Part shown: positions 1 to 64,000 of the stretch, piece after piece | Layout of the letters: every line of letters starts with the position of its first letter | Position numbering within the stretch: position 1 is the stretch's first letter | Assembly (NCBI GenBank): GCA_031002005.1 | Contig: JARYHS010008074.1 | Span: forward strand, 346,666,932 to 346,730,931 | Length of the DNA: 64,000 nt | Direction: 5' to 3' | DNA from: Vandiemenella viatica | Taxonomy: Eukaryota; Arthropoda; Insecta; Orthoptera; Morabidae | Program-made: the position numbers and the translations under genes | Notes under the pieces: generated by a model | Seen by the model: the letters and a program-made list of their open reading frames with translations, nothing else | What the model was told of the DNA's origin: nothing | The model's database searches: none

Positions 1-309
1 AAAGTGCAAGGACAACATGGAAATTGGGAAACGCCTGTTTTCATGAATTTTGTTGTCTCCCGCACGCACAAGATCGTCGTAGATTACGGATGGCCGGCCC
101 CAGTGCGGTTCATTGTGCACATTCTCCCGACCTTCCTTGAATAATCTTACCCACTTACGAAGGTTACCTTCATCCATTACATTGGGGCCATACACTTGAC
201 AGATATGGTGATGAATTTCCACCGGTGTCACATTTCTTGCTGACAAGAATCTGATGACTGACCTTATTTCACATTCAGCGGGATTCTGGATCGTCTTAAT
301 CACTTCCAT
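1..309 (-). pseudogene. mariner/SETMAR-type transposase, N-terminal part (runs off window)
   Basis: The minus strand is open from an ATG at 307-309 to the window edge, 103 codons without a stop. The product has the paired helix-turn-helix layout of mariner-type transposases: an N-terminal HTH_48-like segment (IRSVIRFLSARNVTPVEIHH), a conserved KWVRLFKEGRENVHNE stretch, then a GRPS motif leading into the second helix-turn-helix. The family cuts and pastes DNA at TA dinucleotides using a DDD/DDE catalytic domain, which would lie beyond position 1. Whether the copy is intact is unknown, and the terminal repeat of the element was not delimited. A host gene with a domesticated HTH is less likely given the TE-rich surroundings. 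Confidence 0.75.
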
Positions 310-454
310 CGCTCACCACGAAGTGTAAACTCCGTTGACTTGGCAATAACTCCATCTACGCGTGCTCATAGGATGCCAGAATAGTGTGCGCATGCGCTCA
401 ATTTCGTTCATGGGTGATTTAAGAGGATATCGCCGACCCGTTCTTACTTAAAAA

Positions 455-1378
455 ATACCCTTCGTATGTCACTTTGCTGCCACAACTACATAGCATAAAT
501 CATTGGTGTTTGTGTGTGGTAATGTCTCCTATTGTGTACTATGGTGGTTAAATTTTAGTACCTATGGAGGTGTGGGAGATATGATGGTTGAAAGTGGTCG
601 ACCTGCACCACTTTCATATTTCTACTATAGACGTATGTGTCATGGTGTATCACTTTTCAGCCAAAAACTATCTAGCACAGATCACTGGTGTATGTGTGTG
701 TGTGTGTGTGTGTGGTAGTAGCACAGAGTCACCCATCAATCACAACGTTGGCTGAATTTTGGTAAATGTGAGAGTGTGGGAGATATGGTGGTTGAAAGTG
801 GCTGATCAAGGATATTTTCGTATTTCGACCAAAGACATGTGTCTCCATATATGTCACTTTGCTGACACAACTACAGAGCGTAGATCATTGGTGTTTGTGT
901 GTGGTAGTGTTATCACGTCTCCTATCGTGTACTATGGTGGTTAGATGTCGGTACCTATGGAGGTGTGGGAGATATGGTGGTTGCAAGTGGTCAACCTGCG
1001 CCACTTTCATATTTCTCCCAAAGATGTATGTGTCATGGTGTATCACTTTCCAGCCAAAACTATCTAGCGCAGATCACTGTGTTTGTATGTGGTAGTAGCA
1101 GAGAGTCACCCGTCGATCACAACATTAGCCAAATTTTGGTAACTGTGGGAGTGTGGGAGATATGGTGGTTGAAAGTGGTCGATCAAGGGTATTTTCGTAT
1201 TTCGAGCAAAGAAATGTGTGTCCGTATATTTTACTTTGCTGCCTGAACTACATAGCACAGATGACTGGCGTTTGTGTGTGGTAAGAGCATCAAGTCTCGT
1301 GCAATATGGTGGTTAGATGTCGGTAGCTATCAATCCAAATTCTTTTCAAACACAAACGAAGTCGTGGGCACCAGCTAG
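455..1378 (+). mobile_element. Helitron-like non-autonomous element with internal tandem repeats
   Basis: The right end reads gtcgtgggcaccagCTAG followed by T, the CTRR|T terminus expected of Helitrons. The last ~45 bp closely match the end of a second element at 46139-46183, which supports a shared mobile family. The body consists almost entirely of the tandem array described separately. There is no Rep/helicase coding, so it would depend on an autonomous partner. The left end near 455 is only the first visible repeat unit and was not proven. Confidence 0.6.
471..1330. repeat. ~190-bp tandem repeat arranged as ~380-bp dimers
   Basis: The motif ctttgctgcc-acaactacatag, followed by a gatcattgg-type stretch and a TG-rich run, starts at about 471, 655, 853, 1046 and 1231, giving spacings of 184-198 bp. 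Alternate units resemble each other more than neighbours do (for example gtgtactatggtggtta versus tcacccatcaatcacaac), giving a higher-order period of ~380 bp. Each unit contains a gtgtgggagatatggtggtt segment. Small ORFs across the array are by-products of the repeat. Confidence 0.85.
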
Positions 1379-1519
1379 TAAATAAATAAATCTTTTCTTG
1401 AATTACTGTGTTCACATAAATGTAGTTATTAATTGCAATGGAAATTTTTCTCCTTTGTCATTTTCCCTAGACCAACTACTTTTGCACTGCATGAGTTTTC
1501 ACTTTAAGATATTTAAGTT

Positions 1520-2190
1520 GATGAGGTAAAAGCTTTATTACATCCTATAATGCCTTCCTCACTTACAATGAAAACCTGCCTCCCATATATAAAAACCAAA
1601 ACCTTCCTCCTACTTTATATCTGAAATCAAGTGATAGTTTATGGCCCATGGTCATCTCGTCCATGTGACATACTACTACTAATCCTTCTATCCTTAATAC
1701 TAATCCTTATATCCACTAAGGCTGCATGACAAAACAATGTCTTATACTTACATTACACTCTCTACAACTACCTCCCACCTTCCAATTATACCCAGCCTAT
1801 TCCATTTATCATATGAGTTACTGACTGCAAATAAATCTAGCTTCCTTTCTTTGCTTCTCCTTAAACTGAAGTATCTGTTACCAGTACCATGTGGTTTTCA
1901 TATTATCCCTCCAAACTTGATCAAGGGCCTAATCATGGTTTATTATCCTAATACTCTCACTTTTCTGGTATTTCCCCTCATCACTCTCTTCAACAGATGC
2001 AGAACTTTAATCTTCTCCTTACAGTCAACCTAATCTGTCTTGCTTAATTGAGTTTGAGTGATATGTCAAATATTTACAGGCCTTGCATAGAAAAGAAATT
2101 CTTCATCCAACTTATAATTATAAACCTTTTTCTATCTGTTTACCTAATAAGTTGGCTCTTTTTTGTCATTGATCTTAATTCAGTGTTGTC
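1520..2190 (-). mobile_element. CR1-like LINE fragment (decayed)
   Basis: Read on the minus strand, this aligns in order with the ORF2 3' half of the full-length copy at 33721-38928. Shared blocks include cccctcatcactctct, the ctgaaatc-agtg block followed by ggtcatggtcatc-like sequence, and the stretch ending aagttggctcttttttg. Numerous indels and stops make it non-functional. It ends near 2190. Confidence 0.65.
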
Positions 2191-3929
2191 CAATCCAACT
2201 CGATACTGTGGCAATCTTCATCTCCTTTTCCCAACATTTTAGGGTCAGCTACATTTTATGCGTTTTACTGTTGGCATGGTAAAATTTGGAGTAACGGTTT
2301 TATGGCTGCACGCCATTGCTGATGCCAAGCATTTTATACCAACTACCAGGTCGTACTAAGTAATCAGAAGGGAAGTGAAGTGTTGCCGTCTGTCTGTGAA
2401 ACTTGTAACTATGTTCAATGTGTGGTAATATATGTTTTGTTTTTGAAATGTTTTAATTTATGAGGTGGAGATTGAGGACCATTTCTCACCTTGATGGCTG
2501 CAAAAATACTGCTTAAAACTGCAGTCAGAATGACCAGTTCTGGGCTCAAGCCTGATTCATTATACTTCCCTGATCCAGTGTGCAGCGCCTCAGCATACAC
2601 TGGCGGGTGACTCAATATTCTGTCAATATCCCATGGCAATTGCTCACACACTTTTTCTTGTTTTAGTCATATTTTTATATTATTAAATTGTTTTATTATG
2701 TCGTTTGCAAAGAACAAAAGTTTTTACTATCTTAGATAATGTAATGGAGCAATGAATACTGCAAAATTAGTAATGTATAGTGGCGATGATATTGACTAAT
2801 CAAGTAAATCAAAAAATGGAGAAATACTTGAGAAAAAACTTTCCCAACTTTTTAAAAATAGATTAACAGGGTAAAAAGAAACATTTTAACATTCTTGTTA
2901 AAGTAGGAATTTTATTATAGATGCTATGCATTTTAGTTAAAACATTATGTGTGGAGGAAACAAAGCAAACATAGAGTTGTATTCCAGAAATAGAACTACC
3001 AGTAAAGATTAACATTTCAATCGGAAAACCATTTACTTTTAGTTTAAATTAATAATGAAAAAAAGACTGAAAATTGCATATTTTATGTTCAGAAAGATTT
3101 TTATATAAAGCGGGCATTTTGAAAGTGTTTCATATTTCTTTAAAAAGAACAGTTAAAATGGAATAGAAGATATACAAGAAAACCATAGGAGACCAGAATT
3201 ATTGATCAAATAACGAGTTGTTAATGGGATGATATTTTTAGAAAGTAATTATGTGGTTTGGATATTGAAGGAAAACAATGTTACTTTGAAATGGATTTGC
3301 AAGAAAAGTGCTTGATAATTCTGGAATCTGACAGCATATATATTTTTATTAAAAAAAATAGGTCTATGTTTTGTATTCATTTCTAAAAGATAGGAATAGT
3401 TTTAAAAAATCTGAATAGTGTGGTGTAATATTCAATATTAGGATAATGGCAGGATCCAGTGCATAGCCTGAAAAATGCAGTTTGAAAGTGGTTTGAACAG
3501 AATAATGGATTGGCCAAGGGAGGTCATATGCGAGGTTTCTACAGAAGAGAATTTGGAGCTAAACCATCAAGCTTGTGCAGGAAGACAGCGGGCAGTGAAG
3601 TTATGTCCATTGGCCAGCTGTTTCATTTATTTTGTGTGGTAACAGCAAGGAAATGATAGTACTCAGTGAGTTTTGGGGTTGTGAGATATTAATAATCTGA
3701 ATTAGATAAAGGTGGATGTGAACATTGATTTGAAGACATTTGTCAGAGAATGTTTTACATTTCAAAAGTTACCTTTTAATTTTTAGAGTAGCTTTTGTCA
3801 AACTTAAATGTAAATGTGTGATGTCTAAGGAATGACTGAATTGTTTCTTCAAAAGGTAACCTTACAATCTTCATACAAGAGGCAAATTATTTCACACTAC
3901 TGATTGTTTAATCTAATTTATCTGTTATG
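2191..3929. other. AT-rich sequence, no gene recognised
   Basis: Mostly AT-rich unique-looking DNA. The only coding-like stretch is on the minus strand at about 2489-2655, listed separately. No terminal repeats or protein similarity to known families were seen elsewhere. Confidence 0.5.
2489..2655 (-). CDS. candidate exon, unrecognised product
   Basis: On the minus strand about 55 codons stay open and end at AAG|GTGAGA, a good 5' splice-site match. The peptide begins roughly KVCEQLPWDIDRILSHPPVY and ends in a hydrophobic stretch, SPELVILTAVLSSIFAAIK. The upstream side (higher coordinates) has AG dinucleotides but a poor pyrimidine tract, so the acceptor is weak. It lies on the same strand as the synaptotagmin-like gene but does not resemble a C2 domain. 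It could be a chance ORF or part of an unrecognised repeat. Confidence 0.25.
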
Positions 3930-4165
3930 AAGCACACTCTCTGGAGGCAATTTCCCTATGTGCCTATTCTTTCCCTTTCCTGTACCTACCTACTATTATT
4001 CTCTGCAAATTTCAATTTTAGATTCTTTCAGTGTTTTTGGTAATTTATTCAGGATAACTGTTGGTAACTTATCCCAATCCCTAACACCCTTACCACCAAA
4101 AGAAAATCTTCCCACACCCTTGAGCCTGAAATTGAGTATCATGTTGTTGTCAAGCACTTTTGACT
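3930..4165 (-). mobile_element. CR1-like LINE 3'-end fragment
   Basis: A 5'-truncated copy of the CR1-like LINE. It starts with the ctctggaggcaatttcccta terminus and runs through the block around tcccaatccctaacaccctt and the aaaatcttcccacacccttg block that also occur at 33760-33960. About 235 bp, breaking off just upstream of LTR element A. Confidence 0.8.
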
Positions 4166-4352
4166 GATATCAGAGTTTAATTTAAACATTTTAGAAAAGT
4201 AAATGCACTGAACTTCAATATCAGAGACTTTGAATTATTTGCAAACCCTTCAGTAGTGCTGATAGCTATATATAAGAGTAATCTGTCTGTGTATGCGATT
4301 ATAACTCCATTACCCACAACTATTACCCCATGGAGGTTATATGGTACGGTAT

Positions 4353-5070
4353 TGTAACATAACCGTTGAATGTTACGGATATATTTTGAGTTGAGAGTGT
4401 GATCGGAGAGATATATCTTTGGCGTTGCGCGATCGCCTAGCACTCAGTGGGAGAGTCGGTGATTGTCGACAGTGGAGTACGGAACAAACGGCGGGAGCTG
4501 ACCGGCTAAGGCCGCGTGCGTGTGTGCCGCGTATGTGTTGTACTGCCGCTGAATGTATGTTCCGTAGTAAAGGACACGGTGTGATGTGAGCTGAGGTATA
4601 TGTCAAACTGTGAAAGTTGTTCTGCGAGACGTGAGTGAATATAAACTGTGTTTCGTAATCTGCTACAGGCTTGTACCACGGCGATTGTTTGTTAAGTAAT
4701 TGCGGGACTTGTACTCACTGTTCATTCAGCTTTAACTGTACTTGAATCTGCAACTTTTCGGTGATGAAGGAGATTAGTTTTATTGTCTGGTGGCTTGCTT
4801 TTGGACTATGTAGTTTCAGAAGAATAAATCTGTGAAAACTAGCATGTGTGTGTATTTCTCAGTAGGATTACTTATCTTCTGTGACTGTAATTAAAGTAGC
4901 TGAACCAATTAGTAAAGCTTACCGACTGGCAACCGCACGGCAAACGAACCTTTAATTAAAAAGTAATAACTAGTCGAGGAAAGCTTTGAACATAGTGTTA
5001 AGAAGTGTAGCTGCACAATTGCTACAACGAACTTTAAGTAACACACACATATCCCAATTACTGTGTTACA
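4353..5070 (+). repeat. 5' LTR of element A
   Basis: 718 bp, beginning tgtaacataacc and ending ctgtgttaca. A TATA-like gaatataaactg lies at about 4635-4646. Its partner is 15084-15800. Small ORFs inside either LTR are not genes. Confidence 0.9.
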
Positions 5071-5088
5071 TGGCTCAACGTGTCAGGA
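5071..5088 (+). other. primer-binding site of element A
   Basis: TGGCTCAACGTGTCAGG lies immediately after the 5' LTR. The leading TGG is complementary to the CCA end of a tRNA. The tRNA species was not identified. Confidence 0.6.
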
Positions 5089-6063
5089 TGTGGTGCAATT
5101 AAAACTGTTAATTACGGACAGTGATTAATATAAAAACGTGCTGGAAATAATAAGCAGTGAGTTGTGCGGGACGACAACAATCAACGGCGGTGCGGTTACT
5201 TCGAAGTGGCGAGCGGACGACAATGCAGTAAACGACTGGTCCCGAGCGTTCACGAGCGGAACTGAGCGAGGCAGTCTGACTAGAAGCATCACCCGAGCAA
5301 CAACAACAACTCGACACCGGGACGACGCAGTACTTCGGAGCGAAGCGATAGCTCAACAACGCGGGCACGCAGCGGCGGCAGCGCGGTCAGCAACTGAGAT
5401 TCCCCGAAAGGGAAGTGCGAACAAATTTATTTAATCAAAGAAAGACACAAACTGACATTAAAATAATAAGGAAAAATACTGTTTCAATTGGAATCCCATT
5501 TCCACGGTAGTAATTATTTCTTTTGCATTAATGAATCTTCAAATGAGCCACGGACTATGCGGATTGCAAATTTTATGCTTGCAAGCATAATTTTATTCTG
5601 ATTTGGGTCAAGTTATGTCAGTTTCTGTTACCGAATTTATTTGTAGATTTTTGTTGATTTCAAAGAAGCATACATTGAGTAGAATTAATAAATGTCTTCT
5701 ATACAATTTCCTGTAGGTTTTGTCAGGGAGGTTTTTGATATTATATTTTATTTTCTCCACGGCTACGAGTGTTAAAGTTTATTTTACCATTTTGTGAAGA
5801 TAGGGGCATTATTTTACTTTGAGCTTATATGAAGTGGATCGTGCAATATTCAATTCGACTTGGAAAGATTTCTTTGTGCAATATTTTCTTTCAGATCCAG
5901 CAAACCTGCGTTTTCACCCAACGTTGTTTTATTCACGTGCAGTTCCTGCTAACCTGTGTTCTGGTTCAATGCTTTGTAGTTAGGAAGCTGTTTGTTTTAT
6001 ATGAACTGTAGCCTGGATTTTATGGTTGTTCAGTGTTTTCAGATTGATTATTAGTTGGTAAAG
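5089..6063 (+). other. 5' untranslated leader of element A
   Basis: A GC-richer stretch around 5150-5410 (many CG dinucleotides) is followed by AT-rich sequence up to the first ATG of the coding region at 6064. It contains open frames on both strands but nothing resembling a known protein. Confidence 0.5.
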
Positions 6064-7320
6064 ATGGAATCTGCGTTTGACTGTCCACAGTTTGAGGGCG
6101 TGGAAAGATTCTTAAGTAGCCTAGACTTTCTTAGAGGTCACATCAAAGTGGAGGATACAGATAAATACACGGCTATAATAAATGTTGTTAAGAGGGTGGT
6201 AGCAAGCTTTAAGGAGGAATGCAAAGTACATGTACAGCACAGTAAAGAGTTCAGGGATCCTGAAATTCTAAATAATATAGATTGGTATATAATTTCAGTA
6301 TGGTCAACGCTTGAAGAAGTTCGAGAAAACTTGGGTAGTTTTTGTGATAAAATATCCATGGTTTCAGTAGATTCTGCTATTGATTATATCAAGGGGGCTA
6401 TACCCGATGTTGGTTACAGAGTAAAATACCTTGAATATAAGTTTAGTTGGGTGCGAAGGGTGAAATTCGAAGATGATGTTTGTAGTTATATTGGAGGATT
6501 ATTCAATGCTGATTGTGAGGTAGATTCAAAGTCATCTGAGCCTGTTAAGGAGCAGGTTGTGGATGATGAGTGTATGAGAAGCGTAGAGAATAATGAAAAT
6601 TTGGAATAGGACTTGTCAATTGGGAGTAAGGATTTTAGTAATCTCATGGTAACTGCAACTGGTAAAGGGAAAGCAGTTAGTATATCGCAGGAGGAGGTCA
6701 AGCAATGTAGGGAAATGTTCAGCGCCTTGAAAGAAGATAGTGTAAACGTGGACCAGAATTCATATCAGCAAGGTGATTTGGTTTTATTGGAAGTGAATTC
6801 CGAACTTTATAGTACTAATGGAGACATTCAAAGTACCAGTTTTCGTATGAGGGACCTTTTAGAATAGTATGTGAGCATGAAATGTCTGGTTACGTATTAG
6901 CGTTCCCTGTGAGCGGCAAAATTAAAGGTGTTTACCCAGAGGATTCCTTAATGCCATTTGAACCAGAAATGATAGAAGATTTGATGACAGATTGTGAAGA
7001 AGTGATAGAAGATTTCGATCAAGAGATTGATAATCAAACGTGTATATCGGCGAAAGAAGAGAGTTCAATTTCACATGTTGATATGGACTATGATAAGAAG
7101 AAAGAAGAGGAAGAACTAAGCGACGAAGAATTGCATGAAGAAGTTTGGCGAGAAGAAAACTCAGAAGAACCTGTGACAAAATATAAAATTACTAGGGAAG
7201 AAACAGAAGAATCATAGGCTAAAGAACCGGGTAACAGTCTGAAAACATTTGGTGACAGTCTCGACGCATTTAGAGCGGAGATGAAACGGGCGTTTGCAGA
7301 ATTTGAGTATAACATGAGAT
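6064..7320 (+). pseudogene. element A coding region, 5' part: unknown N-terminal domain plus integrase-tail-like segment
   Basis: The frame opens at ATG 6064 and runs to a TAG at 6607-6609, continues in the same frame to a second TAG at 6865-6867, then shifts frame and runs from about 6874 to a TAG at 7215-7217, after which it stays open to the insertion point at 7320. The first ~180 residues are helical, without a recognised domain (plausibly gag-like by position). Around 6760-6960 the translation reads YQQGDLVLLEV, then SFRMRDLLE, then after the shift SGKIKGVYPEDSLMPF, resembling the GPY/F C-terminal module of gypsy integrases. A long acidic tail rich in Glu follows. The role of the N-terminal part is not established. 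Confidence 0.55.
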
Positions 7321-7694
7321 TGTAGCATAGCCATATGATAGAGGCTGCTTCCAAAGTCGGTGGCCCGGGAGATCGAGAACCAGCTGTGCTATTTGGAATA
7401 TGGCTGAGTGGATGTTAAATTTTCCGCTGGTCCATGGGAGTACCGTGGAAGACCCCAGAGTGCATGCCGGCTACCGGCAGTCAATTAGAAACACCTGCGA
7501 ACCCAACATGTGACACCGGCTAGTCTTCCTGGGGCAGCCGAGCTCATCGGGCACGCCACCCATGTGCAAGTTTTTCTCGAACTCCTTTTTTTTTTAAGTT
7601 GAACTATTTTCGGTTAGAGTTGTGAAAATGCGAGTGTGATTTATAAAGGATTGTTCATGGTAACTGAGGATTCTGCAACCTTTGGGTACATATA

Positions 7695-9748
7695 TAGGGG
7701 AAAGTCGGATAAAACTGGGTAGGTGGACAAACAGGGATTCAGGTTTTATAGCTTGAGATGTGGTGATATGTAGCGAAAACTTCTATAACTAGTTCCAAGT
7801 GAGCGCCATGACAGCATGCAGTGAGCAGAAGTCGTGTAAACCAATCCATTTCGCAGTGGTCATTTTTTGTTTCACCTGAAAAGGTTAACAATCCGGCGTC
7901 TGCAATACTACGTTACCAATCATAAATACATAAGGTTTGGTAAGTACAACGTATGATAGCTCATTATTTACTTGTTATTTTGACGTTTTATCTTTGAGTC
8001 TATGAGTTGTCTGAATAATGCTAGAATAGCAATACTTCAAAATGGCGTGGTCGGACAAAACCGGGATGCGGGTCGTCGGACATAAGTGGGAAGTTCCCGG
8101 TTTTGGACAACTGATTTTCTTGCGTGATTGAAAAGGAATTTACTTTTTTTAGTTATTGTTTGAAGATATATAAATATTTTAAAACTATACAAAAAGTGTT
8201 ATTTAAATTATTATATAGAAAACGTTTTTTTTTTAATTATTTACATTCAAAATCAAGCCTTTTTTTTTTTTAAAAAAAAAAAGTTAATAAATTATTGAGT
8301 TGGCCTTAGATTAATTTATTCGCTGGATTAACCTGTTGTTTATTTCATTGCTGTTTTTAAATGTTTAATTTTCTGTGTATCCAATTATTTGTACTTCATA
8401 AACTACAAGCAATTTGATCAATGCTGCTAGAGAAAACAACGTATCATCTTATGTTTTCCTCCTAATACGATTCACCGACTGCAGCCACTTGATGTGTCTC
8501 TTATGGCTCCTCTTAGTGCTTATTATGAGCAGGAAGTAAGAAAGTGACTTATCAATCATCTGGTCGTGCTGTTTCAATCTACCAAACTGGGAAGTTGTTT
8601 AGATCTGCATATTTAAGGGCAGCAGTTGCACAAAACTGTTATAAAAGGGTTTGAAAAGACTGATATCTACCCGATTAACAGTGACATATTCCCAGACCAT
8701 CTCTTTGCTTCCGCTGAGACAACCACGAGACTCCTGGAAGTGGAAGAGAACCCTTTAGCTGAACCTCAAACATTGCCTGGACAACAACGTGATCCTGATG
8801 GAGACCTTCCTGAAGAAATCTATAAACCTCAGCGTGAGAAAAAGAATGGGTCTGTAGAGAAACAGTCAACACTGACATCAAAGGCTCCACTCCCTGTACA
8901 ACCTTCTATGTCTTCTCAAGATCTGGGCCAAGATATGAAGCGTCCGTTTGCAGTCTCGCCGCAGGATATAAAGCCTATTCCAGTACAAACCGGCCCTAGG
9001 GCCATCAGGAAATCCGACAAAAGGCGAGAGAAAAGATCTATCATTACTTCATCCCCTTACAAAATTAGACTCGAACTAGAAGATAAAGAAAAGAGAGAGT
9101 TAGCCATGAAGCGAAGTCTTTTCAAGAAGACAGAAAAAAACTAAAAAAAAGTGTTGTGGAAAAGAAGAAGCCAAAGAAAAAAGAACTCTTAACATCAGAC
9201 GAGGATGAAAGTGATGAGGCATGCATCTTTTGCGGCTGTTTAAATGAACATTCGAAATCTAAGGAGAGTTGGATACAGTGCCTTCACTGCAAAGGGTGGG
9301 CGCATGAAGCATGCAGCAATACAGATGAACAAGACCAAACTTTCATTTGTGATTTTTGTGCCTAAAATGTTTAACCCTTAGAGAGTAACATTGAAATTTG
9401 ATGTAGCTTTGGTATAGTTTCAAATTGTGTAAGTATAATACGTCATATCTTGATAGTTTTCCTTTAATAAATAGTGTAATTAGAAACTTACAATATGCTT
9501 TTTTTATTACTCTTTGCAGTTCCCGGTTTTGTCCAACCACGTCGGGCAAAACCTGGACATTGCACACTTCTAAAAAAATGTGTTTTTATGATCTCTATTG
9601 CTATTGTTCACGACTGGTTTATTATTTATTTTTTTCTCCCAAGGAATCAGTTTATCGTTTTAACACAAATTTTGACTATTTTGTTCACAAGATGAATATT
9701 ATAAGGAAAAGACCCGTTAGGATCCCGATTTTGTCCGACTTTCCCCTA
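7695..9748 (+). mobile_element. pogo/Tigger-like DNA transposon, internally deleted
   Basis: Terminal inverted repeats taggggaaagtcgga...tccgactttccccta are flanked by TA on both sides, matching the TA target preference of pogo/Tc1-mariner elements. The uninterrupted 3' LTR of element B gives the empty-site structure. The ~2.05-kb interior keeps only the C-terminal part of a transposase, and the DNA-binding and most of the catalytic region are gone. Confidence 0.85.
8467..9365 (+). pseudogene. pogo/Tigger-type transposase C-terminus with PHD finger (decayed)
   Basis: Near 8470 the translation gives HRLQPLDVSLMAPL, the block that follows the second catalytic Asp in DDE_1 (pogo/Tigger/jerky) transposases. 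A stop at about 8545 and frameshifts follow. The open stretch 8626-9144 continues the domain (KGFEKTDIYPINSDIFPDHL) into a Lys-rich, low-complexity tail. After another frameshift, 9156-9362 encodes a C4HC3 PHD-type zinc finger: ACIFCGC...CLHCKGWAHEAC...FICDFC. PHD fingers read histone tails. Fusion to a pogo-type transposase would suit chromatin-directed targeting, but that is inference. This copy cannot make an active transposase. Confidence 0.75.
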
Positions 9749-10002
9749 TATGTATATAGAAGTCTGATGAAATGTATGATGACAACTGGTGTGGGTAAGG
9801 ATTTAGAACTCCATTAAACTAACAAAAGTTAATTTTGTTACTTTTTTTCGTGATTCTTCTTGACACGGTAAAGGGTGTTAATAAGCTGAATCACTTGCGA
9901 CCGCGTCAGCAAAATTTGCTGCTTCAAACATTTTCGTAAAATGTACTAAATCCCAACATCCGCTAGCATTAGTGTTCTCTACCAAGAGAGAGAAATGCAA
10001 CA

Positions 10003-10020
10003 TGGCTACCTATGGACAGG
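10003..10020 (+). other. primer-binding site of element B
   Basis: TGGCTACCTATGGACAGG directly abuts the 5' LTR end at 10002. The cognate tRNA was not determined. Confidence 0.55.
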
Positions 10021-10347
10021 ACTCTCGCGACCTACGAATAAAGTGATTTATTAAGTAAACTGACAAGAAAAAAAGTTAAAACGGTACATCAACAAACTTG
10101 TGACGTGATAACAGTGCGCCAGAAGATCCAAAACCAAAGAAGACGAGGAGCAGAGATATTTTACGCAGCCGCAACAACAAAGGAAGATCCGGCAGCGATA
10201 ATTCGGGATAACAACTGATTGGAAGAGAATTGGAGGGCTCATAAGTGGCGCAGAACGTCGAAAGATAAGTGCAGTGCAGATAAAATTGAACAGTTAAAGG
10301 GAAAACCATTGTAGGCGATTTTTTTTCTTTTTTTAAAATTTTTCTCA

Positions 10348-11975
10348 ATGAATAAGGAAAGCAGTTTTGAAAATTGGGGGGAAGCTAGTAAAGAAGATCC
10401 CACAAGCCAGGAACCTTTGTCAGTATTTTTAAACACCAAGTTACCAATCAATGAAAGTTTGTCACCAGCTCCTGAAAGCAGTCCACCAAACTCTGAAACT
10501 TGCTCTCCAATACTCACTACAAATGCATCAATATTTGAAGCATATGAAGGTCCAGCAGATCTTGAGAAGGATAATCCAAACCTGATAGTTAAGATTTTCA
10601 CAATGTTATCAAATTTATCAACTGATATCCAAACTAAGTTTGAAATACAATCAACTGACATCCAAAATAAATTCAAAAGTCATGCAGAAGATGTCCATAA
10701 AAGGTTCAGTAATGTACTAGCAGCTCTGGAGTTAAAGTTAGAGGATAAAATAAAGGAGGAATTAAAAGGGGTGACACCGAAACTTGATGAAGTCTGCAGT
10801 GAGATAGAAAAGTGTAAAAATTCATGCCAAGTTGTTAGACAGGAGACACAGAAACAAATTGAATGTCTTGAAGTAAATGTCAGACAAAGAACTGATAGTA
10901 ATGAAAACAATATAGCAAACATCAAACAGCAAAATACTCAGTTGGGTATAAGACTTGAAGGAGTTGCAGAAAGAGTAGATGAAGTTGGTGAAAAGTATAT
11001 TAAATTGGAAGCAGCTGTAGATGAAGTTGCAATAAGCTGTGAAACATTGGATAAGCAAGTGGGGAATTTAAGTGAGGAGAGGAATAAAATTCCCAGCTTC
11101 GAGAGTCAAGTAACCAAAATTGGGGAAGAATTACAAGAAGTGAAGGGCCATCTAAAGAAATCACAGGTGCAACATGTAGTTGGTGTGGCAAACCCAATGT
11201 CCCTGGCTATACCAGAAAAAGTAGAAATACAAATTGAGAACATTAGTGACAAGGGAGGGATCCATCCCATAAATTTTATCAATAGTTTTGAGAAGTACAG
11301 GATTTTCAGAGTTTATGATGACAGTGAAAAAATGAACAGTGTATATCAAAATTTAAGGGGTAGTGCTCGAATTTGGGGAGAAAGGTAACATATGCAGAAT
11401 TCAAAGCAAGTTTCCTAAATAATTTCTGGTCAGAGGAAAGGCAACATGAAGTTAAGAGGGGTCTCTGGTATGGCAGGAAATATCAACCTGGGAGGGAATC
11501 ACTCAAAGATTTCCTTTTAAATGAAACTTCCAAATGTTATTACCTGAATAACCCACCACCTGAAAGAGAAATTGTGTTGGATGTTGCTCACAGGATGCCA
11601 GGGGAGATTCAAAAACTTTTAGTCATGCATGATGTCAGAACGATTGAGGCAGCGAGTGAGTTTGTGCACCGATATGAAACCCAGTGCGTCAGAGATAGAT
11701 TCAAGGAGAGCTACCAGAGCAGGAATCAGTTTAAAGATCAACGGGAATTCCGTCATGAAAGGCGAATGACATATGATCAGGAAAGAGGAAGAAATCAATT
11801 CCACACCAATGGAGGGGGGAGGAATTCTCCACCACATAGAAATAGTGAAAACAATGTTCGAAGAATTGGAAGAAAGGGAAGTCCTGAAGACTACTTTAGC
11901 CCAACAACGGTAGTAAGTAGTAATGATGTCACAAATGATCCTGGGCCACCGACTTTATACTTTGGCTCACCCTAA
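10348..11975 (+). pseudogene. gypsy-type Gag of element B (one frameshift)
   Basis: Two overlapping frames, 10348-11388 and 11373-11975, form one Gag with a shift near 11385. The first ~230 residues after a Ser/Pro-rich N-terminus are a long coiled coil with repeated heptads. From about 11240 the sequence enters a retrotransposon-gag (capsid-like) domain: INFINSFEKYRIF, then RGSARIWGER, then after the shift FKASFLNNFWSEERQ, GLWYGRKYQPGRESLKDFL and LVMHDVRTIEAASEFVHRYE. An Arg-rich basic tail follows, as in insect gypsy Gags that lack a zinc knuckle. No CCHC box is visible. Gag normally assembles the particle and packages element RNA. Confidence 0.8.
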
Positions 11976-12063
11976 ACATGGTAAAGTTAAAGGAAATTAT
12001 AATGTGGTGGCACTAAAGCATTTCAAGACAGTTAATGTGACATACGGTGGTGGTCCAATATAA
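11947..12063 (+). pseudogene. integrase C-terminal tail remnant of element B
   Basis: In a frame different from the Gag end, 11947-12060 reads HRLYTLAHPKHGKVKGNYNV and then VALKHF before a stop at 12061-12063. The pattern YxLxxPxxGKVKGxYNVxxLKxF resembles the end of the GPY/F module of gypsy integrases. Its place directly after Gag implies deletion of everything between gag and the integrase tail. Confidence 0.55.
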
Positions 12064-12938
12064 AGTTTCCTCCCAAATGAGTTAGTAAAAGTGGAGTAAT
12101 AAACTGTGTATGTTGCTGCGTTGCTGACTTGAAGCAGTGTTTAGTGAGTAAAAGGTGGTATGTTAACACGAGAGTCAACAATCCACATAGAATACACCTG
12201 GAGTATCGTCCAAGACAAAGAAGACATCAATCATGAGTAATAAGTGATCTGGATGTGCATCAGGAAGTGGTTCTTTATCATTATTATTATTGTTAATTGC
12301 TCCATTGTTGCTGATGAAGGACTCCATAAAAATTAATTGTAACATGACATTCCGTGATGGCACTGGAGTACAATTCGTGTTAAGTTTATTTGGATGAATA
12401 TAAATGATTTCGTATTGTGTATTTTGTGATTTAGCATAAGCAGACTACTGTTGTATCTTTGTTCTTTCTCTCCAAATATGGTAATATTCAATTTACAGAA
12501 TTTTCTTAGAGGGGAAGTGATACTTAAGTAAAAGTGACAATAGACATTTGGCATGGACAGTTAAAACTATGGTCTAGAACAATAATCGCACCACAAAAGA
12601 TGCGATTCAGATAGTAATATATTGTGTAGTTTCTTTGATATAATCTTGATGTGTTTCCCTGTCTCCTTGTGAAGCTATTTTGATGTTTACTTTTACTTAT
12701 AAATTATTTTCTATGTACCTTTTAATAAGGATATGTTTGAAAATATGTATTGAAGCCCCACACCAGTAAAGCGATATTATGTATGGTATTTAGGATAGGA
12801 ACCCGAGGTTGCAATTTGTATGTGAGTGAATGTGGAGTGAAGTCTATAGGTATTCTTGGGGAGCATTAGTCCATTGAAGAAGTTCATCATGGCCATTTTG
12901 TCTGAATATCCAAAATCTTATTTTAAACATGAGGGGGC
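12064..12938 (+). other. 3' untranslated interior of element B
   Basis: No coding stretch was recognised. It ends in the purine-rich tract before the 3' LTR at 12939. Confidence 0.5.
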
Positions 12939-13582
12939 TGTAGCATAGCCATATGATAGAGGCTGCTCCCAAAGTCGGTGGCCCGGGAGATTGAGAACCG
13001 GCTGTGCTATTTGGAATACGGCCGAGTGGATGTTAAATTTCCTGCCGGTCCGTGCGAGTACCGTGGAAGACCCCAGAGTGAATGCCGGCTACCGGAAGTC
13101 AATTAAAAACGCCCGCGAACCCAACATGTGGCACCGGCTAGTCTTCCTGGGGCAGCCGAGCTCATCTGGCACGCCACCCATGTGCGAGTTTTTCTCAAAC
13201 TCCTTTTTTTTTAAGTTGAACTATTTTCTGTTAGAGTTGTGAAAATGCGAGTGTGATTTATAAAGGATTGTTAATGTGAACCGTTTTTAACTGAGGATTC
13301 TGCAACCTTCGGGTACATACATATATTTATATATAGAATTCCGATGAAATATATGATGATGACTGGTGTGGGTAAAGATTTAGAACTCTATTAAACTTAC
13401 AAAAGTTAATTTTGTTACTTTTTTTTTTGGTGATTCTTCTTGACATGGTAAAGTGTGTTAATAAGCTGAATCACTTTTGACCGCGTCAGCAGAATTTACT
13501 GCTTCAAACATTTTCGTAAAATGTACTAAATCCCACCATCCGCTACCATTAGTGTTCTCTACCAAGAGAGAGAAATGCAACA
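12939..13582 (+). repeat. 3' LTR of element B
   Basis: 644 bp, tgtagcatag...aaatgcaaca, followed by the AGAT target duplication. It is uninterrupted and so provides the pre-insertion sequence for the pogo element in the 5' LTR. Confidence 0.9.
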
Positions 13583-13586
13583 AGAT

Positions 13587-14284
13587 GCTGCTTCAAACAA
13601 GAAAAAGCAAAGATAATTTCAGAACTAACTTATAGATCAAATGGAAGAGAAACTGTGAATAAAAACGATGTTTGTGAGCCAGAAGAGCAGGAGAAGACGT
13701 GTGTAACTGACAATAAAATTGTTAAGAAAGATACTGTAGTAAAAGAAGAAATAAGGTCAGTAGAAGAAGATGGAAGTCAGCGAGAAGCAGTGCTTGAGGT
13801 GAAAGAAACATTTCAGGAGACAGAAGCAGTGAAGCCTGAAACTTTGACAGAAGGGAACCTCACAGTGAAACATGGTATGATGGTAGATGAGTACTATTCA
13901 TTATTTAAAGCCATAAAACAGAAGGTAATTAATGGGAATAAAGAGACTATGCAGAATAGAGGATACTATGTGAAGCCTGAAGAATGGTATTTGCTGAGAA
14001 GATATGTGGAAACAAGTGGAGGAAGAAGAATGAAGGAGGAGTGGAAGAAGCGCAGGAAGAAGTTACGGTTATATGATGAAGCAAAAAATGTAAATAAGAA
14101 GAAAGGAGGAAGAAGAGAAGAAAGTTGGAAGAGACGCAGGAAGAAGTTACGGTTATATGATGAAGCAAAGAATGTAAATAAGAAGAAAGAGGGAAGAAGA
14201 GAAGAGTGTTGGAAGAAGCGTAAGAAGAAGTGGGGTTTAAAGCTGTTTGGTGAAGGAAGGAATATTGTAAAGAAAAAGAAGTAG
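13587..14284 (+). pseudogene. element A coding region, 3' part: charged, Lys/Arg-rich C-terminus
   Basis: Discounting element B and one AGAT copy, the frame that was open at 7320 continues here without a break to a TAG at 14282-14284. The first part is acidic (Glu-rich). The last ~80 residues carry three imperfect copies of a ~28-residue unit with the core WKRRRKKLRLYDEAKNVNKK, strongly basic. No enzymatic motif is visible. The basic repeats could bind nucleic acid, which is inference. Confidence 0.55.
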
Positions 14285-15083
14285 GTACATTAGGTAGAGG
14301 GGGTGAGGTACAGTCGTCAGTTGCCTCACTGCACATGATGGAAACATCCATGCATAAATTCATTAGCGTTAGGATAGGTTTAGGTTTTCAGGTTGTTTGG
14401 TCATCACAATTATTTTTTCTATAGTATTGTACAGTTGTTGTATCAAATGTCTGCGGTTGTGCGCAGATTAGCGACCCGCACACTGTTTGTTTTGGTTAGG
14501 GTATCACCGTTTTTTCTCACAGACGAAGGAGTTGGTTATTGTGACTTACCTTTTCCTTACATTAAAGTGTTAAGACGATTTAAATGTGGCGCAGCGTAAT
14601 GTCAGTTTGCTTCTTTCCACGTGTGGAGTGATCAGTGTTGGTGTACAACAGTCAGTGAATGAGGCACCTGCCTGAGCAGGGCACTGTCAGTGTCATGTCA
14701 AAGTAATCAAGGCACGATTCAGTGCATGAGCCATAAATCAGAAGAAAAAGAGAGAAAAAAAAATTGTTGTCAAAATATATTGTAACTCAATTTGTAATGT
14801 CTTGGTTAAATGTCATGTATGTAAGCAAGGACATATGGACATTGAAAGGTTTGAGGATTTGTTTCATGCTGTTTCAGTCTGTGTGTGTTGTTCTTAATAT
14901 GTATTTAATTGTGTTAGTTTAAGGGTAAGCAAGCAGCCACCCAGACTTAACTTTATGTTTCGTAAACCATTAATCTTGTATTTTGCAAAATGTTTCTATG
15001 TATATGTGAACAAAAGTGGTTTGTGATGACAAAAGTCGGTGCATTTTCCAATGCCGACTTTTGCCACATTCCAACGGTGGGGG
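14285..15083 (+). other. 3' untranslated region of element A
   Basis: Noncoding, ending in cggtggggg directly before the 3' LTR. No domain or nested element was recognised. Confidence 0.5.
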
Positions 15084-15800
15084 TGTTACATAACCGTGAA
15101 TGTTATGGATATTTTGAGTTGAGAGTGTGATCGGAGAGATATATAATGTCTTTGGTGTTGGGCGATCGCCTAGCGCTCGGTGGGAGAGTCGGTGATTGTC
15201 GACAGTGGAGTATAGAACAAACGGAGGGAGATGACCGGCTAAGGCCGCGTGCGTGTGTGCCGCGTATGTGTTGTACTGCCGCTGAATGTATGTTCCATAG
15301 TAAAGGACACGGTGTGATGTGATCTGAGGTATATGTCGAACTGTGAAGGTTGTTCTGCGAGACGTGAGTGAATATAAACTGTGTTTCATAATCTGCTACA
15401 GACTTGCACCACGGCGATTGTTTGTTAAGTAATTGCGGGACTTGTACTCACTGTTCATTCAGCTTTAACTGTACTTGAATCTGCAACTTTTCGGTGATGA
15501 AGGAGATTAGTTTTATTGTCTGGTGGCTTGCTTTTGGACTAGTTTCAGAAGAATAAATCTGTGAAAACTAGCACATGTGTGTGTATTTCTCAGTAGGATT
15601 ACTTATCTTCTGTGACTGTAATTAAAGTAGCTTAACCAATTAGTAAAGCTTACCGACTGGCGACCGCACGGCAAACGAACCTTTAATTAAAAGTAATAAG
15701 TAGTCGAGGAAAGCTTTGAACATAGTGTTAAGAAGTGTAGCTGCACAATTGCTACAACGAACTTTAAGCTACACACACATATCCCAATTACTGTGTTACA
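15084..15800 (+). repeat. 3' LTR of element A
   Basis: 717 bp, tgttacataacc...ctgtgttaca, followed by the GTAT target duplication at 15801-15804. Confidence 0.9.
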
Positions 15801-16135
15801 GTATCCTACAACCATTAAGAAGGTTTCAGTTTGAAACTGTAAGGGTTGTGTTCAGAGTTATGAATGTCAAAAGAGAACATAGCACTAGTGGAATTCATAT
15901 AGGAAGTTGATGAAGCAGTTGAGAATCTACTGCCAAAGCGTTTGGGACTGGCCAAAATGTTTTTTAACGTTTTACAATTTTACAGAATATTCTACAATGT
16001 TTGAGACTGTTGGAAAATAGATTAGAAAATATTGGCAGAATGTTCAAGAAATGAAAAACATGATTCCAGATCCTTCTGGAGCATTATCAAATGTTCTATT
16101 ATCCTGTAGTGGTGGGGATACATTAGTTTTGAAGG

Positions 16136-17287
16136 GTATATATCCCTTTGACTACCAACGGGACATATGTGTTCCATGAAATGGCATTCAGAAACGACTG
16201 GGACAATAGCGATTCTGAAAGTTATAGGATGCTCTCCCACTATTATAGAAGTGAGCATGAAACATTTAGTTCCGAATTCTGTTCTCACATGGCATCACTT
16301 ATGTTGTACTGAGAAGTACAACAATTGTTTCCAGCCAGTTGTTTTCCAGCAGTCCTGCAGAGACATGGTTCTGTGTTTATTTCATGTTGTTTTGTAAAAT
16401 AATTGTCAATTATTCGTCTCCAAGTGTATTACTTTCATCCTATCAGAACCAGGTAAGTATATTATAATATTACATAATAATTTCATCAATATTCGCTGAT
16501 GGGATATATATGTCCCACCGGTACTGGACTGAAGATTTACTTCATCCTCAAGTTTGTTTTCCCATGGTCGTTTCATGTACTTTTATGGCCACAATAAAAC
16601 TGACTCTTACCATGGGTTTTTTTTTTTAACATATTTTTGGCCCCTTGAAATGAGCAATAAAATAAAACTCTCGGACACAGAATTGCAGCGGATATTGGAG
16701 GAATCTGACTAGGAGGATCCATCAAACGAAGAATACCAGCCCAATCAGGACAACTCTGATGAGTGTGAAGGTGGAAATTCTTCTGAAAGTTCACTTGAAA
16801 ATGATCAGTCTGTTACCAAAACTAAGAACAAGGTGCATACAGAGGAAACTTCTAATTCAACGCTTGCCCATCGAAGGTACTACAAGGAGAAGATGTACAT
16901 GATGCGTGCAGAAGCAAATCGAAAAAAGGACAAAAACTGTGTCAATTACCATTCTGCAAACAATGTTTCACACCATATCACAAATAACTTCATTATAACT
17001 TTTTCATAAATACACTTGATGTAAATTTTGCCAAAATAAAAATTTTCTAGACTTTTTTTTTCCATTTCATGGTTAGAATACCACTGGGACATATTTGTCC
17101 CAAATAGTAATACCAGTGGGACATATATGTCCCAGCCCCCAAAATTGCCCCCCCACCCCCCACCTAATCACCTAATATGAACATCACCATGCAGGAACTA
17201 CTTTTACAATGCCTACCAAACATGTATATGAGGGAATTTGTTTTAATTTAAAAAAAAAAAAAAATGGTAGTCAAAGGGGATATAGAC
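16136..17287 (+). mobile_element. piggyBac-like transposon, internally deleted
   Basis: Inverted termini tatatccctttgactacca (left, about 16137-16156) and tggtagtcaaaggggatata (right, 17265-17284) bound 1.15 kb. The interior keeps the start and a basic segment of a piggyBac-like transposase. Four copies of a gggacatatatgtccc-type palindrome lie near the two ends (16160, 16501, 17086, 17118). The expected TTAA duplication is not evident, so the exact boundary or superfamily assignment may need revision. Confidence 0.6.
16650..17009 (+). pseudogene. piggyBac-like transposase remnant
   Basis: From ATG 16650 one frame runs 119 codons to TAA at 17007-17009, with a single internal TAG at codon 21. 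The N-terminus, MSNKIKLSDTELQRILEESD followed by acidic residues and an acidic Ser/Glu-rich linker, is typical of piggyBac-like transposases. It then jumps to a basic segment (HRRYYKEKMYMMRAEANRKK), and the catalytic domain is absent. Confidence 0.6.
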
Positions 17288-17489
17288 AGTGTGAAGTGCA
17301 TGTGTCAATATAATTTGTAAATTAATTAGATTGGATCAAGGAAAAGTGAATAAATTTCAGGAAAATCTTTACACGCATTAGTGATTTGATTACAGTTAAA
17401 AAGAAAGTGTTGAGTGGAATTTTATAGTGTTAAGTAATATTAACTTTTAACATGATACCAAAATGTAAAAGAGGAGGGCATTCAGCCTG

Positions 17490-18089
17490 AGGTGAACAGA
17501 GAGTCACAAATACCTTATTGAGTGAAGGAGGGTTTACACAAGTGGAACAGTAGGGATTAAACATGTTGAGTATCTTCCTAATAAAGCCTGATGATAACCT
17601 TGTGGGGAGTCAAGTAACAAAAGGAATAAGTGAGCATGAAGCAGTACTGATGGATATTAGAGAATTTAGTGAACAAATGGCCAGAATTGAAGAGGGGTAT
17701 AGGAACAGTTATTAAAAAAACACAAATTTCAGAACTAAAAAGGTATTTCAGGGATAGTTTCAGCAAATGGAAGGATAGCACTAGTAAAGTGGGAAGAATT
17801 CAGGGGGGATAGTAAAAAAGGGTAAAGAAATATTAATTCCAAAACAGAAATTGAAGATAAGTGCAGAACTTATGAGTAATAGGTAATACTTGAAACAACT
17901 AAACAAGGAATTAATATTAGCAAAGAATGTGGCCAAAGATGGGTTTACTAAGAATATTATTGGTGCAGGGGGACAACTGACTGATGCGTCTAGAAATTTC
18001 TATCACTGTATTAGAAATCTGGGAGGAAGAGAGGGTGTTGATTATAGATGGGGGTGGAGAAGAAGCAACTGAGGATTTGACCAAGGCAG
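17490..18089 (+). mobile_element. CR1-like LINE copy, endonuclease part (split by LTR)
   Basis: Plus-strand copy of the LINE at 33721-38928. It begins within the endonuclease (FLIKPDDNLVG and SEHEAVLMDIREFSE-like stretches at 17570-17670) and is open only in short pieces. It breaks at AAGGCAG (18083-18089) and resumes at 19772. Confidence 0.8.
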
Positions 18090-19771
18090 TGTAATATAAC
18101 CTAAATTTTGTCATTTAATTAACAAATTTGTTTAGAGAATGCTGAGCTAACAGCAATTCTATTGCATATTATGTTTAAGTTCATTTTCTTACAAGTTTTA
18201 AGGGTTAAGTAACAGTAAACAGTTGTATGAAGTTGTAATGTAAAGTAAATATTGCAGCTATATAGCGTTCTGCTTATTTCAGCTTAGAAAACATTGCATT
18301 CATTTTCAGAGTTACTTTAGGGCATAAGGAACAAAAGCAAGTAAGATGATTCATAGGTAGAAATTTGCACTGAGGAGATACCAGGTTTTGAAAACTGAAT
18401 TGAACACACCTTTTGTAAGTCATAAAACACGATCAAAAATTCCTGAAGCCACAGTTTTAAAGATAAGAGTTCATATCTCAAAAGATGTGTAAAATTTTAT
18501 TATACCTTATCTAAAAGTTTGAGAAAGATAGATAAAATCTAAATATTGTTTTTATAGGAAAATTATGATTTTGTCATAAACATGGTTAATATAGACTAAA
18601 TTCACAGAATGGGACTGTAATCAAATGAAAGAGCAATTTTTCCTGAGCAATGTTCACTAATTGTTATTTTAAATAATGCAGTAGTTTGACTTGAATCGAA
18701 AAAAGTAAATAAATGATAAATACTCAGAAATTGATACTTCCAGGTGCAAGACGTGATTAAACTAGATCGCCAAGGAAAAAGACAAAATTCCACACACAAT
18801 AAGAAAACTATTAAAGTATTACTGTAGTAGGATAGTATCATGACCTTCTATAGGAAATTTGATGTAGAATCATTTAAAGCACATTTCAGCTGGGTTATTT
18901 TAATGTTTCTGGAGATATCAATATTCTAAATTCAACTATTTTCCATTACACTAAGTTAGCAATTTGTAACGGGGCAGATCTATATATCAGAAGATAGAGA
19001 TAATTTATCAGATCATTTTAAAACCAGTTTCAGCTCGATACTTGAGAGACGTGAACATGTGAGACGCGAACGTGGGAGAACATTTCAAGTCCACCACAAA
19101 AATAATTTTTTATGGCTAAAATATCGAAGATACAAAAACTTGCACCAGGATCAATTTTGACATTTAGATAATGGCCTACATGCTGTAAATTTTCAAGTCG
19201 ATTGGGAATAAATTATTCCAGAATGATCCGGTGATTTTGTGGGAAACTTGGTAGCATTGTGTTTCCCAGGCCTTGGCTATAAAGGATCCTCCAGGGGGGA
19301 GGGTAGACAGTCAGTCTGTTGCGAAAGTTTGAGGTGAAGCCATGCAAGGCTTGTCAGTATTTTGGCGTAATATGTAGGGGTTAGTGTTTAAGTTTAGGCA
19401 GACATCTTTGAAATTTTTGAAAGTGTCTGCTAAAGTCGCTTCACTCTTAGATAGTTTCAGTTATGGGGCTTTGAAAGTTGACCTTGTCTTGATTTATTTA
19501 TCAAACTTGCAATCATTAGTTTCAAAAAGAAGTACTGATACTGTTAGATTGTTCAAGAATTTTGTAAATTTTTCTGAAGAATACAGTGAATTTCAAATTT
19601 ATTTTCAAGCTACAGTGGATATTGTTTTACTTCACCTACCTTTGCTAGTTAATGTTAATAACTGGATGGTGACTCATAGACAGCAGTAACAATCTACTCC
19701 AAAGGCAACATTTACAGTCAAAGCTCAGACAAAGTTTATATCCTAGCTCCGGTATGCATTTTTTCATGACA
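18090..19771 (+). mobile_element. probable solo LTR (1.68 kb)
   Basis: This interval interrupts a CR1 copy at a precisely inferable point. It starts TGTAATATAACC, very like the TGTAACATAACC start of element A, and ends TCATGACA. It is flanked by gcag (18086-18089) and gcaa (19772-19775), a one-mismatch 4-bp duplication. A TATA-like ggctataaagg lies at about 19275. An unrecognised 100-codon open frame (19384-19686, no ATG) lies near the right end, so an internally deleted element remains possible. Confidence 0.6.
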
Positions 19772-21413
19772 GCAAAATTATTAAGTAACTGATTTAAACA
19801 GACCATTAGGAACTATGATTCAGATATGGTAGGGATTAAATTGGAGAATGTTCTTATCTGTACAATTAAAAATAAGCTGACTAAAAAACTGAAATTGAAA
19901 TTCAATATGAATATATCATGTAGGAACTAAAAAATCTAAAACAGCATAAAGAAGCTGTTGCTCCAGATTTTTTAAAGATACCAGGATGTTACCTTATCTT
20001 AAAATGTTATTAAAATTGTGTACTTGGTTTTTCAGATGACTGGCAAAGTGCAATAGTAGTACCAGACCATAAATAGGGTTGAAAACTGCAGGCAATCAAT
20101 TTAACGTTAGTGGTAGGCAAAGTAATGGAGCGATCAATATGCAACCAAATCAGACATGTCTGTGAGGTGTGTAACTGGTTTTCTTGTCAGCAACATAGCT
20201 TTAGGTAAGGATATTCATGCAAATCTCAATTAGCAGGCTATATGCAAGATATTTCATATGAAATGGACAAGGGAGGTCAAATCTTTCAAAGGCTTTTGAC
20301 AGAGTGAGCCATAATAGTGTAATGAAGGTAAAAACTATTGGAGTTGATGAAAAGCTCATTTGCTGCGTAGAAGAATTCTTGAAAGGTAGAAAAAATGTTA
20401 GGGTAGGAAATGCAGTATCAAAAAATGGAAGTGAACATGGGAATTCCAAAGGGTAGCGTATTGGGACCACTGCTAATTGTTATTCTAATAAATAATTTTG
20501 TTGATGGATTAAGATCAGAATTTAGACTGTTTGCAGATGGCATAGTGTTATATAGTATGATCAAATTGATAGAAGATGTAAACAGCTTTGGGTGATCTGG
20601 AAAGGATATCTAGCTGGGTGAGTCAACATGGGATAAAGATAAATGTAAACAAGAGTTAGCTTATTAGGTGTACAGATAAAAAGCTAAATGTTGATTATGT
20701 TTGTAAATGGGGAATGAAATGCTTGTTGAAGACTGTAAATGTAAATACCATGACATAACATTTGGTAACAAATTCAATGGGCAGGACACATTAGGCAAGG
20801 AGTAGGAAAATGGTTCAAAATCCTTCACTTGTTAGAAAGAGCGATGAGAGGATATATCAGATAAGTAAGGGAAGTGGGATACAAAACTTTGGTCAGACCA
20901 TTGCTTGAATATGGTGGTGTAGTATGGGAAATACATTTTGGGTATCAAATATAGGAGTTGGAGAGGGTGTAAAGAAGGGCTGCTATATTTGCCTTTTAAA
21001 ATTTCCATAGAACACAATTAGTAACTAATATGATAAAAGAGCTGGAATGGATTTATTGCAAGACAGAAGGAGGGCAAAGAGAGTTATGGTAGTGAACAAG
21101 ATGTACAATGGTTATGCATGAAAAGATATTGGTGGGAGAATTAAGAGAGGTGCTTGGAAGGGAAAAGATAACCATGACCACAAGCAGGTACTCAATTTCT
21201 TGCATAAGGGTGTGTGAAGATTTTCTTTTTTGTGGAATTACCAAGAGAAATGATGAAAAATTACAAAAAAAAAAACACTGAAAAACAAGTTCAAATTAGT
21301 AGAGGGCAAAAGTAGGTTCGAAAAGGAAAGGAGAAAATGGGTGTGTAGGGAAATTGTTACCGGAGGGTGTGCTCCATCACAATTAAATTGAAATAAATTA
21401 AATTAAAAATTGT
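19772..21413 (+). mobile_element. CR1-like LINE copy, RT part and 3' end
   Basis: Continuation of the copy at 17490. It keeps decayed RT blocks (GIPKGSVLGPLL near 20440, FRLFADGIVLY near 20520) and the 3' terminus gtgtagggaaattgttaccg, ending in a repeated attaaattaaa tail. The FADD catalytic pair reads FADG here, and there are many frameshifts, so it is inactive. Confidence 0.85.
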
Positions 21414-22492
21414 AAGAAGGAAACAGAAAGAACAGTTAAAAATGAAACAGATGAGGAGTGAGAAGCATATTTAGTTTCACAATGGAAGAGAACGAATAGA
21501 CTGAGGAAAAATTCACAGATGAACAACAAAAATATATTAGAAAAGGGCATCAAGTGAGGCAGAATGAATCAAGTATGTCAGTTCTTTGGAGTCAAGACAT
21601 TCAATAGAGAAACACTATGAATGTGCTGCATAAATGGAAAAATTTGATTAGCATCAATGGTATTGCCTCTGTCATAATTATTCACATGACTAGAGAAACT
21701 TCTGAGCAATATTGTGGTCTTCAGCACTGGCACAGTTAGAGCATGCAGAATATTCCTATTTATCATCAGTGGTTATTTAAACCAACCAACTACAAGGATA
21801 TCTGCTACAATTATATTAGATTAGTAAACTGTAAACTTGTAATCACAGATTTTTAGACATGTGATATATTTCAAATTTTACTTTGTCCTAGGTTTCAGTA
21901 GTGTTATGTACTTACTCAAAGAGGGAAGAAAAAAGTCAAGAACTTAAACCTAATACTACAGTGAATTATAAGAGAATTGCTCCTAATTTATATATTTTTA
22001 AGAGAATGGTATCTTATAACAACAAAATTTATTAGATATTAAACAGTAAGAAACTATGAAACCTATTGCTTACATTTATAGAATCAATGTGGTAAGAAAC
22101 TAGAGAGGTTTCACTAGAGCCTTTAAAAGAGATTAATTATTAACACTATTTGCCCCCTCAAAACAGTTTGTGCACATTTATTGATGAGATATGTTATGTA
22201 CCATAGTTAAACTAATTGTGATATATAAATGTATTCAATTTTTTCAGATATACTGTATTTCTCTTGCATTTTTATTAACTCTAAATTATTTTCCTCTCAT
22301 GCAAATGATGTAAAGAATGTATGATATTTATGATGAAGGTTCTATAGTACAAATAAATGACACAAACAGAATAATGTGGCAATGTAGTATATGTTTCCCT
22401 CATAGCAAAAGAAGAAGTATTTTCAATTCAAAATTGTTTAAAAAGCAGCATATGTTACCATGATCAGAACACTATTAACTCTAATACAGTAC
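21414..22492. other. AT-rich sequence, nothing recognised
   Basis: On the minus strand this is the intron downstream of host exon 22493-22622. The next C2B exon was looked for here and not found. Confidence 0.5.
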
Positions 22493-22622
22493 CTGGTGTT
22501 TTGTTGCTTTTTGTTAGATGAGATACACTGATGTTTTTTCCTTGCTGAACATGAATTTTAAGCCGATTTTCATTACTTTGGAAAGAAAGAGTAACTGAAA
22601 GTATTCCAGGATTTGCCAGTGA
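22493..22622 (-). CDS. synaptotagmin-like protein, exon 3 (start of C2B)
   Basis: On the minus strand tttacatttcAG precedes the exon and GTACTG follows it. The 130-bp exon is open in phase 0 and exits in phase 1. It encodes SLANPGILSVTLSFQ, then NRLKIHVQQGKNISV, matching the first two strands of a synaptotagmin C2B domain (pattern GxLxVxLxF, then RLxIxVxxGxNL). C2B domains bind phospholipid and SNARE partners at membranes. The exon lies 3.2 kb downstream, in gene order, of the C2A exon at 25806-26128. The rest of C2B was not found to the left, where LINE and LTR sequence begins. Recognition rests on strand pattern and exon order, not on a search. Confidence 0.65.
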
Positions 22623-22849
22623 CTGAAATGTAAAGATATTATTGATTAATTTGTTATGTAATTAAGTGTATAGCTAGTACATGAAGTGACATAAGGAATT
22701 AATGCTTTATTAGTTCAGTACATGCCCTTAATGTAAATTAATATGCACTTATTCAGAAGTATTCAAATGAGAGCAGCTTGATTTGTATCTGAAAACTACC
22801 AAGAATGCAATAAATGGCTGATGTGATAAGGTAGGTGAGTTGGTATATG

Positions 22850-23065
22850 GGAGGCAGGGAATAAAGATTTCTGGGAATATATAAGCCATTTGATGAGGCT
22901 TTAGTGGAGCAGGATTGGGGTGGTACATGGAAGGTGATAGATGAGCATTATCATCAAGTTTCGAAAATAGGCAAAAAGAGAAATTGCTACCAAGTCATTT
23001 GCTCTAGTGTAATTACTATTGAATAAAATTAAAAATTAATTAATTACAAATTTAATTATTTCATT
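22850..23065 (+). mobile_element. CR1-like LINE 3'-end fragment
   Basis: The end of the ORF2 frame and the 3' terminus agagaaattgctaccaag, with an aattaaaattaatta-like tail, align with the LINE end at 21340-21413. Badly eroded. Confidence 0.5.
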
Positions 23066-23389
23066 TAATAAGATAAGCTTTAACTGAAAAAGGAGGCTCT
23101 TGCAGTTTTGCGGAAACATAATTATTCAAATTCCCTATCCAATAATTTGGCCGAATATGTTAAAGTGCCCATGCCATATTAAGCGTCAGGAGACTATTTT
23201 TATTTTATTTTATTAATCAATCTTGTTTCATTGATCCCTGCTGAGGAAGGACCTCTGGGATGTGAAACATGTCATGGTTAATACACATACATACAATATG
23301 AGTCATAATCATAGTAAAAACAATTATACGTTCCAAAGACAAATAAAGAGACTAAACATTAATTTTTACAACTGAATCACTCACTTCCA

Positions 23390-24540
23390 TATTTTTTAAT
23401 TGTTTGAAATTTTTACATGTATTAGGAACCCGTGACAATACAATAATTTATAGCTATGCCCTGATATTCACATTAACAACAGAAAACCTTTTAAATGCAA
23501 TGGAATATTTTATTTCAATGTTCTCCCATTTTCTATTGTTTCAGTTGTTTGAAAATTGCACATATATAAAGAACGGGTGAAAAGCTGTGTCCTTCTGTTT
23601 TATTACTTTGACAGTAATAACAGCAAAGTAACGGAATCTGTAAATTCAATTTCACCCACTTTCAGATATCTGAATTGTTTGAAATTATGCACACATATTA
23701 AGAACCAGTGACAATATAATATTCTCATAGCAATGTCCTGCTATTCTCACTACTTAGACAGTAATAATAGGAAAGTAACAGAATGTGTTAATTCAATTTC
23801 ACCCCCTTTCAGATATACAAATGATTTGAAATTGTGCACACATATTAAGAACCTGTAAAAATACAATAATTTCATAGCTGTATCTTCCTGTTCCCATTAA
23901 TTTGACAGTAACAGTTTTCACACCCTTCCAGATGTCCAAAATGTCTGAAATTACGTACACATATTAAGAACCAATGACAATATAGTAATTTTATAACAAC
24001 GCCCTGCTATTCTCATCATTTTGATAGTAACATTGAAAGAAACGGATTCTATCAATTCAATTTCACCCACTTCCAAATATCCAAATTGTTTGAAATTATA
24101 CACACATATTAGGAACTGGTTAGAATATAATAATTTCATAGCCTCGTGTTACTATTCTCATCACTTTGATAGCACCAATAGAAAAATGGTTGAATGTGAT
24201 GGAATTTTGCAACTGAATTTTAACCCACATCCAGATGTCCAAATTGTTTGAAAATTTGCACATGTATTGAGAAGTGATGACAATTCAATAATTTCATTGC
24301 TACATGCTGATATTCGAATTACTTTGACAGTAACAATAGTAAAATGGTTGAATGTGATGAAATCTTGCAACTGAATTTTAATCCACATCCAGGTTTTGAA
24401 TTGTTTGAAATTTGCACATGTATTGAGAAGCAATGACAATTAAATAATTTCATAGCTGTGTCTGATATTCTCATTGGCAGTAATATACAGAAGTGGCTGG
24501 CTGTAATGAAATCTTGTAATTGAATTTATGTTGTAGTTAG
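23390..24540. repeat. tandem array, ~120-158-bp units, eight copies
   Basis: A core like aattgtttgaaatt-tgcacacatattaagaacc recurs at about 23397, 23543, 23670, 23819, 23937, 24082, 24239 and 24397, each followed by a gacaatataataatttcatag-like stretch and a ttgacagtaataa-like stretch. Unit length varies, so the array is old. It lies in the intron between host exons 2 and 3. Confidence 0.85.
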
Positions 24541-25805
24541 CATCCTCTAGTATATTTTGAGCATGAAATTAATTAATTAAAGGAAGCCTAGGTAGAATTT
24601 ATAATTAAAATAACAAAAAATTCAAATAAAGAAGATAGAGGCAGCAAACTAGTTTCAGAAGATAGATAAAATTAAAAGTTAAAATTATATATTGGTTTCA
24701 TTAGAAAGACTTAGACAAGATAAATTAGATTTTCAAAACACATGGTCAGTGATTACTGAAAAATGCACAAGGAGTGATGATGTGAGAATTTGTGTTTAAT
24801 TCAATAGAAATCTCCATGAAGACTTAGCTAAGTTAAAACAGGTTGAATAGGCTACCCAAAGGCACATCTGTTAATTACAATTCTAAATACTAAGCACTTA
24901 TTTAGATATTAATTTTTAAAGTTTTAAGCTGTGGCCACAAGGTCAAATGATTCGATAAAAGCAGGTCAGCCATCTTACTTTTGGGCAGTCTTTTCAAGCA
25001 TTTCTCGCAAGGCTGGCCTGTGCATGGTGCGTGCAGTTATATCTCCTCGTGGTCAGTGCTCCAGTATGCCAAAGTAGTGCATTCTTCCTAATAAAGGGGT
25101 CTAGGTTGGGAGTTTGTCTTCTCTCATGTGTGTTGAACTTGTAATCTTCAAATGGAATTGTTAGTCTGATTGCCTTATCTGAGAACTTTGAATCCTGTTA
25201 CCAAATTTTAGTAAAAGATCTTTTCTCAAGATTATAATTTTTCATTGAACTCTAAACTGTACATAGTGCACTTTAATTACTTATAACTTTCACGTTTGAG
25301 GTACATTTCAATTGTGTGGCAACTGCGGGAATAAGTATAATAGGTATCAGAGGCACCAGTCATTGTTAAAGTTCAGAGAGTATGTTAGCTGAACCCTCTA
25401 AGCTTCACAAAGTATTTACGATATGAAGTTCATATTCAATAACATTTCGTCAAAAATTATATCAGAATACTCCTTTGGGATTTTAATGCATCCTGTTAAT
25501 CAGTACCTAACAAATTATACAAATAATTTGTAGTAAGGAAATAATATATTTTTATTTTTTCAGAGTTTCAACCAAGTCCTTACAAAATCCAATGTCTTCT
25601 ACCTGCTCTGTTACTTTAGCAATTCATTAATGATTGCATAGATTTTATGTTATGAAGATTTAGATACATTTTTTTTTTACTGAGAATGGTTTTATAGACA
25701 TTACAAGAAATGTACATAACATAGAAAATATTTACTCAAGTGTGTGCTTCTTATAAAGTAAAGTTAAATTTATGCCTATGTTTTAGATAGGTTGTAAATG
25801 TTTAC
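24541..25805. other. intronic sequence, nothing recognised
   Basis: AT-rich DNA between the tandem array and host exon 25806-26128. A slightly GC-richer patch at 24950-25130 has no recognisable feature. Confidence 0.5.
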
Positions 25806-26128
25806 CTGTGATTGTTTGTAGAGTTTCATACACACTCTCTTGGTCTCCCAATTTGAACATCTTCGAGAGGTAGAAGTGCATGACCTATTGCACTATATTT
25901 ACCAGTATACTTGGAATCAAATACAGATACTCTTAACATCTTTTCTGAAGGATCCTCAGACTGAACTGAAAATCTTCTCCTATGTCAACAATTTTCTTTG
26001 CACTATAATGTTTTGAGATTTTAGTATGTTTCTCTTGAGGTAAGATAGTAAGTCGCAGAACAATTTCATATGAAGTATTTTCACCTTTCAATACCAGGTC
26101 CTCTATCTTGTTGATATGAACAAGTAAT
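25806..26128 (-). CDS. synaptotagmin-like protein, exon 2 (C2A), two apparent 1-bp deletions
   Basis: The acceptor is cccaatttcAG and the donor CAG|GTAAAC on the minus strand. The first base completes the AA left by exon 59161-59423 to give Lys, and the frame then reads LLVHINKIEDLVLKGENTSY, LRLTILPQEKHTKI and GEDFQF. Just past GEDFQFS (near 25950) one base seems missing, after which the conserved SEKMLRVSVFDSKYTGKY and HALLPLED follow in the next frame. Near 25826 a second base seems missing, and the third frame (MKLYKQSQ) reaches the donor in phase 0, as exon 3 requires. The SDPYV-type calcium-binding loop is replaced by NTSYE, so calcium binding is doubtful. As written the frame stops early, so this is either a pseudogene or contains sequence errors. 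Confidence 0.7.
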
Positions 26129-26849
26129 CTGAAATTGGGGAATAAATGTCTATTTTTTAATAATAAACATAGAACTATTTATCACCCTAGTACCTACAAG
26201 GCTTCCAGTTTTTCAAACTTGCATGTAGACATTCTGTAACCGCAAACTTAATTTCTTAACGCAATTATTTAGTGTGAATAAGTGGTTTCTTAGGTTGATT
26301 TGGATTATTTTTTCTCCTTCTGCTCATAATAAATCCAAAATTTGTAAACAGAATTCATGATGTTATATAGGACAAGAAACCTTAAAGTTAAACTTATGAG
26401 CAATATGAAGTTTTTTTTCTTTCCTAAAGTAAAAGGGAAACGTCACCAACTAATGTCATGAAAAATTGGAAGACTGTAGATGGATGCTTCATTTTAAGGC
26501 TAGAATTAAACTGTAACTTGCCACACTATGGCTCTCTTAGTTTCATATTGTGAGCAAAATGTTATTATTATGGTCAATCCTTTTAATTGTTTTTGTATTA
26601 AAAAATCCAGATACTTGTGCAGTTAATGAGTGCTTCTATTGTTTCATGCTTTTGACAAGTAAGCTACAGTTTCCTGTAATAATTATCATGCAAGTTATTA
26701 CTAAACAAGACCTTACAAACAGATTGAGAAAGTTGCTGTCACTTGCTTGACCAGAAGAAACAATGGTGGAAATAACATTTTTATAGAAGACCCTCATCAA
26801 TCTGTTCGCACACTAATTAGATCAATTAGGAAGAAGTAACTAGAAGAAT

Positions 26850-27310
26850 AAAAAAACTCAAACTTCAGATAGCCACAACAACCTTTGTGGCCTCAGAAGA
26901 TTCTATATTGTTATAGAAGAAGAGCATGAAAATGATCTGACAATGTTCCTAAAAGAATGTCACAGAAAGATATACCATTATTATTATTATGAGATTTCAT
27001 TGCTGATTTAGGAAGAAAAGTAAAAATTTCCACAATAGGAAAATATGAGAGAATACTTTGGAAAATAATGAAGAACAACGGACAGAGTTGTGTGAAGGTT
27101 TTTCAGTGAAATTCCTGAATATATATTTTGAGCATAAAAACATGCTTGCAAAGGAAACTTTTAGACTGGAAAAAACCTGGAAGAAAGGGAGCAAATTCTA
27201 AATTAGGAACCAAAGTAGAGGTAAAAGTTTTTACTAAAAAAATTATCTGCATGTTAGTATTCTTGTATCTGATGAATTTAATAGAATAAATATGGGAAAT
27301 TTACTTGAAA
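26850..27310 (+). mobile_element. RTE-type LINE endonuclease remnant
   Basis: Conceptual translation with several frameshifts follows the order of an RTE-clade endonuclease: a stretch like EEEHENDLTMFLKECHRKIY, then a degraded copy of the GDFNAKIGR block near 26990, a block resembling NTFFQ-K--R-TW near 27120-27180, and VLVSDEFN near 27260 where VxNxFNTGSDHR is expected. No block is intact. Assignment is by pattern only. Confidence 0.35.
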
Positions 27311-30300
27311 TGTGTAAAGAGATAGTACGATAAATAAACTTTAGAGAAATGAAAATATCATTCAGCAAGAGAGATAAATAATGATGAAGGTATAACTGAA
27401 ATAACTGTGAATATAGTATGACTGGATGTAATGATTTCACAAGAAGGGAATAATAAAAGACAAATATTTTCAATGATATCTCAATTCATGTAAGCTGTAA
27501 ACCATAATCTTAATTTCTTTCTATGGATAAGAAAATGATAATGGAAACTAAAATGAAAATATACTACACAATCATTCAAAGCATCTTAATCTAAAGAGCA
27601 GAAGCATAGACAATGATGCAACAAGATCAGTATAGATTGTTTAATATTAAGTCTAGTTTAATGGATAATAATATTCTAAAAGTACAAAAAAATAAGAAAT
27701 GATTGATTGTAAATTAAATTCAAAATAGTTTAATCATGTGATAAGAGGGAAAATGAAAGAGCATGGTAGGTAACAAAGAAAAATAAATACGCTATGCATA
27801 GTTTAAGAGGGCAATAGAGTGACAACCACTGGAAGGCAAAGGACTAAGCTGTAGCAATCAGTCATCTCACGGGTAGCACAATATTCCGGTGATGTATCAA
27901 GGCTCTTTATCAGCCATCCTTTGAATAACAAATGAGCACCCTTGGGAAAGGTAACTCACGCAGTATTCTTGGGGTTTACAGAGGTTCCTCTAGAGGCCAA
28001 GAATTTGAAGTGACTCATTTGAAGTCAAGATTTTAGGGTTAGCAGTACCTTCTATCCATGTTATACCATTATTTGATCTTCCGCATGAACTTTAAAAAGA
28101 ACAAAATGATCTCAGTTCCAATTCCTCATTTCTATGATATGTTTGGGTAAATTTTGTTGGCGGCTCAGTGAAGTAATGTGTCACAGTCAGGAAGCCATGA
28201 TGGAAGCAACACTAATGCAAGACTTCTCTTCATAAAATGTCACAGTAAGTTAAAATCTCTTTCTGTCTTCCCTTGTTGCTCTTCAAGATTGAATGCATTT
28301 GACTAGAACCACATTAGAGCAATGATAACATTTCTTCATCCAAGCCAGAAAATTAAAAGTAACTACTCCACTTAAAACTGCTTGACAAAAATGCAACGAT
28401 TTTAATAAACTGTAGATGGTAAATGGTTGAAATTAAAAGATGAATAAATAGTGAATATTAATAAATATTTTTACTAAATAAATTTAAATACAAAAATAAT
28501 AGGAAAGATGAGAATGATGGCTGTGGCAGCTGGAAAGACAACAGTGAAGTGACAGACAACTTCATTTATAAACAATGTTGAGGCACAAATACTGCATATG
28601 CTGTTTCAGTCAAAAGAACTAGCCAAAACTGGCCTTCTGTACAGTGACAGACAAACAGCATAGCTGGTACCTAACTAAGAATAGAGAGAAGGGAGCGCCC
28701 TAGCACAAAATATGTAGGCTGATGAGGCATTCTTGATATGCAAAAAGTCAATCAGCATCCACTTCTGTTGCCCCTAATTGGGGGAATGAAAGAATGCAGA
28801 TGAAGGCTCTTGCATCTTAGGAAAACATCATGGATGTGAAATCTACATGGTGGATGGCATAATACTCAGTGCTGTGAGGCTGCCCTCATGATTGACAGTT
28901 TTGGTGGCTGCAGCAGATGTTGAGTAATGATGGCAGCATGAAATCCAGCAATATGACTGCATATACATCTATACAAAGATGTGAATGGAAGAGGGTGCTT
29001 TGCACTAAGCTAACTTGCAATTTCCAATCCTGAATAGAAGGCGGGAAGAAAGAAATCACATAAGCATCAGTATGGCACCTAATTTCTCCAGTTTTAACTC
29101 TTCTTCATTGTGACCTAACTAGTTTGGTGGATGAAGTATTTCACTACACTCATAAATGAAAGGATGTCGTCAATGTTTGTGGGAAATTTAAATGAAACAT
29201 ACATTGAAAGTCTGCCTGACAATCCCAACCCAATCTACATAACAATTCCAAGGCACTGAGTATCAGCTGTTGGAACAGAGCAGGGGCCAAACTTTTATGA
29301 GGAACCTATGAAATCACCACAGACTGAACAGGTCAGTTCCTGCACAATGCATCATAAGAATATGAACAATTTCTATGCAGTGGTGATGACTGTTCTTCTT
29401 AAGATGTGTTAGTCACAATTTTGCAAGCTAGTGATTGTAAAAAGTGCACTATCTTTCATCACTAAAGAAGCTTTAGTGAGATGTGAAATGTGTGTGACAA
29501 ACAAAATAAAAAACAGTTCCATTGGTGTTACATATCAACAACTAATTAAACTAAGCAACTGCAGGAAAAAAATAGCTTCAAAGAACACTGAAAAAGAAGT
29601 TTTGTTAAAAGATCTACAGAAGAAGTGTTTCATAATGTTCTTATCATTTAGGTTTAAGAGGATGGTATGTACTCTAACAGTTCATGTGAATGTGTGGACA
29701 ACTGTTAGTGTTATGATAAAGCACTTCATTTATGATGAAGATTTATTTGAGGTTTTAAATCATATTCATATTACTGCTAAATATGATAGTTGAGGCAGAA
29801 TGATGAAATGTTTATGGGACAAATACAAAAACCTCAAAGATGTGCAGCTTTATTTAAGTTTATGTGAGCCTTGATTACATTTCTATGTTGAAATAAGTGA
29901 TTTATTTACTTCATTTATGGAAACTAGTTATCGGATTATTATATTCACTGTAACAAATACATATTGACATTTATGCCTGGATGAATATTGGTGAAATACA
30001 AAAATAGGTAAGAGTGCATGTTTTTCACTGCAATTAAATTAAAGTGTCTTTTGCATAATTGTCCCAATGGAGATATACATAATATCATTGCATGTTGTTG
30101 AAACAATGTGTTTTTTGAACACCATCTGGCTTCAAAACCATGAGGACTTTATCATCCACTAGAATGATCATGTATCCTGTATCACAAGATCATAAACACA
30201 GGATTATCAGCATATTCATACCACTCAAAGAACTTGAGACTCTTGGAAGTACAAATCATATTTTTAGGAACATCTGAAGTTTAACAGAGTGGAAAGAAAA

Positions 30301-30759
30301 TAAGTGGCTGGAAACAACAATAAAATTTGGTAAATATCTAATAAAAAACATCAATGCAGATATGCAAGTTAAATGGGAATTTTGTCATGGAATTTGTAAG
30401 GCGCAAAGCTCATCATGGGGTGTAAACATAACACTTTGGCTCAACTGTGACCGTGTTGTGCGCCTTGGATAATTGGATTTTCCTACAGTATGCGGTCACC
30501 ACCATATTGAATAACCTCAATAATGGAAAGGTAGGTTCATGAAAGTCACTGCTTCTAATTTAATGTTCAAAACATCATTATATTCTTGAAAAGAATTTTA
30601 GAAGACCGAACAACCTTTTAGGCATCAGAAATCATCACCACAATAAATTGAGTGCAGTTAGTGATAAGTAATTCAAACTAGACCAACCCTCATGAACCTC
30701 CTGACTGAATTATAGTCACATGAGGAATGGTGAAAAGTTCCACCGTGTAACAAAATTTC
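27311..30759. other. AT-rich intronic sequence, nothing recognised
   Basis: Contains one 120-codon open frame at 29431-29793 (+) with no recognisable domain and no ATG at its start. No terminal repeats were seen. Confidence 0.5.
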
Positions 30760-31105
30760 AAAGATGGCGCACCGAGTGCCGTCATTTCTGTGTATTTAAT
30801 TTAAAGTATTGTAGTTAGATTTTATCTTTTAATATTTTCTGTCATTGTAGAGCAGCAGCTAGTTGATCTCCAGCAACCGTCAAGTGCCGTCATTTCTGTG
30901 TATTTAATTTAAAGTGTTGTAGTTAGAATTTATCTTTGAATATTTTCTGTCGTTACGGAGCAGCAGATAGTTGAGTCAAGTGCCGCCATTTCTGTGTATT
31001 TTATTTAAAGTGTTGTAGTTAGATTTTATCTTTGAATATCTTCTGTCATTGTAGAGCAGCAGCTAGTTGATCTCGAGCAACCATCATGATGAGTGCCACC
31101 GTTTC
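30760..31105 (+). repeat. tandem 5'-UTR monomers of a jockey-like LINE
   Basis: A unit beginning agtgccgtcatttctgtgta, with ttaaagtgttgtagttag and gagcagcagctagttgat blocks, occurs about four times, starting near 30775, 30886, 30977 and 31090 (spacing 90-115 bp). It lies directly upstream of the LINE ORF1 at 31444 on the same strand, the position occupied by promoter monomers in other LINEs. Confidence 0.75.
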
Positions 31106-31443
31106 TGTTTACATAGTTTAAAGTGTTGTGATAGCTTTTGTTTTATTTGCATTGGAATATCAGCAGCAAAAATTAATCTTGATCACCTTTAGTTTTTTGT
31201 GTAGGAAGGTATATATAAATAGCTTATTCATCTTTTATTTATTACAGTGCTTGGCTGACACTGTTTACTAGTATGTCCTATTAACTACTTAGTGCAATAT
31301 CTGTCATCTGGTCTAAATTTATCTCCACAGTTAGGTTTTATTTAAGTCATGACTAGTGGTTGTTAGTAAAACTGTACAGTTTATTTAGATCACTCGGTTA
31401 GTTCACTTTTCATCCTCTCTGTAGTTTTTGTTTTCAAAGTAAT

Positions 31444-32184
31444 ATGTGTAGGGACTGTGATTGCTGTGTGCAGATGCAGGCTGAGGTGGCTGATCTTCGC
31501 GCTCAGCTTGCAGCTTTGCTTACAAAAGCTACAAGGCCGGAAGCTGATATAGCTAGAGTTCTCACAGGTTCTCCCCTACCAAACATCGTACCTGCAGTTC
31601 AGGCTGAGACTTTGGAATCTGTGTGGCAGTCACCTGACGGTGTCTGCCGTGTGGTTTCTGGATGTTGATGCAGCATGCGGGGGCAGTCATACAAGTCTGA
31701 ATCCAAGGAAGGCAAGCTTGTACTACTGTCCAATAGGTTTGATGTGTTGTCTGGGTCTGATTCAGTTCCACAATTGCCATTCTGCGAGATGCCAGCCCCT
31801 CCGCCCACTAGGTCTGAGCGACTACAGAAGGGGATTCAGGTGGTAGGTAGCTCCAACGTTAGGCAGTTCATTGAGCCCCTTAGGGAAATGGCGAATAGGT
31901 CGGGGATGAAGTGCAATGTCCATTTATTGTGCATTCTGGGAGGTTTGATCCAAGACGTGGAACAGGCCATCCCGGATGCCATTGTACAGATGAGATGTAG
32001 CCAGCTGCAGATTGTCACTCATGTTGGCACCAATGATGCTTGCCACCTTGAGTCGGAGGGTATCCTCTCTTCCTTCCGGCGGCTTGCTCATAGGGTGAGC
32101 TCTGTGGTTGAATACCACAAGATTTCAGCTGAGTTATCTATCTGCAGCATTGTCGATAGAACTGACTGTGGACCTCTGGTTTAG
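31444..32184 (+). pseudogene. jockey-like LINE ORF1 (coiled coil plus SGNH-like domain), one in-frame stop
   Basis: The frame from ATG 31444 to TAG 32182-32184 is interrupted only by a TGA at 31666-31668. It begins MCRDCDCCVQMQAEVADLRA, with two closely spaced Cys pairs and a short coiled coil, then carries an SGNH-hydrolase-like core: a strand ending VVGSSNVRQ, where the catalytic Ser normally follows Gly-Asp/Gly-Ser, and LQIVTHVGTNDA, the conserved GTND block. Esterase-type ORF1 proteins are known from CR1 and related LINEs and are thought to act in RNP or membrane interaction. The EN/RT half follows at 32400. Confidence 0.65.
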
Positions 32185-32399
32185 AGTCGAGTCGAGGGTC
32201 TGAACCAGATCTTCACCCTGGGGTCGAGTCGTGTAGGGTTCCCTTGGATAGATCAGATGTGCACTACACACGTGAATTGGCTACACAGGTGGCAGGGGCT
32301 GTGTGGAGTGTATTGGGGGATATTTTAAGCTGAGGGAGAAAGACCCGAAACTGGTATTACAGTTACGGGCAGCCCAATTAAATTCGGCACCATATGTTA

Positions 32400-33720
32400 G
32401 GAGTAGTGTAAATCAATCTCAACCATTAAAAGTACTCTTTATTAACTGTAGAAGTGTTTGTAATAAGCAGCCTGAGCTTGAAATTATTATTAATAGCACA
32501 GAAGCAGATATTGTATTAGGTACTGAAAAGCTGGTTAAAACTGGATACAAATTCAGCAGAAATTTTTAACAATAGCATGAATGTTTTCTGTAAGGATAGG
32601 TTGCATTCTAATGGAGGTTGTTTATTAATAGCTGTTAGTAAACACCTGTTGTGTAACGAAATCAATATCGATATGGTCTGTGAAATCCTATGGATCAGAC
32701 TAAAAGTAGCTAGGACAAAACTTGTAATAGGGTCTTTCTATCATCCACCAGATGAAGATGTAGCTGTTGCTGAGGCCTTAAGAACTAATGTAAATAATGT
32801 AGCTCGTCAATTTCTGGATCATGGAATGATACTAGGAGGTGATTTCAACATTTTGTATATTGACTGGACTAATTATGCCCATGTTATTGGTGGCAGGGAT
32901 AAAACATCCTGTGAGATTATTCTTGACCTTTTCTGAGATCTTAATCCTGAGCAGCTCCTCACTGAACAAACGTGGTGCCACAACAATAACGAAAACATTT
33001 TAGATATTCTCGATATGAATAGGCCTGAATTATTCACGGACATTTCTACCACCACAGGAATAAGTGATCATAAAGCTGTAATTGCTACAGTAAAATTAAC
33101 AGCCACGTGCAAAAAGAAAAAAAGAAAGGGTCGTTTACAGGTTTGAAAAGGCCCTAAAGGAGAGTTTTAAGACCTTTTTTGTGAGATAATTACATTACCT
33201 TTAAAGAAGGAAGAGGCTCAGTTGAAGAGATGTGGCTTTGATTCATGAATATAGTCATGTAAGGTATGGACTTACATATACCAAATGGACAATCAGGAAT
33301 GGGAATGATCCACTATGGTATACACGTGAAGTTAAAAGGTTACTTAAAAAGCAAAGGAAGATACAAGCACTCTCAAGAAGAATGATGTATACTAGTGATT
33401 TAGAAAAGTTAGCTGAGACAAGAGGCCATGACAAGAATGCGATGCGCAAGACCTTTACTGACTTTCAATGCAACTCACTTTTCAAGAACCTCATCGAAAA
33501 TCCAAAGAAATTTTGGTCATATGTAAAAAAATGTAAGTGGTTGTGACAACAATATGCCAGTTCTACTACAAGACAGTCGGGAAGTTGATGACAGCCGTAT
33601 TTAACACCGAATTTAAAAAAAAATTCACTGACGAATACGTGGAAAACATTCCTATTTTTCCACAGAGTGTAGAATTTGGGATGGCTCCAGTACAAATTGG
33701 TAGTGTAGGTATCATAAAGC
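32400..33720 (+). pseudogene. jockey-like LINE ORF2, endonuclease and linker (interrupted)
   Basis: Endonuclease blocks of the APE type appear in order across several frames: LKVLFINCRSVCNK (32430), ADIVLGTE (32505), GSFYHPPDED (32730), GGDFNI (32840), then GISDHKAVIA (33060). The segment 33232-33546 keeps the linker before the RT (DPLWYTREVKRLLKKQRK, then FKNLIENPKKFWSYVKK). The sequence breaks at 33720, where the CR1-like LINE is inserted, and resumes at 38929. Several frameshifts and stops make it inactive. Confidence 0.8.
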
Positions 33721-33816
33721 AATTTAATTTTAATTTAATTTAATTTAATTGCAATGGAGCACACGCTCCGGTGGCAATTTCCCTACACACCCAACTTCCC
33801 CCTATCCTACACTCAC

Positions 33817-36759
33817 CTACATTTGCCCTCTACAAATTTTAACTTTAAATTCTTTTAACGTTTTCGGTAGGTTATTCATCATTCCCCTTGGTAACTCATT
33901 CCAATCCCTGACACCCTTACCTAAAAAAGAAAATCTTCCCACACCCTTGTGCCTGAAATCGAGTGCCAGCTTGTGGTCATGGTCATCTTTTCCCTTCCAT
34001 GAACTACTTTTCATACCTACTGCAATATCTTTCCATGCCTCATCGCCAGTATACGCCCTGTACACTCCCATTACCCTCCTCATCCTCCTCCTGTCTTGCA
34101 ATGAATCCCATTCCAGCTCCTTTATCATATCTGTCACTGATTGCATTCTGCGATAATTTCCAGAAACAAATCTAGCAGCCCTTCTTTGCACCTTCTCCAA
34201 CTCCTGTATTTGATACTCAAAATGTGGGTCCCATACTACACTACCATATTCGAGCAATGGTCTGACCAAAGTTTTGTAACCCAATTCCTTTACTTCTCTC
34301 GTGCATCCCCTCATCACTCTCTCCAACAAGTGCAGAATTTTGAAACCTTTTCCTACCACCTGTCCAATGTGTCCTGCCCAGTTAAGCTTGTTATCAAATG
34401 TAATGCCAAGATATTTACATTTCAAGTCTTCAGCAAGCAATTCTTTCCCCACCTTATATTCATAATTAACCTTTTGTTTTTTATTTGTGTATCTAATTAG
34501 CTGACTCTTCTTTGCATTTATCTTCATCCCATGTTTACCAACCCAACTAGATATCCTGTCCAGATCACCCTGCAACTGTTTACAGTCCTCTATCGTTTTG
34601 ATCCTTTTATACAGCATTATGTCATCTGCAAACAATCTAATTTCAGATAGTAAACAATCAACACAATTATTCATTAGAATAATGAATAGCAATGGTCCCA
34701 ATACGCTACCCTGCGGCACTCCCATTTTTACTTCCACTTCCTTTGATACCGCATTTCCCACCCTAACTTTCTGTTTTCTACCTTTTAAAAATTCTTCTAC
34801 CCAGCAAATCACTTTCTCATCCACTCCAATAGTTTTTACCTTATTTACTACCATTTTGTGGCTTACTCTGTCAAACGCCTTTGAAAGATCTAGTGCTACA
34901 CTATCAATTTGGCCTCCCTTGTCCATTTCATCTGAAATATCTTGCATATATCCCACCAACTGAGATTCGCATGAATATCCTTGCCTGAACCCATGTTGCC
35001 TACTTGAAAACCACTTACGTTCCTCACATACATTTCTGATGTGGTTGCATATCAATCTTTCCATTAATTTACCTACCACTGAAGTCAAACTGATTGGCCT
35101 GTAATTTTCGACTCTATTTCTCACCCCTCCTTTATGTACCGGTACTACTATCGCACTTTTCCAGTCTTGTGGTAAGCAGCAAGTATCCAGACTCAATTTA
35201 AATAATATTTCAAGATAAGGTACAATGTCACATCCGACTATCTTTAAGATATCTGTAGTAATATTATCTGCACCAGCCCCCTTATGTTTTTTCAGCTTGC
35301 TTATTTCCTTCATGATTTCTTCAGGATGAATTTCAAATTTTTTAGTATCTTCATTTCTAATCGTATTGTTAAGCTCGTTCTCCGAATTAGACCTTCCCGT
35401 TTCTGATTCATTGTCCCTAATGCTCTCACTAAACCAGTTACTTAAAATCTCTGCCTTTTTCAAATCCTCAGTAACTACTTCTCCATCCTTATCTATGAGC
35501 ATCTCTACACCCTCCCTTCCCCTCAGTTTCCTGATATAGCCATAGAAATTTCTAGATGCATCAGTCAGTGGTCCTCCTGCACTGACAATACTCTTCATAA
35601 ACCCATCTTTAGCCACTTTCTTTGCTGTTATTAAGTCCTTGTTTAGTTGTTTCAAATATTCCCTACTACCCTGCTGTCTCTTAACTCTGTTATGTTCTCT
35701 TCGTACCAACCTCTTTAACCTCCTCACTTCCCTATTATAGTACACAGGTTCTCTACTTCTCTTTATATTCTGCTTTGGAATGAATTTTTCTTCCCCCTTT
35801 CTTATTATCTCCTTGAACTCTTCCCACCTTGACTCTACTGTACTTGTGCCTTCCTTCCATTTGCTGAAACGTTCTCTGAAATATCTCTTCAAATTTGAAA
35901 TCTGTGCCTTTTTATAATTGTACCTATTTCCCCCTTCAGTTTTGGCTGCTGGTTCACTGAATCCTCTAATATCCATCAGAACTGCGTCATGATCACTTAT
36001 TCCTTCCGTTACTTGACACCCCACGAGGTTATCATCGGGCTTTATTAGGAATATATCCAAAATATTTTGTCCCCTAGTGTTTTGCTCTACCACTTGTGTA
36101 AATCCTCCTTCCCTTATTAAGGTATTTGCAAATCTTTGTTCCCGTGTGTTATTAATCTTATTTCCTTCCCAGTTTACACCTGGTAAATTTAAATCCCCAC
36201 CAATAATGACCATTCTATTCTCACCTCTGAAATCTGAGTATGAATTTAATTTCTCCCCAAGAGCCTCATCTTCATCTGTCATTCTTCCACTGCGGTAAGC
36301 AGCCAACACCCTGATTTTTTCTTTTTTATTACCCCAGAAATCTACCCCAAGTAACTCATGGTCTTGATCTATGAATGCCAGTGAACTGTGGTAGTTTTTG
36401 CTAACTAGTATGAAGACTCCTCCACCAATTGCTCCTCTATCTCTGCGGTACACTCTGTAACCATCAGGAAAAACCTCACTGTCTAGTACGTCTTCTTTTA
36501 ACCAACTCTCTACCCCAATTATTATTTGTGGTTCGTGTATCTCTATTAAGTTTGCAAATTCGATTACTTTGTTCATTATACTTCTACAGTTTACCATTAA
36601 CACCCTTATTACCGGCTTTATATTTTCAGCATTTATCTCCTCTTTCCCAGATTTACCCCAGCCAGTTATTGTTTCAGCAACTTCATTTATTTCTTTAACA
36701 TCTATGATCTTTCTCGTCGTGGATCTACAATCAGTATCACTTTGATCATCTATTTCCAT
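33817..36759 (-). CDS. CR1-like LINE ORF2: endonuclease-reverse transcriptase, intact frame
   Basis: A continuous 980-codon frame starting at ATG 36757-36759, 17 bases after the ORF1 stop. The APE-type endonuclease occupies about residues 50-265: NCRS (57-60), GVESW (82-86), GGDLNLPGVNW (187-197) and catalytic SDHDAV (255-260). The reverse transcriptase spans about 520-800: SAIVVPVHKGG (535-545), ENYRPISLTS (551-560), DLSKAFD (624-630), PQGSVLGPL (682-690) and the catalytic FADD (710-713). The protein nicks target DNA and copies the LINE RNA at the nick (target-primed reverse transcription). No key residue is missing, so this copy may have been active recently. ORF1 of the same copy has a frameshift. 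Confidence 0.92.
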   Translation of the reverse strand: MEIDDQSDTDCRSTTRKIIDVKEINEVAETITGWGKSGKEEINAENIKPVIRVLMVNCRSIMNKVIEFANLIEIHEPQIIIGVESWLKEDVLDSEVFPDGYRVYRRDRGAIGGGVFILVSKNYHSSLAFIDQDHELLGVDFWGNKKEKIRVLAAYRSGRMTDEDEALGEKLNSYSDFRGENRMVIIGGDLNLPGVNWEGNKINNTREQRFANTLIREGGFTQVVEQNTRGQNILDIFLIKPDDNLVGCQVTEGISDHDAVLMDIRGFSEPAAKTEGGNRYNYKKAQISNLKRYFRERFSKWKEGTSTVESRWEEFKEIIRKGEEKFIPKQNIKRSREPVYYNREVRRLKRLVRREHNRVKRQQGSREYLKQLNKDLITAKKVAKDGFMKSIVSAGGPLTDASRNFYGYIRKLRGREGVEMLIDKDGEVVTEDLKKAEILSNWFSESIRDNESETGRSNSENELNNTIRNEDTKKFEIHPEEIMKEISKLKKHKGAGADNITTDILKIVGCDIVPYLEILFKLSLDTCCLPQDWKSAIVVPVHKGGVRNRVENYRPISLTSVVGKLMERLICNHIRNVCEERKWFSSRQHGFRQGYSCESQLVGYMQDISDEMDKGGQIDSVALDLSKAFDRVSHKMVVNKVKTIGVDEKVICWVEEFLKGRKQKVRVGNAVSKEVEVKMGVPQGSVLGPLLFIILMNNCVDCLLSEIRLFADDIMLYKRIKTIEDCKQLQGDLDRISSWVGKHGMKINAKKSQLIRYTNKKQKVNYEYKVGKELLAEDLKCKYLGITFDNKLNWAGHIGQVVGKGFKILHLLERVMRGCTREVKELGYKTLVRPLLEYGSVVWDPHFEYQIQELEKVQRRAARFVSGNYRRMQSVTDMIKELEWDSLQDRRRMRRVMGVYRAYTGDEAWKDIAVGMKSSSWKGKDDHDHKLALDFRHKGVGRFSFLGKGVRDWNELPRGMMNNLPKTLKEFKVKICRGQM

Positions 36760-36776
36760 CCCTTCACCAGCAGCCC

Positions 36777-37959
36777 CTAACCTAAAAAAGGCACAGTCCT
36801 GACCCCATCATCACTGGAAATGGGCTCCCTCACTGCTTTAGCTAACAACTCAGAAAGTACTCCCTTCCCCCTTCTATTTAGGTGTAGGCCATGCCTAGTG
36901 AAACCCCACCTACCTATGGTGTTTACAGGCACAACCCCCAACACAGAACTAATGCCTTTCCCAAGTAGCACTTCCGTTTCCACATTTACACGCCTCACAG
37001 CGGAGTTCAATTGTGGCCGGTCATGGCGTCTTAGGACCTGCATGAGCTCCACCCTGGTATGCTGTGCCTCCTTCACCACCTTCCTCAGGTCACTCTCTAT
37101 ACTATAACTCGCGTTTCTATCAATACTATTCCCCGCCCCTCCCACTATCACTACTCTATCGTCCTTAGTGAAACTCCTACAAAGTGAACCTATATCCTCT
37201 ATTACCTGACCTAATGTTGCACTAGGTTTGAAAAAACTTGTGACCTGGTAACCTGTACCTAACTGATCCTGCAGAAGAGGGCCTACACCTCTCCCATGGC
37301 TACTACCTAGCAGCAGAACCCTTTTCTTCCTATTCTTGCCTTGCACGTCCTTATTCCTAAAGGCCTGCTGCATCTTACCTACTCCTACATCTACATGAGG
37401 CTCTTCTCCTCCTGACTCTGGCAACAGGTCAAACCTATTTTTCCCCACAATTACTGAAGTGTCTGGCTTCTTCATCCTGTTAACTATATTTCTCCTACGA
37501 CCTGTTACCAGCTCCCACCCATCCTTCTCAACTTCCTCCAACCCACTATCTCTACTTTCTGCCTCTACAGCATTGAGCCTCGACAAGCTCAGCCCCCACA
37601 GGCTGTGCCTGTGCAGTCTGAGCCTCCACAGGCCGGACTCCACAGGTTGAGCCTCCACAGGCTGAGCCCCCACAGGCTGAACCTCCACAGGCTGAGGCCA
37701 CCACAGGCCACGCCTGCAGAGTCTGAGCCTCCACAGGACGAGCCTCAAGAACCCTGATCCTTTCACGCAACTCCCTAATCGTTTCGCCCATCTCCCAAAT
37801 CCTATCATCCCTAAGACAAAGTGAACAAAACCATGGGAGAGCCTCATTTATTTCCCCCGTTTCCTCTTCCCCACATGCCCAGTGAAACCACTTCTTACAC
37901 CAACTACAACCCATCCCCTTCGCAACGTACCTACGGCAGGCGCCACAGTTTCCAGTCAT
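36777..37959 (-). pseudogene. CR1-like LINE ORF1: PHD finger plus SGNH esterase, frameshifted in a repeat
   Basis: Starts MTGNCGACRRYVAKGMGC at 37959. Cys5, Cys8, Cys18, Cys21, His26, Cys29, Cys45 and Cys48 form a C4HC3 PHD-type finger. A short coiled coil (IRELRERIRVLEARPV) leads into a run of imperfect PVEAQ pentapeptides encoded by a 15-bp repeat around 37560-37735. Within that run the frame must shift at least once. The second frame, open to 36777, carries an SGNH-hydrolase-like domain: KRVLLLGSSHGRG, DDRVVIVGGAGNS and GLHLNRRGKGVLSELL. This PHD-esterase layout is known for CR1 ORF1, a nucleic-acid- and membrane-associated partner of ORF2. Confidence 0.85.
37560..37735. repeat. 15-bp minisatellite inside LINE ORF1
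   Basis: Imperfect repeats of cacaggctgagcctc on the plus strand encode Pro-Val-Glu-Ala-Gln on the minus strand. Indels here explain the ORF1 frameshift. Confidence 0.8.
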
Positions 37960-38928
37960 GATTTTCCCAAATACTTCAAACGCCTTCTAAACAAACCTTA
38001 AATTTATTTGATCAAGTAGTCTAATAAAGTTAATACTATATTTTTAACGTTTTTTATTAAATATTATAGGTGCTATACTCGACTAAACTGTTGAATTTTT
38101 ATTTATATAAAATTGAAGCTTTATGAATAATAACTAGGTAATAAAACTCCTTAAGAACCAATGAAAATAATCTTATGAATTTCAGAACGAACTTATGATG
38201 AAGAGCCGATACTATTTAGTGCTGATGTGGATAACAACTAATTAGTTACTTATGAAAGTTTTTATAAAATAAGGCTAGGAAGTTTCTATTTTAGTGTATT
38301 AGATGACAATTATATTTCACACAAAAACAGGTTAATTACTAGAACGTACGTTTTTTGTTGCTGTAAACTCTATTGCGATATCGGTAGTGGAACTTAAAAT
38401 ATCGATATTTTATTAACCTATTGTAAAACAACTGGATGCTATTTATGAATACTTATGTTTATTATTTATAATTTCTAGTTGTTTTATTAGTATTCCAGAA
38501 CTAATTAATTAACAAACTAAATAGGTCTTAATATAGAACGATACAAAAACCTTAACAATCGAATTTCGAACTAGTGCTTCGAATTTTTACGGTATATAAG
38601 AATTGAACACTAAAATAACTTAAACCACTACGTTTACCTATGCTATAGTATTAAAATTAATCTAACTATCAAGCTTATGCTAAATTTAATTAAGTGAAAC
38701 GTGCAATAACTAGCAAAGAGTCCTTAGCAACAATGACCCAATTTAAAACTGTTATTTATGGAGTAATCTTAGATAATTATTCTCGCTAACAATAATCGTA
38801 AGGGTATAGACGATATTTAAAGTTTTTAAAGTAATTAAGTCTACAAAGACTTAGCTGATGATGCAAAATCGCTGTTTTGTGAGCAGCTGTCAACACACAA
38901 AGTCAAACGATAGCACAACCAAAGATTA

Positions 38929-40200
38929 TTAAAGCTCCTGTAGTGGAGGAATGTGTTGGCTCCCAATGGTATATCAGTAAGAGTATTTTCAGAATACGTG
39001 GAAGAAATAGAACCATTTCTGTCATATATATTTTGTAAATCTTTAGAAGAAAAAAAAGTACCTTCTGACTAGAAAATAGTGCAGGTGATTCCCGTTTTCA
39101 AGAAAGAAGACTGGAGAGATCCTGGGAATTATTGACCCATTTCTCTAACATCTGTTTGCAGTAGAATTCTGGAGCATGTCATATGCTCTAACATTATGAA
39201 GTTTCTAGATGAAAATGAGTTACTTATAGCAAACCAACACGGAATTCGGAAGAACCGATCGTGTGAAACGAAACTGGCTCTATTTTTGCATGACGTAATG
39301 AAAGTTATTGATGCTAGATCACAAGTTGATGCTATTTTTGTGGACAGAAAGCTTTTGACTCTGTACCACACAACCAACTTTCAGCGAAGATCTGAGTGTA
39401 CGGTATATTTGATCAGATTTGCGAATGGATATGTGATTTTCTAACTGGTCGATCAGTGTGTCGTTGTTGACGGGGAAGCCTCTTCTAAGCTAGATGTTAC
39501 TTCAGGCATTCCTGAAGGAAGTGCAATAGGACCACTCCTTTTCTTAATTCTTATAAACCTTCTTGGTGACAACATTAATTGCAGGATGCGACTTTTTGCT
39601 GATGATGCACTTATTTATAGGGAAGTGAGGTGCTCTGAGGATTGCTTAGAAATTCAGCATGTTCTGGATGTTATTTCGGAATGGTGCCGTAAATGGCAGC
39701 TTTCACTTAACAGCAAAAAGTGCAAGATAATAATACAAATAAGTAATAAAAAGACTCCGTTTGCTCACAAGTACAAAGTTAACAATTCAGTTGTTGACAT
39801 GGTTGATTCCCTGAAGTATCTAGGTGTAACAGTACAAAGCAACATGAATGGGACTTGAACATAACTTCCGTTATAGACAAAGCTAATTCTAAACTTTGAT
39901 TTATAGATCATATTTTGAGAAGTTGTAAAGCTCATACAAAGGAAATAGCATACAAAACACTAGTGCATCCACATTTGGAATACTGTTGTGGAATTTCGGA
40001 TCCATATCACAAGGGATTGATTGACATGATAGAGAAAGTACAGAGGAGAGCCCAGCTGTCCAGCAGCTAGTCCGTGATCCTCCTACAAGTAAGTTATCTA
40101 TGGGAACATATATTCCTCTGTGGTCCCAGGCAACGTAATTCCCCGAAGTACAAAAAAATGTATCCTTTCCCATCTTATTGACACATACTCAAATCTTTAG
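38929..40200 (+). pseudogene. jockey-like LINE ORF2, reverse transcriptase part (resumed)
   Basis: Continues the LINE broken at 33720. The translation gives VQVIPVFKKEDWRDPGNY-PISLTSV (39085-39155), CSNIMKFLDENELLIANQHG with SCETKLALFLH (39190-39295), SGIPEGSAIGPLLFLILINL (39505-39560) and the catalytic MRLFADDALIY (39586-39618). These are RT blocks in proper order, and the FADD pair is kept, but frameshifts near 39350 and 39450 and a stop within the PISLTS block inactivate it. The copy fades out near 40200. Confidence 0.85.
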
Positions 40201-41819
40201 TCTCTCAAAAAATTCCTATCGATATGAAAATTTTACAGTAGATATGTAAATGTTAATTTCAATCCTGATAAAAGTTTTTTAGCAATCATATTTTAGTCCT
40301 AAAAATTATTTTCTGTCCAATTCTAAAAATGCTTCTAACTCTGAAAGTTTTAAAGCTACGAAGCTGAAATGACTTTTAACTTGCTTCTGATTTTCCGCTC
40401 TTTCATTTGATAATAAGACCCACTTGTTTACTGTTCTCTAACAGGTTTAACCAAAATTATTATACAAATTTTAATTTTGAAATGGATATCTTTTAGAATA
40501 TGTAACTTACAGCTCTCAGACATGTTTTAAATGATTCTACATCCCATTTTCTATATAAAGAAATCATTACTATGTAACTGTAATAACAGTTCTAAAATAT
40601 CTTTTCTTTCGTTTTACAATTTCATTCTTTCCCCTCGATATTTTCAATTCCTTCAAAACTTCTGTCAGTAACCGCCATCGTGACATGAATTGTAGTCATT
40701 TCATTTCTGGATATCTGTCTAGCCATCAAATCAAAAACCATAGAAAAAATCCTTTAATTTAAACATTATGTCTTCTTTGAATTAATTCCTTTCTAATTTT
40801 GACTATTTTTTCATTTTAACGTCATTTTTGTGCTGATTCCAATTTTTAAAGTTTATATCTCTTCAGAAAACCTCATACCTGTAAGGTTACTAACTTGATT
40901 CTACTATTTATAGTCCAAAATAGTTCCATAAATAAAGATACCGTTTCCTTTTATGGAATGGTCTGAATCTAATACACCAGGTACATTACTCCTACATTCT
41001 GATTCTACACACTTATTTACTCTGAAATACAACTTGAATTATGTAAGCAAATGACTTTAAACCTAAACTGCAATGCTATTTAAATGAACTCGCTGCTCTA
41101 TGAACAAATTTGGTTATAAAGTAAAAAAAATTATGTTACCTGACAAATAGAAAGCTGAAATGAAATTATAGAAATGATAAGAATATCAGTGCTAAGAGGA
41201 GAGAAATGAAACTAAGAATGTTGGAATAAAAATGAAATAAAAAACCAATAGTATATAATAAAAAATAATCTTTTAAAATTAAGATGAGTATAATATAAGG
41301 GAATTGTTTATCACCCCTCCCCCTGTTTAACCTGGTACAAGACATAACTGTTAACATATGCATTAAATAAATACCTAGAATATGTATGGGAACTAAGGAT
41401 AAATGGATTCACACTAAATTCCTTGCTTTTATGGATGATATAGCAATAATTACCCAAACTCCTTAGGAAGCCAGACATTTTTATTACTATTATTTTTATT
41501 CACGAAGAATTTTAATATGGTTTAGAGTATATAAAGCTATATGGTGAATCCCACATAAGGTAAAACTTGTGTGTGGGTTTCAAGTTGTAATTAGATTGAT
41601 TCTTATATGATGGATATTTACAGTAACTTAAAATCTATTGGACAATCTATACATAATCAATAGATCAATCTATACAATAATCAATAGATGATATAAGGAT
41701 TATAAAATTGCAAGTGATACAATCATTATAAAGATTAGTTCCATATACATGAACACTGTTAAAATTATTAGTAATAAAGACCTAGTAGATTAGTAAGTAA
41801 GACCTACATATATACATAT
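40201..41819. other. AT-rich intronic sequence, nothing recognised
   Basis: No coding or terminal-repeat signal was seen. Ends at the 5' LTR of element C. Confidence 0.5.
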
Positions 41820-42517
41820 TGTAACGTACCATTAGGATACATTCAATATGGGTGTGATCTTTGTGCAAAAGGAAAAGAATGTATAAAACTCTTTTAGTGT
41901 ACTCTGGAGGGGGGGGGGGGGGGGAACAGAGCGATCGTCATGTGACCTAGAGATGAGGATGGATAAATTATCGGCAAGACTAATTTATTGAAGTATCTAC
42001 GTTCGAAGATTGTTAATATATGCAAGACTGTTCTGATATGATTTAGCAACTGAATTGAAGACTGGCACAAGAAACAGTATGATTTTAAATGGATTGTTCA
42101 TTCGTGTATGTAGATACGTTTTTATTTTATTTTCATATATACATACAGGGTGAGTCAAAAGGCCTTGGACACCTTCATAAGTTGGAAGAGTGAAGGGAAA
42201 ACCCATCATCATTTCCCTTCACTCTTCCAACTTATGAAGGTGTCCAAGAACTTTTAACTCGCCCTGTATATAATCCTGAGTTGACCTCAGACTTTTTGCT
42301 CTGGATCTAAGACAGTAATTTAAGTTGTTTATGTTAAAGATTGTCATTGAAATCTTACTTACTCAGTATAGTAGATCTGTGATTTGTTAATGTGTATGTC
42401 TTTTACTTATGTGATACACAAAGTAACCTTGCTCCTTCACTTATAATTAACTAGATTGAAATATAATTGACTAATATTAAATTTTAAAGAATAAAGAAGG
42501 TACAATTAACTGGTACA
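41820..42517 (+). repeat. 5' LTR of element C (contains MITE)
   Basis: Matches 44606-45180 throughout except for the MITE at 42146-42266 and the length of the poly-G run near 41908. Confidence 0.85.
42146..42266. mobile_element. mariner-type foldback MITE in an LTR
   Basis: A nearly perfect palindrome of 121 bp: cagggtgagtcaaaaggcc reads inward from the left, its ~55-bp arm is mirrored on the right, and the right end reads ccctg. TA flanks both sides (42144-42145 and 42267-42268). The partner LTR lacks it, which gives the empty site. The cagggtg terminus resembles that of the mariner at 52018. Confidence 0.88.
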
Positions 42518-42628
42518 ATTCATTTGGCGCTAAACAACATTGAGCACGAAAAGTTAATTATTTAAAACTATATTTGCAGTGAACATCAAATTTTCGTATT
42601 TTTCCTGGCACTATGATTCTTTTCAGTA

Positions 42629-43534
42629 GTGCTTAAAGGAGTGAGAGCAGTGTGTGCCTATGTATTATACATACAATATGCATATGAACTTAGCATAATG
42701 AATATTATTTTTCTGGTCAGAACAAATTTTCAATTACATCAGTGGGTCTCAAATTTAAATCATTTTAATTTAACGGGAAAAAAATTAACACTTTCAATGA
42801 TCAATGACGAAATAGTCATGAGTTTAAACAATCATTTTGTCATGTTATTACAGCAAATGTCTGTACATATGTCTTCTCAGATTAATTATGTGAAAACAGA
42901 GATTAATTCTGAATTATCCTCTATGAAGGAAAGCATCAATGGCAGGTTTCGATCTATGCGATCATGTATCGATTGCTTGGAAAAGGCGCAGAATGGTAGA
43001 AGTGCCAAATTAAATGAATCATGTCTGAATTTTGGGACCAAATGGATGCTAAATTGGAAGATGTGCAGGCAAGCAACTGCGAGGAAACAAGAACAAATTG
43101 CAAACACATACACAATGAACAAAATCAGTTGGGAGGCCAGAACAACGTATACGGAAGGAGCAATTTTGAGTTTGTGATTTGAAGCTGCAAAAAACTTGTC
43201 TGAAGATCTTCATGCAGTAGAAATAAAAAATAAAAACCATTTTCAATATGTTGGGAATAAATTAGGTGAAATGGATGTATCTGAGAAGTTAATGCAGGAT
43301 TTTATGGAAGGACACAAAACAAACCTGGTTCCGCAATTGGAAGTGATAGCTAGAAGACTTACTGATAATGGGGTAAAGGTGAGTGCAGTTAAATTCATAT
43401 TACAATCACAAGATGTGAAACCCCTACAGAAGCTCAAAATAAAAATTGTCTCAAAAACCAATTACCTGAAGAACAAAAAAGTTGAAAAGCTAAAGTTCAG
43501 CAAAACAGGTACTGGAGAGTATCAACGGGTTTAG
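42629..43534 (+). pseudogene. element C coding region, coiled-coil Gag-like
   Basis: Two frames, about 42697-43177 (first ATG inside) and 43196-43534, carry heptad-rich sequence: QMSVHMSSQINYVKTEINSE and LHAVEIKNKNHFQYVGNKLG. The order, directly after the primer-binding site, and the coiled coil match the N-terminal half of Gag in element B, but no capsid-type block could be identified. It is disrupted by a stop and shift near 43178. Function beyond Gag-like is not assigned. Confidence 0.4.
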
Positions 43535-44334
43535 AAATTATATTAAAAGTACAAAATATGAAAAAGGCATTACTGGTGACAAGGTATTTATCAATACAGA
43601 AGATATTGCCTCAAGTGCAATGGTCATAGTGACAAATCAATTGGAATAAGTAAAATTTTACTAAGCAATGAATATGAGTGTTTTAGAATTTAAAATGATA
43701 AAAAATAAAGATGAATTAAACAATGCAACAATATGAAAATAATGGAAATGTTAGCTTAGAGAAGCAGACTAGTAGTTCTTTGAAAATCAAAGAGGAAGAT
43801 GCCGAAGAAAGCAGTGATAATAAGAAAAGTTGTTTGTGCTTATTTAAAAGTAGACAACATTTACCATGAACAGTTAGGAATATGGAGGACTCATCTTGTG
43901 TAGTGATTGCTGATGAGTGTGGAGGCAAGGTTATTTGAATAATAAAAGGGAAAATGAATGTTAAGGTTAATTAAACATATACAGAAATTGTGTCAATTAT
44001 TATTGCCAATAATTATTCATAAAGAACCTTTCTGAAACAACAAAGAAATGATAAATGTAAAATAGTTTAATACTATATAATTTTCAAGGTCCAAATACCT
44101 TTTATTTGCAAGTAATGTCAGAATTTTGTTTATTACTGTCATAATCGGTGGTAAAGCGTATTGGTTTATGAAGTATAAGAATTTTGGAGTAGAATATTCT
44201 GGAGTTTGGTGTATTAAATTGTGTAAATGTTTATTCAATTATATAAGGGATAAGTACTTGATATTGTACACATAAGTGCATATGCTTATTATATTTAATG
44301 TGGATTCCATGTCATTATAAATTATAATGTAAGT

Positions 44335-44484
44335 TTCACTCAGAAATTCCGGGCTAAAAGCCCGTGGTCGATAGGTAAAACTATCCCCTAACATTTCGTC
44401 TTCAGTTGCGGAAGACATCATCGAAGACTAAGCGGCAACTTAGCCTATCGACCATGGCCTTTTAGCCCGGAAATTCTGAGTGAA
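44335..44484. repeat. 150-bp inverted-repeat element (MITE-like)
   Basis: Arms ttcactcagaaattccgggc on the left and its complement, ending gaaattctgagtgaa, on the right are about 40 bp each. They also share the tcgataggtaaaa / cctatcgacca blocks. It lies within the 3' interior of element C. The superfamily and target duplication were not determined. Confidence 0.75.
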
Positions 44485-44605
44485 GTTAATGCTAGCCGTG
44501 AAAGCCTACATTGTATGATATAATGCAAGTATTTGCATTAAGGAAAGGGAACGGGAATTGTCAAGACCCACTCCATGTCTTGACAACTGTAAAGACTGAG
44601 GGCTA

Positions 44606-45180
44606 TGTAATGTACCATTAGGATACATTCCATATGGGTGTGATCTTTGTGCAAAAGAAAAGAATGTATAAAACTCTTTTAGTGTACTCTGGTGGGGGGG
44701 AGGGGGGGGGGGAGAGTGAGCATCACATGACCTACAGGGATAAGTATGGATAAACTATCGGCAAAACTAATTCATTGAAGTATCTACGTTCGAAGATTGT
44801 TGATATATGCAAGACTGTTCTGAAATGATTTAGCAACTGAATTGAAGACTGACACAAGCAACAGTATGATTTTAAATGGATTGTTACTTTGTGTGTTTTT
44901 TATTTTTGGTTTTTTTTTATATATATATATATATAATCCTGACTCGACCTGAGACTTTATGCTCTGCAGCTAAGATAGTAATTTAAGTTGTTTATGTTAA
45001 AGATTGTCATTGAAATCTTACTGAATCAGTGTAATAGATCTATGACAAGTTAATGTGTATGTCTTTTACTTATGTGATACACAAAGTAATCTCCCTCCTT
45101 CACTTATAATTAAGTAGATTGAAATATAATTCACTAATATTAAATTTTAAAGAATAAAGAAGGTACAATTAACCAGTACA
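44606..45180 (+). repeat. 3' LTR of element C
   Basis: 575 bp, tgtaatgtacc...accagtaca. Carries its own variable poly-G run near 44693-44711 and a TA-dinucleotide run where the other LTR holds the MITE. Confidence 0.85.
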
Positions 45181-45503
45181 CTTTATACCAAGTAATGAAA
45201 GTTTATTAGTTCATTTAACAAGTCATAGTTATTTAAAAGCGAAGTGGATATATATTTCTTCATGGTGTGTTTTGGATTGTTGATAACATTTGCAGGTAAT
45301 CAATATATATTATAAAAGTAAGTGTACAATGTGCATGCCGCTAAAACTTAAAAACGAGTACTGGTACGATTAAGGGAGTTATATGTTGTGGTAGCCCTCT
45401 ATCCCTTATCAATGGACAAGGTTCCCATTTTTACCTGAACGGTGTGCAGTTGAAGATATAAGGCCTAGAAGTTTTACCCTCTAAAAATTTCTAGAACAGT
45501 CCA

Positions 45504-45641
45504 GAATATTCAAGAGCATTTCACAATATTCCAGAATGTTCCGGGATGTTCCTGAACATTCCAGAATATCCCGGATCATCACAGATCATTGTGGAACATT
45601 CCAAAATACTCTCGAATGTTATGGAATGTTCTGGAACATTT
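45504..45641. promoter_or_regulatory. cluster of heat-shock-element-like motifs
   Basis: Five perfect GAAnnTTC inverted pairs lie at 45504-45511, 45534-45541, 45554-45561, 45594-45601 and 45624-45631, with one-mismatch versions at 45564, 45614 and 45634. Heat-shock factor trimers bind alternating nGAAn units. Here units alternate in phase over stretches such as 45531-45571 and 45621-45641. Binding is inferred from motif pattern only. Confidence 0.6.
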
Positions 45642-45685
45642 TGGACCATTTGAAGCCTTTTTTTGTATGGGTGGGATGGTTGGGG

Positions 45686-45694
45686 TATATAAAG
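45686..45694 (+). promoter_or_regulatory. TATA-box-like motif downstream of the HSE cluster
   Basis: TATATAAAG lies about 45 bp after the last HSE-like motif, the spacing and order of a heat-shock promoter. No coding region follows within the element, so a transcript would be noncoding or read into flanking DNA. Confidence 0.5.
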
Positions 45695-46183
45695 CAAGAT
45701 CCATTGTGGGTTCGAATGTCACTTTCTTATCAGAGATGAAGATAAAATCTGAAAAAGGGAAAATTCCAAAGCAGTGCAGTGAGTGAATAAAAACCAGCAT
45801 TGAAGATGGTCCCCATTTTTACCTGAAGGGTATGCTGTTCAAGATATAAGGGTTGAACAGTGAAGTGTGAGTAGTCAAGAGTGATATAGTGACTGAATAT
45901 AAATCGAAAATAAAGTTTGAAAAGTGTGTAAAGTGTACTTAGTCTCAGGGGCACCGGCTTTCAGAAAACCTCATGAGCACTCATACTCATTTGATGGCAT
46001 TAAAAAAAAAAAAAATTGCGACATGTGTGAATCAATTTTGACAGACTTTCATTGGATGGTTACTGATTTGGCAGGTATTAACATAGACTGCTTTTTATCC
46101 TGAAAATATTTAATGTTTCACACCAAAAAAAAAAATCTTCCAAATTCTTGACAAACATGAACAAAGTTGCGGTCACCAGCTAG

Positions 46184-48297
46184 TCTTACATAATTGTGAA
46201 AATCCAATTATAAGCGAACAGATAGGCAAAGTAGAACAGAAATATTTTGCATTTTATAAATTCTATTCCAGATCAAAAACATACTTATTCTCACCAAAAC
46301 TGATTCAGCATTTTTAACGTGTCTGAGTAATAAACTTACAGAGTTTCAAGTTTATAACAATAGAGGAAAGATAATTAATTATTGTCATACTGCTACTTAA
46401 ATTCATAATTTTATTATTGCATTTGATTTTCATCTGCAAGGATTGGCATCGTGATAGAAGTCTCAGGTACAGTTAGTAATGAATATAGACGTGCAGATGA
46501 GAAGGAAGAATAGATCGGTAAAACATGTTAGATTGAAGAATAAAGAACGGATACTTATCATAATAATATAAAACTGAAACCATTATAGTATTACTAGTGA
46601 TCGGCCAGCGGTCAAAATTCAACCGTAATTCATTAAGTTGTTTAGTTTCTTTCATGAAAGAGTAATAATCTAGTAATTCTCTGCATTACCTATAAAATTA
46701 AAACGATACACTCCACGCATGACTGTATGCTTAATTTGAACTTCTAATCTAACCATAGCAAATGATGAAATGGTTCATTTGAATTTAAAATATTCATTTT
46801 GACTTAAGGCCGGAAAACTGCTTTAGCTTATGAAACATGAAGTAAATGCAGTCCTTTCACCGGAAGTGACTTCTGAATCGAAATGTTTTTCATTGCGAAA
46901 CCTGCATTGTAAATTCGAAACTGTAAAAATTTGTGGAATGACATTTAGTGCGCATTTAAATGTAACTATCAAAATTATTTCGTCATTTTGTGTATTCGCT
47001 ATTTAAATTTGATCTATTATCATTTTGAATTTCACGCAAATAAGTAATTCCTTATTTCCTGTCTCTCTCTAATGAAATTACTGAAATTAAAAAATCAAAA
47101 GACACTTAACAAAAGTTTAACATTTTAAATAATCAAATAAGCATATAGTATCTGGCAGAATCGCTACATTCCTTTTTGAAGTATTCCTTTTATAACTTCA
47201 AACTTTGATCTCAAATTTATCCAAGTCTTTCATTTTACCAAAGACCACAGAGTGTCCCAATGCGGGGAATTCAGAAGAACGTTGACTCTGATCCTATTTC
47301 ATGCACACACACATGTTCGCAAATTAATTTTTTATTTTAATAATCTATTTGTAACATGTATTAACTATGCTTATTATATTTTTTTTACAGCTGACTAAGA
47401 TCACAGACATCGGCAGATTCACTTACCACTAATATAAACATTAACTATGCCAAATCTTACACTTTTCAGTGTGCGATTCATTTCTTCAAGCTCCTCCATT
47501 TGTGCATGGCACTTATTCTTAAAAATAGATCCGAAATTTTCGCTTGGCATATTAATATATAGGTTTGTAAAATTTATTATATATAATTTTAGCTCTCTGT
47601 ATTTCTATAAGTTCCTCCGTTTGCCCAATATTCTGGCTGCTAGCTGCGCTATCTACCAGCCCTCGAAATGTTGCTTCTTGCTTCTATATAAGTTCAGAGA
47701 TTAATTTCGACTGTTTTGTTTCACCAAAGACTACAAAGTACGCCATTTATCAGCTAAAAGGCCGCTAGCTGCAACATCTACCAGCCATCAGGTGAAACAA
47801 CGCCCAGAACTGGCGGCATCTGAGCAAACTACGTAGGCGATCAAGTGTTTTATTTTACTTCATTTAATGAATTTGTAACGCATATTATATATAGATTTTA
47901 GCTTCCTTCACTTCTTTTCCATATAATCTTTAACTATGCCAAATCTCACACTTCCCTGTGCACGCAATATTGTTAAAAATGTATCATAAGTTTTCGCTTA
48001 GCATATTAATATATAGATTAATAGTGTGTTACATAATTTTTACTAGCAGGAGATATTTATTAATACCTACTTAATGTATACAATTGTATTATGAATTGCA
48101 TGATCAACTAATCAAAATTACTCAATCTTTTTAAGAAGGAGTATTTAATAATCTATATAATTATATCAATTTTTTTACAATATGAACCTATTTTCTTGAA
48201 TTACAGCTCTGTTTATAAATATATCAGTGATTTCTTTGAGGTGCAAATCATCTGTTATTTTTCAGTTTATGCACGTGATCAATGAATCTTTGCTGAG
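46184..48297. other. intronic sequence with a short dispersed direct repeat
   Basis: Mostly AT-rich. A block starting tatgccaaatct-acact, with gcttggcatattaatatatag, occurs at about 47445-47570 and again at 47932-48030. A gctagctgcgctatctaccagcc block recurs at 47633 and 47762. No coding was recognised. Confidence 0.5.
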
Positions 48298-48985
48298 CCA
48301 TATAGTAGGAGAGCTAGTAAAGGTTTTTGGGTAGGCACCATGAAAATTTTTTTTGTAATGTCTAAGTACAAAATCAAAGACCCGACTGATGGGATTGGGA
48401 GCATAATCAAAATATTAACTTTTGAAAATTTTATTTTCTTTCAAAATTGTATTTAATAAATATTGAATAAATATATTTGAGGCATGCAGAATAATATTTA
48501 CAACTAGAAATAATATTTTTTAAAAGTCAGTTTGGTAGGACTTTTTACCTGCCAGGTGATCGGGAATGTTACACCAGAAAGCAAGTGAGCTGTATATCGG
48601 CGGCCGGCCGCTTATTCGCGCTCAGGTATAACATTCCCAATCACCTGTCAGGTAAAAAGTCACACAAAAATAACCTGTCTTCAAAAAAAAAAAAAAAAAT
48701 CCTTGGTGTAACTATTATTCTGTGCAAACCTCAGCATGCCTCAAATATGTTTTTTCGATATTTATGAAACACAATTTTGAAAGAAAATTTTGAAAAGTTA
48801 ACAATTCAGTTATGCCCCCATTCCCATTATTCAGGTCTTCAAATTTGTTCTGAGACATTACAAAAGAAGTTCTAAACAAATTTTCACGGTGCCTCAAATA
48901 CCTACAAAGTTCTAAACAAATTTTCACGGTGCCTCAAATACCTACCTAAAAATGTATACTATCTCTCCGACTATAGTAGCCTACC
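48298..48985. repeat. long inverted repeat (foldback element)
   Basis: The left arm, about 48298-48495 (tatagtaggagagctagtaa onward to gaggcatgcag), is complementary to the right arm, about 48727-48982 (gcatgcctcaaatatg to ctccgactatagta), with indels. The centre holds a second palindrome at 48539-48661. The right arm also carries a 39-bp tandem duplication at about 48867-48945. Confidence 0.75.
48539..48661. mobile_element. 123-bp palindromic MITE nested in the inverted repeat
   Basis: gactttttacctgccaggtg at the left is mirrored by cacctgtcaggtaaaaagtc at the right. The arms extend through gggaatgttacac / ggtataacattccc. The centre is GC-rich (cggcggccggccgc). No coding. Confidence 0.75.
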
Positions 48986-50639
48986 CCATAAATAAGTTTT
49001 TATTCTCCGTAATGCTGAAAATGATCGTGTTCGGCGATAAGTGTTGATAATGAAAAGGTTAAAACTTCTCTTTTTTAACAATTTTATGACTTCAGGTTCA
49101 GGTATCAAATCTTTAGTATATATTCTCAATGACAAGTTATAAAAGACACAATGTCTTCCACGTTATTCAGTCTGACATTTGTTGTTCATGCTATATCTAA
49201 AATCAAGTTATGATGAAGAACCAAATGATCCACGTCAAAGAGTCATCTCTTTCACATAACTGGTGCTTGTGTAATTTTGCCACTGAGAATTTGTTGCATG
49301 TTACTCAAATGTGTCAAAGCATTTTTAAGTAAAGCGAGAAATCTTCTCTAAAGTTATATATAGCAATGATCCAGAATTTATATCAGGAATTTGATAGTAA
49401 AAAGAGATTCAAAACATTGAAGACTTTTTAAAAACAGTTTTGGTTTCACGCTGGTATCATCTTTCTGATTTTTGTGTCATTTAAAAAACATAACAGTGCA
49501 CTGTATTTGTCTAGAATAGTTTTCTAGGAAGATAAGCGACAAACTTTTCATACCTTTCTAAAGCTTTGTTCCATGATGAAGAAACACTTTGAGTGAATGC
49601 GTTGATGGACTAACCTCTTGATGATTTTTTTGGTGCAGAAACGCGATTAGACATGGTTTCTTTACAAATTAAAACGGTTCCTCTATATCTCCATTATCAT
49701 CTGCTACTAATTTTTAAAACTTTGCCTTTTCTTCTCTTCTAATGAATTTAGAGAAATAACATTTTCTGGTTGGATTTGCTGAGCTGCACTAAGCTGAGCT
49801 ACAAGTACTTCAGGTTTGGTACCTTATAATTTCGAACGACAAATTTATCCCTAACAATTTCCCGAAATAGACATGGTAACAATATGCGTGGCATGATCTC
49901 AAAGCGCATGCTTTTTACCAGCTTGACTTACCTAATGAGACAGAGCTATGAGCGCGAAAGCGCTGGCGGTGCGGCAGACGGGTGAGGTGCCGCGGACGGC
50001 GGGCTAGTACTTGCACGCAGGGTGAGTTGTTAGGCTTGCTTCTGTGCATACTCTTCGCAAAAGCCAACCAACATTTACTTACTACACATTAGATGGTGTT
50101 ATGGGTGTCATAACATAGTGTTCATATTATCCTTGGACGCGCAGTCGCACACGCTCGCATCGTAAACAAGTGCGATCTTTTGAGACATCTTGCCTTGCCA
50201 CGCGGCGTTGGAGGTAGGTAACATTGGTTCCGCTCAAAGTCGGATACTGATTAGTTTTGATGCCTATGCTCATGTATTCTCCACACCCACTGTATACCTC
50301 TCGTGGATGCTGGAGCCCCCGAGAACCCACAGAGTCGGCGCCCCTGCTTAGTCTAATTATTAATAAAAATTTGGTTGGATTTATATTTTATACAATTCTC
50401 AAACTTAAAAGAGGAGGAGATCTAGCCAGTTCTGAAGCAAACAAAAAGAACAGTGAAAAAAATGAAACAGCCAAAGAGTGCAAGGAATGTTTACGTTCCC
50501 CACGATCAAGAATGAGCACCATGAGAAGGAGAGAATCAAGAACAACGAAATGAACAAATAAAATAATCCAGAACTGTGACACAATCTTATAATTAAAGAC
50601 TGCAAACACATTCACCCATGAAAATAGCACCCTACGAGA
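48986..50639. other. intronic sequence; GC-rich patch at 49930-50330
   Basis: The patch contains several CG-rich runs (gcgcgaaagcgctggcggtg, gccgcggacggcgg, cggcgggctagtac). No protein, RNA gene or clear terminal repeat was recognised. It may be the leader of the Helitron that follows or a fragment of another element. Confidence 0.4.
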
Positions 50640-51621
50640 AGCACAGATGAGGACAAATAAACAGTACAACCCAACAAATGAAGCATTCTACTATGACCTG
50701 ACAAAAGAATATGACAAACACGTCGTAACCAATAAAATGGATAACATCTGCCAATTTTGTAATATGAAAATATTCAGTGGAGAAAAAACCATGGAAAATG
50801 CTATTGCCTCCACTGGAAGCACCTACATTACATGGCTGGGTAAACTCCAGAATCAAAACACTTTCTTCAAAATATAAAAGCATACAATGCCTGTTTCCAA
50901 ATGACTTCTTTTGGTGTCACTTTGATCAACACTAGCAGAGTTGAAATCGATTATGTTTTTTCCATCCAAGGACAAATCTATCACAGAATGGAATCATTAC
51001 TACCACTACACAATGAATACCATAAATTTCTGCAATTCCATCAGAAATCTAAATTGTTTGCATGTACCAGGATGCCATTACACTGCCTTCGATTGAAAAT
51101 TTTATCTCCGTTCATACTATTCAGAAATCTGAAATCACCAAACCTATGTAATGGAACAAGGATGATCATCAAACAGTTATCGAATAACATCATCGAAGCC
51201 GAACTTATGACTGCAAAGGTAAAGGACACATAGCATTTATCCGCACAATACGATTGATCTTTACTGAACTGCTATTCCAATATAAAAGACTGCAATTTCC
51301 AATCAAATTAGCCTATAGTTTTACTGTTAACAAAGCACAAGGACAAACTTTAAAACATTATGGCATCAACCTCAAAGACTCCTGTTTCTCTCATGGTCAA
51401 CTATACGTAGCGTGTCCTCTAGTAGGAAATTCGAAAACTTGGTACATATATACCCCGGATAACAAAATGAAAAATGTTTCTTATAAACAAATATTGTAAA
51501 TAGTTAGAATATGTTTTCAATAAAAAACTTTTATCTCTTGTATTTTAAAATTTATCATTTTACTCCAGCTACCACACAATCTCATATCAACTCCCTGAAT
51601 GAAGCCGGGTACCCCAGCTAG
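50640..51621 (+). mobile_element. Helitron remnant with 3' terminus
   Basis: Protein fragments of a Rep/helicase polyprotein are followed by the 3' end gaagccgggtaccccagCTAG|T at 51618-51621. A gggtaccc palindrome just upstream could form the short hairpin usual near Helitron ends. The copy lacks most of the Rep and helicase core. The left boundary is not defined. Confidence 0.75.
50647..51496 (+). pseudogene. Helitron Rep-helicase polyprotein fragments
   Basis: Three pieces in different frames: 50647-50874 with NICQFCNMKIFSGEKTMENA, the Cys-containing N-terminal region; 50901-51230, containing EIDYVFSIQGQIYHRMESLL, the Helitron-like N region, joined to the late helicase block ILSPFILFRNLKSPNLCNGTR; and 51254-51496 with LAYSFTVNKAQGQTLKHYGI and SHGQLYVACPLVGN, the final PIF1-type helicase motifs. 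The TINKSQGQS-like and LYVA-SRV-like motifs are diagnostic of the Helitron helicase C-terminus. The Rep HUH motif and Walker A are absent, so the copy is internally deleted. Confidence 0.8.
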
Positions 51622-52017
51622 TTTATTATAAATTCGTGGACCAAGGCAGCTTGGGTATCTTTGTCCTAGTAGAGTGTTCCGGTAAGGGATGTATGCTTCA
51701 TCTCTTTTTTGTATCCTACTATTTAAGTGTGATAGGTCACTATCATTGAACACTTTTATATTGGGCATGTATGTAAATGATTGTTGTTTGTATAAATAGC
51801 TGAGGGACATTGTGCAACATGTTTTTTTTTTTGTACAGCTAACAGGCCAGAAAAGTGTATGGCTTTATACACATTGGTTTCAGAATGCAATTTTTGCGTT
51901 TGTTGACCTGAGCCATATGTGATTCAAGTATTCCTCCACAACTGTTTATTGCTATTGAGACACTTCCAAGATCACCATCAAAACCAGAATCCAAATCTCT
52001 TATGATAAAACACAATA

Positions 52018-53365
52018 CAGGGTGTTTCAAAAAGGACTTTACAATTCATATAAATTTTATGAAACAAGGTACAGAGCTGGTTTTGGTGTTGTTTTAAAGG
52101 AAAACACTTCAAGTTTTGACTTGCGTAGTCCGCTAGTGCCTAATCACGCCGCAAAAGTGCTAGCGGCAGTTACGTTAAAGATGGCTGCCTTCACTGGACC
52201 CGAGCATGCTAGCTGTGTGATTTGGTTTGAAGAATTGAAGTCTGTGACAACAGTTCAGCGTAATTTTCGTACCAAGTATGCTAAACATCCTCCTAGTAGG
52301 CCTACAATTTATGAGTGGCATAGATGTTTTGTAGAAACAGGGTGCTCAGTAAAACATAAAAAATCCTCAGGTCGTCAAAGCACATCTGACGAGGTCATTG
52401 AGCAAGTGAGAAAAAGTTTTGTCAACAGCCCTACGAAATCGACCCGGCGTGCATCTCGTGAGCTGCAAGTCCCACATATAACAGTTTGGCGTGTGTTGAG
52501 AAAACGTTTGAATTTGAAACCATACTGATATTTGCTTTTACAAGCAATTAAAAACACTAATAAGATTGCACATTGGAACTTCTGTGTGGATATGTTAAAT
52601 CGAGTGGATGATGATGAACATTTCTTGGACAACATAATCTTTTCTGACGAGTCAACTTTTCACTTAAGTGGCAAGGTTAATACACATAACTGTAGGATTT
52701 GCGGCAGTGAAAATCCACCTGAAACATTGCAACATGTTCGTGATAGCCCTAAAGTGAACGTTTTTTGTGAGTTGAGCAAGAGGAAACTGTACGGCCCCTT
52801 TTTTTTCCAAGAGAGAACCATCAACAAGATAGTGTACCTTGATATGTTGCAACAATTTTTGATACCACAGATCGATGAGGATGACCGAGAACGAAATGTT
52901 TTCTTTATGCAAGATGGTTCACCACCACACTATCTGACTGATGTCCGGAATTTCTCAATGACCGCTTTCCAGGTCAATGGATTGGCCGTGATGCACCAAT
53001 TGTATGCCCCCCCCCCTCTCCCCTTCACCAGACCTGACACTGCTAGATTTTTTCTTCTGGGGTTTCATAAAAGATATGGTGTACGTACCTCCTTTGCCGG
53101 CCACTCTACCTGAACTTAGAGCTAGAATTTACGCCGCTGCTGAGCAAGTTACACCTGAAATGCTAGTGCGAGTCTGGGAAGAAATCCACTATTAATGGGA
53201 TGTCTGCAGAATAACCAACAGAAGCCACATAGAACATCTTTAGTTTAAGGTAAAAAAAACTTGAAGTGCTTTCCTTTAAAACAACACCAAAACCAGCTCT
53301 GTACCTTGTTTCATAAAATTTATATGAATTTTCAAATTTTGTAAAGTCCTTCTTGAAACACCCTG
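52018..53365 (+). mobile_element. mariner-superfamily transposon with ~100-bp terminal inverted repeats
   Basis: Ends cagggtgtttcaaaaaggac and, inverted, cagggtgtttcaagaaggac. Similarity of the arms continues for about 100 bp (52018-52120 and 53256-53365), including gctggttttggtgttgtttt. Left flank TA (52016-52017); right flank CA, probably a mutated TA. A single transposase gene with three lesions lies inside. Confidence 0.88.
52181..53195 (+). pseudogene. mariner-superfamily transposase, nearly intact
   Basis: Starts at ATG 52181 with an HTH segment of the DUF4817 type (FTGPEHASCVIWFEELKSVT, TIYEWHRCFVETG), then KSSGRQSTSDEVIEQVRKSF and a second HTH ending WRVLRKRLNLKPY. A TGA at 52526-52528 interrupts the frame, which then continues in phase into the catalytic domain: FSDESTF (first Asp, near 52646), FMQDGSPPHY (second Asp, near 52912) and, after two single-base shifts near 52955 and in the C-run at about 53009, SPDLTLLDFFFWGFIKDMVY (third acidic residue). 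The C-terminus ends VRVWEEIHY. All three catalytic residues are kept. Only the stop and the shifts prevent expression. Confidence 0.88.
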
Positions 53366-56300
53366 CATATGGACTCCAAAAGTATAAACCTAAGGTCACT
53401 TATGACCAAATATGGCACTAACACACAAGTTAAACACTTTAAGCAGGTACTTAGGGGAAGTTATTAGGAATACTGGAAATTAGAAAGATGCACGCAAAAA
53501 CCCATGCAGAAAAGCTGCTTAAAGCATATTATTGTTATTATTATTAATATTATTGCAGCTATATCAATCCTTATTTCAGGATGTAGCCTATTTAAGTATA
53601 ATGAGCTATATATTAGAATTTAATTCTACACAGTTTTGTTGTAGTTCTTTCCAGGCTGATCCATCTTGAGCCACCCTCTTCCAGTTCACGCTGTCAGGTA
53701 TCTTATAAATTTTGTAACTGCTTGACAAAATTTTATTCTCAGAACTCTGAGTTAGATTGGATAGTATTGTATTTTATTTCTTAAGTCAGTTTCTATGTTA
53801 ATTTAAGCAGAAAAGCAGATTTTTACAGTTGTTGGAGATAGAATTTTGAATTGCATCAGTTTTAAGCATTCACCCGGAATAATATTTCGAAAGTTTGTAT
53901 CTGAATTATTTTTTTTCGGCTAAACTATTTAAGTTAAAATTTTTTTTTAATAACTAAAGTTGACATTTGTTACAAGACCTAGCAATTTGTAAAATTTCAG
54001 AGAGATAGGATTATTTTTGTTGTCAAGGTCAAAATTGGATGATGAAATCTTTCTGACATGAGATTTGGTATCTGATTAGCCTTCCAGATGCTACCCATGT
54101 GAATGCGGAAACGAGCACTTTCCAACGGTTTGTGAGTACCAGAACTTTCCTTGTTCGCAGTAGCAGATAGCTCAGTCAGTCGTCCATAAACTGTGAGCGC
54201 ACAAAATGTAAGAGCAGTCTGTCAGGAAACACGAACCTGACAACACATAGCGTAGTAGGACTGTAAGTTTCATATCAAGCACTACTTTGCAAGAGTTTTA
54301 TTTTGGCATAATGTAGGTTCGTGTATTTAAGTTTTATTACAATGTAGCAGTGAAGGAGTATTACGCCCTGTGGGGCCTCGGGACTGCTTATGTGTCGGTC
54401 GTTTACAAACTAATGTAATATTACAAGCATGTAGCGAACTTTTACAGACTTCCAAGTGTGATCAATTATACTGTGAACTACGGGATGTGGTTTGGCTCGA
54501 GTTGGTTAATCGAACTTGCAAACTCTTCTTCTGTGACTTTGTCTGATGCCGGTCCAGTTTATGACTTGGAAACACCTTTCAAGAATATAGTAATTTATCA
54601 CAACAACTGACTAGCGAACATTATTTACCTATACCGTTCCTTAGCTTGAAGTGAAAATGAAGCTAAGTGGTGACATTTTCATTATTATAAAGCAATAGCT
54701 AGACAGATCCTTGGATACATGCGGTTTAAGTTGAGACAAAGTGTTTTGCCTCATCCCAAGGCAAAGCAAGTGACTTAAAATGCCTGTAACTCAACGTTAT
54801 ACAATTAGGAATATTTCCTATAAGAATACACACCACAATACTGCCATTGTCTGGGGAACAATGTGAATGATGGAGACATCATAACTAACCATCAAAGATC
54901 GAAAAAATGGAAAGAGAGATTTACACAAAAATATTCAGTCCTAAGGTTAAGATGGTATCTGGATGTGCAAAAGCTCAGGAGAGCTGTATTTACTGACTGA
55001 GTGATTCACAAATGAAATTCAACGGACATACAATATGAATGGACGAGTCACGCCTAATCAAGAGAATCATCCACATCATCAATACCCCTGCCAGCTTGCT
55101 GGCTTGTAGAAACACAAAAGGATCTTGTAGAGTACATGTATAGACAGATAATCACTTCACCTAAGTTTGTGCCTAAGATCCCAACAGCAAGAAATCTGAA
55201 ACTCAGAAATGAATGGACACAAGAGAGACATGAAGCCCGGAGCAAAAGGATAAGGAGGTTTTGGGAAGATAAAAAATGAATGATTCCACTCACTCCTTAG
55301 TGATATTAATGATGAAATAAATAACAAATAAAGAAAAATAACTGCAACGTAGGGTGCCATAACCATAAAATTCGGAATTTTGGTCTATCTGTCTGTATTT
55401 TCACACATCATGCCAATGCTAATTGATTAATTTTAATGAAACTATACAAGGTAATAACCTTTGGGTCAGGATATAGAATACTTTTTTTATCCCAATAAGT
55501 TAAAAAGCTGCTGATGATACAGTCCAAAACCGTAAGTTTGGAAAGCTTTGTTGATATATGTATGAGTCAGGATAGGAAAATCAACCACCACTTACCTAAG
55601 ATGATGGTTGTGTGGCACAAAAACATAGAACAAACAAAAACACAAATGACATCTAGAAATATTTGGGTTTTAGTTCTTTTGTTTACTAGAGAACACTGTG
55701 GAGGGTGGATGTTGTGTGAGACTGCCTCATAGAGCAATATATGAACGAAACTTTTCATATGGATAGCTTATAGCATCAGTTAACAATGTAACTTATACTT
55801 TATATCTTCATCAGTAACATACCATGTTCATAATCCAAAATCATTAATTTTTTAATCTTCGTGTCTGCATGCATCAAGTAAAAACTAATTAATAGATTTC
55901 AGCAAAACTGCACATAGTGATATTTTATGTCATTAGTTAACATGCAGCATACTTTTTATTGAGTTTATTACAATATTTAATCCATGATACAAAGGCCAAA
56001 AAAGTAAATTTTGAAATTTTTATATGCATGTGCACTGAACAAGTAAAAATGATCCATTTCAAGTGGTAGCTTACTTACATCACATTAGTGATAGCTTATG
56101 TTCAGTACCGGATTAGCCATGTAGCATGAGTTAGCAATTGATATGGCCCCTGTGACTTCTAGAGAACCTCCCCATCATGTCAGATGTGCAATCTTTTTTA
56201 TTTTATTTTTTAGCTCTACTACTGACCCCCATGGCAAAAATCAAGAGCCCCTTCCTTACATTTGCTACAAACCACATGGTGTTTTAATCTGGCCATGCTT

Positions 56301-57664
56301 ATGTCATGTTTTTATGTGACATCAGCATGCTGAGGAAAGAAAAGTTCTCTAATTTAATTGTTCCATAATAGAATCTATCCTTTTAATGTTGTCTGAGGCA
56401 AACCTTTACACATTCAAAATGTTTAGTATGATTAGTACTATATAGGTGGTGATGGGGAGTTTAAATTGTAAAAACTATAACAGATTGATTTTGTGATTCA
56501 ATCAGGAATTTTATATGATAGTTTGTATACATACAAATAAAGAAAACTATTTGTAAAAAGTTAGGTATCACCACTTCAAATATTACTAGCAGAGAAGCCA
56601 TGTGAACAATATTGAGGTGTGCCTAGGGGTTATCACAAACATAGAATTTTCCAAATTAGTGGCAGTTTCAAGGGGCAGTAAAAACATATGATGTGCATAA
56701 AAGTGTTTGAGACATTTACATTGAACCTCAATTTACAAGGAGATGAGGAGATCCAATAAAGTGTGAAAAAACAGGAATGCTCCTCTGATTTTCACTACCC
56801 ACAAACATTTCTCTAATATGTGATTACTGTAGGCCATTTCTTCCATAGTTGTTTGTTAAATTAAATTCAAAGAAAATTATCAAATCCAAAAAGCAGTAGT
56901 CTCAGGAAAACACGTACTTAATGAGCATATAAACTTAACCAACCAAACTTTATTCAAGTTAATGAACATCGAAACTGACACATAACAACATTAAACACTC
57001 AAATTTCACCACAACAGTAATTTAACAACACATTGCATTTCCCCCATCCACAACACACACATTTTGGCTAAAACAAAGCAAAACATACACAAAATGTAAT
57101 TACAAAATTTCAAATTATCTGCTCACGCCATTTCTGACAGAGAACCACCGGAAAAAACAGCTGAACAACATCAGCGCGCAAACAAAACTGAAGTTTGACA
57201 ATGTAGTGCCAAAAACTGTGCTTCAAAGTGAATTCATGTGTAAATATGTACAATAGTGTAAACAACATGCTGGTTGAGGTCACAGGTAACCAACAACCAC
57301 ACTTTAAAACAGAAATGTAAATGTAAGTAATAATATGAATCCTACCTTACTACACTCTTGTAAACAAGACATTCTGCTTGATAATTCAAAACTGATATAT
57401 AAATATAAGTCATTTTCATGCTTCCTCTATTTAAGAAAAATTTCATTATATGTAAAAAAAAACCATTATGTTAAAATATCACAAATTACAGTAAACACTG
57501 TACGCTGAAGATACCTTGACGAGAGGCAAAATGCGTCCGTCAAATAAATATTATCCAAAACAGTTGTACTGGTGTAATTATTAAAGAATAATTATTAATT
57601 TCTTTAATAGTTTATCTGCTAATTAATAACACAATTTCTACATGTACAAAGTCATGGGCACAGA
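53366..57664. other. intronic sequence, little recognised
   Basis: AT-rich. A coding-like stretch at 54980-55280 (+), with VETQKDLVEYMYRQIITSPK and RNEWTQERHEARSKRIRRFW, may be the C-terminus of a LINE protein but was not assigned. At 57490-57550 gctgaagataccttgacgag, followed by aaaatgcgtccgtc, resembles the untranslated region of a Penelope-type element. At 57630-57655 acaaagtcatgggcac resembles a worn Helitron end. Confidence 0.35.
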
Positions 57665-58730
57665 TGGCTTAATTTACTTTAACTTAACTACAATGGAGTA
57701 TGCACGCCAGTGCTAATTTCTTTACACTCCCATTTTCCCCCATTCTTGAACCCATCTATATTTGCCAAGCATGAATTTCAATTTTATACTCCATCAAAGT
57801 TTTTAATAAATTATTCATCACTTCAATCAAAAATTTATTTCTATCCCTGACTTGCTTACCTATATTTTCCCATTCCCTTAAACCTGAAACCAAATACCAG
57901 CTCGTGTCTGCTCTTAATTCATTAACTAACCTTTTTCCAATTATCATCACCAGCATACATGTAAGGTACTCCCAGCACCATTTTACCCTCCAGCTGTCAT
58001 CCAATAAATCCCATCAGAACTCTTTTATCATATCAGACACTGATTGTGTTCTGCAGTAGTATCCATATACAAATTTAGCTGATCTTCTTTGCATGCCCTC
58101 CAACTCCTGTATTTGATGCACAAAATGTGGATTCCACACTACACCACTATATTCAAGTAATGATCTGACCAAGGTTTTGTAACAAATTTCTCCCAATTTT
58201 CTTGTGCACATCACTGTATGCAATAAATGAAGGATTTTGAAACCTTTACCTATCCCGTGCCAAATATGTCCTGTCCAATTGAGTTTATTATCAAATTTTA
58301 TGCCAAAACATTTACGTTTTAGGTCTTCAACTAACAATTATTTCCCCATCCTACCGTCATAATAAATCTTTAGCTTTTTATCTGTGTACATAACAAGCTA
58401 ACTCTTCTTTAGATTACTCTCATTCTGTGTTGACCCATCAAGCTAGATATGCTGTCCAGGTGTCCTTGCAGTTGTTCACAGTCTTCTCTAATTTTTATCC
58501 TCATATATAATATTTCATTATCTTTAAAAAAAACTTAACTTCTTACTGTAAACCAATAACACAATCATTCCAACTTCCACTTTTTATTTATACTGCAATT
58601 CCTACCTCAACTCTTTGCTTTCTATTTTTTTTATTTTTTTTTAAATCCACTATCCAGCAAGTCACAGTTTCATCCACTCTAATTTAATACCGTTATATGG
58701 CTCACTCTGTCAAATGACATATACAGATAG
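57665..58730 (-). mobile_element. CR1-like LINE fragment, 3' half
   Basis: Aligns on the minus strand with the ORF2 C-terminal half of the full-length copy. It begins with the terminus acaatggagtatgcacgcca (3' end of the LINE) and includes KTLVRSLLEYSGVVWNPHF and DLKRKCFGIKFDNKLNWTGH. It is worn by frameshifts and extends to about 58730, into the region between the RT motifs. Confidence 0.8.
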
Positions 58731-59160
58731 AGAGATTTTATACTTTCCATTTAAATATCTTTGGCCTTATGGTTTCTGCTGTTACATTCCCTAAATGCAA
58801 TACTGTCATAATTTTTCATTCACCTCTGATTTATCACTGATTTAAAACTCACTTTCATTTCTGTTAAAAATTTGCTCTTTTTACGGTAATGGTTGTTACT
58901 AATATTTCCAGGGCATTATTCATATGTTATTACTGAAATTGTATGAGTCAGATTGAATAATTTACATTTTTACTTTTTGCTCATTAATTTTTTAAAGAAA
59001 ATGTTAACTTTTCTGTTTTTAATTACAACAGATCTATGGCTACAGTTAAATGAAACTGATCTATATCTACATCTTATACTGGAAAGTTCATAAAGACTAT
59101 AACTTCATGACTAAATAATTTTATAAAATAGTTTATGGATAAGGTTTTATTCATACTTAC
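58731..59160. other. intronic sequence, nothing recognised
   Basis: AT-rich DNA ending at the GTAAGT donor (minus strand) of the adjacent host exon. Confidence 0.5.
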
Positions 59161-59423
59161 TTCTTAGTTTTGATGTAATAAGTACAGGAGAAATGTAAAG
59201 TTCCACTTGGAAACTCTTGAAGAAATGTGCAGTCATTATTTGGAATAGCTTGTACGGTATTACCATCAGTGACGTCAGCAGTCTGAGACCTAAAACCAGG
59301 TCTGCATGATTGATTCACTGTGTACAGAGTTGTGTCAATTCCAAATGACCGTGCCAAGTCTTCTGAATCTTCTTTGTTGATAGTGGGACTGTCTAATGGA
59401 ATTTCTGATTCACTTGTTATGTC
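59161..59423 (-). CDS. synaptotagmin-like protein, exon 1 of window (linker and first C2A strand)
   Basis: On the minus strand the exon follows tgtttattAG and ends at AA|GTAAGT, a consensus donor. It is open in phase 0 for 87 codons and exits in phase 2. The product starts DITSESEIPLDSPTINKEDS, an acidic Ser-rich linker, and ends EFPSGTLHFSCTYYIKTK, which matches the first strand of a C2A domain (GxLxFxxxY). Joined in phase to exon 25806-26128 it gives a continuous C2A start. The upstream exons, which would carry the transmembrane segment of a synaptotagmin, are not in the visible sequence. The subtype cannot be named; extended synaptotagmin or rabphilin-like proteins are alternatives. Confidence 0.7.
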
Positions 59424-59564
59424 CTAATAAACATTAAGATACACAACTAGGTCCTGTTACACAACACTAAGAGCATTTTGTTTGTAAAATATGATTATTA
59501 ATGATACAAAACCTATATTTTTCCTATTTTTCTATCTTATAAGCTGATTTTTTTTTTTTTGGCC
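59424..59564. other. intron upstream of host exon
   Basis: Short AT-rich interval on the acceptor side of the exon. No feature beyond the AG acceptor. Confidence 0.5.
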
Positions 59565-59880
59565 TTTATAATCATTCCATGTTGATGTACAGAATCCTTC
59601 GTGGCTGCTCACAATCCTCTCAATGTACTCCTAGTATGCAGCATTATGTCATCTGCAAATAATCTAACTTCTGAGTCTAACTAAGAAAAAGATTCATTCA
59701 TTAATGAAAAGCTCTAGCTCCAAATTCACTACTATGTGGCAATGTTGTACTTGTATTCACCACCCCTCATCAGCATTCATTCCATGACTCCTTGATTACT
59801 ATTTGCTAAGAATTTATGTATCAACCAAGTCATATCATGATTCACCAAAATCATTCTAAACTTATTAACAAATATAGTTG
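59565..59880 (-). mobile_element. CR1-like LINE fragment, diverged subfamily
   Basis: Contains gcagcattatgtcatctgca and aataatctaacttctg, matching the FADD region of the CR1-like LINE at 34615-34650 on the minus strand, followed by a more distant match to the QGSVLGPL region. Divergence suggests an older or separate subfamily. Confidence 0.55.
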
Positions 59881-60556
59881 AAGTAGGTGGCAGTATCTGA
59901 GTGCATGCTCCATGCCTTGTAACAGAGACTGTTCCACAGGAATGATCTGTGTGGGTTTGTGAGAATTAAATGTCAGTTTTTGTGAACCAAGCATGTGCAT
60001 GGGCCAGGATTATGTGAAGAAGGGTACTGTAACGATAGCATTGCACACCGAAATAGATGAGCAGTGCATCATCTAAAAGAAAGTGGAATATCACTGAAAG
60101 CTGAGGTAGAGAGAGAAAGACACTGGTTGGCCAGAACAGTCACATGAGGAAAAGGAGTGTCATGATTGGCTGGGAGACATGAGGCTGCAGATATACTAGT
60201 GAAGGGTCGAGTAGAACCTGTGCTTGGGATTCAGCCAGTTGTGCAAAAATGTTTGCCTAGTATGAGTATTCGGTTATGTGCCGTCCGTATTCTAGACTAC
60301 ACTGAATAGGAATGTTAAGCATATGTGTGGAAGAAACAGTAGTTCTATGTGCTAATCTGCAATCTTGAATATTGAGGACAGTCTGATACAACAATGATCA
60401 TGTCTAGTGCTGACATTCTATGTATTGTGATTGAATAAACTGTGCAATAAATGCAGTTCTTGAGTTTGGCACTCGAGTGCTATTAATGAAGCCACATAAA
60501 TCCTTATTTTAAATCATTATAGTACTCATTTTTGTGAATTTTTCCTGCTGCCTCAT
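59881..60556. other. unassigned sequence with promoter/poly(A)-like signals
   Basis: Unlike its surroundings it is moderately GC-rich. Two AATAAA-type signals (gaataaactgtgcaataaat) lie at about 60433-60452. It could be a worn LTR, but no partner or target duplication was found. Confidence 0.3.
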
Positions 60557-61003
60557 TTGTATGCTTCAGTGGACTATTCAGTCTCAAGAATATCTTGGTT
60601 TACAAATACTTACATTGTAACTCTCCCAAACCACCACATGTACCATTCCCATGCAATAGACCACACTGCAAAATGTGCAGCATGCACCTGGCTATCACCA
60701 CCTACTCCAATCAAACCACACGGAACATTTCCCCATCATTGGACATGCCACATGAATCACAACAAAGATCATACATCAACTTCCAGAATCCACTGTACCA
60801 ATTCATATATTGGTCTCCCCACTAACCCAGTCTCCATCAAAATGAATGGCCACAGTCTGTACAGAGAAACTTATCCCATGGTAGTACTCACAACTTACAA
60901 AACTGTACTGCCCTACTATTCCATTCACTCAGCAGGTATCAGTGTGATCGTATCTGACCTAGTTATGTGTGTCTCTACTTGCAAGAATAAGGTTCAACAC
61001 TGA
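60557..61003 (+). pseudogene. Penelope-like element GIY-YIG endonuclease fragment
   Basis: In one frame PFPCNRPHCKMCSMH (about 60640-60690) gives the Cys-rich block preceding the nuclease in Penelope-like elements. In the other, IHCTNSYIGLPTNPVSIKMN with GHSLYRE (about 60795-60870) matches the C--YIG-T-xPLxxRMNxHR core of their GIY-YIG endonuclease. A frameshift lies between them. The upstream reverse transcriptase is not present. The GIY motif itself is degraded to a Thr-Asn-Ser context. Confidence 0.6.
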
Positions 61004-61129
61004 AGTATTTTGTTACATGTGTTCAATTTTTTTGTTTTCATCAATTCCAGACACCATCATCTACTGCAAGTGTTGAGTTGAATTTCCCTACCCTTCCTTA
61101 GTTTTGTTGCTTAAAGTATTTTCCCGCTC

Positions 61130-62500
61130 GTTATTGTAGTTTTTGAATTACTCACAACTGAAGTCATAGTAATTGGCCTATAGTTCTCAGCTTTATTTAT
61201 CTCTTCTTCCATATGAAGAGGTATTACTGTGGCGCTCAATCAACTATTATAGAGCAAGTCTTTTCATTCAATTTAAATAATAGTTTTAGGTTTCAGTACA
61301 CTCCTTAACACTAGTCACTTTTTTAGCCTAATCAGTCACTTTGTAACATTATCAGAATGTATTCCTGATTTCCCAGGTCCACTGTTTCCTACTTACAAGG
61401 AAAAACTTAAGCATTGATGTTTCCCCTAATATGGCAGTGTGACTACCTATAATAGTTTTAGAAAACTAGTTACTTGATATCTTCATCTTTTACATATGCT
61501 TAGAAAGTCTCGACTCAAATAATAGCCTCAGGTTTCAGTACACCCCTACTTACATTTAATATGTCTGTGTCAATATTAGCTACATGAGCCATTTAACAGT
61601 TTTTAAACCTAACCATTCACTTCGCAACATCACCAGAATGTATTTCTGATTTCCCTGGACTGCTGTTTCCTACTTACATGGAAAAACTTAGCATTAATAT
61701 TTCAACTAATATTGCAGTGACTGTCTCTAATGGTCTAATAAAACCAGTTACTTAATATTTTCAACTTTTTTATATACTCACAAATTTCTCCAACCTTCCT
61801 CATCCATAATAGTGTGAATGATTTCTTTCTCCCCTTCAATTTCGTAACAAAGCTTTGGAAATTTCAAGATTCCTCATTGAGTGATCTCTCTATAATCAAT
61901 ATATTCTCATTAAAATACCATTTTTCCTTCATTGCAGCTGCTTAATTTATTTCCAGTTGTTTCATATGTTCCCTCTCATGCTGTTGCTTCCTTACTCTAT
62001 TATGCTCTCTTCTTACCATTCTCTTCAGCTTCCTCAGTTGTATTGAGTAGATGTGTTGCTTTCTTACTTTGAAGTAAATATTTCATACCACACTCTCACT
62101 ATCTCCTGAAACTGTTTTTATTATCTATCAACTATACTAGTGAGCTACAAAAAAATGCTGTATCTTTACACACATTAGCCCTTCAATCACAGACCTGCAC
62201 CTAATCATAATTACATTTATACCTTCCATCTTTACTGGCCATTACTATACTGGGACCTCTAGTATCATTAAAAGTGCCTTACAATCATGTACTTCCTGAA
62301 TTTTCTGGAACCACATATGGCCACCATCAGGATTTGTTAGAAATACTTGTAGGATGTTTCTCAACTTTCATTTTGTTCTAACACTTGTGTTAAGTTCTTT
62401 GGAAACCTCTGGTTCCTAATGTTCCAATCAATACCTGCTATGTTTAAGTTCTTACCTAATGATGTTCATACTTCCTTTTGTAAATAATATGAAATCACTT
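61130..62500 (-). mobile_element. CR1-like LINE fragment, RT N-terminus and endonuclease
   Basis: On the minus strand, matches in order to the full-length copy: actgaagtcatagtaattgg (RT start, cf. 35085), the ttgtttcatatgttccctct block with tctattatgctctctt (linker, cf. 35650) and the cttgtgttaagttctttgga region (endonuclease end, cf. 36095). Segments around 61290-61460 and 61510-61740 look duplicated relative to each other. Heavily mutated. Confidence 0.65.
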
Positions 62501-62551
62501 TCTGCACAATTGTCCATTCTGTCCTTCCACTTTTGTAAGTCACCTTGACTA

Positions 62552-62554
62552 TTT

Positions 62555-62621
<67 letters not shown>
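62552..62621. repeat. T10-A60 homopolymer tract
   Basis: About ten T followed by about sixty A, between two CR1-like fragments in opposite orientation. Exact length is unreliable in any assembly. Confidence 0.8.
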
Positions 62622-62626
<5 letters not shown>

Positions 62627-62699
62627 CTGCAAGTTCTACCACTTGTAACTTAGATTTCTCTTTTATACATTTCAGTAGTAGTTGGTATTGTCCATCTGC

Positions 62700-62900
62700 C
62701 CTCAAAAACACTTCTGGTGGATATTAGAGGATTCAGTAGACCAGAAACCAAGATTGAAGTTGATTGTCGGTACAGTTATAAAAAGTAATATTATTTCAGA
62801 ACTGAAGAAATATTTCAGGAGATGGTTCAGTATTGGACAGGAAAGGAAGAAATGCGAAAAGTTAGAGGAGATAAATTTAATGTGGGAAGTTTATTCCAAA
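62700..62900 (+). mobile_element. CR1-like LINE fragment, opposite orientation
   Basis: Plus-strand match to the endonuclease end of the LINE (the VDIRGFSRPETKIEV-like stretch and the following linker). It faces the copy at 61130-62500 across the homopolymer tract. Confidence 0.6.
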
Positions 62901-64000
62901 ACTGAAAATAAAGAATATAATATTTTATAACTTGATGAGCCATGTGAAAATATGGTAAATAGGAAGATTGGTGGTTTGTAGTAGGCTGAAAGAAGAACCG
63001 GGTAATTTGTAGTAATATCTTTCTGGTTGCACCTCATGTATGCTATGCTGCAGCCATCTACTTTGACATAAACACCTGAAACTATCAATTTCAGAAGATG
63101 AATTGTCACAGAACCCACCAGAATACAGCTAAGCTGGACAAAACCACACATTATACTACTATCTCTGTTATATGTGGTGCTGTTATGTAGCAGTATGTTA
63201 CAACAGCCCTCAAACCCAGCCTTTTATGAATTCAGTGAGATCAAAGTTGATTAAGTATCAAATTTTATATTTTTTCATGAGAATGAATATTGTTTTTATG
63301 AAGGGAGACTGCAAATGATGTGTAAATGATGTGTAATAAAACAAAAATAGTATTAAATTTGAAATATCAATTGAAAGCTTGTAATTATAAATGTTGGTAT
63401 AAGCCACAGTATCTTGAAGACAATTTTCTGCTGTTTGGTGTGGATTATGTTATCCATTTTAAGTTTAAATGCATGTAAGTAGCTTTATTTTCCATTTTAA
63501 AGTGTTTCTGAATGATTGTGAGTAATTTTCTACAAGTTGTAATTGTTTTCGTCTAATTTTGATTCTCAGAGTAATTGTTAGCTCTTGATTTTTCTCCTTC
63601 ACTTATTGCTAAAAAGAACTATTTCATAGATGTATATGCATGTAACATTTAGAATGGCAAGGTTAATGAAATTTGTTTTACATGTTTCTAATCTTTTTTG
63701 TTGAGATATGGTTCTCACTGCTCCTTTCTACATTCTAAATATATCAGTCCTTCATGGTGAGTTACCCCAGAAAATAATTTCATACCTTATCAGCAAGAGT
63801 TCATTTGCATTGCTGTACTTATTGTTGGATAATGGAAACAAAGAAACTGTCATTGGGCATTAAGAATCAGATAGGATAGGGAAAAAATACCCATCACTTA
63901 TCACAGATGAAGGCAGGAAGGCGAGAAGAACACGTAAAAAAACACAAACAAATTGCACAATATTTCAGCATGAGCCTTACTCATGTGAGAGGCGATACAT
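62901..64000. other. AT-rich sequence, no gene recognised
   Basis: A minus-strand open stretch at 62990-63150 (GVYVKVDGCSIAYMRC) was considered as a further host exon but lacks a convincing domain match. The rest shows nothing. Confidence 0.4.

Follow-up and report, generated by a model that had tools for sequence, protein, structure and literature searches.

The window, i.e., the whole 64-kb stretch of Vandiemenella viatica DNA analyzed here, contains a phased array of heat-shock elements (HSEs) that lies in the 5' leader of a Helitron and is followed by a TATA box and an Inr-like sequence (Table 1). Seventeen of the 34 modules in the array are perfect, and 33 of the 34 have at least two of the three bases of the alternating GAA/TTC pattern. 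The 30-module score of the array was 75 of 90, compared to a maximum of 47 across 100 random 64-kb sequences generated by a first-order Markov model with the dinucleotide frequencies of the window, and the next-best score elsewhere in the window was 50. Perfect GAAnnTTC dyads were located at 45504, 45534, 45554, 45594 and 45624, and one more was present at 45759. The cluster of GAAnnTTC motifs reported in the first-pass annotation is thus real and far above chance. Across the window as a whole, the motif showed no enrichment (31 occurrences vs 24.2 expected, with 10 of 100 shuffles reaching 31), and the exceptional feature is phased clustering rather than the abundance of GAAnnTTC. No host gene was identified in the 64-kb window.

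Table 1. Features of the Helitron copy and its leader in the window
Feature	Position	Strand	Remarks
Helitron copy, family A	45300-51621	+	6,322 bp with the nested insert; both ends also present in other copies
Helitron 5' leader with candidate promoter module	45300-45943	+	Common left boundary; joins sequence like that from 50347 onward in other copies
54-nt direct repeat, upstream copy	45410-45463	+	
Phased HSE array	45484-45653	+	34 consecutive five-base modules alternating GAA/TTC
TATA box TATATAAAG	45686-45694	+	32 bases 3' of the array; TATAAA or TATATAA in 33 of 37 distinct copies
Inr-like TCACTT	45719-45724	+	Predicted transcription start near 45721
54-nt direct repeat, downstream copy	45798-45851	+	
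Nested hAT-like TIR element	45946-50346		4,401 bp; CAGGGGC ends; 8-bp target duplication
Rep-helicase N-terminal remnant, in pieces	50398-50874	+	KRGGDLASS... to KMDNICQFCN motif; translations; same-strand homologous coding in other copies
Rep-helicase remnant, N-terminal piece fused to Pif1 2B domain	50844-51230	+	Matches Helraiser 7lcc_A; Pfam Pif1_2B_dom 8.2e-09
Helicase C-terminal remnant	51188-51496	+	Translation; tblastn to other copies
Helitron 3' end GAAGCCGGGTACCCCAGCTAG	51603-51621	+	Hairpin AGCCGGG-TAC-CCCAGCT running into CTAG, then T

The TATA-type box that had been proposed downstream of the motif cluster is present at the distance given in Table 1. The two copies of the 54-nt direct repeat were 83% identical and 388 bp apart, one on either side of the candidate promoter. 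The "~390-bp repeat unit" described earlier therefore holds as the spacing of this direct repeat, but not as a tandem array, since the repeat flanks the promoter. Searches of the locus against Rfam, a phage collection and viral contigs returned nothing informative.

Helitrons start with TC after an A, and end with a short 3' hairpin and CTRR, followed by T. The family A element begins with TCAATATATATTATAAAAG and is preceded by A, giving an A/TC junction, and its 3' end shows the hairpin, CTAG and the following T. As read, these are Helitron ends, and together with the Rep-helicase remnants they bear out the earlier designation of a Helitron-like element. A second transposon is nested in this copy. 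It has CAGGG-type TIRs, and an identical 8-bp duplication of the target, CTTAGTCT, borders it on either side (45938-45945 and 50347-50354), a combination that we take to be the signature of a hAT-like transposon. The insert was also found in L038, a near-duplicate of the window copy, and the insertion site was unbroken in 12 other copies compared. In other copies, sequence corresponding to the leader continues directly into that corresponding to 50347-51621. The hAT-like insert separates the leader from the Rep-helicase remnant, and thus the link between promoter and transposase is hidden in the window copy.

The fused Rep-helicase piece matched residues 176-238 and 1336-1387 of Helraiser (PDB 7lcc_A; 2.8e-17), two distant stretches, indicating a large internal deletion in the window copy. 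Because of this coding deletion and of the insert that splits the promoter from the remnant, the window copy, as it reads, cannot make a transposase, and would at most start a transcript running into the hAT-like insert.

We searched the genome (3.72 Gb in 8,965 contigs) for further copies using positions 45419-45852 as the query. (TTAGG)6 gave 616 overlapping matches in this genome and the reversed pattern gave 0; TTAGG repeats form the telomeres of most insects and of numerous other arthropods. The search returned 281 candidates, and the best 40 that were scored, the window copy among them, showed 77-100% identity over most of the query. Promoters were compared in 37 distinct copies, including the window copy and leaving out the near-duplicates L002, L008 and L012. 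All 37, drawn from the best-scoring 40 of 281 with a query that contained the array, had at least ten three-module HSEs with no more than one mismatch. The mean number of such elements was 16.3 per copy, compared to 0.06 in shuffled letters, and at least one perfect HSE was present in 36 copies. TCACTT was present in 32 of the 37 copies and TCANTY in 34. With the array in every distinct copy and the TATA box in 33, the heat-shock-type promoter that the first-pass annotation had recognized in a Helitron is a feature of the family. Copies elsewhere in the genome without the motif cluster had been named as a possible objection, and none was seen among the leaders read whole.

Inside L031, L037 and L040, we found three partial duplicates of the leader that lack the array. 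These second leader copies all start at the counterpart of window position 45787 and comprise the second half of the leader, and they are probably the result of a recurrent tandem duplication of ~0.4 kb of the 5' leader. A search with an array-free query (45655-45943) gave 320 candidates, 40 of which were scored, and 11 of these 40 were copies already read. Ten of the 11, including the window copy, carry the array, and the eleventh, L002, matched the whole array-bearing query at 91%. Within the 54-nt repeat, a 22-base stretch matched 621 genome sites with no more than three mismatches, compared to two sites for the reversed control. Since this stretch occurs twice per leader, the number suggests some hundreds of family A copies. 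The near-duplicate L002 (346553517) lies ~160 kb from the window copy L001 (G000 C4537:346712350) on the other strand. The two are 95% identical over 2.8 kb and have the hAT-like insert in common, and the pair is likely a segmental duplication.

The family has a common left boundary. In 16 of the 19 other loci, similarity to the window copy began within six bases of a single position (window 45296-45301), and the DNA further left was unrelated. The exceptions were L002, a duplicate that matched further out, L011, which started 13 bases earlier, and L017, which started 28 bases later. The ends were then surveyed in 10-kb stretches at 20 loci, among them the near-duplicates L027 and L028 as well as L038, which nearly duplicates the window copy. 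The 32-nt 5' end (up to four mismatches) was present in 15 of the 20 loci, preceded by A in 14 and by T in L021, and L030 begins with TA instead of TC; L024 and L040, among the five loci without this end, were fetched from inside the element. A 3' end like that of the window copy (up to five mismatches) was found in 12 loci, with T as the next base in 11, and CCAG replaces CTAG in L024. Both ends were present in 10 of the 20 loci.

Coding similarity to Rep-helicase was observed on the promoter strand in 16 of the 20 loci, and none was seen in the stretches read for L029, L035, L037 and L039. One piece in L024 is a PIF1 helicase (Pfam 7.7e-35; Helraiser 3e-18), a second matched Helraiser residues 758-823 (4.9e-4), and one further piece had no match against solved structures. 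Three of the ten pieces scanned had a Pfam match, including PIF1 and Pif1_2B, and none of the ten matched the Rep nuclease domain in Pfam.

Genome-wide, 35 places contain the perfect six-module pattern (three successive GAAnnTTC), compared to two for the reversed control pattern; it is its own complement, and each place is thus listed twice. Sixteen of the 35 places were fetched (L061-L076), and three more were assigned by coordinates. By similarity, four of the 16 belong to family B (L061, L062, L063 and L073), eight to family C (L064, L065, L067, L068, L070, L071, L072 and L074), and two are weakly like family C (L069 and L075), whereas L066 and L076 were assigned to no family. The three sites placed by coordinates, one inside L057 and two beside the 22-mer, belong to family A. 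Of the 19 sites examined among the 35, 15 thus fall firmly and two weakly in families A, B and C; the sites were chosen for perfect HSEs, and their array quality is therefore not an unbiased sample.

One copy of family C was read at length (L064 with L077) and, on that copy, the family is a Helitron. Its HSE array is accompanied by TATATATAG at C8:378196372, and the Rep-helicase starts 167 bp further with ATG and then MSKCKRGGYLASGESKRRKRNSEEM, the counterpart of KRGGDLASSEANKKNSEKNE in the window. The N-terminal Rep-helicase pieces of family C (23-32 residues) showed 38-53% identity to family A. The match of L064 to the family A leader of the window was confined to the array, and none of eight further sites, with arrays masked, matched this leader. 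Since L064 aligns to the family A leader only within the array, the promoter type was retained as the surrounding sequence changed. A promoter type common to leaders that have otherwise diverged is the strongest comparative evidence here for function.

Both further families also occur in the window. A decayed family C Helitron is found at 15817-16143, 17298-17496 and 21414-21711, with an HSE cluster of its own that includes a perfect HSE at 16038, and TATATAT near 16137, and is split by insertions that include non-LTR retrotransposon sequence at about 17494-21407. Family B is represented by a non-autonomous Helitron-type repeat at 465-1378, which has tandem repeats of roughly 190 bp and a 3' end at 1378 that reads GTCGTGGGCACCAGCTAG followed by T. 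The family B relatives (L061, L062, L063 and L073) carry a short HSE cluster, which would lie roughly 230 bp upstream of the 3' end. The hAT-like insert contains, at 46023-46183, a 3' fragment of family B that ends in GCGGTCACCAGCTAG, again followed by T. A short Helitron at 45300-46183 was considered and rejected, as the CTAG at 46183 is part of this fragment.

Both ends, the array, the TATA box and transposase remnants on the same strand are thus observed in the window copy, and they recur in other copies. The motif cluster is part of the 5' leader in a Helitron family with many copies, and the array lies just upstream of the TATA box. We consider it probable that the element uses this module as a heat-inducible promoter for its own Rep-helicase transposase, since the array is family-wide, the TATA box is kept and one copy of a second, divergent Helitron family has these parts in the same order. 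The element would thus probably be activated by heat stress. Following heat or proteotoxic stress, trimers of host HSF would bind the 34-module array, and RNA polymerase II is predicted to start near the Inr-like TCACTT at 45721. Transcription would then continue across the leader into the gene for the Rep-helicase, so that the element could transpose by the rolling-circle mode.

The family A copies that were read are old, judged from their divergence from the majority base (mean 9.4%, range 5.9-12.8%), and no intact Rep-helicase was seen among them. The number of perfect modules in one phase was 22 in the majority sequence and 10 to 22 in single copies, where indels also reduce the count; these numbers would be compatible with decay from a better ancestral array. 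Conservation within the array was lowest at the G of the GAA modules (pairwise identity 0.765 across copies), the base that is usually held to be most important to HSF. Divergence was 6.8% at contact columns compared to 11.1% at spacers. However, without CpG/TpG/CpA columns, the values were 6.4% and 5.8%, with only eight spacer columns remaining, and the difference was gone. These values thus do not demonstrate that the inserted arrays came under selection, in keeping with the copies being dead.

These observations bear on whether the array might be a functionless, decayed 10-bp minisatellite that is carried along in the Helitron. Such an origin would agree with the lag-10 unit-to-unit identity of 64% within the array, with the variation in array length across the same stretch (176-210 bases between copies) and with the missing proof of post-insertion selection. 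However, in-register copies of the array were 84% alike between loci, similar to most of the flanks, indicating that the unevenness of the array predates the spread of the family and that no homogenization took place. Furthermore, the GAA/TTC positions of the window copy carry more information than the spacers (means of 1.18 vs 0.66 bits, with the C of TTC low at 0.55 bits), and the order of array, TATA box and transposase was found again in a divergent family. We therefore regard a functionless minisatellite as improbable.

The array could also act in rolling-circle replication instead of transcription, either as iterons bound by the Rep-helicase or by forming a 5'-end hairpin on unwinding. 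Its distance from the 5' end of the Helitron is about 185-355 bp, its decamer is palindromic and its strand folds strongly (z -6.3; best axis 74% complementary). In addition, family B, which is related in its 3' end, has its short HSE cluster near that end. However, the array unit is the HSF consensus, with CA, TG and TA as the commonest spacers between TTC and GAA, and the array adjoins the TATA box and the Inr-like site. A Rep-specific site would also be expected to change with its protein, whereas the kind of decamer is kept in family C despite the low identity of its Rep-helicase pieces. A role in replication is thus quite unlikely. Helitrons capture host DNA and the layout is like that of a host hsp promoter, but the earlier suggestion that a Helitron captured the promoter of a host heat-shock gene and spread it to host genes is very improbable, as the array is family-wide and hence not a single-copy capture, has a fixed place in the leader ahead of the Rep-helicase gene and in its orientation, and is found in the same layout in the divergent second family; an ancient capture may nonetheless have been its first origin.

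A promoter of the Helitron's own transposase can be compared with several known systems. Canonical animal hsp promoters contain an HSE cluster, a TATA box and a start site in that order. The order in the family A leader is identical, with at least three in-phase nGAAn modules near the TATA box and a predicted start site. However, the modules are far more numerous here, and a transposase rather than a chaperone lies downstream. To our knowledge, Helraiser, the bat Helitron, has no heat-shock array. The Rep-helicase pieces matched Helraiser (PDB 7lcc) best among solved structures, and the 3' hairpin with CTAG is like the Helraiser end, whereas the coding regions of family A are broken.

The closest parallel comes from Caenorhabditis, whose Helitrons carry clustered HSEs bound by HSF-1 (Garrigues et al. 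2019, PMC6927752). That survey describes 14 HSEs upstream of F33H12.6, the Rep-helicase gene of C. elegans Helitron1_CE, and a 21-fold rise on heat shock. Clustered, overlapping HSEs upstream of a Rep-helicase gene were likewise found here (array in 37 of 37 copies; same-strand coding in 16 of 20 loci), and as in Caenorhabditis, many decayed copies scatter HSEs over the genome (PMC6927752). Unlike the Caenorhabditis elements as portrayed there, those described here reside in a host with TTAGG arrays and have a single phased array of 34 modules coupled to a TATA box and an Inr-like site. The cross-species motif printed in the survey, NGAANNTCCNNGGAN (PMC6927752), matched one of the 37 family A copies, whereas the usual GAAnnTTCnnGAA matched 36. 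ONSEN/COPIA78 of Arabidopsis is reported to be another heat-stress-activated transposon (PMC3907296, PMC5059998), as family A is predicted to be, but it is a plant LTR retrotransposon and not a Helitron.

Among the genomes scanned in the 2019 survey, the association of HSEs with Helitrons was found only in Caenorhabditis, and its authors state that the association may be restricted to that genus (PMC6927752). A literature search of titles and abstract openings gave no report of an HSE-bearing Helitron outside Caenorhabditis, and a sea-anemone preprint (PMC13104882) cites the nematode work. Family A is thus a counter-example to a Caenorhabditis-only association, with a heat response that is so far predicted from sequence. 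With likely hundreds of copies, family A and the divergent second family extend HSE-loaded Helitrons beyond Caenorhabditis. It becomes testable whether HSF control was won by Helitrons once or many times and whether heat waves release them, and such copies could place nearby host genes under heat control. HSF control of the transposase might even be a basic trait, long kept or repeatedly won, of a Helitron lineage spanning nematodes and arthropods, with stress-triggered parasites seeding a large part of the strongest genomic HSF sites in both groups, a broader proposal that we offer tentatively and hold to be somewhat doubtful.

Three other readings of the locus were dropped. The module does not belong to the neighboring LTR retrotransposon, which stops ~110 bp before the Helitron start. 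A solo-LTR model yielded a single TG...CA pair and its 6-bp duplication (45278/46051), but was abandoned, as 20 loci gave the true 5' end. The Helitron remnant at 50.3-51.6 kb was initially taken for a separate element 5 kb off, but other copies showed it to be the other half.

The window contains several further transposable elements. The one named match to a retrotransposon protein of the window was from a moth, at 28% identity. The LTR retrotransposon occupies 41820-45186, with LTRs at 41820-42523 and 44606-45186 that are 87-91% identical. Its open frames (42629-43177 and 43178-43531) had no Pfam match. A small inverted-repeat element is inserted in its 5' LTR at 42146-42266. A non-LTR retrotransposon is located at 33817-37847 on the minus strand, with a 980-aa open reading frame containing endonuclease and reverse transcriptase (Pfam) and an adjoining 356-aa open reading frame. 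Finally, a transposase remnant with HTH matches lies at 52015-53368 between inverted repeats at 52015-52117 and 53256-53368, and is presumably of the mariner type.
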